64,000 nt of DNA. Source: Acidithiobacillus sp. AMEEHan. GTDB lineage: Bacteria > Pseudomonadota > Gammaproteobacteria > Acidithiobacillales > Acidithiobacillaceae. The first letter of the stretch is position 1. The number at the start of each line of letters is the position of its first letter. Where the stretch lies: NCBI RefSeq assembly GCF_030996345.1, contig NZ_CP118747.1:1114001-1178000 (forward strand), given 5' to 3'. The notes under the pieces were generated by a model, which worked only from the letters and a program-made list of their open reading frames with translations, had not been told where the DNA came from and did not search any database. A program made the translations under genes and the position numbers. This document shows, in pieces, positions 1 to 64,000 of this stretch.

Positions 1-49
1 GCGGGGCTCCCCATTCCGCTGTACTGCGCCTCGCGAGGGAAAATCCGAA

Positions 50-868
50 ATGAGTGACCCCATTCTTCCTTCCTCCACGAGTTACCTGATCACCCAGGAG
101 CCCTACTACCAAGCCCAGGGCAACGAGGTGGAACTCTTTGCCGCTGCGTACCGCAAGCGCCTCCCCGTCATGGTCAAAGGGCCGACGGGCTGCGGCAAAT
201 CGCGCTTCATCGAGTACATGGCCTGGAAGCTGGGTAAATCTCTCATTACCGTGGCCTGCAACGAGGACATGACCGCCAGTGACCTAGTTGGCCGTTACCT
301 GCTCGAGGCCAATGGTACCCGCTGGATCGATGGACCGTTGACGACTGCCGCCCGGATGGGCGCCATTTGCTACCTCGATGAAGTGGTCGAGGCGCGGCAG
401 GACACCACCGTCGTCATTCACCCCCTTACCGATCATCGGCGTGTCTTGCCCCTGGACAAAAAGGGCGAACTCGTGCACGCACATTCCGATTTTCAGTTGG
501 TCATTTCCTACAATCCCGGCTATCAAAGCCTGATGAAAGACCTCAAGCCTTCCACCAAGCAACGTTTTGCCGCTTTTGATTTTGACTATCCGGACGCCGA
601 ATTGGAGGCCAAGATCCTCGAGCGTGAGGGCGGAATTGCAGCCGATATTGCCGAACGACTGGTCAAGATCGGTAGTGTTGCCCGGCGTCTCAAAGGGCAT
701 GGACTCGACGAAGGCATCTCCACTCGACTGTTGGTCTATGCCGCTTCCCTGATCGAAGACGGTGTTGCTCCGCAAGATGCCTGCCGCATGGCCCTGGCCG
801 CACCGATCACCGACGATGCCGATATCCGTGCCACCCTCGAGCATGCCATCGTCGCTACTTTCGCCTGA
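50..868 (+). CDS. cbbQ: CbbQ, MoxR-type AAA+ ATPase (RubisCO activase subunit)
   Basis: MoxR-family AAA+ ATPase of the CbbQ/NorQ/NirQ type, 272 residues, the normal size. The Walker A motif GPTGCGKS lies near residues 44-51 and the Walker B-like AICYLDEV near 105-112. Known CbbQ proteins form a hexamer that works with CbbO to remodel inhibited RubisCO and restore its activity. NorQ and NirQ do the same sort of job for NO/nitrite reductases, but the very large VWA partner just downstream favours CbbQO. The gene starts 49 bases into the window. Two upstream frames stop across its ATG, so a preceding gene (perhaps RubisCO) may end here, but too little is visible to name it. Family call is strong; the RubisCO assignment is inference from the neighbour. 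Confidence 0.88.
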   Translation: MSDPILPSSTSYLITQEPYYQAQGNEVELFAAAYRKRLPVMVKGPTGCGKSRFIEYMAWKLGKSLITVACNEDMTASDLVGRYLLEANGTRWIDGPLTTAARMGAICYLDEVVEARQDTTVVIHPLTDHRRVLPLDKKGELVHAHSDFQLVISYNPGYQSLMKDLKPSTKQRFAAFDFDYPDAELEAKILEREGGIAADIAERLVKIGSVARRLKGHGLDEGISTRLLVYAASLIEDGVAPQDACRMALAAPITDDADIRATLEHAIVATFA

Positions 869-881
869 TGGGGTCCAGCGC

Positions 882-3143
882 GTGTCAGCCGGGATAGACG
901 ACTCGCTGTCGCAGGCGGACGCCTGGGCGCAATTGGATACCCGTTTTGCGGAAGTGGAACGGGTTTTCCCCGATGTATGGAAAGCTGCAACGGCCGAGCT
1001 CAGCCCTCAGGGCCAGGTGGACTACCTGGAAGCGGCGCGGCGGATCGGAAAACTCGGTCGTGGCGTGGAACCCTTGCTGGCCTTCCTGGAGGAGTGGCCG
1101 GCCGTGGCGGGGGCAGCGGGAGAAAAGGCCCTGCCGGCGCTGATGCAGTTCATCGATCGCCTGCAGAAATCTCCCAATGGCCGGGCGATCACTCCCTTGT
1201 TACAAAGCCTGGCCGCGGTGGCGGCACGCCTGGGATCGGCGGCGCAGCTGCAAACATATCTGGACATCGCCCTGCGCCTGATGGAGCAGAGCACAGGCTC
1301 CATTCATGGCCGCGAGGCCACTATTCCCAGCACGGGACTGCCGGAATTCTTCGTTCAGGCTCCGGCACTGCTTCAGCAGCTCAGCCTGGAAGGGCTCGCC
1401 AACTGGGTCGAGTACGGTATTCGCAACCACGCCAGCCATCCCGAACGCCAGAAGGACTACTTCGGCCTACAGTCCGCCGACAGTCGCGCCGTCTTGCAGC
1501 GCGAACGGCACGGTACCCTCCTGGCCGATTGCGAACGCAGCCTAGACGCTTACCTGCGCGGCTTGTGGGCGGAAACTGCCATCCTCATCCCTTACTCCAG
1601 CGCCTTTCATCAGCTACGCCAGCCCATTCCCTACTTCGATTCCCTGGGCTATCGCCTACCCGACGCCTACGATGCCGCCCGCGGGGTATCCGGCTTGGAT
1701 CGTTACCGCATCGCCCTTGCCCATATGCTCGGACATCGGCGCTGGAGCAGCCCCCTGATCGCCGACAACTGGAGCCCTTTCCAGCGCCTGGCGGTGGAAA
1801 TCCTGGAAGATTGCCGGATCGATACCCTGCTCATCCGCGAGTACCCAGGGCTGCGCCGTTTTTTCCTCAGTTTGCACCCCCAGCCGGGCGAAGGCGACTG
1901 CGATCCGCAAACGACTTCCTGCCTGCTTCACCGTCTGGCCATGCTCTCCCGTGCCCTCCTCAATCCGGGGCATGGCTACCGGCATCCGGTAATCTTGGAG
2001 ATTGCCGGGCGCTTTCATGGGCTGCTGCAAAGCGGAACGAGCAGCACCAGCGAGATGGCGGCCCTGGGCCTGGACTTCGTCACTCGCACCCGCCAGGCCA
2101 GCGACCAGTTTGCCAAGGTCCATTTTGCCGATACCGTGGTCGATTACCGCGACGACAACCGCCATCTCTGGACATTCATCGAGCCCGACGACGAGGAGGA
2201 AAGCAGCGCGGCGGAAGCACGGCCCCAGCGCCTGGAGGAATCTTCGTCCCTGCCGCCCCGTCTGTATCCGGAATGGGACGCCCAGACCCAGAGTTACCGA
2301 CCCGATTGGGTGAGCGTCTACGACCAGCTGCAAAGCAACGGCGAGCCGGCAAAGATCGATCGTCTGCTTGCCAAGCACAGTGCCCTGGGCAAACGCCTGC
2401 AGCGCCTCTTCGACCTGCTCAAGCCGCAGAACAAGGAACGCATCCGGTACCAGGAAGAGGGCAGCGAACTCGACCTGGACATTGCCCTGCGCGCCCTCGT
2501 CGACTACAAAAGTGGTGCCAGCCCCGACCCGCGCATCCATCTGCGCCATCGTCACCGTGACCGCGATCTCTCCGTCTTGCTCTTGCTCGACCTCTCGGAA
2601 TCTCTGCAGGACACGGTACCGGGTACCGGCCAGACGATCCTGGAATTGAGCCAGGAGGCGGTCTCCCTACTCGCCTGGGCCATCGACGCCCTGGGGGACC
2701 CCTTCGCCATTGCTGGATTTCATTCCAATACCCGTCATGAAGTCCGCTATGCCCACATCAAGGGCTTTCGTGAGCCGTGGGGGGAACCGGTCAAGGCGCG
2801 GCTGGCAGGGTTGGAAGCAGGCTGGTCGACGCGCATGGGGGCTGCCCTGCGTCACGCCGCCCATTACCTGGGGGCACGCAATACAGGGAAGAAACTCTTG
2901 CTCGTTCTCACCGATGGCATGCCGTCGGATGTGGACGTAGCTGATCCACAGCAACTCGTTGCCGATTCCCGGCAGGCGGTACGGGAACTCGAGCAGCAGG
3001 GAATTTTCCCGTACTGCATCAGCCTCGATGCCCAGGCGGACAGCTATGTGGGAGAAATCTTCGCTCGGCAATACACGGTTATCGATCAGATCGAGCGCCT
3101 GCCCGAACGCCTGCCGCAACTGTTCCTCGCCCTCACGAAATGA
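882..3143 (+). CDS. cbbO: CbbO, VWA-domain RubisCO activase adaptor
   Basis: Protein of about 750 residues with a C-terminal von Willebrand A domain. The MIDAS motif DLSES lies about 570 residues in, followed by the strand LVLTDGMPSD. The long N-terminal helical part is typical of CbbO and longer than in NorD. In characterised systems CbbO binds RubisCO through the VWA MIDAS and links it to the CbbQ ring. The start is uncertain: GTG at 882 has a GGGGT about ten bases upstream and leaves a 13-base gap after cbbQ. ATG at 843 would overlap cbbQ and has no obvious ribosome site. The frame stays open still further upstream, but that part is antisense-like low-quality sequence within cbbQ. Confidence 0.85.
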   Translation: MSAGIDDSLSQADAWAQLDTRFAEVERVFPDVWKAATAELSPQGQVDYLEAARRIGKLGRGVEPLLAFLEEWPAVAGAAGEKALPALMQFIDRLQKSPNGRAITPLLQSLAAVAARLGSAAQLQTYLDIALRLMEQSTGSIHGREATIPSTGLPEFFVQAPALLQQLSLEGLANWVEYGIRNHASHPERQKDYFGLQSADSRAVLQRERHGTLLADCERSLDAYLRGLWAETAILIPYSSAFHQLRQPIPYFDSLGYRLPDAYDAARGVSGLDRYRIALAHMLGHRRWSSPLIADNWSPFQRLAVEILEDCRIDTLLIREYPGLRRFFLSLHPQPGEGDCDPQTTSCLLHRLAMLSRALLNPGHGYRHPVILEIAGRFHGLLQSGTSSTSEMAALGLDFVTRTRQASDQFAKVHFADTVVDYRDDNRHLWTFIEPDDEEESSAAEARPQRLEESSSLPPRLYPEWDAQTQSYRPDWVSVYDQLQSNGEPAKIDRLLAKHSALGKRLQRLFDLLKPQNKERIRYQEEGSELDLDIALRALVDYKSGASPDPRIHLRHRHRDRDLSVLLLLDLSESLQDTVPGTGQTILELSQEAVSLLAWAIDALGDPFAIAGFHSNTRHEVRYAHIKGFREPWGEPVKARLAGLEAGWSTRMGAALRHAAHYLGARNTGKKLLLVLTDGMPSDVDVADPQQLVADSRQAVRELEQQGIFPYCISLDAQADSYVGEIFARQYTVIDQIERLPERLPQLFLALTK

Positions 3144-3158
3144 ACAGTATATTGCGCA

Positions 3159-3178
3159 GTACGTTCACTATTACGTAC
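3159..3178. promoter_or_regulatory. Candidate operator: GTACGT-N8-ACGTAC palindrome upstream of the XRE-cupin gene
   Basis: The 45-base gap between cbbO and the regulator holds a perfect inverted repeat, GTACGT, eight bases, ACGTAC. It overlaps a 12-base-period direct repeat (ACGTTCACT then ACGTACACT). It ends 10 bases before the regulator ATG. Symmetric sites of this size just upstream of an XRE-family gene are usually autoregulatory operators. Binding is inferred, not shown. Confidence 0.5.
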
Positions 3179-3188
3179 ACTTGCGCCC

Positions 3189-3734
3189 ATGGAACAGCTC
3201 GCCCGTCAATTGCAAAAGATCCGCGAGGATCGCCAGTTATCCTTGCGCTCCCTGGCCGAGCGGGCGGGGGTTTCTGCCAGCGCCATTTCCCAGATCGAAG
3301 CGGGCCAGGTCTCGCCCTCCATCGCCACCTTGGAAAAGCTCTGTCATGCCTTGGGAGTCCATATCGCCGACCTCTTCGACGAGGGGACCGATAGCCCTGC
3401 CCCCATCATCGTCCGTGCTGAACAGCGTCGGCGGGTGTACAGCGCCGGTTCCCACGCCAGCATCGAGCCTCTGGCAAAAAACTTCTCCCGCAAAAAGATG
3501 CAGCCCATTCTTCTGACCCTGGAGCCTGGGGGAGAGATTGGCGAGCACCCCTACAGCAGCGCCGAGGGGGAAGAATTTGCCATGCTCATCGAGGGCTGCG
3601 CCTGCTTTGAGCAGCAAGAGACGCGGCATGATCTGGTCAAGGGGGATGCGGTCTACTATGACCCGCGGCAGCTCCACAATTGGCGCAATACCGGCAAGGA
3701 TCCTGCGGTGTTGCTGATCGTCGTGGCCCAATGA
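3189..3734 (+). CDS. XRE-family regulator with C-terminal cupin sensor domain
   Basis: 181 residues. An N-terminal helix-turn-helix (residues about 8-62, with SLRSLAERAGVSASAISQIE) is followed by a DLFDE linker and a C-terminal cupin_2 barrel (about 105-180, with GEEFAMLIEG and the pair of conserved Gly/His/Asn positions). This is the SutR/PuuR-like architecture, in which a small ligand on the cupin changes DNA binding. Its stop overlaps the hyfB start (ATGA), so it is translated together with the hydrogenase-like operon and is the obvious candidate regulator of it. The palindrome 10 bases upstream suggests autoregulation. The ligand cannot be predicted from sequence. Confidence 0.9.
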   Translation: MEQLARQLQKIREDRQLSLRSLAERAGVSASAISQIEAGQVSPSIATLEKLCHALGVHIADLFDEGTDSPAPIIVRAEQRRRVYSAGSHASIEPLAKNFSRKKMQPILLTLEPGGEIGEHPYSSAEGEEFAMLIEGCACFEQQETRHDLVKGDAVYYDPRQLHNWRNTGKDPAVLLIVVAQ

Positions 3735-5716
3735 ACGGCGTCAACCTTCTGCACCTCGCCTTGCTAGCGGCGGCCCTCGGACCGCTGCTCAGCCTCGCCG
3801 CGCTTTTGCCCCTGGCCCCGGCCGAGGTGCGCCGTGCCGCGTTGCTGGGAAGCACCGCCATGGGCCTGCTCTGGCTGATCGATGGCATATTGGCTCTGCT
3901 CGCGCCAGCCGCTTCGCCGACTCTGAGCCTGGGAACGGTCATCGTCTGGCAATTCCGGCTCGACCCCTTGTCGGCATTTTTTCTCATCGTGCTCGGGGTA
4001 GTGGGGAGCAGCGCATCCCTCCACGCCTTGGGGTATTTTCACAACGCAAGTACGGGGCAGCTACGACGGGTTCTGCTGCCACTGCCATTGTTTCTCTCGA
4101 GCATGGCGCTGGTGCTGCTGGCGGACAACGCCTATACCTTCCTGGTGGCCTGGGAAGGCATGGCCCTGAGCTCCAGCTTCCTGATCCTGGCCCAGGCGCA
4201 AGGGGCGCGAGAACGCCAGGCAGCCTACCTGTACCTGCTCCTTGCCCATCTCGGCGCCCTTTGCCTGCTCGCCGCCTTTGCCCTCTTGAGTCACGGTAGC
4301 CCGCTGCAAGGCAGCACGTTCTCTACGATGAGTGGGCATTTTCTCTCCCCGTGGCAGCGGCAGGCCATTCTCGTGCTGACCCTGCTCGGCTTTGGCGCGA
4401 AGCTCGGGGCAGCGCCCCTGCACGTCTGGCTCCCCGAGGCCCATCCGGCGGCCCCGGCTCCGATCTCTGCCTTGATGAGTGCGGCAATGCTGCCCATCGC
4501 CCTCTATGGCCTCTTGCGCATGGATTGGCAAATCTTGCCGCCAGTCGGTACTTCCTGGGGCCTGATTTGGTTGCTGGTCGGTTTGATCAGCGCAGGTTTC
4601 GGCGTGCTGTTTTCTGCTCTGCAACGCGACCTGAAACGCATGCTCGCCTATTCCTCCATGGAAAACATGGGCCTGATTTTGGTGGCCTTCGGGCTTGCAC
4701 GCATCTTTGCCGCTGAGGGTTCCCCAACGCTCGCGGCGCTGGCCTTGAGCGCCGGCCTATTCCAGATCGTCAACCACGCCTTCTTCAAGGGCCTGCTCTT
4801 TCTCGGCAGCGGTAGCGTGCTCCACAGCGCCGGCACGGTGGACATGGGTCGCCTGGGTGGACTGATCCGCGGCATGCCCCAAACGACCTTGCTCATGCTC
4901 ATTGGCAGTCTCGCCATCGCCGGACTCCCGCCCCTCAATGGTTTTGCCTCGGAGTGGCTGCTTCTGCAGGCCTTTCTCCTCGCGCCACAGTCGGCATCCG
5001 GCACTCTACAAGCCATTCTGCCCCTCGCCGCCGCTGGCGTGATCTTCGTCCTCGCCTTGGCCAGCTTCGCCATCGTCAAAGCCTTTGGCCTGAGCTTTCT
5101 CGGGCAGGCGCGTACGGCTTTTTCGGCCCACGAGGCGAGTCGTTGGGAACGGAGCGCCATGGGCCTCCTGGCACTCGGGTGTGTGCTCTTGGGCCTCTTT
5201 CCGGGGACGATCGTCGATCATCTGCAGGGGGTCAATCTGTTGCTCCTGCACAGCAAGGTCCTGGGTAGCCAGGCGCCGTGGGGGCTGACACCCATTTCCC
5301 CGCAGCGGGCAAGCTACCTGCCTGGGGCCTTTCTGATCGGCATCGTGCTCGCCATCGTCCTGACCTTCCTCTTGGTGTGGTGGCGCTTTGGTCGGCCGTT
5401 GCGCCGCGTCCCCGTCTGGGCCTGTGGTTTCCAGGGTCCGCGCAGCGCCCGCATGCAGGATAGCCCCGCAGGCTTCAGCCAACCGCTGTACCGGATCTTC
5501 CGCCCCATTCACCAAGGGCAAGTCCCGGTCGGCAAGGTCGAGGAGGGTTGGCAGTTACGGCTCAGCGACCCCTTCTGGGCCGGTATCTATGCGCGCATAC
5601 AGCATGGGGCGGATTTTCTCTCCCGGCAGGCCCTGCGACTGCAGCACGGTAAGATCAGCTCCTACCTCCTGTATGCGTTTCTCACCTTGATCGTGCTTCT
5701 GGTACTAGTCCAATGA
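3731..5716 (+). CDS. hyfB: HyfB/NuoL-like proton-translocating membrane subunit
   Basis: About 661 residues, almost wholly hydrophobic with many membrane helices, of the antiporter-like family shared by NuoL, HycC and HyfB. The helix containing GFGAKLGAAPLHVWLP keeps the buried lysine and histidine of the proton channel. An additional Lys/His helix (FQIVNHAFFKGLLFLGSG) is also intact. The C-terminal extension (after about residue 540) includes a soluble segment starting WACGFQGP, as seen in HyfB/HycC proteins. ATG at 3731 overlaps the regulator stop (ATGA) and is preferred over an earlier in-frame ATG inside the regulator gene. It would form part of the ion-pumping arm of the Ehr-type complex. 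Confidence 0.88.
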   Translation: MNGVNLLHLALLAAALGPLLSLAALLPLAPAEVRRAALLGSTAMGLLWLIDGILALLAPAASPTLSLGTVIVWQFRLDPLSAFFLIVLGVVGSSASLHALGYFHNASTGQLRRVLLPLPLFLSSMALVLLADNAYTFLVAWEGMALSSSFLILAQAQGARERQAAYLYLLLAHLGALCLLAAFALLSHGSPLQGSTFSTMSGHFLSPWQRQAILVLTLLGFGAKLGAAPLHVWLPEAHPAAPAPISALMSAAMLPIALYGLLRMDWQILPPVGTSWGLIWLLVGLISAGFGVLFSALQRDLKRMLAYSSMENMGLILVAFGLARIFAAEGSPTLAALALSAGLFQIVNHAFFKGLLFLGSGSVLHSAGTVDMGRLGGLIRGMPQTTLLMLIGSLAIAGLPPLNGFASEWLLLQAFLLAPQSASGTLQAILPLAAAGVIFVLALASFAIVKAFGLSFLGQARTAFSAHEASRWERSAMGLLALGCVLLGLFPGTIVDHLQGVNLLLLHSKVLGSQAPWGLTPISPQRASYLPGAFLIGIVLAIVLTFLLVWWRFGRPLRRVPVWACGFQGPRSARMQDSPAGFSQPLYRIFRPIHQGQVPVGKVEEGWQLRLSDPFWAGIYARIQHGADFLSRQALRLQHGKISSYLLYAFLTLIVLLVLVQ

Positions 5717-6660
5717 GCTGGGCAGCCTGGGGAATGCAGTCTTTGCAGGTCTTGCTGGCGCTGGCCATCGCGCCCCTTTTCGCCGCCTGGTTACAGATGC
5801 TCCGTGCCCTGCTGCAAAACCGCCGCCCTGCAGGTCTGGGGCAGGGTTACCGTGACCTGCGCCGTCTTTTTGCCAAGGAATCTCTTCTTCCGGAAGATTC
5901 TTCTTGGCTCTTTCGTTTCAGCCCCTACGTCCTCTTTGGCACCAAAGTGATGGCCACGACCTTGGTGCCCATTTTGGCCGTGAATCTTCCTTTGGCGCGG
6001 GCCGCCGACGTCATTGCCCTGGTCGGATTGCTCGCCGTAGCGCGTATTTTTCAGGTCCTGGCGGCCATGGATACGGGGACGCCTTTTGCGGATCTCGGAG
6101 CCCACCGGGAGATGCTGGTCTCCGCGCTGGCGGAACCTGCGCTCCTTACGGCATTTTTCATTGCCTCTCTCCTGGCTGGCTCCAGCTCCCTGAGCACTAT
6201 CGTTGCGCACACGCAGGTGGAGATCACTTCGCTGCATCCGAGTATGGTCTTTGCCGCTGCCGCCTTCTTTTTGGTCCTCCTGATCGAAAACGCCCGCATT
6301 CCCGTCGATAATCCTGCCACCCACCTGGAGCTCACCATGATCCACGAGGCGATGTTGCTGGAGTACTCGGGACGTCATCTGGCCCTGCTGGAGTGGGGCG
6401 CACAATTGAAGCTTTTACTGTATGTGGCGATGGGTATCGCCCTGTTTTTTCCTTGGGGAATCGCCGATCACGTGGGACTGGTGGCAGTGATGCTGGCGTT
6501 GGCGGCATTCTTCGGCAAACTGTTCCTTGCCGCGCCCATCCTCGCCCTGGTGGAAACCCTGCTCGCCAAGAAGCGGCTTTTCCGCGTGCCGGAATTTGCC
6601 GCTAGTGCCTTCCTTTTTGGGGTGATCGGCTTGCTTACCCACTTCATGCTCGGGGCCTGA
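5713..6660 (+). CDS. hyfC: HyfC/NuoH-like membrane anchor subunit
   Basis: 315 residues with about eight membrane helices, homologous to HycD/HyfC and NuoH. The conserved acidic loop is present as LIENARIPVDNPATHLELT, with HEAMLLEYSG following. This is the region that joins the membrane arm to the peripheral arm in complex I and group 4 hydrogenases. It starts by ATGA overlap with hyfB. In the family this subunit is the link through which redox events in the soluble part drive ion movement. Here the soluble part is unusual (see HyfG), so its actual driver is unknown. Confidence 0.9.
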   Translation: MSWAAWGMQSLQVLLALAIAPLFAAWLQMLRALLQNRRPAGLGQGYRDLRRLFAKESLLPEDSSWLFRFSPYVLFGTKVMATTLVPILAVNLPLARAADVIALVGLLAVARIFQVLAAMDTGTPFADLGAHREMLVSALAEPALLTAFFIASLLAGSSSLSTIVAHTQVEITSLHPSMVFAAAAFFLVLLIENARIPVDNPATHLELTMIHEAMLLEYSGRHLALLEWGAQLKLLLYVAMGIALFFPWGIADHVGLVAVMLALAAFFGKLFLAAPILALVETLLAKKRLFRVPEFAASAFLFGVIGLLTHFMLGA

Positions 6661-6662
6661 AC

Positions 6663-7334
6663 ATGCACCTACCCACGGAGTCACTCCCCGCCATCCTGAA
6701 ATTCCTCGCTGCTTGGATGCTGCTGCTGAGTTTTGCCCTCCTAGCCCAACGCCGTCTGCTCAGCCTGATCTATCTCCTCGCCTGGCAGGGCGTCACCCTT
6801 GCGCTGAGCACGGCGTTGGTGGCCCTGCTCACCGGCGACCGTCTGCTCTGGGTATCGGCATCCTTGACCTTGCTCCTCAAGGGGCTACTGATCCCGACCC
6901 TGCTGCATCGCCTGTTACGGCGCCTCAATGTCCGCGGTGATGTGGAGATGACCCTCAATGTAGCGGGCGGCCAACTCATTGGCATCGTCCTGGTCATCTT
7001 TGCCTTTGCCCTGGCGGCGCCTCTGGCCGGTGCGCTCCCGGCTGCTACCCATGGCATGCTCGGTATTGCCCTGGCCGCCTTTCTCCTCGCCTTTTGGATG
7101 ATGATCAGCCGACGCAAGGCGATTTCAGAAGTGGTGGGCTTTCTGGCGATGGACAACGCCCTGTTTTTTGCCGCCACCAGCGCCACCCTGGGGATGCCGT
7201 TGATCGTCGAGCTCGGGATCGCCCTCGACGCCCTCATCGGCTTTGTCATCCTCGGCGTCTTTTTCTTCCATATTCGCGAAAATTTCGAGAGCCTGGATCT
7301 GCACTGGCTGGAACACCTGCGGGAGGATCGATGA
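6663..7334 (+). CDS. hyfE: HyfE-like membrane subunit (NuoK-related)
   Basis: 223-residue integral membrane protein with about seven helices, matching HyfE of hydrogenase 4. HyfE contains a NuoK-like core. It begins two bases after the hyfC stop and its own stop overlaps the hyfF start. HyfE is typical of the Hyf branch and is lacking from the simpler Hyc (hydrogenase 3) complex, so this points to a hydrogenase-4-like, longer membrane arm. Assigned by overall character and position between hyfC and hyfF. Confidence 0.82.
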   Translation: MHLPTESLPAILKFLAAWMLLLSFALLAQRRLLSLIYLLAWQGVTLALSTALVALLTGDRLLWVSASLTLLLKGLLIPTLLHRLLRRLNVRGDVEMTLNVAGGQLIGIVLVIFAFALAAPLAGALPAATHGMLGIALAAFLLAFWMMISRRKAISEVVGFLAMDNALFFAATSATLGMPLIVELGIALDALIGFVILGVFFFHIRENFESLDLHWLEHLREDR

Positions 7335-8779
7335 CGCTGCTTTGGATTCTTGTCGCAGCCGCCGCCGGAATCCCGCTGCTGGCCCTGCTGGGGGATGGGC
7401 GACGGGGCCGAATCCTCTTTGTCGGCATCAACCTCGTAGTCTTTATGCTCAGCCTGCTCCTCGCCAAGGAGTTCCTCGCTCACGGCACCTTGCGGGCCCT
7501 GGATGACAGCTTCCGCATGGATGCCCTTTCCCTGATTTTGGTCCTGGTCAATGGCTTGGTGGGCCTCATGACGGCATGGTTTTCTAGCGCATATTGGCAG
7601 CGGGAGATCAGCGAGCACGGTTTCGGGAAGGGACGGCAGCGCTTGTATCACGCCATGTTCCAGAGCTTTCTTGCCACCATGCTCCTGGCATTGCTGAGCA
7701 ACAACTTGGGCATTCTGTGGGTTGCCTTGGAGGGCGCCACCCTCTCGACGGTATTGCTGGTGAGCATGCAGCGCAGTGCGGAGAGTCTGGAAGCCGCGTG
7801 GAAATACTTCATCCTCTGCGGTGTCGGCTTGGCCATGGCCCTCTTCGGCACGGTGCTGCTCTATTTCGCCGCCCAGCCGGTGCTCGGCAGTGGTGCCCGG
7901 GCGCTGCTCTGGTCGGCTCTCGATGGACATGCCAAGGCTCTGAATGGAACGGCCCTCGCCCTGGCCTTCGTCTTCGTCCTCGTCGGTTATGGCACCAAGG
8001 TAGGGCTGGCGCCCCTCAATAGCTGGCTGCCGGATGCCCACGCCGCCGGTCCGAGCACGGTATCGGCGGTCCTTTCCGGGCTGCTGCTCAATGTCGCCCT
8101 CTATGCCATTCTGCGCTTCAAGAGCCTGGCCGACGCCGCCTTGGGTTCGGCCTTCGCTTCTCACTTATTGCTGGCCTTCGGCCTCCTTTCCTTGCTGCTG
8201 GCCGCCCTGTCCATGCTGCGCCAGCACGATGTGAAACGCCTCTTCGCTTATTCATCAGTGGAACACATGGGCCTGATCAGCATTGCCTTCGGCCTGGGCG
8301 GCCCATTGGCAATCTTTGCCGGGGTCTTGCACATGGTCGGCCACAGCCTGGCCAAGTCCTCAGTATTCTTTTCCGTAGGACGCGCCATACAGGAGGGCCA
8401 TTCCCGGGAGTTGGCGGATCTTCGCGGCATCCTGCAGACTCGTCCTACCTTGGGTTGGTCGTTGCTGCTTTCGATATTCGCTATTCTCGGCATGCCTCCA
8501 GGCTCCCTCTTTTTGAGCGAATTTCTCATCGTGGTGGCGAGTGTGCAGCAGATGTGGATGATCACCCCAATCCTTCTGCTTGGCCTCGGGGTCGCCTTTG
8601 CCGCTATCCTGCCGCGACTCCTGTCGATGCTCTACGGCGAGGCAACGCCAGTGCCAGCGCAGCGGACGCGGGGTCTCGTTCCCGTCTTTGTGCAGATCCT
8701 GGTCGTCGTCCTCCTGGGTATCTGGATTCCGGGCTCCCTAAACGCCTGGATGCATAGCGTTGCGGGGATCCTGCAATGA
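7331..8779 (+). CDS. hyfF: HyfF/NuoN-like proton-translocating membrane subunit
   Basis: About 482 residues and a second antiporter-like (NuoL/M/N family) subunit. The channel helix GYGTKVGLAPLNSWLPDAHA keeps its lysine. Another conserved segment, DVKRLFAYSSVEHMGLI, and the LSEFLIV helix are intact. ATG at 7331 overlaps the hyfE stop, and the open frame upstream of it lies inside hyfE and is not used. With HyfB it gives the complex two ion-translocating modules. HyfD, the third antiporter-like subunit of E. coli hydrogenase 4, is not present in this operon. Confidence 0.88.
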   Translation: MTLLWILVAAAAGIPLLALLGDGRRGRILFVGINLVVFMLSLLLAKEFLAHGTLRALDDSFRMDALSLILVLVNGLVGLMTAWFSSAYWQREISEHGFGKGRQRLYHAMFQSFLATMLLALLSNNLGILWVALEGATLSTVLLVSMQRSAESLEAAWKYFILCGVGLAMALFGTVLLYFAAQPVLGSGARALLWSALDGHAKALNGTALALAFVFVLVGYGTKVGLAPLNSWLPDAHAAGPSTVSAVLSGLLLNVALYAILRFKSLADAALGSAFASHLLLAFGLLSLLLAALSMLRQHDVKRLFAYSSVEHMGLISIAFGLGGPLAIFAGVLHMVGHSLAKSSVFFSVGRAIQEGHSRELADLRGILQTRPTLGWSLLLSIFAILGMPPGSLFLSEFLIVVASVQQMWMITPILLLGLGVAFAAILPRLLSMLYGEATPVPAQRTRGLVPVFVQILVVVLLGIWIPGSLNAWMHSVAGILQ

Positions 8780-10341
8780 AGAAGCAAGAGACAAGGCTGG
8801 TGCAGGGATTCGGCCCCTTTCGCGCCGTGAGCAGCGCCGTGAGCAGCGCTGTGCCCCTCTGGCGGGCGGCGCTGTCGCCGCAGGATTGGCAGGGTCTAGC
8901 GGCGACATTGCGGCAAAGAGGCGGACGCTTGTTGGGGCTCTGGGCTGAGGCCATGACGGAGCGGCAATTGCGGATCCATGCCTTGTACCTGAGCGGTGCG
9001 GCCTGCCTCTGGTGCAGTCTCGACTGGGATGGCGACGGCGCCGGGTATCCAACTTTATCGCAGATCTTCCCTACCGCCTCGCGCCAGGAACGGGCCATTG
9101 CCGATTTGCTCGGCGTGCGTGCTGAGGGTAACAAAGATCTTCGGCCCTGGCTGCGCCATGCGGCCTGGCCAGAATCGTTTTTCCCCTTGCGCATCGGGCA
9201 GCTCCCTGTAGAGGAATTGGGTGTCCAGGGAGATTCCAGCTATGCCTTCCAGCAGCTTCCAAGTGATGATCTCCACGAAATTCCTGTGGGTCCGGTCCAT
9301 GCCGGGACCATCGAACCTGGGCATTTTCGTTTCACTTGTCTGGGGGAGCAAGTCCTGCAGCTGGAAGAGCGCCTTGGCTACACCCACAAGGGAACGGAAT
9401 GGCTTTTTCGCGGCAAGGACCCTCTTGCGGGCACGCCCCTCGCCGGACGGGTCAGCGGCGACAGCACGGTGGCCTATGCCTGGGCCTATGTCATGGCGGT
9501 GGAGAATATCGCGGAATTCCAGCCACCGGCGCGGGCCTTGGCCCTGCGCGGCCTGTTTGCGGAACGGGAGCGTCTGGCCAATCATCTTGGCGATCTGGGT
9601 GCTCTCGGCAACGACGCCGGCTTCGCCTTCGCCCTCACCCAGTTGCTCGCCATCAAAGAGGAATTGCTGCGCGAGAATGACGAGGTCTTTGGCCATCGTT
9701 ACCTCATGGATCTCATCCAACCGGGAGGAATTGCCAGAGATTTGTCCCCCGCGGCCGGTTTGCGCTTGCGGCAAAGTGCGGGCCGTTGGCAGGCGCGATT
9801 GCAAGATCTGGAGCTGCTGCTGCACGAACACGCCGGCCTGCGCGATCGCCTGGTGGGGACTGGATCCATCTCCCCCGAGCGCGCCTACCATTGGGGTATG
9901 GGAGGCATGGCTGGGCGTGCCAGTGGGCAGGCTTGGGACTTGCGGGTACAGTTTACCCCAGCGCCCTACGGCAAGTTTCCCGTCGATATTGCTCTGGCCA
10001 CGACCGGTGACGTTGCCGCCCGTTGGGCCGTGCGCTTCCAGGAGATCTACGCGAGCCTGCGCTGGCAGGATACCCTTCTCAATGCTCTCCCCGAGGGTTC
10101 CTGCCAAGCTCCGCTGCGAGTCCCTGAGGATGGAGAGGGTCTGGGCATTGTCGAGGGCTGGCGCGGCGAGGTCTTCGTGGCCTTGCGCCTAGAGTCCGGG
10201 CGCATTGCCCGCTGCCACCCCCACGATCCGTCCTGGTCCCTCTGGCCGGTGTTGGAGGAAGCCGTGTTGCAGGACATCGTCGCCGACTTCCCGCTCATTA
10301 ACAAATCTTTCAACCTGAGTTACAGCGGCCATGATCTTTGA
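8776..10341 (+). CDS. hyfG: HyfG/HycE-like large subunit lacking the [NiFe] ligands (Ehr type)
   Basis: 521 residues: an N-terminal NuoC/HycE-like domain (about 1-170) fused to a NuoD/[NiFe]-large-subunit domain. True hydrogenases carry RxCGxC and DPCxxC. Here the first motif reads RVSGDS (residues 225-230) and the last DPSWSL (484-489), so none of the four nickel-iron ligands remains. The C-terminus continues with FPLINKSFNLSYSGHDL and has no cleavable peptide after a DPCxxC site. This places it with the energy-converting-hydrogenase-related (Ehr) large subunits, such as the mycobacterial hycE-like protein, which cannot activate H2. It should be the catalytic or coupling subunit of the complex, with unknown substrate. 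ATGA overlap with hyfF. Confidence 0.88.
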   Translation: MKKQETRLVQGFGPFRAVSSAVSSAVPLWRAALSPQDWQGLAATLRQRGGRLLGLWAEAMTERQLRIHALYLSGAACLWCSLDWDGDGAGYPTLSQIFPTASRQERAIADLLGVRAEGNKDLRPWLRHAAWPESFFPLRIGQLPVEELGVQGDSSYAFQQLPSDDLHEIPVGPVHAGTIEPGHFRFTCLGEQVLQLEERLGYTHKGTEWLFRGKDPLAGTPLAGRVSGDSTVAYAWAYVMAVENIAEFQPPARALALRGLFAERERLANHLGDLGALGNDAGFAFALTQLLAIKEELLRENDEVFGHRYLMDLIQPGGIARDLSPAAGLRLRQSAGRWQARLQDLELLLHEHAGLRDRLVGTGSISPERAYHWGMGGMAGRASGQAWDLRVQFTPAPYGKFPVDIALATTGDVAARWAVRFQEIYASLRWQDTLLNALPEGSCQAPLRVPEDGEGLGIVEGWRGEVFVALRLESGRIARCHPHDPSWSLWPVLEEAVLQDIVADFPLINKSFNLSYSGHDL

Positions 10342-10363
10342 GACGGATTTCCGGAGGTAGATG

Positions 10364-10843
10364 ATGTATCGGATTTTACGCGAGGCCTGGCGCCTGGGCC
10401 GCGTGGGCGAGAAGCCAGCGCGGGCACGCGGGAAAGACGGCCTTTTCGCACGGAGCGCTGCCATCCGCCATGTGGATGCGGGCTCTTGCAACGGCTGCGA
10501 GCTGGAGATCCAGGCCCTGGGTGGCCCCCACTATGGCTTGGAACAAGCGGGCCTACGCTTTACCGCCTCGCCCCGGCACGCCGACATCCTCCTGGTGACT
10601 GGACCCGTGAGCCGGCACATGGCTGCTGCCCTACGCGACACTTACGAGGCCATGGCGACGCCCAAAAAAGTCCTTGCCTTGGGGGATTGTGCCTGCAATG
10701 GCGGGGTCTTTGCCGGCAGTTACGCGGTTTTGGATGGTGTGGAGCAGGTGCTCCCCGTAGCCGCATATTGCCCCGGCTGTCCGCCCAAACCACAGCAGAT
10801 TCTCTCCGCGTTGCAAGCGATGACTCGGGAGGATGACCGATGA
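10364..10843 (+). CDS. hyfI: HyfI/NuoB-like [4Fe-4S] small subunit
   Basis: 159 residues, homologous to NuoB and the small subunit of group 4 hydrogenases. The proximal-cluster cysteines are all present: GSCNGCE, GDCACNGG and CPGCPP. So an iron-sulfur cluster next to the altered large subunit is probably retained. A GGAGGT sequence (10353-10358) is too close to the first ATG at 10361 and well placed for the second at 10364, which I chose. It lies 22 bases after hyfG, the only real gap inside the hyf operon, and overlaps the next small gene by ATGA. Confidence 0.9.
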   Translation: MYRILREAWRLGRVGEKPARARGKDGLFARSAAIRHVDAGSCNGCELEIQALGGPHYGLEQAGLRFTASPRHADILLVTGPVSRHMAAALRDTYEAMATPKKVLALGDCACNGGVFAGSYAVLDGVEQVLPVAAYCPGCPPKPQQILSALQAMTREDDR

Positions 10844-10974
10844 CCAAGGCAGAAATCATCAAAGAACTGGCGTTGCGCAGTGGTATTCATCCCAGACTTG
10901 CGGAGCACCCATACGACAATTTGTCGGACATCCTGGCCGAAGGTCGTTGCCGGGATCATTGTGTTCCCAAATGA
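10840..10974 (+). CDS. Unrecognised 44-residue gene in the hyf-like operon
   Basis: A 44-codon frame beginning MTKAEIIKELALRSG and ending GRCRDHCVPK. Its ATG overlaps the hyfI stop, and its stop overlaps the ATG of the DUF167 gene (ATGA at both ends). This double translational coupling argues that it is a real gene. The composition is mainly helical, with two cysteines spaced C-x3-C at the C-terminus. I recognise no family. It could be a small accessory subunit or assembly factor of the Hyf-like complex, but that is inference from position only. Confidence 0.6.
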   Translation: MTKAEIIKELALRSGIHPRLAEHPYDNLSDILAEGRCRDHCVPK

Positions 10975-11285
10975 CCGAAGCGGAAAAGCCTTTCTTTTGG
11001 TGGGAGGAGGACACCCTGGTGTTGAACATCCTGGGCAAGCCTGGTGCCGCCAAAAATGCCATTGGCAAAGTCAAAGGCTCCGAATTGAAAGTGAGTGTAA
11101 CAGCAGAGCCGGAAAATGGACGAGCCACGGAGCGGATGGTGCAATTTCTCGCCAAGGAATTTGGCGTGAAACCATCGGCAATCGAAGTCGTCTTTGGCCA
11201 GTTTAGCGTCCACAAGCAACTGCGGATCAAAGCGCCTAAACACCTGCCCCCCTTATTACAACAGCAAACGGAAATAGAGCTCTAA
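10971..11285 (+). CDS. DUF167 (YggU-family) protein
   Basis: 104 residues. The core (LNILGKPGAAKNAIG, then ELKVSVTAEPENGRAT, EFGVKP and HKQLRIK) matches the DUF167/YggU fold, whose function is not established. The start is set by ATGA overlap with the 44-residue gene. An earlier in-frame ATG at 10833 would read through that gene and is rejected. In E. coli yggU lies with other housekeeping genes, so its place as the last gene of this operon may be incidental. It converges on pilY1 across a 154-base gap with no clear terminator. Confidence 0.85.
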   Translation: MTEAEKPFFWWEEDTLVLNILGKPGAAKNAIGKVKGSELKVSVTAEPENGRATERMVQFLAKEFGVKPSAIEVVFGQFSVHKQLRIKAPKHLPPLLQQQTEIEL

Positions 11286-11439
11286 CAAGTATCCGTATCT
11301 TTCGCCACGTTGCCGTAGAGCAGCAGTTCCCCCCTCCGTTTCGCACGAGCCTAACTCTCCCGGGAGATCGCGGGCGCAGATTCGTGCGGCGCTTCCCGCG
11401 ACGGAATACCTGTCACTGCGTCAGCACCAAGCGGCTGGA

Positions 11440-14400
11440 CTAGTTGAGTACCCGCCATCCGACGACTCGCACGGTTGCACCATTTTGGTAAAACGCTGGA
11501 AACTGTCCCCCAGTTGGTGGAATGCCCGCGGATGACTGAATCAGAGTCTTGCCACCGACGCTCATGATCGTGGGTGTGTAAGCTGTGCCGTAGCCTATAA
11601 GTATGGCCCCTGTATACGCCGTACCGCTTGAAGTGACAAACACACCCGATGGGAACGCACCATTATTCAGCTTATAAAGATAATAGTAGGCCGAAGAATT
11701 ACCGCAGGTTCCGGCGGGAGGACTGACAGTAACGGGTACAATGATAGCTCCATTGTTGATCGCTACTGGCGCAGAGATGACGCCGTTCGACGGTAATGAA
11801 GTTACGGTAGAATTCGTGCCATTTTGTGCAAACACCGTAGAGCCACCGGAGTACGCCGCCCATTGGGCGATCCAGTTGCCGCCCTGAAGTTGAAAAACCG
11901 TAAAACCATTGGCACCTTGTACAGTGAGGTAGGTGTTGCCAAGGTAGGGGCTGACCGTCATGTACTGAGCAACCGAGCTCAGCCCAGATGAACTGCTCGC
12001 CCAGGGAGCGAATGACGCGGGGCTGGTGGATCCACTAGAGCCGAAGCTCGCCGGGGTGATGACCGGTGGAAAAGCGGAAGCGGAGATGGTCGCGGTACTA
12101 CTGGAGGAACCGCCGGAAACTTGTGGAATATTGGTGACCGGCATTTCATAGACATAGCCGTTCGCATCACCCAGATAAATATTGTTGCTGGAATCGATGC
12201 TCAAGGCGCTGGTAGCGTCGAACGGCAACTGATCTTGAAACGACTGTCCGGTTCCTACATTTACGCCAACGAGATAGCTTGTGGTTACCCCGCCATTCTC
12301 CTGATTCACTACCCAGAGAGCCCACGTCTGACCGAAGGTCGACGAAGATGCGTTGGTATTCTGGTAAAATACAGGGGCCTGGCTAAGAGGCTGGGAGTAA
12401 GAAGGTCCGAGATCATCTTCGAATACCACATTTGCGAGATTAGCTGTGCTCGTTCCGCCAAGCTGTAGATCGTAGAGAATGCCACCGTTCTCGGCGCTAC
12501 CGACTATATACGTATGCCATTTTCCAGTTCCATCAGTCGCGTCAATGCTCTGGAACCCTCCGTCCATGCTTTGGCCACGCCAGAAGGTTCCATAATACTG
12601 GAGTTGATTGAGCAATCCGTATGGCGTCCACGCCCAGGTCAGCGATGGATTCCCTCCTGTGGAAGCATCGTAACTTATACCATATAAAACGCCGCTATTG
12701 CTGGAAAAGACGGCAAGATTCTCGCGTGAAGAATGCTGCAAGACAAACGTCCCATAACTGCCAGTGCTTCCGCTTGCGGAGAGCAAAGTACCATTGTCGG
12801 GTGGTGTCACAATGATGGGAGCGCTGGTACTTGGCAATCCAATGTACCAATTAGCCGTTCGCCCCCCTAGGTAAGCGCCAGAATCCACAGAAGGATTAAT
12901 GGTGTAGGACGCAATCGTAGAGGCCGTCAGATCTGTCGGTAACGAAGATCCGAAGGCACTGGGATACTTGGAGGCGGCCTGAGTGAGAGGAATGGCTGCA
13001 CCGGATATGATAGCGCCGCTAGAAGAAGTCGGAGCTGTTGTGTAGAACGGCACACTGTTAGAGGAAACGGCAGTGGAGTATACCGAATTGGCATTCCAGC
13101 TAGCCTGCGATGTTGCCGTAGCTGTGACGCCGCTTGCCGAGAAAGGAAATGCATATAAATTACCCTGCCCATGGCTACTGTTCACATTTTCCGCTACTAA
13201 TTCCACTGAATTATTATTTACCGCTGCCGTTGCAGCAATTGGGGCAGTGACGACATTGTTAAGAATGTTGCCGATAATGCTGTTGAAGGCTTGCTGTACC
13301 TGGCTGGCAGAGGTAGCGGGATAAAAGGACCCCGTACCGCCAGCTTGGGCCATGGCCGTCAAAACATAATTTCCTTGCTGAGCGACAGCATTTTGCGCAT
13401 CGTTACCAGCTTGCGAAGGATTTACCGCCGAACCGATGCCTATAACGTAGGTATCGATCCCTTGCGTCTTTAGAGCCTGAATCGTCTGGATGGCATCGGT
13501 TACTGCACCGTCGTTGGTGGATGACCAATTACTCGGCGAGGAAATCGACGTTACACCAAGACTGGTAGCGGCGGCGCTACCGAGAGGCGGATATACATGA
13601 CCGTTGAGTCCTTGCGTTGGTTGACCATCAGTAACCAAAATAACATACCGTTGTCCGCAAGTTTGAGTGGGACCAGAAATTGATTGAGAATAGTTGTTAG
13701 GAAAATAGTTGTTAGGAAAATAGTTGTTAGAAAAATAGTCTGCCGCGGTTTTAATCGCCCCCGCCGTTGGTGAATAGCCTGCTGCAGCGGTGATCGGGCT
13801 CGTGTTTCCGTAATAGGTGTCAAAAACTTCCGGCACCAAGTATTGCGTTAGAGAGCTGGCATTCGTTGTGACTCCCGCTAAGATTTTGCCTTGATAATGT
13901 CTCTGACTACTATCCTGTTTGGTCACCGTACGCGCATTAAATCCAAATCCTCTCTGCGCGTACCATACCTGATTAACTGCCGAGTAAACGGAGCCATTTT
14001 GGTAAACAGGTAAATAACCCGAGCTGGTAGGGGTGATCGTAATTCCGCCCTGCCCCTGAGAGGTTGAGGAATATGTTACACTCGGAGATGACGAACCAAG
14101 TAACTGATTCTCATAGTAGTTTAGGCTGTAATTGGATGCATTGCTTCCATTGAAAGTGTAAAAGTTCGAACTGTTGTTGCTGGAGTATAAGACGTCATTT
14201 ATCAAAGGATCATCGCTTGTTTCAGATACAAGAAGTGAAGGGTAAGCGGTTGCGTTATAGCCGTTTATGTTTGTGCAAAAGCTTGAGTTGCTACCATAAC
14301 ATGGATTTGAAACAGCAATGAGTGAGTTTCCTGATGTTCCGTTGTAAGCGGCGGGTGTTTGGGAGTTGAAGGAGAAACCAGAGGTGTTCTGGCTCATGTA

Positions 14401-15000
14401 ATATGCCCATGTAGTGTAAAGCGATGGCGTTTGTGTAGCAAAATCCATCAATCCAAACTGTAATTGTTGAGAAATGCTGGGATTTTGTAATATGTTTAAT
14501 ATGGATTGCTCGGCAACATTAAGCATGGACTCAGAGTTGTCAACATATACATATGACGAATCCGAGGATACTGCGTTGGCACATGCAGACGCAGCGGGAG
14601 TTCCCGCAGTTACGTTCGCGCAGCTCACCGTATAGGGGACGCTTGTCGTAGGTGCGGTGGATGAATTGGGAGGTACAAAACCAGCGAGGGCCGTGTAATT
14701 TACTGGTGATGCTGACGTGGTATTGACGCCCTGTACACCCGAACCTGACATAATGGCTCCAGACAGGCCATTCGTTCCGGGCAGGTAGCCCGGGGTCGCC
14801 GGATTGGTGGGGCTCGCCAACACCCCCGCCATTCCTTGCGAATTATCAATTATGATCATTACCTGCGGCTGATCGCCAACTGGGATGTTATTAATTGTAA
14901 CGCCAGTTTGCTGTGGTGCAGCCCATGCACTCAAAGGTAACAGCGAGGTGGAGATTGCCAATATCAGAGAAACTGCTTTTCGGGACTTGTGGAATATCAT
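11440..15000 (-). CDS. pilY1: PilY1-like type IV pilus tip adhesin/biogenesis protein
   Basis: 1186 residues with a signal peptide (ending near AWAAPQQ). The N-terminal half contains a VWA-like region with IIIDNSQGM and DNSESM motifs. The C-terminal half is the PilC/PilY beta-propeller (segments such as LAVFSSNSGVLYGISYD and GSAENGGILYDLQLG). It is very rich in Ser, Asn, Gly and Tyr, and its DNA is visibly more AT-rich than the flanking genes. PilY1 proteins sit at the pilus tip with minor pilins and mediate adhesion and mechanosensing. It is the last gene of the fimT-pilV-pilW-pilX-pilY1 operon and overlaps pilX by 4 bases. No clear EF-hand-like calcium loop was seen. Confidence 0.88.
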   Translation of the reverse strand: MIFHKSRKAVSLILAISTSLLPLSAWAAPQQTGVTINNIPVGDQPQVMIIIDNSQGMAGVLASPTNPATPGYLPGTNGLSGAIMSGSGVQGVNTTSASPVNYTALAGFVPPNSSTAPTTSVPYTVSCANVTAGTPAASACANAVSSDSSYVYVDNSESMLNVAEQSILNILQNPSISQQLQFGLMDFATQTPSLYTTWAYYMSQNTSGFSFNSQTPAAYNGTSGNSLIAVSNPCYGSNSSFCTNINGYNATAYPSLLVSETSDDPLINDVLYSSNNSSNFYTFNGSNASNYSLNYYENQLLGSSSPSVTYSSTSQGQGGITITPTSSGYLPVYQNGSVYSAVNQVWYAQRGFGFNARTVTKQDSSQRHYQGKILAGVTTNASSLTQYLVPEVFDTYYGNTSPITAAAGYSPTAGAIKTAADYFSNNYFPNNYFPNNYSQSISGPTQTCGQRYVILVTDGQPTQGLNGHVYPPLGSAAATSLGVTSISSPSNWSSTNDGAVTDAIQTIQALKTQGIDTYVIGIGSAVNPSQAGNDAQNAVAQQGNYVLTAMAQAGGTGSFYPATSASQVQQAFNSIIGNILNNVVTAPIAATAAVNNNSVELVAENVNSSHGQGNLYAFPFSASGVTATATSQASWNANSVYSTAVSSNSVPFYTTAPTSSSGAIISGAAIPLTQAASKYPSAFGSSLPTDLTASTIASYTINPSVDSGAYLGGRTANWYIGLPSTSAPIIVTPPDNGTLLSASGSTGSYGTFVLQHSSRENLAVFSSNSGVLYGISYDASTGGNPSLTWAWTPYGLLNQLQYYGTFWRGQSMDGGFQSIDATDGTGKWHTYIVGSAENGGILYDLQLGGTSTANLANVVFEDDLGPSYSQPLSQAPVFYQNTNASSSTFGQTWALWVVNQENGGVTTSYLVGVNVGTGQSFQDQLPFDATSALSIDSSNNIYLGDANGYVYEMPVTNIPQVSGGSSSSTATISASAFPPVITPASFGSSGSTSPASFAPWASSSSGLSSVAQYMTVSPYLGNTYLTVQGANGFTVFQLQGGNWIAQWAAYSGGSTVFAQNGTNSTVTSLPSNGVISAPVAINNGAIIVPVTVSPPAGTCGNSSAYYYLYKLNNGAFPSGVFVTSSGTAYTGAILIGYGTAYTPTIMSVGGKTLIQSSAGIPPTGGQFPAFYQNGATVRVVGWRVLN
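13691..13735. repeat. Three tandem 15-bp repeats inside pilY1
   Basis: The unit TAGTTGTTAGGAAAA occurs twice exactly and a third time with one change. In the protein this encodes a repeated NNYFP pentapeptide near residues 422-436, in the linker before the VWA-like part. Being 15 bp, gain or loss of a unit keeps the frame, so it is a plausible length-variable spot. Confidence 0.9.
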
Positions 15001-15539
15001 TGGGTGTTCTCCAGCGTTGCTTCGATGGTGACTCCCAGGCCACCACCATTGGCATTCGAGGAATGCACATAGGTCACGTAATAATAGCCATTATTCTGTG
15101 CATTCGGGCCCAAGGGATACACAACATATTTTACCGTAAAGTTATAGGAGCCATATTGCACGCTGGTTTCTCCACAGGGGTAAGTGGTACTCGAGCCGCA
15201 TGCTTGCCAGTAACTCGCCGAGGGTGCTGTTGGTCTAGCAGAGGAAGAGGTTGATGCGACATACCATGGAGGGATGCTCGCAGGTGGCGGATTTGGCACT
15301 GTGGCCAAAAGGTTGCTGACTTGATTCAGCCCCACATCGGTGGCCTCCTGCGCAGCATTCTGCACCGCCAAGTTGCTGGCAATGAGGGTGTTATTTTTGT
15401 TGAGATACAGATAGGCCATAACCGCCAGTGTTACGGCAAAGATCAGCACCAGCACGATGACTAAGATAGCACCTTGCTCCCGTTCCCTGTCTGCAGGAAC
15501 AGATAGCGCGATCTTCAATGGCGCAGCTTGCTGCTTCAT
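14997..15539 (-). CDS. pilX: PilX-like minor pilin/pilus assembly protein
   Basis: 180 residues. After a short N-terminal cytoplasmic part comes EQGAILVIVLVLIFAVTLAVM, a long membrane helix typical of PilX, with the QGA in place of the prepilin cleavage motif. A soluble domain with several aromatic and cysteine residues (WQACGS, YPCGET) follows. PilX acts with PilV, PilW and FimU/FimT to prime the pilus and carry PilY1. Its start overlaps the pilW stop and its stop overlaps the pilY1 start. Assigned by topology and gene order more than by sequence identity. Confidence 0.8.
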   Translation of the reverse strand: MKQQAAPLKIALSVPADREREQGAILVIVLVLIFAVTLAVMAYLYLNKNNTLIASNLAVQNAAQEATDVGLNQVSNLLATVPNPPPASIPPWYVASTSSSARPTAPSASYWQACGSSTTYPCGETSVQYGSYNFTVKYVVYPLGPNAQNNGYYYVTYVHSSNANGGGLGVTIEATLENTQ

Positions 15540-16702
15540 TCGCTCCCCCAGATGCCGTTACGCACGGGAATGATGCTTTGGAAAAGATGATATGCATAAT
15601 GGCGGCAGTTCCCCTGCAAGCAGCCCGGACCACCGCTGGTGGGGACCGTATAGGTTTGCCCCAACACATCGAAGCTCGCCGGGCTCAAGCTGTTGGGTAG
15701 ATACTGGGTGCTGCGGATGAGCATGGCCAACTGTACGGCAACAATGGTCCCAGGGTTGGTTCCATTTGCAATACTTTGGTTATAGGCCGTGGGCGACATC
15801 CATGCAGAAACACTCGTGCTCATCCCGCTGGTAAGACCATATTGCATCTGCAGAACAACGACACCGCTCGCTAGAGCTTGCGGGGTTGGTGCCGTTGCCT
15901 GTGATCCTGTGTACTGCGTCATGTATAAAGTTGGAGTATTTCCCGCTGGATTTTCCATGATTTGGAACTGTGTAAATAGAAAATGTTGTGAGCCGAGATC
16001 ATATAAATTTGCGCCACTTATTGATGGCGCTGTCGGTGTGTTGGGAAGCGCGGCGAAAATCTGTGTCGGATTCAACTGCAAGCCGCAGGAGCTTCCAGAA
16101 TTGAAGCCAACTTTGTTGCTAGAGCCTTTAGTTATATTCGTTATTTGTCCCATCAGGCACGTACCGCCACCTTGGGGTACAATCAAAGCGATATCGCAAG
16201 GATTTAACAGCTGGGTATTGGTGACATTGATATTTTCAGAACTGCCGCTCGAATTCCCCGAATAACCAACCACCGTCGTCGCCGGTGCGCCCCCAAGGCT
16301 GCCTCCGCCAATCACGGTACTGAAAGAGTACGGTGCGGTCCCTCCTTGTGCAGTCAAGGAAGTATCGTAGCTCTGCACCGAAGCCGTAATTGCCACTAGA
16401 GCACCGCCTTGCGCGCTAGTACTGTTGATTCCCACCACCCCGTTCGGGCATTGGCTATAGCTGGGCAACCCATAGCCCGCCGATTCGATGGCCTGGCGCA
16501 TGATGGCCATGGCATTGCGGCCGCGCTGCCACATCTCGCCATTGGCGGACTGCTGGCTAACCCCCTGGCTGGTACGCAAAAAGAAACTGAAGACCGCCGT
16601 GGAGAGCAGGCCCACCACCACCAGCGCCACCAGCAGCTCCACCAACGATAGTCCGCCCTCGCCGGAGGCAGGAGCTACGGGAGCAATTTTTCTGGGCCTC
16701 AT
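15536..16702 (-). CDS. pilW: PilW-like minor pilin
   Basis: About 388 residues with a prepilin signature: GGLSLVELLVALVVVGLLS, cleavage after the Gly before LSLVE, with Glu at +5. The ATG at 16702 lies one base after the pilV stop and has a GGGGT upstream. An earlier ATG at 16744 would overlap pilV by 41 bases. The rest is a large, low-complexity beta-rich domain, in keeping with PilW of the Pseudomonas minor-pilin set. Confidence 0.85.
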   Translation of the reverse strand: MRPRKIAPVAPASGEGGLSLVELLVALVVVGLLSTAVFSFFLRTSQGVSQQSANGEMWQRGRNAMAIMRQAIESAGYGLPSYSQCPNGVVGINSTSAQGGALVAITASVQSYDTSLTAQGGTAPYSFSTVIGGGSLGGAPATTVVGYSGNSSGSSENINVTNTQLLNPCDIALIVPQGGGTCLMGQITNITKGSSNKVGFNSGSSCGLQLNPTQIFAALPNTPTAPSISGANLYDLGSQHFLFTQFQIMENPAGNTPTLYMTQYTGSQATAPTPQALASGVVVLQMQYGLTSGMSTSVSAWMSPTAYNQSIANGTNPGTIVAVQLAMLIRSTQYLPNSLSPASFDVLGQTYTVPTSGGPGCLQGNCRHYAYHLFQSIIPVRNGIWGSE

Positions 16703-16703
16703 C

Positions 16704-17156
16704 TCAATACCCCACGATGGTTTGCGTTTGATAGCTGGCACCATTGCCCCAGCTCACCGTCACCGTTGCGTTGCAGGGGCACTGGCTGGCGCCGCTCATG
16801 GGGGTGACAGCGAAGGTGACCGTCGCCTGTGGCGGCATGCCGTAGGCACTCATCACGGACGCGATCGGCGCGAGTAAAGGGCTGGTTGTGCTAGCGGTAA
16901 CAGTATCGCCATTCAGGTTGAGAGCGTCACTTCCATTGGCCCGCAACACTCCGACCGCGCTCTGCGCGATTTCAAAGCCAGAGGTGAGGTTCTGGTTCTG
17001 CGCCGACATACTGAAGCTATTTAGAAAGAGGCCTATGATTCCCAAGGAGCCAATCGCAAAAATAGCCAGAGCGACCATTGCCTCGATGAGGGTAAGGCCC
17101 AGTTGGCGCTGGGCTGGGGTCATCTGCCGGGGTTGGCTACGCGTTTTGGCGTTCAT
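16704..17156 (-). CDS. pilV: PilV-like minor pilin
   Basis: 150 residues. The class III signal reads QLGLTLIEAMVALAIFAIGSLG, with cleavage expected after the Gly and Glu at +5. That is followed by a short globular domain with a CPCN motif. The start codon overlaps the fimT stop (4 bases). PilV is one of the core minor pilins of the tip complex; assignment rests on the prepilin signature, length and order in the operon. Confidence 0.85.
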   Translation of the reverse strand: MNAKTRSQPRQMTPAQRQLGLTLIEAMVALAIFAIGSLGIIGLFLNSFSMSAQNQNLTSGFEIAQSAVGVLRANGSDALNLNGDTVTASTTSPLLAPIASVMSAYGMPPQATVTFAVTPMSGASQCPCNATVTVSWGNGASYQTQTIVGY

Positions 17157-17695
17157 TGCAAGTTACACACGCTGCTGGTGGGTGCGGAGGTCGCACAATT
17201 ACGCAGGTTGCCGGCGCCACTAAGCTGCACCAGCCAGTAGCCGTAGCTCGCGGCATCGTTGCCCACCGTGCCAAAGGTGATGTTGGCGCTGGTAACCGTA
17301 CCTCCCGCACCATAGACCATGCCCGTTGGCGAAACACTGAAAGTCCCGCCCGTCAACACAGTGCAGGTGGTATTGGGATAGCGGCTGGCAAAGGCGCTGG
17401 CGCTCATCTGCGGCACGGTCTGCTGCACATTCTGGGCGGCCGGGGTGATGGTCCAGGAACATCCCGGCGCACCGGGCGCACCCGCGCTCACGTTCACCTG
17501 CACCGGATACCCCGAGCGAATGGCATAGCCCTGCGCCCAAGCCAGGTCCTGCTGCAGATGCCCCGAAGCCCCCTGGATGCGCGCGCGCACCATCCAGATG
17601 TTGAACTGCGGAATGGCAACGGCGGCCACGATGGCCATGATGGCGATGAGGATCATGAGTTCCACCAGAGTGAAACCCAAGTTCCTGATGCGCAT
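17153..17695 (-). CDS. fimT: FimT/GspH-type minor pseudopilin
   Basis: About 180 residues beginning MRIRNLGFTLVELMILIAIMA, a classic type IV prepilin leader with cleavage after the Gly, followed by a GspH/FimT domain. The start at 17695 gives the normal six-residue leader. The frame is open further upstream but would add a charged stretch not expected in a prepilin. First gene of the minor-pilin operon. FimT proteins in other bacteria can bind DNA during natural transformation, which is possible but not shown here. Confidence 0.85.
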   Translation of the reverse strand: MRIRNLGFTLVELMILIAIMAIVAAVAIPQFNIWMVRARIQGASGHLQQDLAWAQGYAIRSGYPVQVNVSAGAPGAPGCSWTITPAAQNVQQTVPQMSASAFASRYPNTTCTVLTGGTFSVSPTGMVYGAGGTVTSANITFGTVGNDAASYGYWLVQLSGAGNLRNCATSAPTSSVCNLQ

Positions 17696-18048
17696 CCGTT
17701 CTTGCCCCGCGATCACGTCCTGTCTACCTCCGTCATTCCAACGTCTGCCACGCCCATGGTTCCCTTCCATGCCATGGACGCCTAAATAGTCGAAACGACA
17801 CAGATTGCCAGATTCTGCAGCGGGACCAGTTGCTGGTTTTTGAACCGTGCTTCTCGTTGGGGATGGGGCGTTTTGGAGGGCTTCACTGCACCGGCTGCGC
17901 TGCGTCGTGTAGCAAGACTACCTGGCTGTATTGCAGAAACTCGTCCAAGTGCCTTACCAGGATGCTCACCGTGATGGCGAGTTGCAGCTCCTGGTAGCTA
18001 TGCACAGCAATGTTGCGATAGACAGCCGCCGGTTGCCAAGGATGAGGT
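17696..18048. other. Intergenic region upstream of fimT
   Basis: About 350 bases with no confident gene. On the minus strand a frame without ATG (stop at 17883-17885) runs for nearly 70 codons from the tRNA gene and has a protein-like composition (segments such as VRHLDEFLQYSQVVLL). It may be a gene remnant. The promoter of the pil operon should lie here, but I see no convincing sigma-70 pair on that strand. Confidence 0.4.
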
Positions 18049-18078
18049 TTGACAGGAAGCCGGACTGACCGGTATGCT
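18049..18078 (+). promoter_or_regulatory. Sigma-70 promoter of tRNA-Gln(CUG)
   Basis: Perfect -35 TTGACA at 18049-18054 and -10 TATGCT at 18073-18078, with an 18-base spacer. Transcription would start about 6 bases before the mature tRNA 5' end. The best promoter match in the window. Confidence 0.75.
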
Positions 18079-18090
18079 TTCGCGCTCGAT

Positions 18091-18164
18091 TGGGGGATCG
18101 TCTAGCGGTAGGACAGCGGACTCTGACTCCGCTAACCGTGGTTCGAATCCACGTCCCCCAGCCA
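18091..18164 (+). tRNA. tRNA-Gln (anticodon CUG)
   Basis: 74-base cloverleaf. The acceptor stem is TGGGGGA paired with TCCCCCA, the anticodon stem is GCGGA/TCCGC around the loop CTCTGAC (anticodon CTG), and the T-loop is GGTTCGAATCC. The terminal CCA is encoded. The second Gln isoacceptor is at 40384. Confidence 0.97.
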
Positions 18165-18172
18165 AAGAAATC

Positions 18173-18207
18173 AAGGTCCTAGCTTACCGGCTGGGGCCTT
18201 TTCTTTT
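18173..18207 (+). terminator. Probable terminator of the tRNA-Gln transcript
   Basis: Stem AAGGTCC paired with GGGGCCTT (one G-U pair) around a 13-base loop, followed by TTCTTTT. It lies over the 3' end of fdhD on the other strand. Confidence 0.55.
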
Positions 18208-19018
18208 GGCCGTGGGACCCCGGCGGGGCCGCCTTGCCATCGCAGTACAGAGTGGCGCGTCCATCGCGGACGAAACCCACTAGCTGCACGTGATTTTTTC
18301 TGGCAATGTCCACCGCCATGCTGCTGACACCGGAGATGGCTGCTACCAACGGAATTCGCCAGGCGAGTGCCTTGCGCACGATCTCGAAGGGCAGTCGTGA
18401 GGAGACCGCCAGAACATCTGCCGAGCCGGGAACGGCTCCGCGGGCCAGAGCCGCACCGATGACCTTGTCGACGGCGTTGTGGCGACCGATGTCCTCGCGC
18501 ACCAGGACCTCCCCGTCCGAAAATCGGAGGGCGGCAGCGTGGCAGTTGCCGCTTTGCTGGTGGAGACATTGCTGCGCCGCGAGTTCTGCCATGGTCGCAT
18601 GAATTAGCCCCAGATCCGGAAGATTCCGGGCGGCAGGTAACGGCGCAAAGGGCTGTAGGCCGCGAAAGTCAGGACAACCGCAAAGCCCGCAGGCACTGGC
18701 GCCGGGCAGTGCCCGGCGGTGGCTGGCAGCGCGATCCCGGGCGGCAGCATGCAGCTGCAAGTAGACGGCGGCGCCGTCCGCAGTGGCCTCGACTTCCAGC
18801 GCCAGAATCTCCTCGGGGTTGTGCACGATGTCCTCGGTCCAGAGAAAGCCGCGCGCAAAATCTGCCAGATCGTGGGGCGTTGCCAGCATGACGGCATAGA
18901 CCTCGCCGTTGAGCACGAAGGAGACCGGGGACTCCTCGACCAGGCTCTGCGCCTGACCCTGCCAGCTGGTCGGCGGGCGGAGACTATCGTCAGCCAGCCT
19001 CGATTTTTCTGCTTCCAC
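18179..19018 (-). CDS. fdhD: FdhD, formate dehydrogenase sulfur-transfer accessory protein
   Basis: 279 residues, full length. Contains the family's SACGLCG cysteine pair (sulfur carrier), with REDIGRHNAVDKVIG and the SSRLPFEIVRKALAW region. FdhD takes sulfur from IscS and transfers it to the bis-MGD molybdenum cofactor of formate dehydrogenases. No formate dehydrogenase lies in this window, so its client must be encoded elsewhere. It starts with GTG at 19018 and follows the beta-hydroxyacid dehydrogenase gene by 14 bases, suggesting co-transcription. Confidence 0.92.
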   Translation of the reverse strand: MEAEKSRLADDSLRPPTSWQGQAQSLVEESPVSFVLNGEVYAVMLATPHDLADFARGFLWTEDIVHNPEEILALEVEATADGAAVYLQLHAAARDRAASHRRALPGASACGLCGCPDFRGLQPFAPLPAARNLPDLGLIHATMAELAAQQCLHQQSGNCHAAALRFSDGEVLVREDIGRHNAVDKVIGAALARGAVPGSADVLAVSSRLPFEIVRKALAWRIPLVAAISGVSSMAVDIARKNHVQLVGFVRDGRATLYCDGKAAPPGSHGQKKRPQPVS

Positions 19019-19032
19019 GGGGTATCCGCCCT

Positions 19033-19929
19033 TCAGACATCGTCATTCGTAGAGTGTAGTCCAGCGCCGCGTGCCGCTTCGACTCCCAGCGCCGCCCAAT
19101 CGACGTCCTTCTCTCCGCGGGCGGCAAGGGCGAGGAAGCGCTCCCGCAGGGGGCCAAAGAAAGGCATGGGCACGGCCAGCTTCTCTGCGGCCTCGCCTAC
19201 CAGGCGAAGATCCTTCTGCCCCAGTGGCGCGGCAAAGCCGGCGGGGCGGACCGCTCGATCGGCAATGAGTTTGCCGTAATTGCGATGGACGGGCGCCGTG
19301 AAGAGGGATCGGGTGAGAAAGTCGAGATAGGCATGACGGTCGACGCCGCCCTTTTCCACCAGGGCCATGGCTTCGCCCATGGATTCGATGGTCGTAGCAA
19401 TCAGGAAATTGCCGCTGAGTTTGACCAGATTGGCGAGCTCCGGCTGCGGCGAAACCCACCAGAGGTCCTGCCCCATCCGCAGGAACACCGGCCGCAATCT
19501 TTCTACGATCTCTTCCGCGCCACCAGCAACCAGGAACAGTTTGCCAGCAGCGGCGGCATCGGGTCGGCCGAACACCGGCAGGGACACGAAATGCTGTCCA
19601 GCCGCGGCGTGACGCTCGGCAAGTTCGGCTGCCAGAGCCATGCTGATGGTACTGCACGAGACGTGGACCGCGCCTTCTGGCAGGCTTTCCAGCAAGGCTC
19701 CTGACGCCAGCACGACATCGCGAAGCGCCTGATCGTCAGCCAACATGGTAAACACCAGCTCTCGATCCGCCATTGCCCCGGGGCGAGCGACGGCCCGGGC
19801 GCCTTGGGCTACCAGCGCTGCTGACGCTTGGGTACTGCGGTTGTAGACGATGAGATCTGTAGTCGCAGCCAAGAGGCGCTGCGCCATCGCGCTGCCCATC
19901 CGTCCGAGTCCCAAAAAACCGATTTTCAT
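19033..19929 (-). CDS. Beta-hydroxyacid dehydrogenase (3-hydroxyisobutyrate dehydrogenase family)
   Basis: 298 residues. The N-terminal Rossmann motif GFLGLGRMG binds NAD(P). The catalytic lysine segment is NLVKLSGNF (about residue 170), and the all-alpha C-terminal domain is complete. Members include 3-hydroxyisobutyrate dehydrogenase, tartronate semialdehyde reductase and the GLYR succinic-semialdehyde/glyoxylate reductases; the PLGQKDL segment is GLYR-like, but substrate cannot be fixed from sequence. A good Shine-Dalgarno, AAGGAGG, precedes the ATG. Divergent from dapF. Confidence 0.88.
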   Translation of the reverse strand: MKIGFLGLGRMGSAMAQRLLAATTDLIVYNRSTQASAALVAQGARAVARPGAMADRELVFTMLADDQALRDVVLASGALLESLPEGAVHVSCSTISMALAAELAERHAAAGQHFVSLPVFGRPDAAAAGKLFLVAGGAEEIVERLRPVFLRMGQDLWWVSPQPELANLVKLSGNFLIATTIESMGEAMALVEKGGVDRHAYLDFLTRSLFTAPVHRNYGKLIADRAVRPAGFAAPLGQKDLRLVGEAAEKLAVPMPFFGPLRERFLALAARGEKDVDWAALGVEAARGAGLHSTNDDV

Positions 19930-20067
19930 GCCGCCTCCTTCACATTCATACTAGTTGGTATAAAGCTAGGCGCTCAGCGCTCTAGGGTCAAGAAATTCAT
20001 GGTCTCCCGAAAGTATCTGCAGCTGCCAGAGACTATGCAGTGTGCTGCAACCTGTTACACTCGGCGT

Positions 20068-20949
20068 ATGAGCAAAGTCATGGAACGTCACTCCGTCCTT
20101 TCCCAAACCTGGACCTTTACCAAGATGCAGGGCCTGGGCAACGACTTTGTCGTGCTCGATGGTGTGCGTCAGTCCTTCTCCTTGCGGCCGGAGGATTGCC
20201 GGCGCATTGCCGATCGGCACTTCGGCATTGGTTGTGATCAGATTTTGCTGGTGGAGCCTGCCACCGACCCTGATTGCGATTTTCGCTATCGCATTTTCAA
20301 CGCCGATGGAAGTGAGGTAAACCAGTGCGGTAATGGTGCACGCTGCTTTGCCGTTTTCGTGCGGCGCGCCGGTTTGAGCGATAGGAATCCCATCCGGGTG
20401 GAGACCCGGGCTGGGCAGATGTCGCTCCACATCCGTGCGGATGGTTTGGTAGAGGTGGACATGGGGGTGCCAATTCTCGACCCCGCCGCCATCCCTTTTC
20501 GTGCCAGTGCCCCCGCGGAGGAGTATGAGCTGAGCTTTCGCGGCCGGGTGTTGCCGATCGCGGCAGTGAGTATGGGCAATCCGCATTTGCTGCTGGCGGT
20601 AGACCAATGCGGTAGCGCCCCCGTTGCCGACTGGGGTCCGGAGTTGGAGCAGCACCCCGCCTTTCCCGAGCGCTGCAATGTCGGCTTTCTCGAAATTCAG
20701 GATCCCACGCATTTGCGCCTGCGCACCTGGGAGCGCGGAGCGGGGGAGACCCTCGCCTGTGGCAGTAACGCCTGTGCGGCGGTGGTTGCGGGCCAGCTCT
20801 GGGGTCGGCTGGCCGATACGGTGCAAGTCACCCTGCCCGGAGGTACACTGGAAATTCGCTGGGCAGGCCCCGGTATGCCGCTATACATGGTAGGGCCAGC
20901 GGAAGTCGTTTTTGATGGTACCTGGATCCCCCGAGGAGAAAATACATGA
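20068..20949 (+). CDS. dapF: Diaminopimelate epimerase
   Basis: Interconverts LL- and meso-diaminopimelate for lysine and peptidoglycan synthesis. The core starts TKMQGLGNDFVVLDG. The two catalytic cysteines lie in NQCGNGARC and GAGETLACGSNACA. Two starts are possible, 20068 and 20080; both add a short N-terminal tail to the usual family start, and the long upstream open frame is antisense to the dehydrogenase gene. First gene of the dapF-smORF-DUF484-xerC-hslV-hslU run, all overlapping or nearly so. Confidence 0.95.
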   Translation: MSKVMERHSVLSQTWTFTKMQGLGNDFVVLDGVRQSFSLRPEDCRRIADRHFGIGCDQILLVEPATDPDCDFRYRIFNADGSEVNQCGNGARCFAVFVRRAGLSDRNPIRVETRAGQMSLHIRADGLVEVDMGVPILDPAAIPFRASAPAEEYELSFRGRVLPIAAVSMGNPHLLLAVDQCGSAPVADWGPELEQHPAFPERCNVGFLEIQDPTHLRLRTWERGAGETLACGSNACAAVVAGQLWGRLADTVQVTLPGGTLEIRWAGPGMPLYMVGPAEVVFDGTWIPRGENT

Positions 20950-21122
20950 GTCAGCAACTTCTGGATGCCATTGCCCGCAATCTGCAGGTATCTGCCGGGC
21001 AGATTGCCTTTTTGCACAAGCTGGAAGAAAACGAGCTAGAGCTACTCGCGCAACTCATCGCCAAGCTGGAGATCCATGCACGCTCCGAGCAGTACACCGA
21101 TACCCATTGGGAGGACGACTGA
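20946..21122 (+). CDS. Small conserved-looking 58-residue protein between dapF and DUF484
   Basis: ATG overlaps the dapF stop (ATGA), and the stop lies 3 bases before the next ATG, so it is coupled on both sides. The protein begins MSQQLLDAIARNLQVS, is strongly helical and acidic (KLEENELELLAQLIAKLE) and ends WEDD. No cysteines or membrane segment. I do not recognise it; it may bind a partner through a short helical hairpin. Codon use resembles its neighbours. Confidence 0.72.
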   Translation: MSQQLLDAIARNLQVSAGQIAFLHKLEENELELLAQLIAKLEIHARSEQYTDTHWEDD

Positions 21123-21125
21123 GGG

Positions 21126-21791
21126 ATGCAGGACGAGTCTGCCGCACAGTGCCGTGCCTATCTGCAGGCACACCCCGAATTTTTGCTGCAGGAGCCGGAT
21201 CTGCTGCAACAGCTGACCCTGCCCCATCTGGGTGTTGGCTCTGCCAGCTCTCTGCTCGAGCGCCAAGTGCAGCGCCTGCGCGACGAACGTGACCGACTGC
21301 AGCGCTATGTTGCGACACTGCTCCGTCAGGCGCAACGGCAAACGGAGTTGGGACGGCATCTCGGCCGCCTCGCCGTCGACCTGTTACTGGCGCAGGATCG
21401 GGGCGCCTGCGTGGCAGCCTTGCGTCGCAGTCTCGAAAAGGATTTCGCCGTGGAGTCCTTTGTGATGCTGACGGGGCCGCAATCCTGCTTGCCCGACGCC
21501 ATTACCCTGGAGGAAAGCGACTGGCAACGCTTGGCTGATGATCGGGAAGCCCAGGCTGGCGTGCAGTTGGGTGAGGACGAGCTGCGCCGGTATTTCCCGG
21601 CGGCCGTATCGCTCCCGGCGTCGCTGGCCAGCATCAGCGTACGCGGTCCAGACTGCAGCGCGCTGATTTTGCTGGCCAGTGACGACCCCGAACGCTATGG
21701 CGCCGACATGGCCACCGACTTGCTCGAGCAAATCTCGCGGCTGTTCTCGGCTGCCCTGCAGCGCTGCGCCGGCAGCGATCGTGATGCCTAG
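21126..21791 (+). CDS. DUF484 family protein
   Basis: 221 residues. N-terminal [16 protein letters not shown] followed by the [15 protein letters not shown] coiled coil and a GAF-like C-terminal domain: the DUF484 family, of unknown function. In gamma-proteobacteria it sits between dapF and xerC (E. coli yigA), as here. Overlaps the xerC start. Confidence 0.9.
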
Positions 21792-22689
21792 CGAAATCGA
21801 CCTGCAGATCGAGGCATTTTTACAGAGCGCCCCGGCGCGGCTGGCCGCCCGGTCTGTCGCCGCCTACCGCGAGGATTTGCAGCTGTGGCAGGCATTTTTT
21901 GCCGGTGAAAAGATTTCGTCCATCGCGGCCATCCAGGTTGCGCAGCTGCGTCATTTCCTGTTGCGCGAACGCCAGCGGGGGCTGTCGGTGCGCAGCCTGC
22001 GACGCCGTTTTGCCGCTCTGCGGGCCTGGTACCGCTGGCTGCGCTTGCAGAACCCTGAGCTGCAAGACCCCAGTCGCGGCCTCCCTATGCCCAAGGGCGA
22101 ACAGCATTTTCCCGATTGGCTGGGGATCGATGTGGCGCAGAAGCTCCTCGACTCCCCTACCGATATCGGCGATGACTGGCTGCAACTGCGCGATCAAGCC
22201 ATCCTCGAACTGCTCTATTCCAGTGCCTTGCGAGTCTCGGAGCTGGTGCAGTTGCAGCGCCACGATCTCCAGCTCGAAGCGGGCCTGCTGCGCGTTCTCG
22301 GTAAAGGCCAAAAACAGCGCATCGTGCCCGTGGGACGCGTGGCGCGCGAGGCCCTGCAACGCTATCTGGCGCGGCGACCGGAAAGCACCGATTCGACCCT
22401 TTTCCTCAACCGTCTTGGTCGCCCTCTGGGTGTGCGTGGCGTGCAGTATCTGGTCGACAAGGCTGGGCGAGAGCGTCTGGGGCAGCGTTTGCACCCGCAC
22501 AGTCTGCGCCACAGCGCCGCCAGCCATCTCTTACAATCCTCGGGTGATCTGCGCGCGGTCCAGGAGTTTTTGGGGCATGCTCAGATTGATACCACCGCCA
22601 TTTATACCCATCTGGATTATCAGCACCTGGCACAGGTTTACGATCAGGCGCATCCGCGCGCCAAGCACAAGGAGCAGTCGCATGAGTGA
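21784..22689 (+). CDS. xerC: Tyrosine recombinase XerC
   Basis: About 301 residues. The N-terminal SAM-like core-binding domain is followed by a catalytic domain holding the family's Arg (SALRVSELV), [11 protein letters not shown] (His-x-x-Arg), the GHAQ histidine and the nucleophile in TTAIYTHLD. With XerD it resolves chromosome dimers at dif. It is XerC rather than a phage integrase by its place after dapF-DUF484. ATG at 21784 (or GTG at 21781) overlaps DUF484; the longer upstream frame is spurious. Confidence 0.93.
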
Positions 22690-23224
22690 AGCAGCGACCC
22701 TGCACGGCACCACCATTCTTTCGGTACGCCGCGGGGAGAATGTGGTGATGGCCGGTGATGGTCAGGTCACCTTTGGCAACACCGTCATGAAGGGAAATGC
22801 GCGCAAAGTTCGACGCATCGAGCCGGGGGTGCTGACCGGGTTTGCCGGAGCGACTGCTGACGCTTTTACGTTGTTGGAGCGCTTTGAGGCCAAGCTCAAG
22901 GCGCACCCGGGGCAGCTGGCCAAGGCGGCGGTGGAGCTCGCCAAGGAGTGGCGCACCGACCGGGTGCTGCGCCGTCTGGAAGCGATGTTGGCAGTGGCGG
23001 ATCGCAGTCAGAGTCTGATCATCACCGGGCAGGGCGACGTCCTTGAGCCGGAACATGGCATCATTGCCATTGGCTCGGGAGGGCCTTATGCCCTCGCCGC
23101 CGCCCGCGCCCTTCTGGAGAACAGCGATCTGCCGGCCCGCGCGATTGCCGAGCAGGCCTTGGCGATTGCCGGAGACATCTGCATTTACACCAATCAACAA
23201 CGTACCGTGGAAGAATTGTCATGA
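22682..23224 (+). CDS. hslV: HslV, ATP-dependent protease proteolytic subunit
   Basis: About 180 residues. The catalytic N-terminal threonine is exposed after removal of a short leader: the sequence reads [11 protein letters not shown], cleavage being expected before the first Thr. The rest ([33 protein letters not shown]) is standard HslV. Forms a dodecamer capped by HslU. Starts inside the xerC 3' end and overlaps hslU by ATGA. Confidence 0.96.
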
Positions 23225-24549
23225 AAATGAGTGAAATGACCCCGCGCGAGATCGTGCAGGAGCTCGACAAATACATCGTCGGCCAGGCGGAGGCAAAGCG
23301 GGCGGTTGCCGTCGCCCTGCGCAATCGCTGGCGTCGTGCCCAGGTGGATGGTCCTTTGCGCAAGGAAATCACCCCCAAGAACATCCTCATGATCGGTCCG
23401 ACCGGGGTGGGCAAGACCGAGATCGCCCGTCGTCTGGCCCAGCTTGCGAGCGCCCCCTTCCTGAAAGTGGAAGCGACCAAGTTCACTGAGGTAGGCTACG
23501 TGGGCAAGGACGTCGAGTCCATCATTCGCGATCTGGCGGAGATCGCCGTCAACCTGCTGCGTAGTGAGCGGCAGGCGGCGAATGGTCAGCGCGCCGAGGA
23601 GCTGGCGGAGGACCGTCTGCTCGACATCCTCGTGCCTGGACCGCGCGACGTCAGCGTACCGCGGCAGGACGAGGGGACGCGGCAGAAGTTCCGCAAGATG
23701 CTGCGGGAGGGGCGCCTGGACCAGCAGGAGATCGAGATCGAGCTGGCGGCTCCCAAAGCCAACGTAGAGATCATGACCCCGCCGGGCATGGAAGAAATGA
23801 GCGCACAGCTGCGCGATCTGTTCAGCAATATGGCGCCGCAAAAGACGGCCAAGCGCAAGATTCCCATTGCCGAAGCGCGCAAGCTTCTCTGCGAGGAGGA
23901 GGCAGCCAAATTGGTCAATGAGGACGAAGTACGCAGTCTGGCCTTGGAACGGGTGCAGGAGGATGGCATCGTCTTCATCGACGAGATCGACAAGGTCACC
24001 TCGCGGGGTACTGGGCAAAGTGCCGCGGAAGTCTCTCGCGAGGGCGTCCAACGCGACCTTCTGCCCCTGATAGAAGGAGCGAGCGTCAGCACCCGCTATG
24101 GCGTGGTCAAGACCGACCATATCCTGTTCATCGCCTCGGGGGCTTTTCATCTGAGCAAGCCGGCCGACCTGATCCCGGAGCTGCAGGGGCGCCTGCCCAT
24201 TCGCGTCGAATTGCAGGCGCTGCAGGCGGAAGATCTGGAACGTATTCTGCGCGAGCCGGAAAATGCCCTGGTTCGCCAGTACAGTGCCCTGCTGGCAGCC
24301 GATGGAGTCACCCTGCAGTTCGAGGACTCTGGCATCCGCCGCATTGCCGAGATTGCCCAGCAGGTGAATGAGCGGGTCGAAAATATCGGTGCCCGCCGCC
24401 TGCATACGGTAATGGAACGCCTGCTGGAAGAGATTGCCTTTCAGGCCCCGGATCACGACGGCCAGCCGCTGCGCATCGATGCCGAATACGTCGATGCTCG
24501 GCTGAGTGACTTGGCTGCCGACGAGGATCTGTCCCGCTACATCCTCTAG
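23221..24549 (+). CDS. hslU: HslU, AAA+ unfoldase of the HslUV protease
   Basis: 442 residues. Starts [17 protein letters not shown] after a short MKMSE extension. Walker [10 protein letters not shown] and Walker B FIDEIDKV are present, as is the intermediate domain. The C-terminal tail DEDLSRYIL inserts into HslV for activation. Typical sigma-32 regulon member; rpoH itself lies 1.5 kb downstream on the other strand. Its last bases overlap the 3' end of the mscS gene. Confidence 0.97.
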
Positions 24550-25631
24550 GTCTTGCTCCCTGCCTCGGCCTCTGTCAGCCGCAGAGGTTCGAGCTGGCTG
24601 TTGAGAATGCGCACGTCCTGCTGCTGGCGAGCCACCGGGATACCTTCCGCCAGCAAGGACTCCATGACGCCGGCACGGAGGTCTGTCTGCACATTGAACA
24701 TCAAGTTGCAATCGCGCAGATACACCCGCAAGTAGACCACGATTCCGTTCGTATTCACGTCCAGAATCAGCGCCGAGGGCGGGATGATGCTGGGATCGTC
24801 CTGCATCACGTCCGGGTGCTTTTGCGCAACCGCCACAAGGAGTTCCTTGACCCGGTCGAGATTGGCGTTATGTTCCACCGTAAAGGGCAACATCAAGCGT
24901 ACCACGCTATTGGAATGCATCCAGTTGGTGACCTGCCCGGAGATGATCTCGGAATTGGGCACAAAGACTTCTGTGCGATCAAAGGTGAGGATCAGGGTGT
25001 AGCGGATGCTGATGCGCTGGACGTATCCTTCGGCGCTGCCGACCTGGATCCAGTCTCCGACCTTGATCGGTCGTTCAAAGATCAAAATGATGCCCGACAC
25101 AAAATTGTTGACCATGGTCTGCAGGCCAAAACCAATACCGACGGACAAGGCGCTGGCGATCAGGGTCAGCTTTTCCAGTGGCACTCCGGCAAGCCCGATG
25201 CCAATCAACAGACTCAGGGTGATGGTGACATATTTGCTCAGGATAACCAGGGAATAACGCGCTCCACTATCCAGAGAAAACATGCCGAGAAAATGGTCGA
25301 GTCGACGGGTAATGAACTCCACCAAACGCAGCAATAGCGCCACGATGATGATCGCGGCGACGATATGCGCCGGAATGATTTTGACCCCACTGACGCTAAA
25401 ACCGTCCAGAAAATAGTGTCCGACATAGTGCAGGCCCTCTTTGGGCATGCCCCAGTTCAGGGCTAGGGCGAGCAGTGCTACGCAGAGGATGCCGAGCTGC
25501 GCCATGACCCGCAGCAGGTAAAAGGGCAAGGACCCTTTGTGGGGATAATGACGGAAATAGCTGCGCTGTAACCACCACAACAGCCCCGCAGCCACGACTA
25601 TGATGGCACTCGTCCACAGATGCTGGATCAC
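24546..25631 (-). CDS. MscS-family mechanosensitive channel
   Basis: 361 residues with about four to five membrane helices, then the MscS pore helix and beta domain ([31 protein letters not shown], split by family convention at the conserved glycine/alanine pore face). Releases solutes under hypo-osmotic shock in characterised relatives. Last gene of a probable rpoH-dsrE-mscS transcript (50-base gap). Overlaps hslU by 4 bases tail to tail. Confidence 0.9.
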
Positions 25632-25681
25632 GAAGGAAACCCTCCCGTAGATCGTACAGAAAATGGGGAAGGGAGCAGAAA

Positions 25682-26020
25682 TCAGGGCTTGATGTAGGCG
25701 AAACCCTGCGCCTGCGCCTCGCCAAGAGCGAGGATGCCGGCAGGTGCCAACTGGCTCCCTTCTGGACGACCTGCGGCATCGAGCTCGTAGGCCGTCAGAC
25801 TATTCTGACAAAAGAGAAATTCTACCCCTTGGGCGATCAAGGCAGCGACTTCCCGCTGCCAAAGTCCTTCTGCCCATAGGGGGATGGGCGCAGGACCATT
25901 GGCGACGACCCGCAGCCGAACGCCGGCATCAGAGCGCAGCGCGTTGCGGAGATTACCGAGCAGCAGCGGCCAGCGGCCCGGCTCATCAATATGAAAGACC
26001 AGGGCAGCGGCAGGTTTCAA
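25682..26020 (-). CDS. DsrE/DsrF-like protein
   Basis: 112 residues with the DsrE-like alpha/beta fold. It starts with a HIDEPGRWPLLLGN strand-loop and carries a single conserved-position cysteine in FLFCQNSL. DsrE-type proteins carry persulfide sulfur on this cysteine in sulfur oxidation or tRNA thiolation; others have no known role. The ATG overlaps the rpoH stop, so the two are co-translated. In a sulfur oxidiser a sulfur-relay role is attractive but unproven. Confidence 0.75.
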   Translation of the reverse strand: MKPAAALVFHIDEPGRWPLLLGNLRNALRSDAGVRLRVVANGPAPIPLWAEGLWQREVAALIAQGVEFLFCQNSLTAYELDAAGRPEGSQLAPAGILALGEAQAQGFAYIKP

Positions 26021-26874
26021 GCCGCAGCGTTCTCTAGTAGACGTTGACGCAGTCTGTTCATGCTGCTCTTTTCCAGTTGCCGCACGCGCTCCGCCGAAAC
26101 TCCAAGCTCATCGCCCAGGGACTGCAAGGTCTTGGGTTCCTCACTCAGCCAGCGATTCTCGATGATGTAGCGATCCCGTGCCGGTAATGCGGCCAGGGCA
26201 CTGCGCAGCCCGCGCTCGCGCGACCGGTCCCAATCGCTTTCGATGACCTGCTCGACCGAGGACGCGTCCGGGTCCGCAAGCTCGAAGCTGTGGGCATGCC
26301 CTTCCTCATCTTCGCTGCTGTGATCGATGGAGTAGTCGTATCCCGCCATACGACCTTCCATCTCCAGTACTTCGCGTTGGCTTACCCCGAGTTCCTCGGC
26401 AATGGCCTCGCTCTCACTCAGATTCATCCAGCCGGTATCGTTACGACTGGAGCGCAGATTGAAGAAGAGCTTGCGCTGCGCCTTGGTGGTTGCCACCTTG
26501 ACGATCCGCCAGTTGCGCAGGATGAATTCGTGCATCTCAGCCTTGATCCAGTGCACGGCGAAGGACACCAGGCGTACCCCGTGGTCGGGGTCAAAACGCT
26601 TGACCGCCTTCATCAGACCGATGTTCCCTTCCTGGATCAGGTCGGCTTCCGGCAGACCATAGCCGCGGTAGGCGCGGGCGACGCGCACGACAAAGCGCAG
26701 GTGGCTCAGCACGAGGGCCTTGGCCGCCTCCATGTCGTCCCGCTCGCGCAGACGCTGCGCATAGTCCCGCTCTTCCTCGGCGCTCAGCAGCGGCTGCGCA
26801 TTGACAAAGCGCAGGTAAGCCGCCATGCCGTCCACACTCGCCAACTCTCTGTTCGCGACCACCAGTTCGTTCAT
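26017..26874 (-). CDS. rpoH: Heat-shock sigma factor RpoH (sigma-32)
   Basis: 285 residues. Region 2 (LRFVVRVARAYRGYGLPEADLIQEGN) and the RpoH box TKAQRKLFFNLR, diagnostic for sigma-32, are present. Region 4 ends with the expected helix-turn-helix (LGDELGVSAERVRQLE). A good Shine-Dalgarno (AGGAG) precedes ATG 26874. Lies next to ftsX as in many proteobacteria. Confidence 0.96.
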   Translation of the reverse strand: MNELVVANRELASVDGMAAYLRFVNAQPLLSAEEERDYAQRLRERDDMEAAKALVLSHLRFVVRVARAYRGYGLPEADLIQEGNIGLMKAVKRFDPDHGVRLVSFAVHWIKAEMHEFILRNWRIVKVATTKAQRKLFFNLRSSRNDTGWMNLSESEAIAEELGVSQREVLEMEGRMAGYDYSIDHSSEDEEGHAHSFELADPDASSVEQVIESDWDRSRERGLRSALAALPARDRYIIENRWLSEEPKTLQSLGDELGVSAERVRQLEKSSMNRLRQRLLENAAA

Positions 26875-26972
26875 TGCCTATCTCCTGTTTTTGCTCCGAG
26901 TTTAGACCAATGCAGTGGGCAAAGGTTTACTCCGAACACGCTGCCAATATCTGGGGGCGCGCGCCACGGATT

Positions 26973-27878
26973 TCAAGAGACGGTATTGTCAAGATGTCGG
27001 CCCACCGCCACCAGTGAACCCAGCCAGCCCAACGCGGCGCTGATGAGGACCAGGAGAAACCCCTCGCCAACCGTCAGCGCATGCAGGGGAAAGCTCGTGC
27101 CGTAGAGGCTCGCCAGATGGTCGACAGGCCCCTGCAGGATGGCAAAGGCGATGGCCACGATCAACCAGGCCAGGAATCCGGCGAGTATGCCCTGGATCAG
27201 ACCCTGATACAGGAAGGGGCGGCGAATGAAACTGTTGGTTGCCCCGACCAGGGAACTGATCTCGATCTCGTCGCGACGCTGCTCAATATGCAGGCGGATG
27301 GTATTGCCCATCACCAGAATCGCCCCCAAAGCCAAGAGGATGGCCAGGATGTAGACCGCCCGCGTACCGAGGGCGACAATGGCCTGTAGTCGGGCCACCC
27401 ATTTCAGATCCGATTGGGCGCTGCGCACGATGGCCTCGTGGCTCCACTGCTGGACCTGGGCCTCCAAGCTGCTGGAGCTTTGCGCCAGGGGATTCAGTTC
27501 GACGATCAGAGAGGCCGGCAGGGGATTCTCTCCCAGTGTCTGGATGGCCGCGGTCATGCCCGCATAGTGCTGAAAATCCGCCAGGGCATGAACCTTGTCG
27601 ACAAAGCGTACGGCCACCACGCCGGGACTATGTTGGAGCTGACGACGGAGTTGGGCGATGGCTTGGGGGCTGGCATCATCGTGCAGATACAGCGAAATCT
27701 GCGCTTGGTTGTGCCAGCTAGCGAGGAGCTGCTGCAGATTGCCTAGTGCGGTAAACAATCCGACAGGCAGGGCGAATACCACGGCCAGGGCGATGATGGT
27801 AAGTGCCGTGGCGATGGGTTGGCGCAGCAGTGTATCCCGCGCATTGCCTAAGGCCTGCAGGCGTATATGAAGGCTCAT
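26973..27878 (-). CDS. ftsX: Cell division protein FtsX
   Basis: 301 residues with four membrane helices, one near residues 22-45 and three in the C-terminal third, and the periplasmic loop between the first two: FtsX topology. With FtsE it activates peptidoglycan hydrolases at the septum. ATG overlaps the ftsE stop. Encoded in the order ftsY-ftsE-ftsX-rpoH, the conserved arrangement. Confidence 0.94.
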   Translation of the reverse strand: MSLHIRLQALGNARDTLLRQPIATALTIIALAVVFALPVGLFTALGNLQQLLASWHNQAQISLYLHDDASPQAIAQLRRQLQHSPGVVAVRFVDKVHALADFQHYAGMTAAIQTLGENPLPASLIVELNPLAQSSSSLEAQVQQWSHEAIVRSAQSDLKWVARLQAIVALGTRAVYILAILLALGAILVMGNTIRLHIEQRRDEIEISSLVGATNSFIRRPFLYQGLIQGILAGFLAWLIVAIAFAILQGPVDHLASLYGTSFPLHALTVGEGFLLVLISAALGWLGSLVAVGRHLDNTVS

Positions 27879-28534
27879 GCTTTCTCCTGCAACTGTCCGT
27901 GGGCAAGGTGCAGGGTGCGTACGCCCATGCGTTCCACTTGGCCCTGATCGTGAGTTGCGACCAGAACCGTCGTTCCGTGCCGATAAAAATCGCGAAACAT
28001 ATCCAGAATTTCATTGCTCAGTTCGGGGTCGAGATTGCCGGTCGGTTCATCGGCAAGCAGGATCTCGGGGGTGTGCACGATGGCCCGGGCAATGCCTACC
28101 CGCTGTTGTTCCCCGCCCGAGAGGGTCTCCGGAAACTCCCGCCAGTGCTCTCCCAGCCCTACCTTGTCCAGGGCAGCACGCACCCGATGGTCGAGCTGTC
28201 GTGCGGACATCCCGGCAACCTGCAGGGTGAGCGCGACATTGGCGTAAACCGTGCGGTCCATGAGCAGCTTGTGGTCCTGAAAGACGACGCCGACGCGCCG
28301 TCGGTACGCCGGGATGTGACGACGACGCAGCGTAGCGAGGTCCACCCCGGCGACGCGCAGGGTGCCGTGGCTCACCGCTTCCAGCCGGGTCAGCAGCTTC
28401 AGCAAGGTGCTCTTGCCGGCGCCGGAAGGGCCAGTGAGCAGGGCCATTTCGCCCTTGCCCAACTGCAAATTGAGCTCGCGCAGGACATGACGTCGCCCCG
28501 GGTAGTGCTTGGTGACATTGATGAACTCGATCAT
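27875..28534 (-). CDS. ftsE: Cell division ATP-binding protein FtsE
   Basis: 219-residue ABC ATPase: Walker [10 protein letters not shown], signature LSGGEQQR, Walker [13 protein letters not shown]. Start [13 protein letters not shown] at 28534 overlaps the ftsY stop; the frame is open upstream but that part lies inside ftsY. Confidence 0.96.
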
Positions 28535-29688
28535 GCAGACTCCCGCGCAAACAAGGCATCGACAAAGGCCTCGGCATCGAAGGGGCGAAGGTCTTCCACC
28601 CCCTCGCCCACGCCGATGAAACGGATAGGGATGGGCAGCGCCTGGGCGATGGCCGCCACCACGCCGCCCTTGGCGGTGCCATCCAACTTGGTGATGCAAA
28701 TGCCGGTCAGGCCCACAGCGGCGTGAAACTGCTGTGCCTGCTGCAGGGCATTTTGCCCGGTGCCAGCGTCCAACACCAGCCAAATCTGCTGCGGGGCGTC
28801 GGGATCCTGCTTGCCGAGAACGCGCTTGACCTTTTTCAGCTCCTCCATGAGATGTCCCTGGGTATGCAAGCGCCCGGCGGTATCGGCAATGAGGAGGTCC
28901 GCACCCCGCGAGCGGGCCGCGGCAAAGGCATCAAAAATCACCGAGGCGCTGTCGGCGCCACTGCCCTGGGCGATCACCGGGACTTGCACTCGCGCTCCCC
29001 AGCCCTGCAACTGCTCCACCGCCGCAGCGCGGAAGGTGTCGCCGGCTGCCAGCAAAACCCCGAAGCCCTCCATTTTCCAGCGTGCGGCCAGCTTGCCGAT
29101 GGTGGTGGTCTTGCCGGCGCCGTTGATGCCCACCATCATGAGTACCTGAGTCTGCCCTTTTTGGGGGGTCCAGGCCTCGCAGCGGGGCTGTAGGAGATCA
29201 AGGAGAGACTGACGGATGGCTTGTTGCAACGCCGCCGGGTCGCTCAGCTCCTTGCGGCGGACCTTTTCGGTGACAGCTTGCATGATGCTGCGGGTGGCGG
29301 GCACGCCGACATCAGACTGTAGGAGGATCGCCTCCAGATCCTCGAGAAGCTCGTCATCGATCTCTTTTTTGCCCAGCACGAGGCGTGCGACACCCTCGCT
29401 CAGTTGCTCGCGGGAGCGGCTGAGTCCCGATTTCAGACGGGCAAAGAAGCCCGTCTTGGGTGTTTCTGCAGTTTTTTGTGCCTCGCCCGGTGCAAACCGG
29501 GAAGCCGCGAGGGGGGTTTCCGACGCCGGCGAGCTCTCGTCCACGGGCTCAGCGGCAGGTGGCGGGCTGGATGGAGTATCGGGTGCCGCAGCAGGCAGCG
29601 GCTCTTGGCTCGGCTCCGCAGGCTCGAGAACGGCTGGCGTTTCCTCTGCAGGGGTGCTTTTGTTACGCTTGAACCAAGACAAAACCAT
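28531..29688 (-). CDS. ftsY: Signal recognition particle receptor FtsY
   Basis: About 385 residues. An acidic, Pro/Glu-rich N-terminal A domain (to about residue 85) is followed by the NG GTPase with [20 protein letters not shown] and [10 protein letters not shown]. Docks ribosome-SRP complexes to the membrane. ATG 29688 ([10 protein letters not shown]) chosen as in the family; an upstream in-frame ATG adds an unrelated stretch in the divergent promoter region. Divergent from rsmD. Confidence 0.95.
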
Positions 29689-29769
29689 GATCTGTGGGCC
29701 AACCTCATTGTCTCTGTGGGCCCGCATTATCTCGCGAAGGACGAACTCGAACAATCTCTTGGAGACGCG

Positions 29770-30333
29770 ATGTCGGTTGCTATCATTGCCGGAAAGCTGC
29801 GCGGCAAGAAACTACAGACGGCCAGCGGTGCCAGTATCCGGCCCACTCCGGGCGTGGTGCGCGAGCGTCTGTTCAACTGGCTGGCGACGGAAATCGCGGG
29901 GGCGCGGGTGCTCGACCTCTTCGCCGGAACGGGCGCTCTGGGACTGGAGGCGTGGTCCCGGGGTGCCGAACGGGTGGATTTTGTCGAGAGCACAGCCGCG
30001 CACCGGCGGATTCTGGAGAAGAACCTCGCCAGTTGTGGCCCCGATGCAAAGATCCGCCTGCTCGGCCGCGATGCGCTCAGCGTGCTCCCCAGTCTTGTCC
30101 GGCAGTACGATCTGGTGCTTGCCGATCCGCCTTTTGCGGCGGGCTGGCCGGCGCGCCTTTGGCCGCTCCTGCTGGGCGAAAACAGCCCGGTACGTGCGGG
30201 AGGATGGCTCTATCTGGAAGCCAATGCTGCGGAGCTTTGGCGGGAAAGCGAGCTACCTGCTGGCTGGGAATGGTATCGTGCCGGTCGTTGTGGCGACAGC
30301 CACTATGTGCTGCTGCATTTGCAGGAGGGGTGA
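29770..30333 (+). CDS. rsmD: 16S rRNA m2G966 methyltransferase RsmD
   Basis: 187 residues. Begins with IIAGKLRGKKL, then RPTPGVVRERLFNWL, SAM-binding LDLFAGTGALGLEAWSRGA and the catalytic motif LADPPF. Complete. GGAG lies 5 bases before the ATG. Two bases before coaD and divergent from ftsY, the common order. Confidence 0.94.
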   Translation: MSVAIIAGKLRGKKLQTASGASIRPTPGVVRERLFNWLATEIAGARVLDLFAGTGALGLEAWSRGAERVDFVESTAAHRRILEKNLASCGPDAKIRLLGRDALSVLPSLVRQYDLVLADPPFAAGWPARLWPLLLGENSPVRAGGWLYLEANAAELWRESELPAGWEWYRAGRCGDSHYVLLHLQEG

Positions 30334-30335
30334 TC

Positions 30336-30839
30336 ATGAGTCAGAACGAGAGTCCGCGCCGCATCGTCTATCCCGGGACTTTTGACCCCATCACCCTCGG
30401 GCATGAAGATCTGGTGCGACGCGCCGTCGGGCTTTTCGATGAGGTCGTGGTGGCGGTGGCAGCCGAGACACCCAAACGGACCATCTTTCCCCTCGACGAG
30501 CGGGTGGCGTTGGCCGAGGCCTGCCTGGCGGGAATCCCGGGAGTGCGGGTGCGGCCATTTCAGGGGCTCCTCCTGCATCTGCTGCAGGCCGAGGGGGTGC
30601 GGGTCATCCTCCGCGGGCTGCGCGCGGTATCGGATTTTGAGCACGAGTTTCAGCTGGCATCGATTCAGCGCCGCATGGATCTGCGCGTGGAGACTTTGTT
30701 TCTCATGACTTCGGACGCCCACACCTTCCTGTCCTCGAGTCTGGTGCGCGAGATCAGCCGCCTGGGCGGTGATGTGAGCGCCTTCGTGCAGCCCGTCGTT
30801 GCCGATGCCCTGCGTCGACGTTTTGCCCCGCAAGGCTAG
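30336..30839 (+). CDS. coaD: Phosphopantetheine adenylyltransferase
   Basis: 167 residues. The nucleotidyltransferase motif YPGTFDPITLGHEDLV (T/HxGH) and the C-terminal SSSLVREISRLGGDVS are characteristic. Catalyses the penultimate step of coenzyme A synthesis. AGGAGG lies 8 bases before the ATG. Confidence 0.95.
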   Translation: MSQNESPRRIVYPGTFDPITLGHEDLVRRAVGLFDEVVVAVAAETPKRTIFPLDERVALAEACLAGIPGVRVRPFQGLLLHLLQAEGVRVILRGLRAVSDFEHEFQLASIQRRMDLRVETLFLMTSDAHTFLSSSLVREISRLGGDVSAFVQPVVADALRRRFAPQG

Positions 30840-31133
<294 letters not shown>

Positions 31134-31159
31134 GCTTTGCGGCAGCCACGCTGCCCGAA

Positions 31160-33118
31160 TCAGAGGGCTTTCGCGTCTAGGGCGTTCTGTACCAAATGGC
31201 TGACTCTTTCCAGTTTCTGAACTTGCTGCTGCGTTGTGGAGCGCTGCATGAGCAGGTGTTCTACCCGACCGTCGATGCTGTCCATGGCCAGGGAGATGCG
31301 CTCCAGGGCCTCGAGTTCTTCGGCCGCCTTTTGGTGATAACTCTCCAGGTACTGATTCATCACCGCCATGACCTCGTCGACCCAGTTCTGCGCGTCGCGG
31401 CGCGTGTCGACAATATAGTCTCGTACCTTGCCGGCCACCGTGAGAAAGGCCTTGCGGACGACGGAACTTTGGGTGTTCACCGCGATTTCCAGCATCATGC
31501 CGAAGCGTTCGTAACTCTCGGCCATGGCCAATAGCTCGGCGCGCCGGGGAAGAATGGCATAGGGAATGGTGGCCAAGGCGGGTAGGGAATAGCGTTGCTG
31601 CAACGCGGCGTATTCCCGGCTGATTTCGCCATTGACCGTTTCCGCGCCAGCCAGCGCCAGGTCGAATTGCCGGATGGCCTCGGCAAAAAAATTGCGAAAG
31701 CGATCGACGATGCCGGCCGTAGTCCAAGCGGAAAGCATTTCTCCCTTGGCGTTGCTGATGATCAAGTCAAAAGTGGCGGTGGAAAGCGGGGCGAGCAGAT
31801 GTTCCTGGACAGATTCCTGAAAAGCCAGCTTCCGTCCCTCGAAGGCGCCTCGATCGTGCTCGAAATGCGCCAGCCGCTGTTGATGCTGGCGCACCAGTTT
31901 CGGCACTTTCTCGCCTGTGCGGTCTTTGAGCTCCTGCAGATTTTGGGTTTGTGTGACCAGATGGTGGTCCTGCTCGGCCAACAGCGCTTTTTGCTCGGTC
32001 AAGATACGCTTTGCCAGAGTCCTGCTCTTCTGCTCCAGGGCCGCACGATGGCCCGGGATGGTCAGTTCGGCGATGGCCTTTTCCAGCTCCAGGATGCCGC
32101 TACGCTGCAGTAATTCCTCATTGCCGCGGATTCGCGCCAGGAGCGCCTTCTGGCCGCTGATCGGGATCACTTGCTCCCGGGTGATTCCCAGACGCTCGGC
32201 CGTGCGCTGTGCCTGAGCCTCGATTTCTTCCTCGATTTCGAAGGGGTCACGCAGCTCATCCCAGAGGGTGTCGACCTTGTTCAAGAGGACGAGCTGGTGC
32301 TGATTCCGATTGCGTTTGAGGTATTGCTCCCAAATGGTCAGGTCACTGTGCGTGACTCCGGTATCGATCCCGAGAATGAAGAGCAGGGCATCGGCATTGG
32401 CAAGCATACTGAAGGTCAGTTCTGGTTCCGCGCCGATGGCGTTCAGCCCCGGCGTATCGAGTACGGTCAGGCCGGCATCGAGGATCGGATGGGGCAGAAA
32501 GAGCATGGAGTGCCGCCAGCGCGGAATCAACACTTTGCCCAGGCCGCAGGAGGGACAGACGCTGCTCTCCTGGCCTTTGGCCACGCGGTTGAGGGGGGGG
32601 CAGAGGCCGAGGCGCCTGGCCTCTTCGATTGCGACACAGATGGTTTCGGTCAGGACCTTTAAGCGTTGGCCCTGGTTGCCGCCTTCCTCAAAACTGAGCC
32701 GCACCCACGCGCTGCCCGCCCGTTTGAGCTTTTCGATGCTGACATCCATGCTGCGGCTGGCGATGGGCAAGAGCTGTAGCCCCGCGCGGCCCTGCGGGGC
32801 ACCGCGAATTTCCACTGGGCACATGGTGGTCTGGCCGGTGCTCGAAGGCAAAAACCGCTGCCCAAGATCAGCAAACAGCAAGGCGTTGATCAGCTCAGTC
32901 TTGCCGCGGGAAAACTCGCCCACCACCGCCAGGCGTAGATTGTCCTGTTCGACCTCAAAGGCAAGGTTTTCGAGTTGGAGAATACTTCCTCCGGGAAGCA
33001 GCCCGAGGTCTCCGGTAAGCTCGGCCAGTTGATGCAGCGATTGCGCGACGTCCTCTCGCCACCGCCGAAAAGATCGCAAGCCCTGCAGAATCGGCGAATC
33101 ATTCAATGAATTCGGCAT
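31160..33118 (-). CDS. Dynamin-like GTPase with a cysteine-bearing insert
   Basis: About 652 residues of the bacterial dynamin-like family: P-loop GEFSRGKT (residues 67-74), switch I threonine region TGQTTMCP, G3 DTPG (221-224), G4 NKVD (280-283), then long helices with coiled-coil character and a hydrophobic segment near SLPALATIPYAILP. Between switch I and G3 it carries a stretch with C173 and CPSC (188-191), a possible half zinc-ribbon. Such proteins remodel membranes or protect them from damage. ATG 33118 has GGGAG upstream and is preferred to GTG 33151, which overlaps mutM. Its location after mutM seems not to be a known operon. Confidence 0.82.
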   Translation of the reverse strand: MPNSLNDSPILQGLRSFRRWREDVAQSLHQLAELTGDLGLLPGGSILQLENLAFEVEQDNLRLAVVGEFSRGKTELINALLFADLGQRFLPSSTGQTTMCPVEIRGAPQGRAGLQLLPIASRSMDVSIEKLKRAGSAWVRLSFEEGGNQGQRLKVLTETICVAIEEARRLGLCPPLNRVAKGQESSVCPSCGLGKVLIPRWRHSMLFLPHPILDAGLTVLDTPGLNAIGAEPELTFSMLANADALLFILGIDTGVTHSDLTIWEQYLKRNRNQHQLVLLNKVDTLWDELRDPFEIEEEIEAQAQRTAERLGITREQVIPISGQKALLARIRGNEELLQRSGILELEKAIAELTIPGHRAALEQKSRTLAKRILTEQKALLAEQDHHLVTQTQNLQELKDRTGEKVPKLVRQHQQRLAHFEHDRGAFEGRKLAFQESVQEHLLAPLSTATFDLIISNAKGEMLSAWTTAGIVDRFRNFFAEAIRQFDLALAGAETVNGEISREYAALQQRYSLPALATIPYAILPRRAELLAMAESYERFGMMLEIAVNTQSSVVRKAFLTVAGKVRDYIVDTRRDAQNWVDEVMAVMNQYLESYHQKAAEELEALERISLAMDSIDGRVEHLLMQRSTTQQQVQKLERVSHLVQNALDAKAL

Positions 33119-33138
33119 ATCGCTCCCGTTCGATGCAT

Positions 33139-33951
33139 CTAGCGCTGGCACTGCCCACAGTAAAATGTCGAGCGCCCCCCGATGCGTGCGGCGCGCAGTG
33201 CTTTGCCGCAGCGGATACAGGGTTCCTTCTCGCGTCCGTACACTGCCAGAGATAGTCGAAAATAGCCCTTCTTGCCATCGGGTCGGGTAAAATCGCGCAG
33301 GGTGGTGCCGCCGGCGGCAATCGCCTCCTGCAATACTTCCACGATCGCCTGATGCAACTGGTGCAAGCGGGTCAGGGCGATGCGCCCGGCCGCCCGGCGC
33401 GGATCGATCCCAGCGCGAAACAGCGATTCGTTGGCGTAGATGTTGCCTACACCGACAACGACGCGGGAATCCATGAGGAAGCTCTTGATGGCTTGCCGAT
33501 GCCCACGACTGCGAGCGAAGAGATAATCCGCATCAAACTCACTACCCAAAGGTTCCGGCCCAAGACCCTGCAACAACGGATCGCCAGCCCAGTCCTCGCC
33601 CCAGAGGAGCAGGCCAAAGCGTCGCGGATCATGAAAACGCAGGCAGTTGCCATCTTCCAGGAGCAGGTCGACATGATCATGTCGTTGCACGACGGTATCT
33701 TGTGGCACGACGCGCAAATGCCCGGACATGCCCAGATGCAGCAGGATCTGGCCCTGATCGAGATCGGCCAGGAGGTATTTTCCCCGCCGACGCAGACCAG
33801 TGATTTTTTGTCCCCGTAAGCGGGCAGCGAGGTCGTCATTGACCGGCCGCCGTAGCCGCGCTTCGCGCACGGTGACTGCTGCAATGCGCCGGCCTACGAG
33901 ATGCGGCTCGATGCCGCGCCGCGTCACCTCTACCTCGGGCAATTCAGGCAT
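33139..33951 (-). CDS. mutM: Formamidopyrimidine-DNA glycosylase
   Basis: 270 residues, complete: N-terminal [10 protein letters not shown] with catalytic Pro2 and Glu3, lysine in RRRGKYLLADL, H2TH domain VVGVGNIYANESLFRAGI and zinc finger CIRCGK...FYCGQCQ. Removes oxidised purines such as 8-oxoguanine. It overlaps prmC. A second, degenerate family member lies at 55150. Confidence 0.96.
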   Translation of the reverse strand: MPELPEVEVTRRGIEPHLVGRRIAAVTVREARLRRPVNDDLAARLRGQKITGLRRRGKYLLADLDQGQILLHLGMSGHLRVVPQDTVVQRHDHVDLLLEDGNCLRFHDPRRFGLLLWGEDWAGDPLLQGLGPEPLGSEFDADYLFARSRGHRQAIKSFLMDSRVVVGVGNIYANESLFRAGIDPRRAAGRIALTRLHQLHQAIVEVLQEAIAAGGTTLRDFTRPDGKKGYFRLSLAVYGREKEPCIRCGKALRAARIGGRSTFYCGQCQR

Positions 33952-34804
33952 ATGGAGTGCCCCAGACGGCGCTGCTCACGCGCTCGCGACCAGCCAAATC
34001 CCGATGCGTCTCCACCTCCTCCCAACCATGCTCGCGCAAGAGCTGACGTAGCCACGGCCCTTGCTCGTGGCCGTGTTCGAATGCGATGCGTGCCTGTGGC
34101 TCCAGGTGGTGGACGACTCCGGCGAGGATCGCCTGGTAGGCTTCCAGCCCGGTCTCTCCGGCTACCAGGGCGCTGATGGGCTCAGCGCTCAGTTCGGACA
34201 GATGGGCATCGTCGACCGCCAGATAGGGGGGATTACTCAATACCAGGGAGAAACGCTGCTCCGCAGGCAAGGCCTGACACCAATCTCCGATACACCAGCG
34301 CACCGGCAGCCCCAAGGCAGCCCCATTCTGGCGGGCAAGGGCCAGAGCGTCCTCGCTTCGGTCCACCGCCCAGTGGTCCAGATCCGGTCGCGCCTGGGCG
34401 AGGGCGAGGATGATGGCGCCGCAACCGGTGCCGAGATCCAGCACAGCGCCCTTGTTGGGCAGATGCTCCAGGGCCCAACGCACGAGGGTTTCCGTATCCG
34501 GGCGGGGAATGAGCGCGCGCCGATCGATGCGCAGGTCGAGTTCCATGAACGACCAGTGGCCGAGACAATAGGGTAGAGGCTCGCCGCCCACGCGCCGGGC
34601 CAGCAGCGCCAACAAGTGGCCGCGGCGCGCTTCTCCCAGAGGCGCCTGGGGATGGCTCCAGAGTGCGGTGCTGCTGTCCAAGACTTCCTCCAGGAGCCAG
34701 TGGGCTTCTTGCTCCGGCGCATCGCTGTGGGCCGCAAGCTGGGTGCGGAGCCAGGCAAGCCAGTGCCGTAAAGAATCCCCGGACGTTGGAATCTCAGGCG
34801 TCAT
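33944..34804 (-). CDS. prmC: Release factor glutamine methyltransferase PrmC
   Basis: 286 residues. N-terminal helical release-factor-binding domain, SAM motif [15 protein letters not shown] and the glutamine-methyltransferase NPPY motif ([10 protein letters not shown]). Methylates the GGQ glutamine of RF1/RF2. ATG 34804 overlaps the end of prfA, its substrate's gene. Confidence 0.95.
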
Positions 34805-35891
34805 CACCCAGGCTTTGCAGAAGATCGGCCTGATGTTCGCGCAGGAGTGCCTCGTAGAGGGGGTCTAGGTCCCCGGCGATGATCGCCTCCAGGCGATACA
34901 GGGTCAGATTGATGCGGTGATCGGTTACGCGGCCCTGGGGGAAATTGTACGTGCGGATGCGTTCCGAGCGGTCGCCCGAGCCGATCAGGGAGCGCCGCGC
35001 CGTTGCGGTGGCGTTCTGCTGCTTTTCCTGCGCCATCTCCATTAAACGCGCTTGCAACAAGGCCATGGCCTTGGCGCGGTTCTTGTGTTGCGAGCGATCT
35101 TCCTGGCAGGCTACCACGAGGCCCGTGGGCAGGTGGGTGATGCGCACCGCCGAATCGGTCTTGTTGATGTGCTGGCCACCGGCACCACTGGCGCGGAAGG
35201 TGTCGATGCGCAGATCACTACTCTGGATCTCTATCCCTTCGATCTCGTCTACCTCCGGCAGGACTGCTACGGTGCAGGCCGAGGTATGGATGCGCCCCTG
35301 CGCCTCGGTATCCGGCACCCGTTGTACACGATGCCCGCCGGATTCGAACTTGAAGCGGGAATAGGCACCGCGCCCGGAGACTTCCAGAACTACTTCGCGG
35401 TAACCGCCGCGCTCGGATTCCGAGGCGGAGAGGACGGTGACGTCGAAACCCTTGGTCTGGGCATAGCGGGTATACATACGCGCCAAATCACCGGCAAACA
35501 ATGCCGCTTCCTCGCCGCCGGTGCCGGCACGGATCTCGATAAAGACGTTACGCTCGTCCTGCGGATCTTTGGGGAGCAGGCGCAGGCGCAGCTCGGCCTC
35601 GAGTTCGGCGAGTTCCCCTTCCGCCGCAGATAGCTCCTCGCTCGCCAGGGCGCGCAACTCGGCATCGCTTTCCTCACGCAGGATGCGTTGGGCATCTTCG
35701 CGTTCTGCCTGCAGGCGCTCCTGTTGCGCGAGCAGGTCCCGCAGCGGCTGAATTTCACCGAGCTCGCGGGACAAGGCTTGGTACTGTTGTGGATCCTGCA
35801 AGATTTCCGGGCTCGCCAGACGATGTTCGAGTTCTTCGGCGCGTAGGCTCAACTGCTCGAGCTGGCCCGCCAAACGGGGGCTGAGACTCAT
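34794..35891 (-). CDS. prfA: Peptide chain release factor 1
   Basis: 365 residues. Contains the catalytic GGQ in [15 protein letters not shown]. Recognises UAA and UAG stops. Overlaps hemA at its start and prmC at its end, the standard hemA-prfA-prmC operon. Confidence 0.97.
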
Positions 35892-37192
35892 CCTTCTGCG
35901 TCGCTGAGATGAAAGAGGATGTCGAGCGAGGCGACCAGGGCCTCGCTGGTGGCTTCCTGACAGGGCTGGCGCAGGGTCGAGATCGGGTCGTGCAGGACCT
36001 TGTTCATGAGCGCCTTCGAAAAGGCGTCCAGCACGGTTTCGGGGTCCTGACCCTGCTGCAGGTAGTGGCGAAAGCGCTGAACTTCAGCGCGCCGGGCCTG
36101 CTCGACGTGTTCCCGCAAACGGCGAATGGCCGGAACCACCTCCAGGCTGTCACGCCACTGCTGAAATCCATCGGCCTCTTGCGCAATGATCCGTTCGGCC
36201 TCGGTCGCTGCCTCGCGGCGCGCCTGCATACCGGCCTGGGCGATGTCGTTGAGATCGTCGATGGTATAGAGATAGCAGCCGTCCAGCTCGTCAATGGCAG
36301 GGTCAAGATCACGTGGCACGGCCAGGTCGAGGAAGAGCAGACTGCCACGTTCGCGCGGCAGCCCAGGCTGAACGTCAGCGGAACGGAGGATCACTTGCGG
36401 ACTGGCGGTACAACTCAATACCAGATCGACGCTGGGAAGCAGGGCAGCCGCGTCTTCCAGAGGGTGTGCTTGACCATCCAGGCGATTGGCGAGCAGACGG
36501 GCGCGCTCGGGACTGCGGTTGGCGACGTGGAATCCATCCAGGTCATGTTCGCGCAGGTGGGTGGCCACCAGCTCGATGGTTTCCCCCGCACCGATGAGCA
36601 GCACTCGCTTGCTCTGCAGGGAGCCCAACAACTGTCGTGCCAGGGTCACTGCCGCGTAGGCCACGCTCACCGGCGCCGCGCCGATGGCGGTTTCCGTACG
36701 CACCTGCTTGGCGACACGGAAGGCCCAGTGTAGCAAGCGGTTGAGGACGGGCCCGGTACTGTCGATGTCCGCCGCGATCTGGTAGGCGTCTTTCACCTGA
36801 CCCAAAATCTGCGGTTCACCAATGATCATGGAGTCGAGACCACAAACCACGCGAAACAGGTGCTGTACCGCCGCTGCATCGTGATAACTGAAGCTGTTGC
36901 CGGTCAAGATCTCGGCGTCGATGCCGTGAAAATCGGCCAGCCACTGCTGCAGGCGATTCTCTCGCGGTCCCGATCCACCATAGGTATAGATTTCGGTGCG
37001 GTTGCAGGTGGAAATGATCAGGGCTTCCCTGGCCAAATTCTTGTCCAGTATATCCCGGTGAGCCGCCGCCAACTGATCTGGCGCGAATGCGACTTTCTCG
37101 CGAACCTCAATGGGTGCGCTGTGATGACTCAAACCGTAGCAAAAAATGGCGGTACCATCCGTGACATTGACGACCCGATGATGTTTGCGCAT
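35888..37192 (-). CDS. hemA: Glutamyl-tRNA reductase
   Basis: 434 residues. The catalytic cysteine is in [13 protein letters not shown], the NADPH-binding motif is [13 protein letters not shown] and the C-terminal dimerisation helices are complete. First enzyme of the C5 haem pathway; provides haem for the cytochrome bd encoded at 47 kb. Start [10 protein letters not shown] at 37192; the open frame upstream is antisense to the divergent TPR gene. A slightly long N-terminus compared with E. coli. Confidence 0.95.
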
Positions 37193-37270
37193 TGTCCGCA
37201 AGGCTTGTTCGGATTGCAAGCCGCTGAGGCTGGCGCTATTGTCGGCGCATCGCGGTGGGCAGGGAATGGT

Positions 37271-38920
37271 ATGGGCAGGAAGATACAGTGGCGTTGGCTG
37301 GCCTTGATCGTGCTTGGGGTGTCTCCCTGGGCCGGAGCCAGCGTCCAGTTGTCGGGGGAGAGCCTGTACTATCTCCTCAGTGCCGAGTTTGCCACCCAAC
37401 AACACGACTCTGCAATCGCTATCCCGGCCTGGAGGCACAGCGTTGATCAGGTCCCTGTGGCGCCAGTTTTGGCGGCGGCAGCGAAGGCTGCGGCGCAGCT
37501 CGGAGATCTGCCTATGGCGCTGCGTTGGGCCAAAAGATGGCATGAACTGGCACCTGATGACAGCGAGTCCGCACGCTTTGAAGCGGGGCTGCTCCTCGCC
37601 GATGGTCAGGATTCGGCAGCCCTGGAGTTGCTGCAGGCGACATTGGCGCGCTTTCCCGACGATGAGCGGGTGAGCAGCCAGCTGGCCGAGCTGCTGGCAC
37701 AGCATGGCCGCTTCGGTGATGCAGAACGATTGTTGCACACGGTTGTTCAGAATCATCCGCATTCTGCTGCAGCACAGCTTGCCTTAGGCCGTTTGGCCTT
37801 GCTGCAAAATCAACCGAAACGTGCTGCCAGCGCCTTTGCCGAGGCATTACGACTGCGCCCGGACTGGGAGGAAGCAGCGGTATTGCAGGCCGAAAGCCTC
37901 CGCCGGCAAGGGGACTCTCTGGCGGCGTTACAGTTTTTGCAGAGCTACTGTGCCGCGCATCCGAGCGCCGTGCAGGCGCGTGCCCATCTCGCCACACTCT
38001 ATCTTAGCTTGGGTGGGCAAACGCAGGCTTATCGGGTATTGCAGCAGATCAGCCTGTTGCAGCCGGACGAACCCAAAGTCTGGGGCCAAATGTTACCCTT
38101 GGCCCTGGCAGAGGCGGACTGGCGCGGTGCCCAGCGGGCACTGGAGCATCTACGCGAGCTGGCTCCCCACTCGCCATTGGTCCCCTATTACCAAGGGCGC
38201 ATCGCCGAAGATCAAAAGGAGTGGTCGAAGGCGCGGGAGGAGTACGCAAAGCTGGCCGGTACGCCTCTGGCGGACGAAGGGCAGCTGCGCATCGCCCAGA
38301 CCTATTATGCGCAAGGGCAAAAGGACAAGGCGCTGCAGGAGCTGCAAAAAATCCAGGCACGGCATCCGAACGATGCGCAGATTCCGCTCCTGCGTGCGCA
38401 ACTGCTCCAGGAAGAGGCCGATTACGGCGATGCCGCACGAGTTCTCGATCAAGCCCTGGAACGCAATCCCCGCGATGCTGCCCTCTGGTATGCCCGTGGC
38501 ACTATCGCCGAGCTGCAGAAGGACTATGCCGGCATGGAGAAGGCCATGCGTATCGTCATCGAGCTGCGGCCCGAGGACGCGCAAGCCTACAATTTCATCG
38601 GCTACAGTCTGCTCGAACGGCGACAGCAACTGGCGCAGGCCGGGGCATATCTCGAAAAGGCCATTCAACTGGCTCCCGAAGACCCCAACATCCAGGATAG
38701 CGTAGGTTGGTATTACCACCTGCAGGGCGACCAAAAGAAGGCGCTGGACTATCTCCAGAAGGCCCATGCCCAGCTTGGCGACGAGCCGGAAGTGCTTGCT
38801 CATCTGGGGCGCGTCCTCTGGCAGCTGGGGCGCCAGGAGGAAGCGCGTGCCCTGTGGCGGCGTGGCCTCGAGAAACACCCGGGTAGTAAGCAGCTCCAAG
38901 AGGCCCTGTTGCACCCATGA
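37271..38920 (+). CDS. Exported tetratricopeptide-repeat protein
   Basis: 549 residues. The N-terminal signal peptide (MGRKIQWRWLALIVLGVSPWAGA) is followed by about 12-14 TPR units (for example DSAALELLQATLARFPDDERV and ARVLDQALERNPRDAALWYARG). Usually a periplasmic or lipoprotein scaffold; no lipobox cysteine is seen here. It precedes lolB with a 4-base overlap, an order found in several proteobacteria, so a role in outer-membrane lipoprotein handling is possible. ATG 37271 has AGGGA upstream. 78 bases from hemA, divergent. Confidence 0.86.
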   Translation: MGRKIQWRWLALIVLGVSPWAGASVQLSGESLYYLLSAEFATQQHDSAIAIPAWRHSVDQVPVAPVLAAAAKAAAQLGDLPMALRWAKRWHELAPDDSESARFEAGLLLADGQDSAALELLQATLARFPDDERVSSQLAELLAQHGRFGDAERLLHTVVQNHPHSAAAQLALGRLALLQNQPKRAASAFAEALRLRPDWEEAAVLQAESLRRQGDSLAALQFLQSYCAAHPSAVQARAHLATLYLSLGGQTQAYRVLQQISLLQPDEPKVWGQMLPLALAEADWRGAQRALEHLRELAPHSPLVPYYQGRIAEDQKEWSKAREEYAKLAGTPLADEGQLRIAQTYYAQGQKDKALQELQKIQARHPNDAQIPLLRAQLLQEEADYGDAARVLDQALERNPRDAALWYARGTIAELQKDYAGMEKAMRIVIELRPEDAQAYNFIGYSLLERRQQLAQAGAYLEKAIQLAPEDPNIQDSVGWYYHLQGDQKKALDYLQKAHAQLGDEPEVLAHLGRVLWQLGRQEEARALWRRGLEKHPGSKQLQEALLHP

Positions 38921-39531
38921 AAGGCATGCTGCGGCAGAATTGGCGGATGCTGGCGATTCCTGCCTTACTGTTACTTGGCGCCTGCGCGCAGCTGCCCGCG
39001 CCAAGTGGTCGCGCGCAGCTTCTCCTGCCGGCTGAGCAACGGGCACAGGTTCTCGCCTCGGTGCATCGGTGGACGGCCACCGGTCAGGCCTCCCTGCGTA
39101 GCCCGCGCGGGAGCCAGAGTTTTGGTTTTGTCTGGCGGCAGCAGGCCACCGGCGAGCAGCTCCGCATCCTCGGCCCCCTGGGCAATACGGTTGCCGAGTT
39201 GCGCGATGACGGTGCGCAGGCCTCGCTGCTCGAGGCCAATGGCCGGCATCTGACGGCGAGTACCATGAGCGTCTTGCTCGAACGGGTACTGGGGGTTGCA
39301 TTGCCCGTTGCTGAACTCCCCCAATGGCTGCTGGGTATTCCGCCATCCGGGCAAGTGGATTCCTTTGATGCCGCCGGCCTGCCCGAGCGCGCCCGTTGGG
39401 GGGGCTGGCAACTGCAATATCTGCGCTATGAGGCGGTGGGCGGGTTACAGATGCCGGCGCTTTTGCAGGCCTCTGGGCCAGATGCCCTGCAGTTGCGCAT
39501 CGCGGTCAGCAACTGGCAACTGGGGCAATGA
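38917..39531 (+). CDS. lolB: Outer-membrane lipoprotein receptor LolB
   Basis: 204 residues. Lipobox LLLLGAC with the acylated Cys at 23, then a LolB beta-barrel domain (ATGQASLRSP, FVWRQ, LGPLGNTVAEL). Accepts lipoproteins from LolA and inserts them in the outer membrane. Lies between the TPR gene and ispE, the normal lolB-ispE-prs order. Confidence 0.9.
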   Translation: MKGMLRQNWRMLAIPALLLLGACAQLPAPSGRAQLLLPAEQRAQVLASVHRWTATGQASLRSPRGSQSFGFVWRQQATGEQLRILGPLGNTVAELRDDGAQASLLEANGRHLTASTMSVLLERVLGVALPVAELPQWLLGIPPSGQVDSFDAAGLPERARWGGWQLQYLRYEAVGGLQMPALLQASGPDALQLRIAVSNWQLGQ

Positions 39532-40393
39532 TGAACGCGCAATGGTATCCGGCACCGGCAAAACTGAATCTGATGTTGCGGGTCATTGGCCAGCGTGAAG
39601 ATGGCTACCATTTTCTGCAAAGCGTTTTTCAGTTTCTTGACCTGCACGACGAACTCCGCTTTGCTTCGGCGCCTGCCGGGGTGTTTCGTTCCTTTGGCGG
39701 GCCGCCAGGTCTGGCGCCGGAAAAGGAATTGACCCTGCGCGCGGCACGCCTCCTGGCCGAGCGCTGCGGCGTGAGCGAGGGCGTGGAGATCACTCTGCGC
39801 AAGCGGTTGCCGGAAGGAGGGGGGGTCGGCGGGGGGTCGTCCGATGCTGCCACTACCCTGCTGGTGCTCAACCAGCTCTGGAATTGCGCCCTGACGCGAA
39901 CGGAGTTGATGGCTATGGGTACCACGCTCGGTGCCGATGTGCCGATCTTCCTTTTTGGCCGCAGCGCGTGGGCGGAGGGCATCGGCGAGCTCCTCCAGCC
40001 CATGCCGCCCATCCCGGAGCTCCCGTACCTCCTCGTACATCCAGGCGTATCCGTTGCCACCGCTGAAATTTTTCGCGCCCCCGAATTGACACGCCAACAC
40101 CCGCCCAGCACAATATCGGCGTTTTTGGGGGGGATCAGGAGAACACCCTGGAACCCTTGGTCCGACGCCGTTATCCCGTCATTGCTGAATGCATCGATTG
40201 GTTGCGTGCCCAAGGCCTGCGGAATGCAAGATTGACCGGCAGTGGTGCCTGTTGTTTTGCCGAAATTCCCGTAGGCGTGGCTGGTGAGGCCCTTCTTTCC
40301 CAACTGCCCTCACCATGGCGTGGGTGGTTGGTGAGAGGATGCAATCGCCACCCGCTTCTCGGACTTCTCCCGGAAATCCCTGTTGGGGCGTAG
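39528..40393 (+). CDS. ispE: 4-diphosphocytidyl-2-C-methyl-D-erythritol kinase, split by a frameshift
   Basis: MEP-pathway kinase. The GHMP motif GGGVGGGSSDAATTLL is present. As written, the frame goes wrong after ISAFLGG: the G-run at 40127-40133 has seven Gs, whereas eight would continue as GDQENTLEPLVRR and into the C-terminal RLTGSGACCFAEIP seen in the next frame up to 40393. This single missing G disrupts an essential gene, so a sequencing error is the likeliest cause. Restored, the protein is about 288 residues, the usual size. Its stop lies inside the 5' part of the following tRNA gene. Confidence 0.88.
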
Positions 40394-40458
40394 CCAAGCG
40401 GTAAGGCACCGGATTTTGATTCCGGCATTCCCAGGTTCGAATCCTGGCGCCCCAGCCA
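40384..40458 (+). tRNA. tRNA-Gln (anticodon UUG)
   Basis: 75 bases. Acceptor TGGGGCG paired with CGCCCCA, anticodon stem CCGGA/TCCGG with loop TTTTGAT (anticodon TTG), T-loop GGTTCGAATCC, encoded CCA. The first ten bases are shared with the 3' end of ispE, so both must come from the same primary transcript or the tRNA is processed from the ispE-prs message. Confidence 0.97.
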
Positions 40459-40497
40459 TTTTATTTTTGCGGACAGTGCAGAGGGATCCATCCTTTC

Positions 40498-41444
40498 ATG
40501 TCTCACGGTAGCCTGATGGTATTCAGCGGGAACGCCAATCCCGCCCTGGCAGCGCAGATCGTCAAATTTCTCCAGATTCCCCTGGGGCGGGCAGAGGTCA
40601 GCCGCTTCAGTGACGGCGAGGTCTTCGTCGAGATTCTGGAAAATGTCCGCGGTCATGACGTCTTCGTACTGCAACCCACCTGTGCCCCGACGAACGATCA
40701 CCTCATGGAACTGCTGGCCATGATCGACGCCCTCAAGCGCGCCTCGGCCAATCGCATTACGGCGGTCATGCCGTACTTTGGTTACGCACGGCAAGATCGC
40801 AAATCTCGTGCCCGCACGGCGATCACTGCCAAACTCGTCGCTGATCTGGTGACCACCGCTGGCGCGCACCGTGTCCTGACCATGGACCTGCATGCGGATC
40901 AGATCCAGGGCTTTTTCGACGTTCCAGTGGACAATATCTACGCCTCGCCCATCCTGCTCGGCGACATCTGGCGGCAAAACCCGGAAAATCTCATGGTCGT
41001 TTCCCCCGACGTGGGCGGTGTGGTACGCGCACGTGCCATTGCCAAACGGCTGGAGGTAGATCTCGCCATCATCGACAAACGCCGTCCACGCCCCAACGAA
41101 TCGGTGGTGATGAATATCATCGGCGAGGTCGACGGACGTAGTTGCGTGCTGGTAGACGATATGGTCGATACCGCCAACACCTTGTGTGAAGCGGCGCATG
41201 CTCTGAAAACGCGGGGGCGCTGCGCGTGAGCGCCTACTGCACCCACCCGGTGCTATCCGGCAAGGCCATCGAGCGCATCCGCGGTTCCCAACTCGACGAA
41301 CTGGTGGTGACCGACACCATTCCATTGAGCAGCGAAGCGCGCGCCTGTGACAAGATCCGCGTGCTCTCGGTCGCCGAACTCTTTGCCGAAACCATCCGCC
41401 GGATTGCCGAGGAAGACTCTGTCAGCTCCCTGTTCATGGACTGA
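40498..41444 (+). CDS. prs: Ribose-phosphate pyrophosphokinase, split by a frameshift
   Basis: PRPP synthetase. Motifs present are [21 protein letters not shown] and [11 protein letters not shown], with the PRPP loop [11 protein letters not shown]. The frame breaks at the G-run 41213-41217 (five Gs; six would give [18 protein letters not shown] and run on to the stop at 41444). Both halves together match a normal 315-residue enzyme. Essential gene, so most likely a sequence error. Lies 39 bases after tRNA-Gln. Confidence 0.9.
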
Positions 41445-41447
41445 TTC

Positions 41448-41672
41448 TCAGGAGTATGGGGCGGCCTGCCGGTCGAGAGTTTTCCGTTCGGGCAGTTGCG
41501 GGGCGGGAGTTGCGGCGTGTCCTGCGATGACGGTCAACGGATGCGGATCGGGCTGGTCAACACCGTTCACCAACCAGGCATGGAGAAAAAAGTACGCGAC
41601 CACCGCCAAGAGAAGGATCAGCGTACCCCAAACCCAAGCGTAAGCACCGGCATTTTTGCCCTCTTCCGTCAT
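41448..41672 (-). CDS. Small single-pass membrane protein
   Basis: 74 residues. Short N-terminus MTEEGKNAGAYA, one strong membrane helix (WVWGTLILLLAVVAYFFLHAWLV) and a Pro-rich soluble tail. It starts 8 bases after the PBP1a stop, so it is probably the last gene of the pgi-dac-PBP1a run. I do not recognise the family. Its tail converges with prs 3 bases away. Confidence 0.6.
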   Translation of the reverse strand: MTEEGKNAGAYAWVWGTLILLLAVVAYFFLHAWLVNGVDQPDPHPLTVIAGHAATPAPQLPERKTLDRQAAPYS

Positions 41673-41680
41673 TTTTGCTC

Positions 41681-44160
41681 CTAAAAGATTTTCATCAATG
41701 CGCGCACGAAACTCTGCTCTTCCTGCTGTCGTGGCGTCTTGGCTGCGGGGGGCAGATAGCCTGCCAAAAAATACCCCATCTTGCCGGGATTTCCCTTGCC
41801 ACCGCCGGTGGCCAGAGTGCCGGTCTGCGGATCATAGCGCGCCGTGACGACGTCCGGGGGCCTGAAAAAGCCGGTATCCGGCATGCCCTGCAGAGCCGTT
41901 CCCATGTAACGTATCCAGATCGGCAAGGCTTCGCGGGCACCCGCCGCCCAGGTGCCCATGGTATGGTTGTCGTCATAGCCCACCCATACCGAGGTGGTGA
42001 TTTCCGGATTGAAGCCATTGAACCAGGCGTTCTCTTCGGCATTGGTGGTGCCGGTTTTTCCGGCGAGGTCATGGCGATGCAGAATCTGCGCCGCGACCCC
42101 CGTCCCGACGCGGATCACCCGCTCCATCATCCGCGTCATCAGATAGGCCACCCCCGGGGGATGACCGTCTGACGGGCGGGTGCCCGATAGGCCAACGGGC
42201 AGTGCAGAAGCGCCACTTGCGTGCCATTGGCGGTGATCACCTTGCGAATGAGATAGGGGTGAGGGAGAAAGCCGCCGCTGGAGAAGGTGGCGTAGGCGCG
42301 TGCCATCTGCAGGGGCGTGAAATCGCCGGCACCGAGCACCATCGAAGGGGTTGCCGGCACCTGTTTAGCGGGAAAGCCGAAGCGCTGCACATAGGTTTTC
42401 GCATAAGGGATGCCCACATCCATGAGCAGGCGCACACTCGGCACGTTGTGGGAGTCGGCGAGATCCTCCCAGATCGGGAAGGGAACCTTGGAAAAGGTGC
42501 GACTATAGTTGGTGGGTGCGTAGATCTGCCCGTCCGCCAGATGGATGATCAGGGGGGTGTCGGCAATCAAGGAAACCGGGGTGTAATAGCCCTTGTGACC
42601 ACTGGCGAGCAGTGTAGGAGCGTCGATGACCGAGGCATAGACGAAGGGCTTGAAACCGGATCCCGGTTGCCGGTAAGAATACAGGGCGCGATCAAAATGA
42701 CTGAGTTCGTAGCTGAAGCCGCCGACCAAGGCAAGGATGGCGCCGCTGTGACTATTCAGCGAAACCAAGGCCCCCTGGACGTGCGGGATCTGCGCCAGCT
42801 GCCAGCCGGCGTGGGGTACAGCGTGCCAGACCCTGGTACCCCAGACGGGGTTACCCGTTCCTTCCGTCGCCGCGGCGACATAGTGCCGGACCCAGATGAG
42901 ATCACCTGCTGCAAGCACCTGATTCACCCCCGTCGGCCGCTGGCCATTGGGCCGTAATCGGGCCCAGGCAACGTCCCGGAGACGGAGTTCGGCCTGCCGT
43001 TGCCCCTCGATCTTGATCTGCGCTTTCTGCGCATCGACTGTTTCCACCACCGCCCAGCGCAAGTTGGCCGGGTCGAAGTCCGGCAACATGGGGGGGCGCT
43101 GCCCGTGCAGAGCGGCCTGCAGCATCTGGCCGCGCAGTTGCGCAATTGGACCGCGCCAGGCCTTGGGGTCCATGCTATCGAGACCCATGGCGTAATTCTC
43201 CAAGCCAATCGCCACATCCTGGCTGGCTGCCTGCTGATCTCGCGGATCGATGCTGGTGTAGACCCGCAGGCCACTGCGGTAGGTAAAGTCGGGGCCAAAA
43301 TGCTTCTCCAGCCAGCTACGGATCCAGTCGGTGGCATAAGGGGCCAAGTTGCTTGCAGGGGCGTGGTAGCGGGCGCGAATTGGCTCGGCCATGGCTCGTT
43401 GCGCGGCCTCCTCACTGATGAACCCCAGTCTTGCCATGCGGCGCAGTACATAGTCGCGGCGCGTCTTGGCCGAGGCCGGCGAAGCGATAGGGTTGAATAC
43501 CGATGGGGCAGCTGGCAAACCCGCCAGAGTCGCCATTTCGCCCAAACTCAGTTGCGAGACCGTCTTGCCGTAATAGGTTTCGGCGGCCGCCTGTACTCCG
43601 TAGGCTCCCTCGCCCAGATAGATCTTGTTGACGTAGAGATCGAGGATCTGCGCGCGATCCAGATGTTGGGCCAGCTTGTAGGCAAGGAGGATCTCTGCCA
43701 CCTTGCGGGTGATGGTCTTTTTCGGAGTCAGGTAAAAATTGCGGGCGACCTGCTCGGTAATCGTGCTCGCTCCCTGCACCGGTCCCCAATGGAGGAGATC
43801 CACCCAGGCAGCGCGAATGATGCCGGGAAAGCTGACCGGATAATACAGCGGATTGTGGCTGTAGAACTTGGAGTTTTCGGCGGCGATGAAAGCTTCCTGC
43901 AGGCGCTTCGGAACCTGGCGGAGAGGCAAGGCGTAGCGCAACTGCGGGCCGATGACCTGCAGGAGCTTACCGTTATTGGCATAGATGCGTAGTGGCTCGG
44001 CCGGATGCCAATGTTCCAACGCTTGTACTGGAGGAAGTTCCTGGTAGATGCGATAGGTCCAGAACCCAACGGCGATGGCGGCGTCCACCAATACGAAAAG
44101 GACGACAAAGACCAGCCAGAACCGCCAGCTGCGCTGGCGGAAGAAGGGAGTCGCAGACAT
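41681..44160 (-). CDS. Bifunctional class A penicillin-binding protein (PBP1a type), split by a frameshift
   Basis: Makes peptidoglycan. N-terminal membrane anchor, then a glycosyltransferase domain (AAENSKFYSH, QGASTITEQVARNFYL, RKVAEILLAYKLAQ, catalytic glutamates kept), then a transpeptidase with PGSGFKPF (SxxK) and DSHNVPS (SxN). The third transpeptidase motif GKTGTTN lies in a different frame. The break is at 42151-42160, a C5G5 run on this strand, where one extra base gives VIPPGVAYLMT and restores one continuous protein of about 826 residues. I annotate both pieces as one gene. Lies 35 bases downstream of the PBP5-like gene. Confidence 0.88.
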
Positions 44161-44195
44161 TGTTCAGGCCTCGCTGGAGCGCAATCGCGCGTCGC

Positions 44196-45347
44196 TCATA
44201 GCGCACCCTGTGCGCGATGCCAGAGACGACTGAACCAACCGGCCTTGGCCACCGCATTTTTCGCGAGTACTGGTTCCGCTTTCAGGATCTTGCCTTGCCA
44301 GAGAAGATCGAGGGTGCCCACGTTGCTATTGGCCGCGATCGGGGCCTGCAGATTGGCCGCTGCGACGAAACGGCTTTCCACCTTGCCCTGGCTGGGCCGC
44401 GGGACGACCACGTTGATCGCTTTGGGGGTGATGACCGAGAGAGTTTCCGGGCTCCAGTCGATCCGCTTCAGCTGTGCCACTACCGCGCCGGCGGGATAGA
44501 CCTGCCGTTGCTGCCAGCCATGGAAACCGTAATGCAACATGGCCGCGGCGTCGGTACCGGCGACGGCGCGCGAGCTGGCGCCCAGAATTACCGCCACCAG
44601 GTCACGACCCTCCTGGCTGGCGCTGACGGCCAGATCCCAGTTGTTGGCTGACGCCAAGCCCACTCCCAGACCCGTGATGCCGTGTTGGCCCGCCAACGGG
44701 TTGTAGTTGTACTGGGTGATGTTGTTGTAGCGGTAACTTGCCTGCCCCGCGACTTTCTCGACCTGCGGGAATTTCACCAACAGGGCCCGTGCCAGGCGGG
44801 CGATGTCGAGCGCCGTACTGCGCTGCCCAGGTGTGGGCATGCCATCGGGATTGACGAAATGGGTTTGGGTCAGGCCCATGCTGGCGGCTTCGCGGTTCAT
44901 CAGGTCGACAAAACCGCCGACACTGCCGGCCACCGACTGGGCAATGGCAATGGCGGCGTCGTTGCCCCCGTCGATCAGCAGGCCATGGGTCAGTTGGTCG
45001 ATGGTTACCGGAAGACCTGGCTGGATGAACATGCGCGAGCCCGCGGCATGCCAGGCGTCGACGCTTACTGAGACGTGCTGGTCGGGTTGTAGCATCTTCT
45101 GCGCTTCTGCCTGATAGAGGAGATAGGCGGTCATCAGCTTGACCAGGCCCGACGGGTCGTAGCTCGCTTGCCCATTCTGGTCGAGCAGGACTTGATCGGT
45201 ATTGACGTCGATCAGCACCGCCGCCTTGACGCCGGAAATCTGTGGTGCTGGCATGGGTGGTGCTGCGGGCAGAGTAGGCGTGGGCACGACGGCATAGGCA
45301 GTACCGGAAACCAGCAAAACAGCAAAAAACGCGGCGGTTTTCTTCAT
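44196..45347 (-). CDS. Degenerate D-alanyl-D-alanine carboxypeptidase (PBP5/DacA-like)
   Basis: 383 residues with a signal peptide, peptidase_S11 domain and the PBP5-like C-terminal beta domain (YLTIPRG-like VVVPRPSQG). Aligned with PBP5, all three active-site motifs are altered: the family's ASLTK reads SGLVK (residues 66-70, Gly67 at the serine position), SGN reads GGN (127-129) and KTG reads ITG (224-226). The rest of the fold is well kept. It is thus a probable pseudoenzyme that may bind peptidoglycan peptides or regulate the adjacent PBP1a. No frameshift is involved. The C-terminus ends with an amphipathic-looking helix (WFSRLWHRAQGAL), as in membrane-anchored PBP5. Confidence 0.85.
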   Translation of the reverse strand: MKKTAAFFAVLLVSGTAYAVVPTPTLPAAPPMPAPQISGVKAAVLIDVNTDQVLLDQNGQASYDPSGLVKLMTAYLLYQAEAQKMLQPDQHVSVSVDAWHAAGSRMFIQPGLPVTIDQLTHGLLIDGGNDAAIAIAQSVAGSVGGFVDLMNREAASMGLTQTHFVNPDGMPTPGQRSTALDIARLARALLVKFPQVEKVAGQASYRYNNITQYNYNPLAGQHGITGLGVGLASANNWDLAVSASQEGRDLVAVILGASSRAVAGTDAAAMLHYGFHGWQQRQVYPAGAVVAQLKRIDWSPETLSVITPKAINVVVPRPSQGKVESRFVAAANLQAPIAANSNVGTLDLLWQGKILKAEPVLAKNAVAKAGWFSRLWHRAQGAL

Positions 45348-45416
45348 AGGGGCGGCAGAACTCTTCAGGAAAGATTTTCCTTTGGAAAAACTGCCGCCGG
45401 GAAAAGTTCCCGCCGC

Positions 45417-47036
45417 CTAGCCACGGCTGGCGCGGTAGCGCTCGATCAGCGCCTGGGTAGAGCTGTCATGGGAATGATGTGTCTTGCCCTGCAGGTCGGA
45501 TTCGACGCGCGTGGCCAAGACCTTACCGAGCTCTACCCCCCACTGGTCAAAGGAGTCGATGCCCCAGATCACCCCCTGGGTGAAGACGCTGTGTTCGTAG
45601 AGGGCGACCAGGGCACCCAGAGAGAAAGGGGTGAGGGCATCGACGAGGAGCAGGTTGCTGGGCCGATTGCCGGGCGAAACCCGGTGGGGAATCTGTGCCT
45701 GGGGTACCCCCAGGGCACGCAGTTCGTCCGCCGAGCGGCCAAAAGCCAGGGCCTCACTTTGTGCAAAGAGATTGGCCATGAGCAGGTCATGTTGGTCCCT
45801 GTATTCGCTGAGGGGGGCGATAAAACCAATCAAGTCACAGGGCACCAAGCGGGTTCCCTGATGCAGCAATTGGTAAAAGGAGTGTTGGCCGTCGGTGCCG
45901 GGTTCACCCCAAATGATTGGGCCGCTATCCACTGTAAGGGAGTTCCCGGCGAGGTCTACCCGTTTGCCGTTGCTTTCCATCTGCAGTTGCTGCAGATAGG
46001 CGGGAAAGCGGGCCAGGTCGTGGGCATAGGGCAGGATCGCCTGGCTCTGTGCGTCCCAGAAATTGTTGTACCAGATCGAGATCATCCCCAGGAGCACCGG
46101 CAGATTTTGCTCCAGCGGGGCATGCTGAAAGTGCTCATCCATGGCATGGAACCCGCGCAGCATCTCGCCAAAGGCCGACGAGCCAACCGCCAGCATGGTG
46201 GCCAGACCAATGGCGGAATCCATCGAGTAGCGCCCGCCTACCCAGTCCCAAAAGCCGAAGCTATGCTCTGGATGCATGCCAAAGGCGGCGACCGCCTTGT
46301 CATTGGTGGATACTGCAACGAAGTGTTGCTCCACCGCTGCCTCGCCCAAGGCCGCCACCAGCCAACGTCGGGCGGCGTGGGCATTGGTCATGGTTTCCAG
46401 GGTAGTAAAAGTTTTCGAAGCGATGATGAACAGAGTCTCTTCGGGGTCGACCTCGGCGAGTACCGCCGCGAGTGCCGCACCATCGACATTCGCTACGAAG
46501 TGTTCGCGGATGCCCGCGATCCGCTGCTGCCGTAACGCGCGGTAGGCCATCTCCGGCCCCAGATAGGAGCCACCGATACCGATATTGACGATTTGGCGCA
46601 GGGGTTTGCCCGTCGCTCCCAGCCATTCTCCGCTATGGACCTTATCGCAGAAGGTCATCATGCGCTGCAGAACCGCATGCACCTCCGGCACGACGTTGAC
46701 TCCCTGGTCGCAGATCCGGGCATCTTTCGGTGCACGCAGGGCGGCATGCAGGACGGCGCGATCTTCCGTCGTGTTGATGTGCTCGCCAGCGAACATGGCG
46801 GCGCGGCGCGTCTCGAGGCCGCGTTCCCGCGCCAGATCGATCAGTGCCGCCAGGGTTTCCTGATGCAGCCAGTTCTTCGAGTAATCCAGGTAGATGCCGC
46901 AGGCCTCGGCGGTCATCTGGCTGCCACGCTCGGGATCCGCATCGAAGAGATCGGCAATCCTCGCATCACCCCAATCCTCTCGTTGCTTCTGCACTCGCTG
47001 CCAGGCCGGTAGATCCTGCAATTTTGCTGCGCACAT
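45417..47036 (-). CDS. pgi: Glucose-6-phosphate isomerase
   Basis: 539 residues. Signatures [15 protein letters not shown] and [19 protein letters not shown] with the catalytic region are intact. Interconverts glucose- and fructose-6-phosphate. ATG 47036 has AGGAG seven bases upstream; an upstream in-frame start at 47111 lies in the AT-rich promoter area. 69 bases upstream of the PBP5-like gene. Confidence 0.96.
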
Positions 47037-47343
47037 GTTCACTCTCCTGGGCTTGCCAAGTTGGTCGGGAGATACTCCAAAAAGAGTAGGAGAAGGTCGT
47101 GGAGGCTGCAAGGCAAACGATTACTCTAAAATAAAAATATCTACATATATGATTATATTGGGTTATTTGGGAAGATATGGTGCAAAACAACCAGCCAATT
47201 CGGTGCTTTTGAACGATTCTTAAGTAGTCATATCACCAAATCCTTATTTTTGCTGGCGCTCCCTTCGCCAGAAATGTGGCATGCGCTTTGCTGTTTTGGA
47301 ACCAGCAGTTCATCCATAACCCTACCGAGTCGAGGAATCAGCA
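47037..47343. other. AT-rich divergent region between pgi and cydA
   Basis: About 300 bases with a strikingly AT-rich core (47120-47200) unlike the surrounding GC-rich DNA. A weak cydA promoter candidate is TTGAAC (47209) with TATCAC (47231) at a 16-base spacing. A 6-bp hairpin (CTGGCG/CGCCAG, 47253-47271) lies in the probable cydA leader. I find no clear FNR or ArcA half-site pair, though such control is usual for cyd genes. Confidence 0.45.
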
Positions 47344-48801
47344 ATGATCATCGAAAACAGCTTACCGGTCCTGCTCAGTCGGCTGGACTTCGCATGGATC
47401 ACCACCATGCACATCCTCTGGACACCGATGACCATCGGCATGTCCTGGCTGTTGTTTTTCTTGGAAGTCGCTTGGCTTCGCAGTGGCGATGAGCGTTGGT
47501 ACAAGCTCAATCGCTTCTTCGAAAAGATCTTCATCATCAACTTTGGCGCCGGCGTAGCCACTGGCGTGACCATGGAGATGGCTTTCGGCATCCTCTACGG
47601 CCCGTTCTCTCAAGCCGTTGGTCCCTTCTTCGGCAATATCCTTGGCTTCGAGACCATCACCGCTTTCATGTATGAGGCGGGCTTCATCGGCCTCATGGTC
47701 TTTGGTTGGGGCAAGGTCAGCAAGGGCATGCACCTCTTTGCCACCTTCAACGTGGGCCTGTCCTCCAGCCTTTCCGCCATGTGGATTCTGGTCGCCAATT
47801 CCTGGATGCAGACGCCCAACGGGGTTGTCCTCAAGGATGGCCTATTCCAGGTGGAGAACTGGTGGCATGCCATCCTCAACGACAACTTCGTCTGGGGCTT
47901 TCCGCACATGTGGGTAGCGACGGTGGAGCTGTCTCTCTTCGTCATGGCCGGTGTGAGTGCCTGGTTCATCCTCAAGAATCGCAACGCCGATCTCTTCACC
48001 AAGATGCTCAAGCCGACCCTTCTTGCCCTGCTCATCGTCACCCCGATCCAGATCTTCATCGGTGATAGCGTCGGTAAGGATGTGGCCGATACCCAGCCGA
48101 CCTCTTTGGCGGCCATGGAAGGGCACTACCATACCTATCTTCCGGATGGTAAACCCAACACCAGCTGGAACCTGATCGCGATCCCCAATGCCAACAATGA
48201 TGGCAACCTTTTCCAGATTTCCATCCCGCACGTTTTGAGTCTGCTGGAAACGCATACCTGGGACGGCGCGGTGAAAGGTATGGACCAGTTCGCGCCCGAG
48301 GATCGCCCTGACGTCTGGGTGCCCTTTTACGCCTTCCGCGTGATGGTGGCGATTGGTTTCTTCCTCTTCTTCGTAGCGCTGTGGGGGAACTGGCTGCGTC
48401 TTCGTGGCAAGCTCAATGCCGAATCGCTCCGCAAAAGCCCCTGGTTCCTGCGGGCCGTGGTCTTCTCTGCCTTCCTGCCCTATCTGGCCATCTGGACCGG
48501 TTGGTGGGTGCGGGAAATCGGCCGCCAGCCCTGGGTGGTCTATGGCCTGATGCGCACCTACCAAGGTGTGAGTCACATGAGCGTGGCTCAGGAAGTGATC
48601 TGGTTCCTGGGCTATATCCTCTTCGAGCTTCTGGTATGGGCCGGTGCCTGGTATTTCTTCGCCCGGGTCATTGCCAAGGGCGTGGACGGTATCGCCCCAT
48701 CGAATCAGCTCTTCCATCACGGGGAAGAGGGCGATGCGCACGCCGGCGGCGGTCACGCGCAGGCCAGCTTTGCCAAGCCGATGCTCAAGGCTGAGCGCTG
48801 A
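47344..48801 (+). CDS. cydA: Cytochrome bd-type quinol oxidase subunit I
   Basis: 485 residues, nine or so membrane helices. Key features are the N-terminal histidine segment TMHILWTPM, FETITAFMYEAGF, MWILVANSWMQTP, the haem-ligand methionine in FYAFRVMVAIG and the conserved GRQPWVVYGLMRT. The short Q-loop resembles the cyanide-insensitive (CioA) type. Oxidises quinol and reduces O2 without pumping protons. GAGGA precedes the ATG; 53 bases upstream of cydB. Confidence 0.95.
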   Translation: MIIENSLPVLLSRLDFAWITTMHILWTPMTIGMSWLLFFLEVAWLRSGDERWYKLNRFFEKIFIINFGAGVATGVTMEMAFGILYGPFSQAVGPFFGNILGFETITAFMYEAGFIGLMVFGWGKVSKGMHLFATFNVGLSSSLSAMWILVANSWMQTPNGVVLKDGLFQVENWWHAILNDNFVWGFPHMWVATVELSLFVMAGVSAWFILKNRNADLFTKMLKPTLLALLIVTPIQIFIGDSVGKDVADTQPTSLAAMEGHYHTYLPDGKPNTSWNLIAIPNANNDGNLFQISIPHVLSLLETHTWDGAVKGMDQFAPEDRPDVWVPFYAFRVMVAIGFFLFFVALWGNWLRLRGKLNAESLRKSPWFLRAVVFSAFLPYLAIWTGWWVREIGRQPWVVYGLMRTYQGVSHMSVAQEVIWFLGYILFELLVWAGAWYFFARVIAKGVDGIAPSNQLFHHGEEGDAHAGGGHAQASFAKPMLKAER

Positions 48802-48854
48802 GCCGCGTGGGGTGGCCCGCGCCACCCCATTTACTGATTTTGAAGGAGGTTACC

Positions 48855-49943
48855 ATGGATTTTACCCACGACATCGTGCGGATTACCTCGGCTCTTTCCA
48901 CCTGGTGGTGGATTTTGCTGGGGTTGATGTTTTTGTTTTATATCGCTCTGGATGGCGCCGATCTAGGGGCCGGCATTTTTGCCCTGTTTTCCAAGGATGA
49001 GGATGAACGTGGCGCCATCATGGCGTCGATGGCCGGCTTTTGGGATGGCAACGAGACCTGGCTGGTGGTGGCTGGCGGCGTGCTCTTCGGGGCCTTTCCG
49101 CTGGTCTACGGCTCGGCGTTCAACTACCTGATGATCCCGTTGATGATCGCTCTTTGGGCCATCATCATGCGCGCCGTGGCCTTCGAGTTCCACGTCCATG
49201 CTCGTTCCAGCCGCAAGGTCTGGGGCTGGTTCTTTGCCATTGGCAGCCTGCTGGCACCGTTCTTTGCCGGCGTCGCCCTGGGTGCCAGTCTGCAGGGTTT
49301 TCCCATGCAGAACGGTCTGGCCATGGCGCATATTGCCGGGCGCGACTATAGCACCCCGGTCATGCACTTTTCCGGCAACGCACTGACCTGGCTCACCCCC
49401 TTCAGTATTTGGACGGGGGTTGGTGCGGTCATTGCTGCGGGGCTGGCCGGTGGCCTGTACCTCTGCGCGCGTTTCGTCCCTGGTGATGTGATACACGAGC
49501 GCGCCAAGGGCTGGACCAGCCTGTTCTCCTTCCTGGCCCTGGCTGCCATCGTGGTGACTTTGGTCTGGTCCTATGCCATTTTCCCGTGGGCGGCCGCCAA
49601 GTGGACCGGCTCCAATTGGTGGGTCTGGGCAGCGTGGATGATCATCGTGCTGTTCTTTGCCTTCAAGTCCATGAGCAACCATTCTGCAGGTCACGATTTC
49701 GTTGCCCTGCTCTGGGGCGAAGGGGTGGTGGCCCTACTCTGGGCCGCTATGTGGGCGACGATGTTTCCCTACATCGTACCGGGAACCTGGACCATCGATG
49801 CCGCTGCCAATCCGGCCAACTCGCTGGCGGTGTTCACCCTCTTCATGACTGGCTTCGTACCCATCATGATCATGTACAACTGGTACCAGATCTGGGTGTT
49901 CCGCGGACGCTTCACCAAAAAGAGCATCTACGCTGCCCACTGA
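48855..49943 (+). CDS. cydB: Cytochrome bd-type quinol oxidase subunit II
   Basis: 362 residues, about eight helices. Characteristic DGADLGAGIFAL, FWDGNETWLVVAGG and MYNWYQIWVFRGR. ATG 48855 follows a perfect AAGGAGG. The frame opens further upstream but would run through the cydA spacer. No cydX-like small gene is seen just downstream, where a strong terminator follows. Confidence 0.95.
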   Translation: MDFTHDIVRITSALSTWWWILLGLMFLFYIALDGADLGAGIFALFSKDEDERGAIMASMAGFWDGNETWLVVAGGVLFGAFPLVYGSAFNYLMIPLMIALWAIIMRAVAFEFHVHARSSRKVWGWFFAIGSLLAPFFAGVALGASLQGFPMQNGLAMAHIAGRDYSTPVMHFSGNALTWLTPFSIWTGVGAVIAAGLAGGLYLCARFVPGDVIHERAKGWTSLFSFLALAAIVVTLVWSYAIFPWAAAKWTGSNWWVWAAWMIIVLFFAFKSMSNHSAGHDFVALLWGEGVVALLWAAMWATMFPYIVPGTWTIDAAANPANSLAVFTLFMTGFVPIMIMYNWYQIWVFRGRFTKKSIYAAH

Positions 49944-49961
49944 TCGGGGCGGGCGCAAAAA

Positions 49962-49986
49962 ACCGGGGCAGCGCCCCGGTTTTTTT
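49962..49986 (+). terminator. Rho-independent terminator after cydB
   Basis: Stem ACCGGGGC / GCCCCGGT with a three-base loop, followed by seven Ts and preceded by a run of As, so it could act in both directions. Confidence 0.93.
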
Positions 49987-50057
49987 GTGGGTGCGCAACT
50001 TTCCGTTTTGTCAGCGGTCGTAGTGATATAACCCTAGTCGCCGCAAAGCAGGCCGTC

Positions 50058-50363
50058 ATGGATAGCATTCAGCTCCTTCATCAGCTCTGTGATTCCCAGT
50101 GTCCAACCGAATCTCTGGACTCCCTTGTCGTTCTGGATGCCCTGCTTGCGGGCCAGGAGCGCGTCGACGACCGCTGGCATCGCTTCTTGCGCGACTTGCC
50201 GGGTGCTTCGCCGGCGGAGCTTTTCGATCAGGTGCTGGCGGTGGACCGCGAGCTGGGCCAGTACCGCCGTGCCATCACCTTTTTGCGCGCCAACCTGCGT
50301 GCGCATCGTTCCGACACGGTGCGTGCGGAGCCCGCAGGGGTTCCGCAAAATTCCCTTTCCTAG
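50058..50363 (+). CDS. Unrecognised 101-residue protein
   Basis: ATG at 50058 in a 500-base gap between two terminated units. Protein is mostly helical: LLHQLCDSQCPTESLDSLVVLDALLAG, later LGQYRRAITFLRANLRAH. Two cysteines (CDSQC). No signal peptide or membrane segment and no family recognised. A TATAAC sequence (50027) lies upstream, without a good -35 box. Codon use is compatible with a gene. Real but low-confidence. Confidence 0.5.
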   Translation: MDSIQLLHQLCDSQCPTESLDSLVVLDALLAGQERVDDRWHRFLRDLPGASPAELFDQVLAVDRELGQYRRAITFLRANLRAHRSDTVRAEPAGVPQNSLS

Positions 50364-50394
50364 TGCCTCGTTGCAAAAAGTTCTTGGGTGGATG

Positions 50395-50423
50395 TTGCAA
50401 AGGCGCAAAAGGGGTGCTATAAC
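50395..50423 (+). promoter_or_regulatory. Sigma-70 promoter of the porin gene
   Basis: -35 TTGCAA (50395-50400), 17-base spacer, -10 TATAAC (50418-50423). The start point would be about 40 bases before the porin ATG. A second TTGCAAAA copy lies 25 bases upstream. Confidence 0.7.
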
Positions 50424-50469
50424 TTCTCTCGTTGTACTTTAACAACGGCTCATGAGGAGGAGTCTTGTC

Positions 50470-51732
50470 ATGAAGAAGAATCTCGTAACCTTTGCAGTTG
50501 CCGCGGCGCTGTTGGTCCCGGCTATGGCTTTTGCTGATGATAGTTCCGATACCGCCAAGACTGGCCCTATCCTGTACGGCTATGCCCAGATCACTGGCAG
50601 CCAGCAGTTTGGCACCAATGGCCCCGAAGGCCTGATTTTTGGCGCGCACCGGATTCGTTTGGGCGTCAAGGGTGAGGCGGTCAAAGGCGTGACCTATGAC
50701 TTCCAGTACAAGTGGGATGGCGCCTGGATGAGTGGTGGTTCGTTATACGGGGCTGGCCAACTTAAGGACCCCGAAGGCAAGCCTGTTTTCCCTGGCGTCG
50801 ATGGCCAATCCGGAGTGCAGGATGCCTGGATCAACTTCAACTTCCTGCCTGAGGCACAGCTGAAAGTTGGTAAGTTCCGGGTGCCCGTCGGTTTGGAGCG
50901 TACCCAGTTTGGTGGTAACGATCTATGGTTTATCCAGCGCTCGATGAACCAGTCCTTGGGTGCTGATCGTAGTGCTGGTGCTATGTTCCACAGCCCTGAC
51001 GTGATGAACACGGGTCTCTATTACAGCTTGGGTATCTTCGATAACCATTCTCTGGATGGCAATAACGCTTTCAGTGATTTTGGGAGTTTGCCTGAATCTC
51101 AGGTCGTGTATGGTGAAAAGATCATGAACGTAGGGGTTCCTTTCGGAGCTGGTCAGACCACTGTTGGCGGTACGCTGAGCAATGGATCGGGCAAGTATCT
51201 TTTTGCTGGTATGGTGGGATATAAACTCAATCCGTTGTTGGATGTCGAACTTTCCGGTGCTCGGGCCGACACCCTTGTTTATGGGCCACAGTACGCAAAC
51301 TCCATCACGGCGTGGAATGCCGGTGCCCGCGGTGGTTTGATGGGGCTCAAGTATATGGCGGAGTACAGCCATGTAACGAGTTATGGTGGTTGGGCTGGTC
51401 TCAATGCCAATGACTGGTATGTTGCTCTTGCTGCCAACCTGCACCAAATGACCCTTACTCCAAGTTGGTTGGATATTGAGCCGGCGGTGCGTTTCGAGCG
51501 TTTCGATTGGAACATCGGCGGCAACAAGACATACCTGAACAACACCACCATTGGTGTAAATTATTCGTTCAATCCTGACGACCCTTACGCGGCCCGGGTG
51601 CAGTTGAACTATGTGATTCCCACTCAGGGCGCTGCCTTTCGCGCTGCCTATGAGAAAGGAGACACTGGAGTCATCCCGACCAACGGGTATATCTACAACA
51701 CCTTGGCCTTGCAGTTCCAGGCCGGCTTCTAA
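50470..51732 (+). CDS. Outer-membrane porin
   Basis: 420 residues. Signal peptide (MKKNLVTFAVAAALLVPAMAFA), then amphipathic beta strands ending in a terminal phenylalanine (LALQFQAGF), the outer-membrane barrel signature. Motifs such as YGYAQITG, GAHRIRLGVKGE and VGKFRVPVGLERTQ resemble the phosphate-selective porin (OprO/OprP) family. Substrate is not predictable. ATG 50470 has GAGGAG upstream. It has its own promoter and terminator, so it is a one-gene unit, probably highly expressed. Confidence 0.86.
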   Translation: MKKNLVTFAVAAALLVPAMAFADDSSDTAKTGPILYGYAQITGSQQFGTNGPEGLIFGAHRIRLGVKGEAVKGVTYDFQYKWDGAWMSGGSLYGAGQLKDPEGKPVFPGVDGQSGVQDAWINFNFLPEAQLKVGKFRVPVGLERTQFGGNDLWFIQRSMNQSLGADRSAGAMFHSPDVMNTGLYYSLGIFDNHSLDGNNAFSDFGSLPESQVVYGEKIMNVGVPFGAGQTTVGGTLSNGSGKYLFAGMVGYKLNPLLDVELSGARADTLVYGPQYANSITAWNAGARGGLMGLKYMAEYSHVTSYGGWAGLNANDWYVALAANLHQMTLTPSWLDIEPAVRFERFDWNIGGNKTYLNNTTIGVNYSFNPDDPYAARVQLNYVIPTQGAAFRAAYEKGDTGVIPTNGYIYNTLALQFQAGF

Positions 51733-51750
51733 GTTCGCTTAGAAGTATCT

Positions 51751-51776
51751 GAGGCGCTGCGGCGCCTCATTTCTTC
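51751..51776 (+). terminator. Rho-independent terminator after the porin gene
   Basis: Perfect 7-bp stem GAGGCGC / GCGCCTC around TGCG, followed by ATTTCTTC. The T-run is short but adequate. Confidence 0.75.
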
Positions 51777-51883
51777 GCCCTGCCACGATCCATTGTGGCG
51801 GGGCGGTTTGCTTTTTGGAGGTCTTCTCGCTATAAGGGAGCCCGCCGCCGGTCGGCTCTCTTCTGGTTTTTTTGGGGAATCCT

Positions 51884-53704
51884 GTGTCACGCCAACTTCG
51901 CAACATCGCCATCATTGCCCACGTCGATCACGGTAAGACGACTCTGGTCGATCAACTGCTCAAACAATCCGGTACCTTTGCCGCCCACCAGCAGGTGGAG
52001 GAGCGGGTCATGGACAGCAATGCTCTGGAAAAAGAGCGGGGCATTACCATCATGGCCAAGAACACGGCGGTGCAGTGGGGGGATACCCACATCAATATCG
52101 TCGATACCCCGGGCCATGCCGACTTTGGTGCCGAAGTGGAGCGGGTTTTGGGGATGGTGGACGGTGTGCTTCTTTTGGTCGATGCCGTGGAAGGGCCGAT
52201 GCCGCAGACCCGTTTCGTCACCCGCAAGGCCTTGGAATTGGGACTGCGGCCGATCGTCGTCATCAACAAGATCGACCGCCCTGGTGCCCGACCCGATTAC
52301 GTCATCAGTGCCACCCTTGATCTCTTCGACAAACTTGGCGCTACCGAGGAACAGCTCGATTTTCCGGTGCTCTACGCCTCGGGCCTGCAAGGCTACGCCG
52401 GAGAGGATCCCAGCGTACGCGAGGGCGACATGCGCCCGCTTTTTGAACTGATTCTTTCCCATGTGTCGGCTCCCGAGGGGAACCCTGATGCCCCGCTACA
52501 GATGCAGATTGCCGATCTAGACTATTCCAGTTATGTGGGGCAGATCGCCATTGGCCGCGTGCACCGCGGCAGGATTCGTCCCGGCCAGGACGTCGTCCTG
52601 ATTCAAGGGCAGGACGCCAAGCAGAGCAAGGCGCGGATCCTGCAGGTGCTCGGTTTTGATGGCCTCAAGCGGGTGCCCTGGGAAGAAGGCGCGTCGGTGG
52701 GGGACATCGTAGCCATCACCGGCATCGAAAGTCCGACCATCGGCGCCACCATTGCTGCCCCGGAGGCGCCGGAAGCCCTGCCCTGGAAACCCATTGATGA
52801 GCCAACCCTCAACATGACCTTTCAGGTCAATACGAGTCCCTTTGCCGGGCGGGAAGGCAAGTTTGTCACCAGTCGTCAGTTGCGCGAGCGCCTCTACAAG
52901 GAGCTGCTCATCAACGTTGCCCTGCGGGTAGCGGATACGGAAAATCCCGATGTCTTTCTGGTGTCCGGGCGCGGCGAATTGCACCTGACCGTCCTCATCG
53001 AAAACATGCGACGCGAGGGCTATGAACTGGCGGTGTCGCGGCCACGGGTGATTCAGCGCGTGGTGGACGGCGTTCCCGAGGAACCCTACGAATCCTTGAC
53101 CATCGACGTGGAGGAGATACATCAGGGCGCCATCATGGAGCGCATGGGCACGCGGCGAGGAGAGCTCCTCGACATGCAGCCCGACGGCCGTGGTCGGGTA
53201 CGCCTAGAGTACCGCATCCCGGCCCGCGGCCTGATCGGTTTCCACACGGAGTTCATGACCACCACGTCGGGGACGGGGGTGATGAGCCATATCTTTGATG
53301 GCTATGGACCGGTAAAGGGCGCCATTCCCACCCGCATCAACGGGGTGCTGATCTCGGCGGAGGAAGGCGAGGCGGTGGGCTATGCCCTGTTCAATCTGCA
53401 GGATCGTGGACGTCTCTTCATTGGCCCCGGCGACAAAGTCTACGAGGGCATGGTCATCGGCATCCATAGTCGCGACAATGATTTGGTGGTCAATCCCCTC
53501 AAGGAAAAGAAACTCACCAACATGCGTGCCTCGGGCTCCGATGAGAACATCCTGCTCACCCCGCCAATTCGCATGAGTCTGGAAGCGGCGGTGGAGTTCA
53601 TCGACGACGACGAGCTGGTGGAAGTGACGCCGGAATCCATCCGCGTGCGCAAGCGCTACCTTAAGGAAAACGAGCGCAAGAAGGCTGCCCGCTCCGGCGC
53701 TTGA
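51884..53704 (+). CDS. typA: Ribosome-associated GTPase TypA/BipA
   Basis: 606 residues. G1 AHVDHGKTT, switch GITIMAKN, G3 DTPGHADFG and G4 NKIDRPGA are present, followed by EF-G-like domains and the BipA C-terminal domain. Works in 50S assembly and stress or low-temperature growth. GTG 51884 gives the family's start ([12 protein letters not shown]) with GGGGA upstream; a TTG at 51872 is the alternative. Confidence 0.96.
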
Positions 53705-54050
53705 TGGCCTAGCCCATCGATAACTGTGGGAATCGGCAGCCGGAAGGCGATTTAAGGATGAGCGCTGCAGGCCGTTGGTGAAGCGTGCGGATCAGCCGCC
53801 CAATTGTCTGAGCCGAAGGCGAGTTGTGGGCGGCTCGCACGCGAACCTTACGGCCTGCCCGCGAGGACGTCCTGAGCCGACGGGCTGCTGTTTCCCTAGC
53901 TCAACCCGTTTATGGATGAATGGGCCGGATGAGTTGAGTCATGAACGCCCAAACGCGAACCTTACGGCCTACCCGTAAGTACTCTTGCGCTGATTGGCTG
54001 CCGCTTCCCACAGCTGTGTAGGATGACCGCTCTATCTGTGGGCCTGATGA
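53705..54050. repeat. Repeat-rich non-coding region with inverted and direct repeats
   Basis: 346 bases without a credible gene. Near-perfect inverted repeats lie at 53722-53741 and 53996-54015 (18 of 20 match), enclosing about 250 bases. Inside are several hairpins: AGCCGCCCAATTG against GAGTTGTGGGCGGCT (53794-53835), CTTACGG/CCGTAAG (53961-53979) and CTCAAC/GTTGAG. Looks like a BIME/REP-type or miniature element, or a structured RNA. Confidence 0.6.
53839..53975. repeat. Direct repeat pair within the intergenic element
   Basis: ACGCGAACCTTACGGCCT occurs at 53839-53856 and 53953-53970, exact over 18 bases. The match extends to 22 of 23 to 53861 and 53975, and a weaker similarity continues for about 40 bases after each copy. 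The spacing of 114 bases suggests a duplicated unit. Confidence 0.85.
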
Positions 54051-54650
54051 CTAGGCGGCTTTGCGCAGCCGCAGGCGGCGAAACCAGCCGCCAACGGCGG
54101 CCGGGACGTCGCTCTCCAGTGCCAGCTCCGGGTGCCGAGCCAAGAGCGTTTCAAAGACCAGATCCGTGCGGGTGGCAATCGTCCCCGAAAGGGGCGCCAG
54201 CAGCCGCCGCAGGAGGGCACGCTGGCCGGGCCGCAAGAACTTGTCGAAGATGAGCAGGGTGCCACCGGGGCGGAGGACGCGGCTGGCTTCGGCCAAGGCC
54301 TCTTCGGCGTGGGGTACGACGGCGAGGATCAGGTGCAGGAGCACCACGTCGCAGGAGGCGCTGGCAATGGGTAGGGCCTCGGCATCGGCCTGGAGGAACT
54401 GCGCCCCTTTGGCTCGCGCGCGGGCACGGGAGAGCATGGCCCAACTGAGGTCCAGGGCCACGGAGAACGCTTGCGGCGGAAGTAGCGGCAAATCCAAGCC
54501 AGTTCCTGCCCCGACCACTAAAATGGTCGATGCCGTGGACGGTATTTCGGCAATGTTGGCGGCGCGTGGGCCGCGGGAAAAGCCGATCACTGCCCAGTCA
54601 TAGATCGGCGCCCAGAAATCGTAGGCGCGTTGTAGGCTGCGCTTGCTCAA
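54051..54650 (-). CDS. Class I SAM-dependent methyltransferase
   Basis: About 199 residues. SAM-binding ILVVGAGTGLDLPLL, acidic DLSWAMLSRA, QADAEALPIAS and the post-motif LRPGGTLLIFDKFLRPGQ are typical of UbiE/PmtA-like enzymes. N-terminal AYDFWAPIYDW also fits that group. Substrate unknown (quinone, lipid or small molecule). I start at TTG 54650, which overlaps the apaG stop; an ATG at 54725 lies well inside apaG. The end leads into the repeat region. Confidence 0.8.
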   Translation of the reverse strand: MSKRSLQRAYDFWAPIYDWAVIGFSRGPRAANIAEIPSTASTILVVGAGTGLDLPLLPPQAFSVALDLSWAMLSRARARAKGAQFLQADAEALPIASASCDVVLLHLILAVVPHAEEALAEASRVLRPGGTLLIFDKFLRPGQRALLRRLLAPLSGTIATRTDLVFETLLARHPELALESDVPAAVGGWFRRLRLRKAA

Positions 54651-55024
54651 TGCAGCACGGTACTCACTGCCAAGCGAAAGGCGGGGATGGGGGTTTCGAA
54701 ATCCTCGCCGTCTTCGCTCACCCACTGGTAACTACCGTGCATGCTGCCGACGGGGGTGGGAATGACGGTGCCGCTGCTGTATTCGAATCGCTCGCCTGGG
54801 GCTAGCGTTGGTTGCTCGCCGACCACACCAGGTCCGCGTACCTCCTGGATCCGTCCTTCGGCATCGGTAATGATCCAGTGGCGATGCAGCAATTGCGCAC
54901 TGCGCGGCCCGTGGTTTTCGATCCGCACGTGATAGGCAAATACATAATGGTTTTGTTCCGGGCTCGATTGTTCCGGGAGGTAGCGCGTCTCGACCTGAAT
55001 CGTGATGGCGGTGGGTACGCTCAT
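54647..55024 (-). CDS. apaG: ApaG (CorD) domain protein
   Basis: 125 residues with the ApaG fold: ITIQVETRYLPEQSSPEQNHYVFAYHVRIEN (strand-loop start), GEQPTLAPGERFEYSSGT and MHGSYQWV. Linked in enterobacteria to Co2+/Mg2+ tolerance; biochemical role unclear. ATG 55024 has GGAG upstream; a GTG two codons earlier is less likely. Confidence 0.92.
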   Translation of the reverse strand: MSVPTAITIQVETRYLPEQSSPEQNHYVFAYHVRIENHGPRSAQLLHRHWIITDAEGRIQEVRGPGVVGEQPTLAPGERFEYSSGTVIPTPVGSMHGSYQWVSEDGEDFETPIPAFRLAVSTVLH

Positions 55025-55149
55025 GGGCACTGCTCCGTGAATGGCTCAGTCCTGCAGTCTAAGGCCCAGCCCCCAGGCTGCCAAGTTTCCGCGCCGGGGA
55101 AGAGCGCGGTACACTAGGCCCCAAGATCGAAAACAGAGAGTCGACAAGA

Positions 55150-55950
55150 ATGGCCGATTTGCCCGAAATCGAATTGTTCAAACAAAAGTTGCAACGCATG
55201 GTGCTGCGCAAGAAATTGGGCAGTCTACGTTTGCAGAACGCGAAAGGCGAATTGCTCTCCGAGGCGGGTGGGCTTGCCGAAGATGCCTTGCAAGGTAAGG
55301 AAATCTCGGACATCCATCGCTATGGCACGCAAGTTTTCTTTGAGCTCGACCGTCGCGAAATCCTCGCGTTGCAGTTGGGTGGTGAGCTGAGCATGGAACT
55401 CGAGCGTGGGCCGACGATGGAAGAGAGCAGTGAGAACCGCGCCGGTCTGGAATTGGCAATCAATGCACACCTGAGCTTGCGCCTACAGGGAACGCAGTTG
55501 GGCACGCGCCTGCGCCTACTGGACGAGGCGAGTGACGTGGATTTTTTGACCAAGCTGGGCCCGGATCCGTTGCTCGTCCCGGCAGAAGGGCTGAGTCATC
55601 TGCGGGAATCGTTGGCGCGGCGTCGCAGCGCCTTGCGGAACGTGTTGTTGGATGACAGTTTTGTGACCGGCATCGGTCCTCTATGGGCCGATGAGATTCT
55701 CTTTCAAGCGCGCTTGCGCCCGGATCGCACGGTTCCCAGCCTCAGTGAGGAGGAACGGGATCGCTTTCTCGAACAGATTCCGCAGGTCTTGCAACGGGTG
55801 CTGCGCTCGCAGGCGAAGATTCCTCTGCTGCCAAAGACTTTTCTCACCCGCCACCGGGAAGATGGACATTGCCCGTCTTGCGGTGGAGCACTGGAGTCGC
55901 TGGCGGTCGGGGGCAAGACGGCACTCTTCTGCCCCGTCTGCCAGGCCTGA
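55150..55950 (+). CDS. Fpg/Nei-family protein lacking the catalytic proline
   Basis: 266 residues. Keeps the whole architecture: N-terminal beta domain, H2TH segment FVTGIGPLWADEILFQARL, and zinc finger CPSCGG...LFCPVCQ. But the N-terminus is MADLPEIE instead of MPELPEVE, so the Schiff-base Pro2 and Glu3 are replaced by Ala and Asp. The lysine of the RRGKYLL loop is also gone (HRYGTQVFF). It is probably a DNA-binding family member without the normal lyase activity. The catalytically normal mutM is at 33139. The start is well fixed because MADLPEIE aligns with the family N-terminus. Confidence 0.85.
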   Translation: MADLPEIELFKQKLQRMVLRKKLGSLRLQNAKGELLSEAGGLAEDALQGKEISDIHRYGTQVFFELDRREILALQLGGELSMELERGPTMEESSENRAGLELAINAHLSLRLQGTQLGTRLRLLDEASDVDFLTKLGPDPLLVPAEGLSHLRESLARRRSALRNVLLDDSFVTGIGPLWADEILFQARLRPDRTVPSLSEEERDRFLEQIPQVLQRVLRSQAKIPLLPKTFLTRHREDGHCPSCGGALESLAVGGKTALFCPVCQA

Positions 55951-56010
55951 GAGGATCTGCTGCCGGTGCAGTGCGGAGCGAGGATCGGCCCGTGCTCCGC
56001 AGGGTGTTGC

Positions 56011-56454
56011 TCAGGGATGGCGCCAGGGCAGGCCACTGGCCTTCCACCCCTCCACCTTGCCGCGTTTTCCTTCCTGGTCGGGCTTGCCATCGAAGCCGCC
56101 CAGGATATTGTAGGCATGCGTGTATCCCAGGTCGGCCAGATGCTCGGCAGCCTCGGTAGAGCGTCCGCCGGTTCGGCAAAGCAGCAGCAATACCTCGTCC
56201 GCTTGAGCAACTGATTGGATCTGCTTGTCAAAATCCGGGTTGGGGGTCATGCCGGGGTAGAGTTTCCAGGGTACATGGCAGCACCCTTCGACAAAGCCGG
56301 AAAACTCCAGCTCGGGATGCGAACGCACATCGATCAGTTTGGCCTTGGGATGCTCGCGTAGGAGCGCATGGGCCTCTTCCGGGGTCAGGTCTCCTGCGTG
56401 CTTTTTGCCTTGTGCCCGCTCCGCGGCGCGGGCGAGGATTTCTGCAGTGTCCAT
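56011..56454 (-). CDS. Rhodanese-domain protein
   Basis: 147 residues, single rhodanese domain: AKLIDVRSHPELEFSGFVEG, then active-site loop LLLCRTGGRSTEAAEHLADLG with the catalytic Cys. It has an extra GGFDG...EGWKASGLPWR tail of the kind seen in thiosulfate or persulfide sulfurtransferases. Consistent with sulfur metabolism but not diagnostic. ATG 56454 has a perfect AGGAGG; the much longer frame upstream is antisense to glnA. Divergent from glnA. Confidence 0.92.
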   Translation of the reverse strand: MDTAEILARAAERAQGKKHAGDLTPEEAHALLREHPKAKLIDVRSHPELEFSGFVEGCCHVPWKLYPGMTPNPDFDKQIQSVAQADEVLLLLCRTGGRSTEAAEHLADLGYTHAYNILGGFDGKPDQEGKRGKVEGWKASGLPWRHP

Positions 56455-56634
56455 GGTGTGCCTCCTAATTTTGCGTCGCACTGTAGTATAAGAGAAATTC
56501 TCGCGTTCGGCTGTAGCGACGCGCTTGGCGGCTCGATCAAGCCCTAGGCGCGCGGCGCAATCCGCCGTACACTCGTAACACTGGAGTCCCGTAAGGGATT
56601 TGACTAGCCAATCAGCCGAATGGAGGAGAATCGA

Positions 56635-58050
56635 ATGGGGTACAGCCCGCAAGACGTGCTGAAGTTGATTGCCGACAAGGACGTGAAGTTCATTGATTTT
56701 CGTTTTACCGACACCAAGGGTAAGGAGCAGCACGTTTCGGTGCCGGCGCATACCCTCGAAGAAAAGACCTTCATCGAAGGCAAGATGTTTGATGGTTCCT
56801 CCATCACCGGCTGGAAGGGCATCAACGAGTCCGACATGATCCTCATGCCCGAGGCGGAATCGGCGGTACTCGATCCCTTTACCGACGAAGTCACCCTCAA
56901 CCTCCGCTGCGACGTGGTCGAGCCGGCCACCGGCCAGGGCTACGAGCGCGATCCCCGCTCCGTGGCCAAGCGCGCCGAGGCCTACCTGAAGAGCACCGGC
57001 ATTGCCGATACCGCCTACTTCGGTCCCGAGAACGAATTCTTCGTCTTCGACTCCGTCACCTGGCAACTCGACATGAGTGGCTGCAGCTACAAGGTCGATG
57101 CCGAAGAAGCAGCCTGGAATTCCGGCAAGGAATACGAGTCCGGCAACATGGGCCATCGTCCTGGCGTCAAGGGCGGTTACTTCCCGGTGCCACCGGTGGA
57201 TTCCGCCCAGGACCTGCGCTCGGCCATGTGTCTAGCCCTTGAGGAAATGGGATTGAAGGTCGAGGTGCATCACCACGAAGTCGCCACCGCCGGGCAGCAC
57301 GAAATTGGCGTTGGCTTCAATTCCCTCACCCGCAAGGCCGACGAGGTGCAAATCCTCAAGTATGTGGTGCAGAACGTCGCGGCGGCCTACGGGCAGACGG
57401 CGACCTTCATGCCCAAGCCCATCGTGGGGGACAACGGTAGCGGTATGCACGTGCATCAGTCCCTGGCCAAGGACGGCAAGAACCTCTTCACCGGCGATCT
57501 CTACGGCGGCCTGTCGGAGCTGGCGCTCTACTACATTGGCGGCATCATCAAGCACGCCAAGGCTCTGAACGCCCTTACCAACCCTAGCACCAACAGCTAC
57601 AAGCGTCTGGTGCCCCACTTCGAGGCCCCGGTCTTGCTGGCCTACTCGGCGAAGAACCGTTCTGCCTCGATTCGCATCCCCTATGTGAGTAATCCCAAGG
57701 CACGGCGGATCGAAGTGCGGTTCCCGGACTCCACGGCCAATCCGTATCTCGCCTTCAGTGCGATGATGATGGCGGGCCTGGATGGGATTCAGAACAAGAT
57801 CCATCCCGGCGATGCCATGGACAAGAACCTTTACGACTTGCCCGCCGAAGAGCAGGAGAAGATTCCTGGCGTGGCGGCGTCCCTGGAAGAGGCCCTGCGT
57901 GCCCTCGAGGCCGACCATGAGTTCCTGATGAAAGGCGGGGTCTTCACTCCCGACTGGCTGGAAGGCTACCTCGAGGTCAAGTGGGCGGAAGTCCAGGCCC
58001 TGCGCGTCACCACCCACCCCGTCGAATATCAGATGTACTACAGCCTATAA
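56635..58050 (+). CDS. glnA: Glutamine synthetase (type I)
   Basis: 471 residues. Contains the metal- and ATP-binding motifs ([51 protein letters not shown]) and the adenylylation tyrosine in NLYDLPAEE, so GlnE regulation is expected. ATG 56635: the sequence TGGAGGAG 8 bases upstream is its Shine-Dalgarno, whereas the ATG at 56620 overlaps that site. No clear sigma-54 box seen in the short upstream gap. Confidence 0.96.
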
Positions 58051-58074
58051 GGCGACGGGTTGCGCGTTCGCAAT

Positions 58075-58097
58075 GCCCCGCCCCGGCGGGGCTTTTT
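58075..58097 (+). terminator. Rho-independent terminator after glnA
   Basis: Stem GCCCCG / CGGGGC around a 6-base loop followed by five Ts. Confidence 0.85.
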
Positions 58098-58159
58098 ACT
58101 TGCTGAACCGGCTTACTTGCGCTAATTGTTCCCGTCAGAGAACGCAGAGGAGATCGATC

Positions 58160-58690
58160 ATGCAATCATCTGGGCGTCGCGTGGGCGTGCTTGCCGTTGT
58201 AGTCGCTTTGCTGAGCGCCGGCCCGGCGCTCAATGCACAAGCCACGATTTATCGCTGGGTTTCTCCGGACGGTGTAGTCAGTTACGGCGGAAATCCCCCT
58301 GCCAATGCGCGCCATGTAGAGACTCTCGATGGAGCACCCATGCCCAGTGCCCCGGAGCAAGCCGCGCCCGCAAGCGGCCCGGCCATTGATCGACCAGCGC
58401 AGCCGTTGCCCAAATCCGCCGCTGCGCCGCAGAAAAATCTGGGCACTCAGGAGCAGCAAGCGCTCAAGACGCAGCTGGCGGCTGCCCGTCTGCAGCTTCT
58501 GCAAGCCACCCAAGCGTACGAGAAAGGAAAAGCGGTGCGCTATGGCAATGAGCGCAATTATGCCCGCTATCTGCAACGCATCGATAGTCTGAAAGAGGCG
58601 GTACACGTGGCTGAGCTGCGGGTAGCCCTGCTCGAACACCAGTTGCAGCAGTCGGCGTCCGGGGGCGGAACGTCGTCGCCGCAAAGCTAG
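58160..58690 (+). CDS. DUF4124-containing periplasmic protein
   Basis: 176 residues. Signal peptide-like start, with a hydrophobic run (VVALLSAGPALNAQA), then the DUF4124 motif IYRWVSPDGVVSYGGNPP and a C-terminal helical, coiled-coil-prone region (QLAAARLQLLQATQAYEKG). The family's function is unknown. ATG 58160 has AGGAG upstream; the earlier in-frame start at 58073 lies in the glnA terminator. Confidence 0.82.
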   Translation: MQSSGRRVGVLAVVVALLSAGPALNAQATIYRWVSPDGVVSYGGNPPANARHVETLDGAPMPSAPEQAAPASGPAIDRPAQPLPKSAAAPQKNLGTQEQQALKTQLAAARLQLLQATQAYEKGKAVRYGNERNYARYLQRIDSLKEAVHVAELRVALLEHQLQQSASGGGTSSPQS

Positions 58691-58776
58691 ACCGCAGGAG
58701 GCTCGCTGGCGTACCATTGCCGGACGATTGGGCGAGTTACACGACGCTGGCAGCAGTCTCCAGTTAGGGATGGGTA

Positions 58777-59535
58777 ATGCCTCGAATCCTTCTCAGTAAT
58801 GATGATGGCTATCTGGCGCCTGGCTTGGCAGCTCTCGCCGAGGCTTTGCAGCCTCTCGGCAATATCGATGTGGTGGCCCCTGAGCAGGATCGCAGCGGCG
58901 CCAGCAATTCCCTCACTCTCGATCGGCCGTTGCGAGTGCGCAAAGGTCTCAACGGTTTCCACTACCTGGTAGGTGGCACGCCCACCGATTGCGTGCATCT
59001 GGCGGCTACCGGAATATTGCCGGAGCCCCCGGAAATGGTGGTTTCTGGCATCAATCGCGGTGCCAATATGGGCGACGATGTCCTCTACTCCGGTACCGTC
59101 GCCGCCGCCATGGAAGGCCGCCATCTGGGTATGCCGGCCATGGCCGTCTCTCTCGCCGGTCGTGAGCCTGAGCACTTTGCCAGTGCGGCACGGGTTGCCG
59201 CGGATTTGTTGCGGGGCTTACTGGCAAATCCCCTTCCCAGCGATACCATCCTCAATGTCAATGTCCCGGACCTGCCCTATGCCGAGTTACAGGGCTTTGA
59301 GGTCACCCGTCTTGGGCGGCGGCACAAAAGCGAGATGCTCATGCCGGCAGCCGACCCGCGGGGAGAGCCGGTGTACTGGATTGGTCCTTCGGGACGCGAG
59401 GCGGATGGCGGCCCGGGTACGGACTTTGATGCAGTGCGGCGCGGCTACGTTTCCATTACTCCCCTCGATCTCGACATGACCCGCTACCGTTTCATGGATG
59501 ATCTCTCGCAATGGCTGCATCGTTGCGTATCGTGA
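58777..59535 (+). CDS. surE: 5'/3'-nucleotidase SurE
   Basis: 252 residues. N-terminal [14 protein letters not shown] holds the metal ligands, with [10 protein letters not shown] and [20 protein letters not shown] survival nucleotidase usually linked to pcm and rpoS, as here. Confidence 0.96.
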
Positions 59536-60209
59536 GTCCCGAAGTCGGGATGATTTCGCCGCGCACCCGCGAGCGCATGGTGGCTTCGTTGCGGGTAGCC
59601 GGTATCGATGACGAACAGGTCCTCGCGGCAATGGCCGAAGTGCCGCGGCATCTCTTCGTTGCCGAGGCGCTGGCCTGTCGCGCCTATGAGCCGGTTTCTC
59701 TGCCGATCGGCTGGGGGCAGACCATTTCCCAGCCGCTCATCGTGGCGCGGATGCTGTCCGTGTTGCGGGCCAGTGGAGATCCGCGGCGTGTCCTGGAAAT
59801 TGGCACGGGCTCGGGTTACCAGACGGCGTTGCTCGCCGCATTGGGCTATGAGGTGTTCAGCATCGAACGAATCGAAGGCTTGTTTACGGCGGCGCAGGAA
59901 CTCCTACACCGGCTGCGCACTCCAAACGTGCGTCTGCGCCTGGGAGATGGCAGTCAGGGCTGGGAGGAGTTTGCGCCCTTTGATGCGGTGCTCTTTGCCG
60001 CTGCAGTTCCCTGTGCCTTGCCGCCATTGTTGCACCAACTTGCGGCAGGTGGCTGTTTGCTCATGCCGCAGTCCGACACGGCCGACGAACAGCGGCTCAA
60101 GCTTTATCGCTGGAATGGACAGGATGCCGAGGAAGAGGATCTTGGCAACTGTCGTTTTGTTCCGCTACTACCCGGGACGGTCAATCAGAGGGATCACCAA
60201 GGAGCCTGA
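59532..60209 (+). CDS. pcm: Protein-L-isoaspartate O-methyltransferase
   Basis: About 225 residues. SAM motif [19 protein letters not shown] and the typical PRHLFV..GQTISQP region. Repairs isoaspartyl damage. Start GTG 59532 overlaps the surE stop; ATGs at 59511 and 59550 are alternatives. Between surE and rpoS; no nlpD is present. Confidence 0.94.
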
Positions 60210-60211
60210 AC

Positions 60212-61143
60212 ATGAGCAGCGAAGTGATGGAACTGCGGTCGGAACCGGAACTGGAAGAAGAAAATACCCAAGACGACGACATGGCAGCTTCCCCCTTTGC
60301 CGAGCATGGTCCGGATTGGGATGCCACTCAGTGTTACCTTGAAGAGATTGGCCATAACCCGCTGTTGACGGCACAGGAAGAGATCACCCTGGGGCGCCTG
60401 GTGCAGCAGGGCGATGGGGCTGCACGCCAGCGTATGATCGAATGCAATCTGCGGCTGGTGGTGCGGCTGGCGCGACGTTATATCAATCGTGGTCTGCCTC
60501 TCCTTGACCTGATTGAAGAGGGCAATCTCGGTCTGATCCATGCAGTCGAAAAATTTGATCCGGAAAAAGGCTTTCGTTTTTCCACCTATGCAACTTGGTG
60601 GATTCGGCAAAACATAGAGCGTGCCTTGATGAACCAGACGCGCACCATCCGACTGCCGATTCATGTCATGAAGGAAATCTCTTCCGTTCTGCGCACGGCA
60701 CGTTGCCTCGAACAAAAGCTGCAGCGCGATCCAACTCCAGAAGAAGTCGCCGCGGCACTGGACCGTCCGGTGGAGCAGATCCGTCAGTGCCTGGATCTGG
60801 ATGGCAGGGTGACCAGCCTGGATTCCGGGGGGGGCGGGAGGATGATCTCGGTCTGGCCGAGATTGTGCACGACCCCGAGGTGGCCGGTCCCGAAGATCGA
60901 TTGGCTGAGCTCAACCTCAACCAGCGCATGTATGGCTGGATTGCATCTCTGGAGGAAAAGCAGCGTCTGGTGCTGTTCTGGCGTTTTGGTCTGGACGGCA
61001 ATGACGGCGCTACTCTGGAGGAGGTTGGTAGTCGTTTGGGGCTGACGCGGGAACGGGTGCGCCAGATCCAGGTGGAGAGTCTCTTGCTCCTGCGCCGGCG
61101 CATCGAGGCCGAAGGGCTCGACCCCTGCACTCTCTTCGTCTGA
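60212..61143 (+). CDS. rpoS: Stationary-phase sigma factor RpoS, split by a frameshift
   Basis: Regions 1.2 to 3 read cleanly ([48 protein letters not shown]) up to TSLDSGGGG. Then a run of eight Gs (60827-60834) puts the frame off. Adding one G gives [15 protein letters not shown] and runs on through region 4 ([14 protein letters not shown]) to the stop at 61143. Full length would be about 310 residues, slightly short of E. coli. Context surE-pcm-rpoS is canonical. Whether the break is real (G8 tracts can slip) or an error cannot be decided here. Confidence 0.9.
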
Positions 61144-61146
61144 ATC

Positions 61147-61521
61147 TCAGGCGCTGACGGGCAGCAGCGCCGCTGCCACGTGCCGGTCTTCTGCCAGGAG
61201 AATGCCGTAGGTGCGGCAGGCAGCGGCGCTGTCCATCGCCTCCACCGTTAGTCCGCTGTCGCGCAGGGTGCGTAGCAGGGCGATATCGAGGTGCTGGGTA
61301 TGTCCAGTGCCGAGCAGAAGCACTTCCGGGATGGCGGCCAGTAGCGGCTGGAAATCCTTTCCGTCGAGTAGCCGGGCGTGGGCCGGACCCCAGGGGTGCA
61401 ACAAGAGGTTTTGCGCGAGCAGGACGCCGCCGCGGTAGTGCTGACCATCGATGACAAATCCCAGCTCGTCGTAAGATTGCAGATGGTGGCGCAGGGTGCC
61501 GACCTGCCGGTGTAGTTTCAT
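61147..61521 (-). CDS. Mth938/DUF498-domain protein
   Basis: 124 residues. Core strands (FVIDGQHYRGGVLLAQNLLLHPWG, PEVLLLGTGHTQ) followed by GLTVEAMDSAAACRTYGILL match the DUF498/Mth938 family (NDUFAF3-like in eukaryotes, with a role in complex I assembly; bacterial role unknown). ATG 61521 has GAGGAG upstream. Tail-to-tail with rpoS and divergent from alaC. Confidence 0.88.
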   Translation of the reverse strand: MKLHRQVGTLRHHLQSYDELGFVIDGQHYRGGVLLAQNLLLHPWGPAHARLLDGKDFQPLLAAIPEVLLLGTGHTQHLDIALLRTLRDSGLTVEAMDSAAACRTYGILLAEDRHVAAALLPVSA

Positions 61522-61608
61522 GCCCGTCTCCTCAATTGACAGCACCGATTTGCCTCTCTATTGTTCTTCGATTTTGATAGATGCCTCAAGGGCAGGACTC
61601 TGGTAGCC

Positions 61609-62793
61609 ATGAACAGCGATTTCGAGCGGATTCGACGCCTCCCGCCATATGTCTTCAATATCGTCACGGACCTCAAGCTGCAGGCCCGCAAGCGTGGCGA
61701 AGACATCATCGACTTTGGCATGGGCAATCCCGATCAGCCGACGCCGCAGTTCATCGTTGACAAGCTCTGTGAGACCGCTCAACGCGGCGATACCCATCGC
61801 TATAGTGTGTCGCGGGGTATTCCGCGGCTGCGCAAGGCCATCTCCGGCTGGTACGAACGCCGCTTTGGAGTCTCAATCGACCCCGAGTCGGAGGCCATCG
61901 TCACCATCGGCTCGAAAGAGGGCTTGGCGCACCTGGCCCTCGCTACCATGGGCCCGGGCGATACGGTGCTGGTGCCGAGCCCGACCTACCCCATCCATCC
62001 TTACGGTTTTGTCATCGCTGGTGCCGATGTGCGCCATGTGCCCATGCTGCCGGGTCTCGATTTCTTCGACGAATTGGAAAAGGCGATGAAAGCGGCGTGG
62101 CCCAGACCCAAGATGCTGGTTATCAACTTTCCGCATAATCCCACCGCGGAAGTGGTCGATCTCGATTTTTTCGCACGCATCGTCGAGTTTGCCAAGGAGC
62201 ACCGCATCTGGGTGGTACATGATCTGGCCTACGCTGATATCGTCTTCGACGGCTATCAGGCGCCGAGCTTTTTGCAGGTGCCGGGAGCCAAGGATGTGGG
62301 GGTGGAGTTTTTTACCCTCTCCAAGAGCTACAACATGCCCGGCTGGCGGGTTGGTTTTGCGGCGGGCAATCCCAAGCTGATCGGCGCCCTGGCGCGCATC
62401 AAGAGTTATCTCGATTATGGCACCTTCACGCCCATCCAGGTGGCCTCCATCACCGCTCTGGAAGGGCCGCAGGACTGTGTCGAAGAAATTCGCACGATGT
62501 ACGAACAGCGGCGCGACGTTCTCTGTGACGGATTGCATGCGGCAGGCTGGGAGGTGACTCGTCCCAAGGCCACCATGTTTGTCTGGGCACGGATTCCGGA
62601 AGGGTTGCGCAGCAAGGGATCGCTGGAGTTTGCCAAGATGGTGCTGGAGCGGGCGAAGGTGGCAGTCAGTCCCGGTATTGGTTTTGGTGAGCTCGGGGAT
62701 GAATATGTGCGTTTCGGTTTGGTCGAGAACGAGCATCGCACTCGGCAGGCCATTCGCGGCATCAAGCAGATGTTTCGTGAGGGTTGGGGATGA
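61609..62793 (+). CDS. alaC: AlaC-type aminotransferase
   Basis: 394 residues. Closely follows E. coli Ala[46 protein letters not shown], the PLP lysine in [10 protein letters not shown] and the [12 protein letters not shown] segment. Glutamate-pyruvate transaminase type; in other bacteria near relatives make methionine or aspartate-family amino acids. Overlaps hom by ATGA, so it may feed the homoserine branch. Confidence 0.9.
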
Positions 62794-64000
62794 GTACCGA
62801 TAGCCGTCCAGTACGTGTGGGTATTCTGGGCATGGGTACCGTGGGACAGGGTACCGTGCGCGTGTTACTGCGCAACGCCGAAGAAATTACCCGCCGGGTG
62901 GGACGTGACCTGCGTTTGGTCCATGCTGCGGTGCGCAGTCCGCAGCGGCTGGAAGGACTCGCCTTCCCGGGCCGGATCAGCGCCGATCCGTGGGCGGTGG
63001 TGCGTGATCCCGAGGTCGATGTGCTGGTCGAGGTCATGGGGGGCACCGGACTCGCGCGCGAGCTGATCCTCGCCGCCATTGACAGCGGCAAGCATGTGGT
63101 TACCGCCAACAAGGCGCTGCTCGCTGAGCATGGCAATGAGATCTTCGCCGCCGCGCAGCGCCGCGGCGTGATGGTGGCCTTTGAGGCGGCGGTAGCCGGG
63201 GCCATTCCCATCATCAAGGCGATCCGTGAGGGGCTCGCCGGCAATCGTATCCATTGGTTGGCGGGCATCATCAATGGCACCAGCAACTATATCCTCACCC
63301 AAATGTTTCGCGAGGGCTGGAGCTTTGCCGAGGCCTTGGCCAAGGCGCAGGAGCTCGGCTATGCCGAGGCCGATCCTGCCCTGGACGTGGATGGTGGCGA
63401 TGCCGCGCACAAGATCACCCTGATGGCCTCCATCGCCTTTGGCATTCCGGTGGATTTTGCCCACTGTCATGTGGAGGGTATCCGCTCGCTGCAGGGCGAG
63501 GATGTGCACTATGCGGCGGAGCTCGGTTACCGCATCAAGCTCTTGGGCATTGCGCGACGGCGCGACGATGGCGTCGAGTTGCGGGTGCATCCGACCCTGA
63601 TTCCACAGGATCACTTGCTTGCGCACGTGGAAGGTCCTTTCAATGCGGTGCTCGCCGACAGCGATGCCGCCGGTCAGAGTCTGTATTACGGCCGCGGTGC
63701 CGGCGGGGATCCGACGGCCAGCGCGGTGGTCGCTGATCTGGTGGACGTGGCGCGGACGATGACCGCCGATCCCAGCAATCGGGTACCGCATCTGGCCTTT
63801 CAGGCGGATGCCCTCAGCCCCTTGCCCTTATTGCCCATGGCCGAAGTCGAAAGCGCTTATTACCTGCGTATTCAGGCGGAGAATCGCGCCGGGGTTCTCG
63901 CCCAGGTGGCGACGATCCTGGCGGAATATCAGATTTCCATCGAGGCGTTGGTGCAGCGCGAGCGACCCGGTGCCGCATCGGTCCCCATCGTTTTGCTCCT
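62790..64000 (+). CDS. hom: Homoserine dehydrogenase (truncated at window end)
   Basis: About 403 codons are visible and the frame runs off the window. N-terminal Rossmann [33 protein letters not shown], the substrate motif [19 protein letters not shown], and a C-terminal ACT domain beginning [21 protein letters not shown]. Reduces aspartate semialdehyde to homoserine; the ACT domain suggests threonine feedback. ATGA overlap with alaC. Confidence 0.95.

Follow-up and report, generated by a model that had tools for sequence, protein, structure and literature searches.

The genes hyfB, hyfC, hyfE, hyfF, hyfG and hyfI of Acidithiobacillus sp. AMEEHan, to judge by their sequences, build an Ehr-type complex, and the Acidithiobacillaceae mostly keep these genes inside RubisCO loci. 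The best explanation, to which we give a probability of about 0.4, is that the complex is a redox-linked ion pump whose electron partner is encoded elsewhere and which has been recruited to serve the Calvin cycle. Earlier publications already cover the hyf cluster of Acidithiobacillus and the fact that it encodes no hydrogenase; new here are the linkage to RubisCO loci within the family, the lack of such a link in the class, the lack of ties to DAB and to the formate dehydrogenases tested, the SulP neighbours and the near-invariant remodelled pocket of HyfG.

Structure of the gene cluster

The window (the whole stretch of DNA analysed, 64,000 nucleotides) contains hyfB-C-E-F-G-I at positions 3731-10843, downstream of cbbQ-cbbO and a regulator gene. 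Open reading frames (ORFs), Pfam, NCBIfam and gene calling served to check which genes are present and in what order (Table 1). Adjacent hyf genes either overlap or are spaced by 2-19 bases, and a gap of 45 bases separates cbbO from the regulator gene. The Pfam search gave no match for hyfE. The cbbM gene (form II RubisCO) is located just outside the window and ends, stop codon included, 59 bases before position 1; cbbR (a LysR gene) is divergent from cbbM. Thus, the tight operon of the preliminary description was recovered in gene order and identities, while its extent had to be revised at both ends: the cluster exceeds an operon after cbbQO, since cbbM and cbbR also belong to it, and the DUF167 gene seems not to be a member and was dropped, as tblastn of 20 family stretches returned no DUF167 match. 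Scans of the sequence for promoter-like and terminator-like signals revealed no excess over shuffled sequence (2 found vs a mean of 2.3 and 8 vs 10.9, respectively). Clusters of conserved minus-strand ORFs were rejected as antisense artefacts of GC-rich genes, and a codon-based gene caller was used instead.

Table 1 Features of the hyf cluster and its neighbours in the window
Feature	Position	Strand	Basis
cbbQ, AAA+ RubisCO activase subunit	50..868	+	Pfam AAA_5 and CbbQ_C
cbbO, VWA-domain RubisCO activase subunit	933..3143	+	VWA domain and position; start from gene calling
Regulator gene, HTH-cupin (PuuR-like)	3189..3734	+	Pfam, NCBIfam
hyfB, NuoL/MrpA-like ion-pumping subunit	3731..5716	+	NCBIfam hydrogenase 4 subunit B: 659 bits, cut-off 667
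hyfC, NuoH-like membrane anchor, conserved acidic chain	5713..6660	+	Pfam NADHdh
hyfE, small membrane subunit	6663..7334	+	NCBIfam hydrogenase 4 membrane subunit: 69.8 bits, cut-off 136
hyfF, second ion-pumping subunit, NuoN/M-like	7331..8779	+	NCBIfam hydrogenase 4 subunit F: 645.6 bits, cut-off 543 exceeded
hyfG, fused NuoC-NuoD-like large subunit without [NiFe] site	8776..10341	+	Pfam Complex1_49kDa and Complex1_30kDa
HyfG former L1 motif, RVSGDST vs HycE RVCGICG	9448..9468	+	alignment to 7z0s_E
HyfG former L2 motif, NKSFNLSYSGHDL vs HycE ..SLDPCYSCTD	10300..10338	+	alignment to 7z0s_E
hyfI, NuoB-like small subunit, one [4Fe-4S] site (C43, C46, C110, C140)	10361..10843	+	Pfam Oxidored_q6
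DUF167 gene	10971..11285		ORFs, gene calling

The HTH-cupin regulator accompanies hyf in the family even where cbb genes are not adjacent (it is present in G395 and G388), and its label is absent from all genes of the 80 named loci, which are the best 80 of the 574 that passed and therefore lean to close relatives. In 57 of these best 80 loci the plain BCEFGI order was found; 14 of the remaining 23 start no more than 330 bases from the beginning of the locus sequence, and the others have extra or uncalled genes.

Conserved residues of the subunits

All four [NiFe] cysteines are missing from HyfG, whose RVSGDS and NLSYSG segments align with RVCGIC and DPCYSC of 7z0s_E. In an alignment of 82 rows, cysteine occurs at L1 position 227 in six rows and at 230 in one, and no cysteine is found at L2 positions 515 and 518 among the residues displayed. 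HyfG thus lacks the two CxxC motifs (L1, L2) that define group 4 [NiFe] hydrogenases; a hydrogenase is ruled out, in agreement with the preliminary description of a hydrogenase-4-like complex that is no hydrogenase. Ten pocket residues (H175, E180, H204, D229, D280, N509, K510, S511, Y516 and D520) are nevertheless present in 82/82 rows. The former [NiFe] pocket, as far as alignments can tell, is remodelled, yet nearly invariant. At the position where the NuoD proteins of the same genome (L039 NuoD and L037 NuoCD) have DRLDY or DRVDY, HyfG has GRVSG. The tyrosine of this complex I DRxDY motif is presumably the quinone tyrosine, and its absence together with the rest of the motif makes canonical quinone reduction by HyfG doubtful.

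Key residues of four other subunits are conserved as well. E142, K224, K302 and K353 of HyfB were found in 67/67 aligned rows, E134, K223, K302 and K342 of HyfF in 76/76, and the acidic residues of HyfC in 68-69 of 69 rows; in HyfI, C43, C46 and C110 are kept in 77/77 rows, while C140 is kept in 76 and faces a gap in the remaining one. The claims made earlier that both antiporter-type channels retain their pump lysines and HyfI its cluster cysteines therefore agree with the alignments.

HyfA, HyfH and HyfD, which the preliminary description had reported as missing, are indeed absent from the window cluster (Pfam). Among the best 80 of 574 relatives, a ferredoxin motif was detected in 0/104 co-directional neighbour genes. 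Within the hyf runs themselves, only one gene has such a motif, namely, the HyfI-like subunit of a paralogous set in locus L075; L052 and L075 each have such a second hyf-type set immediately upstream of hyf, and a paralogue at L038 has a HyfI-like subunit fused to a ferredoxin domain.

Association with RubisCO genes

A key question is whether the connection of hyf with RubisCO is a general one. In the Acidithiobacillaceae, hyf was found inside a RubisCO locus in 15 of the 18 genomes with hyfG, in three layouts and with either form II or form I RubisCO, the forms being told apart by mutual identity and the small subunit; the family name was inferred from motifs and gene content. The window represents layout A, in which cbbM-Q-O is upstream of hyf. 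The linkage has been kept through two gene orders and a swap of the RubisCO form, so the task of the complex is more likely to be found in CO2 fixation or its surroundings than in hydrogen metabolism. The family thus offers a testable handle on Ehr complexes.

At the level of the class (369 genomes), hyfG was found in 44 genomes (E <= 1.2e-89; G302, with a 126-residue piece of 52% identity, was left out) and RubisCO in 169 (E <= 1e-100). RubisCO accompanied hyfG in 23/44 genomes compared with 146/325 of the others (p=0.42), and 21/44 hyfG genomes had no strong RubisCO match. The preliminary description had named in advance an equal frequency of the set in heterotrophs without cbbQO as evidence against the proposed tie, and in the class the set is about as common without RubisCO as with it. 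The tie to RubisCO and CbbQO consequently stands within the family, while a general dependence of hyf on RubisCO is ruled out.

The tree was a quick one without bootstrap. It included every family orthologue (15 of 18) except those of G372, G376 and G388, which are in pieces, and it coded G373 as lacking RubisCO, although a hyfI fragment beside cbbM exists on another contig of that genome. A Thiomonas MAG contig (L040), in which hyf is followed by cbbM-Q-O, was not counted as an independent case; it is nested in the family clade and is therefore probably a misbinned contig or a recent transfer. In 2/18 family genomes a hyf gene is broken by transposase genes (hyfE in G386, hyfB in G371), so that the complex is dispensable there. 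No hyfG orthologue was found in 11/29 family genomes, three of which are <85% complete.

Possible functions of the complex

By sequence, the membrane arm of the complex comprises two complete ion channels (HyfB and HyfF) and a coupling piece of HyfC and HyfE, and the short cytoplasmic arm consists of HyfI, with the only [4Fe-4S] site, and of HyfG, whose pocket is remodelled where hydrogenases hold nickel-iron. In the redox-linked pump that we tentatively prefer, electron transfer via the HyfI cluster would be coupled to ion movement, and electrons would be exchanged with a carrier or an enzyme whose genes lie elsewhere, as the operon itself encodes no electron-entry subunit. In the Acidithiobacillaceae the complex would have been recruited to RubisCO operons, where the large natural proton gradient could run it in reverse and push electrons uphill; this could yield low-potential reductant while the activase-dependent RubisCO of the same cluster works. 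The invariant HyfI cysteines, the lysines and glutamates of HyfB and HyfF and the acidic chain of HyfC argue for a working redox-coupled pump. The reading is further favoured by the changed but conserved HyfG pocket, the prevailing BCEFGI order, the lack of ferredoxin motifs among the neighbour genes and the lasting RubisCO linkage of the family. Transcript levels of cbbM in A. ferrooxidans are about 2-3 fold higher at 2-20% CO2 (PMC6458275; this and the other papers are cited from excerpts), and high CO2 is when the demand of the Calvin cycle for reductant would be high. Against this reading we count the missing DRxDY motif, the lack of a class-wide RubisCO tie, the transposase-broken hyf genes and the proteomics of H2-grown A. 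ferrooxidans, in which, according to an excerpt of PMC7735108, no group 4 subunits were detected. We also count against it that a formate hydrogenlyase protein of A. ferridurans, predicted there to accompany Hyf, is up-regulated during adaptation (PMC12053936), as this fits a role in formate oxidation too.

Such a role, in which HyfI would be the docking site of a formate dehydrogenase encoded elsewhere and electrons would be passed on with pumping, has been put forward for both A. ferrooxidans and A. caldus (PMC2621215, PMC3826726), and PMC7735108 cites that A. ferrooxidans grows on formate. The genome studied harbors a TIGR01701 formate dehydrogenase-like gene (C1:1188037) and a TIGR01591-like gene below cut-off (C1:1635995-1638112). 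However, neither family follows hyfG: TIGR01701 above cut-off was found in 13/18 family genomes with hyfG and 8/11 without (p=1.0) and class-wide in 2/44 vs 14/325 (p=1.0; at most two candidates per genome scored), and TIGR01591 matches >400 bits, all below cut-off, in 12/18 vs 7/11. Moreover, G395 (98% complete) has the hyf operon and neither kind, the window cluster has no dedicated formate dehydrogenase gene, and a linker subunit of the HyfA/HyfH type is missing from it. Partners of these two families are thus ruled out, the earlier idea of an unusual reductant may still hold, though not through the formate dehydrogenases tested, and formate oxidation as a whole appears improbable.

The other function suggested in the preliminary description is inorganic-carbon supply. 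A device of this kind, working in the manner of cyanobacterial NDH-1MS or of DAB, would use redox or proton-motive force to hydrate CO2 in one direction or to accumulate bicarbonate for RubisCO. The RubisCO linkage within the family is consistent with it, and so is the neighbourhood of hyf in other lineages. A gene for a SulP anion transporter lies in the chain upstream of hyfB in 11 of the best 80 of 574 loci, with no to two intervening genes; SulP accounts for 13/104 chain genes vs 2/576 other genes by recount (the Fisher test had 12/102 vs 3/564 as input, and the Pfam tally covered 90 of the upstream-chain genes). More than 1 kb upstream of hyfB was available in 57 of the 80 loci, ten of which have SulP, the eleventh SulP locus having a shorter upstream region. 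The SulP proteins fall into three groups with 21-39% mutual identity, and their state changes four times on the tree described above, over 61 rows. Some SulP transporters carry bicarbonate (PMC6458275), and the second hyf copy of A. caldus adjoins a beta-carbonic anhydrase gene (PMC3826726). In the Thiobacillus locus L043, hyfI is followed after 301 bases by a gene whose product has a carboxysomal carbonic anhydrase domain; the CMDGR and H..C motifs of this product, which we take to be those of the carbonic anhydrase site, by eye fit a working site. Also in L043, several small ORFs in a row, together with a LysR gene and a fragment resembling cbbO, were considered as a carboxysome operon and rejected, one member being a Mrp-type antiporter subunit according to Pfam. 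In the family, beta-carbonic anhydrase is commoner in genomes with hyfG (13/18 vs 3/11, p=0.027), a difference that ignores kinship and was set aside.

Several observations weigh against carbon supply. SulP was found near hyfG in only 1 of the 43 other hyfG genomes (G177), although cases may be missed where hyfG is near a contig end, and the window cluster has neither a carbonic anhydrase domain nor DabA (Pfam). The same genome encodes two DabA copies, one at C1:121378 and one at C1:1847558, both a long way from hyf, which is at 1.12 Mb, and DabA is encoded in 26/29 family genomes. Class-wide, it occurs in 12/44 hyfG genomes vs 71/325 others (p=0.44), which indicates neither association nor exclusion and rules out that hyf and DAB are complementary. 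The 21 hyfG genomes without strong RubisCO also disagree with carbon supply, as does the rise of cbbM at high CO2: NDH-1MS is marked by induction at low CO2, and the published transcripts, which are those of cbbM and not of hyf, go up at high CO2. The suggestion has some support from the neighbourhood of hyf, and we consider carbon supply unlikely. Its boldest form, a third complex I-derived carbon device beside DAB and NDH-1MS, in which HyfG with its emptied pocket, fed by HyfI and coupled to two ion channels, would handle CO2 or bicarbonate and serve the activase-dependent RubisCO of acid-loving autotrophs, with SulP or carbonic anhydrase as partners in other lineages, is likewise unlikely.

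Could the complex mainly move protons or cations for cytoplasmic pH, its linkage to RubisCO reflecting shared regulation? The invariant pump residues would fit a proton valve of this kind, as would relatives in Rhodanobacter and Granulicella, which are acidophile or acid-tolerant groups, and an Mrp-like antiporter run on the opposite strand nearby in L043 (one member tested). However, relatives were also found in Methylobacter, Gallionella and Rhodoferax, which are not known as acidophiles, and a complex without a redox step would hardly account for an invariant HyfI cluster and HyfG pocket; we hold a role in acid tolerance to be rather improbable. That hyf is a decaying remnant without function would explain the transposase genes in G386 and G371 and the family genomes without a hyfG orthologue, but the residues of pump, cluster and pocket are almost perfectly conserved in alignments of 67-82 rows, and this, with a RubisCO linkage that outlasted rearrangements, makes a remnant very improbable.

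Comparison with known systems

With its group 4/complex I core and antiporter-like pumps and without nickel-iron ligands, the window complex belongs, as the preliminary description had it, with the Ehr complexes. These are described as having group-4-like subunits and antiporter-like pumps and as lacking nickel-iron ligands, and occur in several phyla; in the excerpts of both sources their function is called unknown (PMC6349859, PMC10284858). Some Ehr loci adjoin fdhA and nuoE/F-like genes (PMC6349859), whereas no electron-entry gene adjoins the window cluster.

The closest published counterpart is hyfBCEFGI of A. ferrooxidans (AFE2149-54 / DN052_15040-15065), with the identical six gene names (PMC2621215, PMC7735108); HydDB classes this Hyf as a non-hydrogenase (PMC7735108). 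The Acidithiobacillus motifs SGD[TS].. and NLSYSGHDL (PMC6002666) agree with the window HyfG. The AFE2149-54 tags run straight into those of cbb5, i.e. cbbM AFE_2155, cbbQ 2156, cbbO 2157 and cbbRm 2158 (PMC6458275), so hyf appears to lie beside cbbM (layout B), in contrast to layout A of the window. In the excerpts of the papers cited, cbb5 and the so-called group 4 hydrogenase of A. ferrooxidans are described apart, and none counts hyf as part of cbb5; the tags suggest a single gene cluster for both. An excerpt of PMC6458275 reports cupA/cupB, which stand for the CO2-hydrating subunit of NDH-1MS, as absent in A. ferrooxidans.

Among solved structures, E. coli formate hydrogenlyase (FHL; 7z0s) provides the best relatives of HyfG (subunit 5, HycE), HyfC (subunit 4) and HyfB, while that of HyfI is MbhJ. 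In contrast to FHL and hydrogenase-4 of E. coli, the window cluster has the four [NiFe] cysteines replaced and no ferredoxin-like or formate dehydrogenase subunits, and K224 of HyfB corresponds to leucine in FHL subunit 3. Subunits of the NuoB, C/D, H and L/N types are common to the cluster and respiratory complex I, but the former has no NADH or NuoI module and shows GRVSG for DRxDY. The comparison with DAB/MpsAB and NDH-1MS concerns only the way of working, in that NuoL-type pump subunits were recruited there to inorganic carbon supply; unlike in DAB, DabA is encoded outside the cluster. Rv0081-Rv0087 of M. tuberculosis has the same six-subunit make-up, with a regulator.

Linkage of hyf to RubisCO genes in Acidithiobacillaceae

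In the 2.63 Mb genome of Acidithiobacillus sp. AMEEHan (G000; window at C1:1114001-1178000), the hyf genes belong to a tightly spaced run that begins with RubisCO activase genes (see the table). The form II RubisCO gene cbbM ends 59 bases ahead of the window start, and a LysR gene is divergent from it. Four RubisCO large-chain matches were found in this genome, one of which has 34% identity to CbbM and is taken as form I; two genes for the inorganic carbon pump DabA are also present.

Gene arrangements and coordinates (G, genomes; L, contig stretches of relatives or paralogues; C1, contig of G000)
Feature	Location	Strand	Remarks
cbbQ, cbbO, HTH-cupin regulator, hyfB, C, E, F, G, I	window 50-10843	+	tight spacing
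PilY1/minor pilin-like genes	window 11440-16744	-	downstream of hyf
RubisCO large chain, taken as form I	C1:1833578
DabA genes	C1:121378; C1:1847558
Second Ehr-like complex of G000	L038:3356-10772 (G000:C1 about 658-666 kb)		directly after second complex I operon
SulP, hyfBCEFGI, CsoSCA-like carbonic anhydrase gene, LysR gene	L043:2633-21213 (Thiobacillus sp. MAG)		consecutive
Layout A: cbbM-Q-O-regulator-hyf	G000, G393, G390, G386, G379, G374, G385		n=7
Layout B: hyf followed by cbbM (cbbQ-O in some)	G375, G376, G371, G381, G383, G373		n=6; G373 from a hyfI piece adjoining cbbM on a separate contig
Layout C: hyf then form I cbbL-cbbS-cbbQ-cbbO	G387, G388		n=2; G388 from the contig bearing the end of hyfG

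HyfG orthologues occur in 18 of the 29 family genomes (55-100% identity, some in pieces) and full-length CbbM in 14, with partial matches in 2 more; the two presences are associated (p=0.003, with the partial CbbM genomes scored as present and kinship ignored). The co-occurrence of hyf with RubisCO genes raised in the preliminary description holds within the family, where hyf lies in a RubisCO locus in 15 of the 18 genomes, but not class-wide, where strong RubisCO matches were found in 23/44 genomes with a hyfG orthologue and 146/325 others (p=0.42; 369 genomes). Across the same class set, DabA (12/44 vs 71/325, p=0.44) and TIGR01701 formate dehydrogenase (2/44 vs 14/325, p=1.0) likewise showed no association with hyfG. 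As to the remaining family loci, hyf in G370 is accompanied by a LysR gene resembling cbbR and adjoins no RubisCO gene, the G372 locus is cut by a contig end, and G395, which retains the regulator, has no cbb gene at hyf; upstream, on the opposite strand, it carries a gene for a cytochrome bd oxidase.

Was this linkage acquired once or repeatedly? The 15 family rows of the tree form one clade with L040 (SH-aLRT 99), in which layouts B and C (with G370) cluster (support 98) separately from layout A (with G395; 99). Most simply, the linkage would have arisen once and been retained while gene order and RubisCO form changed. L040 itself is a hyf-cbbM-Q-O contig of a Thiomonas sp. MAG (KUB_Bin09) whose HyfG is nested in the Acidithiobacillaceae clade, and misbinning or a recent transfer is probable. 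In 2/18 genomes a hyf gene is disrupted by a transposase gene (G386 hyfE, G371 hyfB), and in G381 (85% complete, 5% contaminated) hyf-cbbM apparently occurs twice, on contigs L156 and L168.

Conserved pocket, cluster and channels

The best solved-chain relative of HyfG is subunit 5 (HycE) of the E. coli formate hydrogenlyase (7z0s_E, E 6e-100), followed by the Mbh large subunit and complex I. In the alignment with 7z0s_E, RVCGIC is replaced by RVSGDS and DPCYSC by NLSYSG. Among 82 rows, Cys occurs at HyfG 227 in six and at 230 in one, with none among the residues shown at 515 and 518, while D229, D280, H175, E180, H204, N509-S511, Y516 and D520 are identical in all. Since the cysteines of both former [NiFe]-binding motifs (L1 and L2) are replaced and the NuoD-type proteins of G000 differ at the L1 place (DRLDY and DRVDY), the pocket appears to match neither the active site of a hydrogenase nor the usual quinone site of complex I; it is nonetheless conserved. 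In HyfI, C43, C46 and C110 are kept in 77/77 rows and C140 in 76, the remaining row having a gap there; HyfB E142, K224, K302 and K353 are kept in 67/67 rows and HyfF E134, K223, K302 and K342 in 76/76; and the acidic chain of HyfC is conserved in the alignment of relatives.

Electron entry and a paralogous complex

The absence of HyfA, HyfH and HyfD noted in the preliminary description was confirmed, as none is encoded in the hyf operon of the window. Among the named relatives compared (the best 80 of 574), 57 have the plain order BCEFGI; of the other 23, 14 start no more than 330 bases from the beginning of the available sequence and the remainder have extra or uncalled genes. The CxxCxxCxxxC motif was found in none of the 104 co-directional neighbour genes of these best 80 of 574 loci. 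Two relatives (L052 and L075) carry a second hyf-type set directly upstream of hyf. The last protein of each set is HyfI-like, with 278 residues in L052 and 249 in L075, and the L075 protein has a ferredoxin motif. Both sets resemble the second Ehr-like complex of G000 (L038), which is remote from hyf, has RVSGVGSAC at the L1 place of its large subunit, and bears a fused ferredoxin domain on its HyfI-like subunit, so that this paralogue has a ferredoxin entry. A connection between the hyf complex of the window and this paralogue should be taken as a lead rather than a finding.

Neighbours of hyf in relatives

Among the co-directional neighbours of hyf in the best 80 of 574 loci, SulP transporters occur most often (13/104 co-directional genes, in 11 loci, vs 2/576 other genes). 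They fall into three groups with 21-39% identity between groups, and their presence changes state four times on the tree. Among 43 other hyfG genomes, some with hyfG near contig ends, SulP was near hyfG in one (G177, ~2.6 kb upstream). In the Thiobacillus locus L043, the protein after hyfI scores 24.9 bits (cut-off 21.5) for a CsoSCA-type carbonic anhydrase domain and matches 2fgy in the PDB (E 2e-4); the opposite strand carries an Mrp-like antiporter run (one member tested). A hexapeptide-repeat (gamma-carbonic-anhydrase-like) gene stands at the contig start, and its relative sits between SulP and hyfB in L080.

Possible role of the complex

In published accounts, Valdes 2008 (PMC2621215) assigned the A. 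ferrooxidans genes AFE2149-54 to a group 4 hydrogenase, proposing that it exploits the natural proton gradient or oxidises formate; PMC7735108 classed the complex as non-hydrogenase and found no subunit on hydrogen. PMC6002666 gives identical HyfG motifs and suggests roles termed unclear. During adaptation of A. ferridurans, a formate hydrogenlyase protein tied there to Hyf went up and later down (PMC12053936). In A. caldus, core hyf was noted to accompany genes for carbon fixation, and another copy adjoins a beta-carbonic anhydrase gene (PMC3826726). The cbb5 cluster (AFE_2155-2158) has tags immediately following those of hyf in PMC6458275, which reports no cupA/cupB and does not contain the word "hydrogenase". 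A search of open-licence publications, seen in part, found no report uniting hyf with cbb5 or SulP.

The hyf complex is an Ehr-type energy converter. Because cluster, pocket and channels are conserved, we favour a redox-linked pump whose partner would be supplied from elsewhere, and the place of hyf in the RubisCO operons of Acidithiobacillaceae suggests that it serves CO2 fixation there. Given the neighbouring genes for SulP, carbonic anhydrase and RubisCO, it may do so as a carbon-supply device, but the cbbM transcript is higher at 2-20% CO2 (PMC6458275) and DAB is present in the genome, so we infer that reductant supply is more likely than carbon concentration.

Other observations

By eye, the stretch downstream of hyf in the window encodes one large and two smaller proteins resembling PilY1/minor pilins, with a GC content of ~50% vs 60-63%. 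A spermidine-synthase-like gene lies <10 kb from hyf in 12 of the best 80 of 574 loci (including L050, L053, L064, L066, L068 and L078), all in one cluster; 8 were counted in the co-directional chain, and a gene similar by eye adjoins cbbR in the family genomes G379 and G385. Malic enzyme genes stand upstream of hyf in L051, L068 and L078. Two Nitrospirae MAG loci (L090 and L114; Pfam for L114 genes only) have PEP carboxylase and pyruvate/2-oxoacid:ferredoxin oxidoreductase genes <10 kb from hyf.
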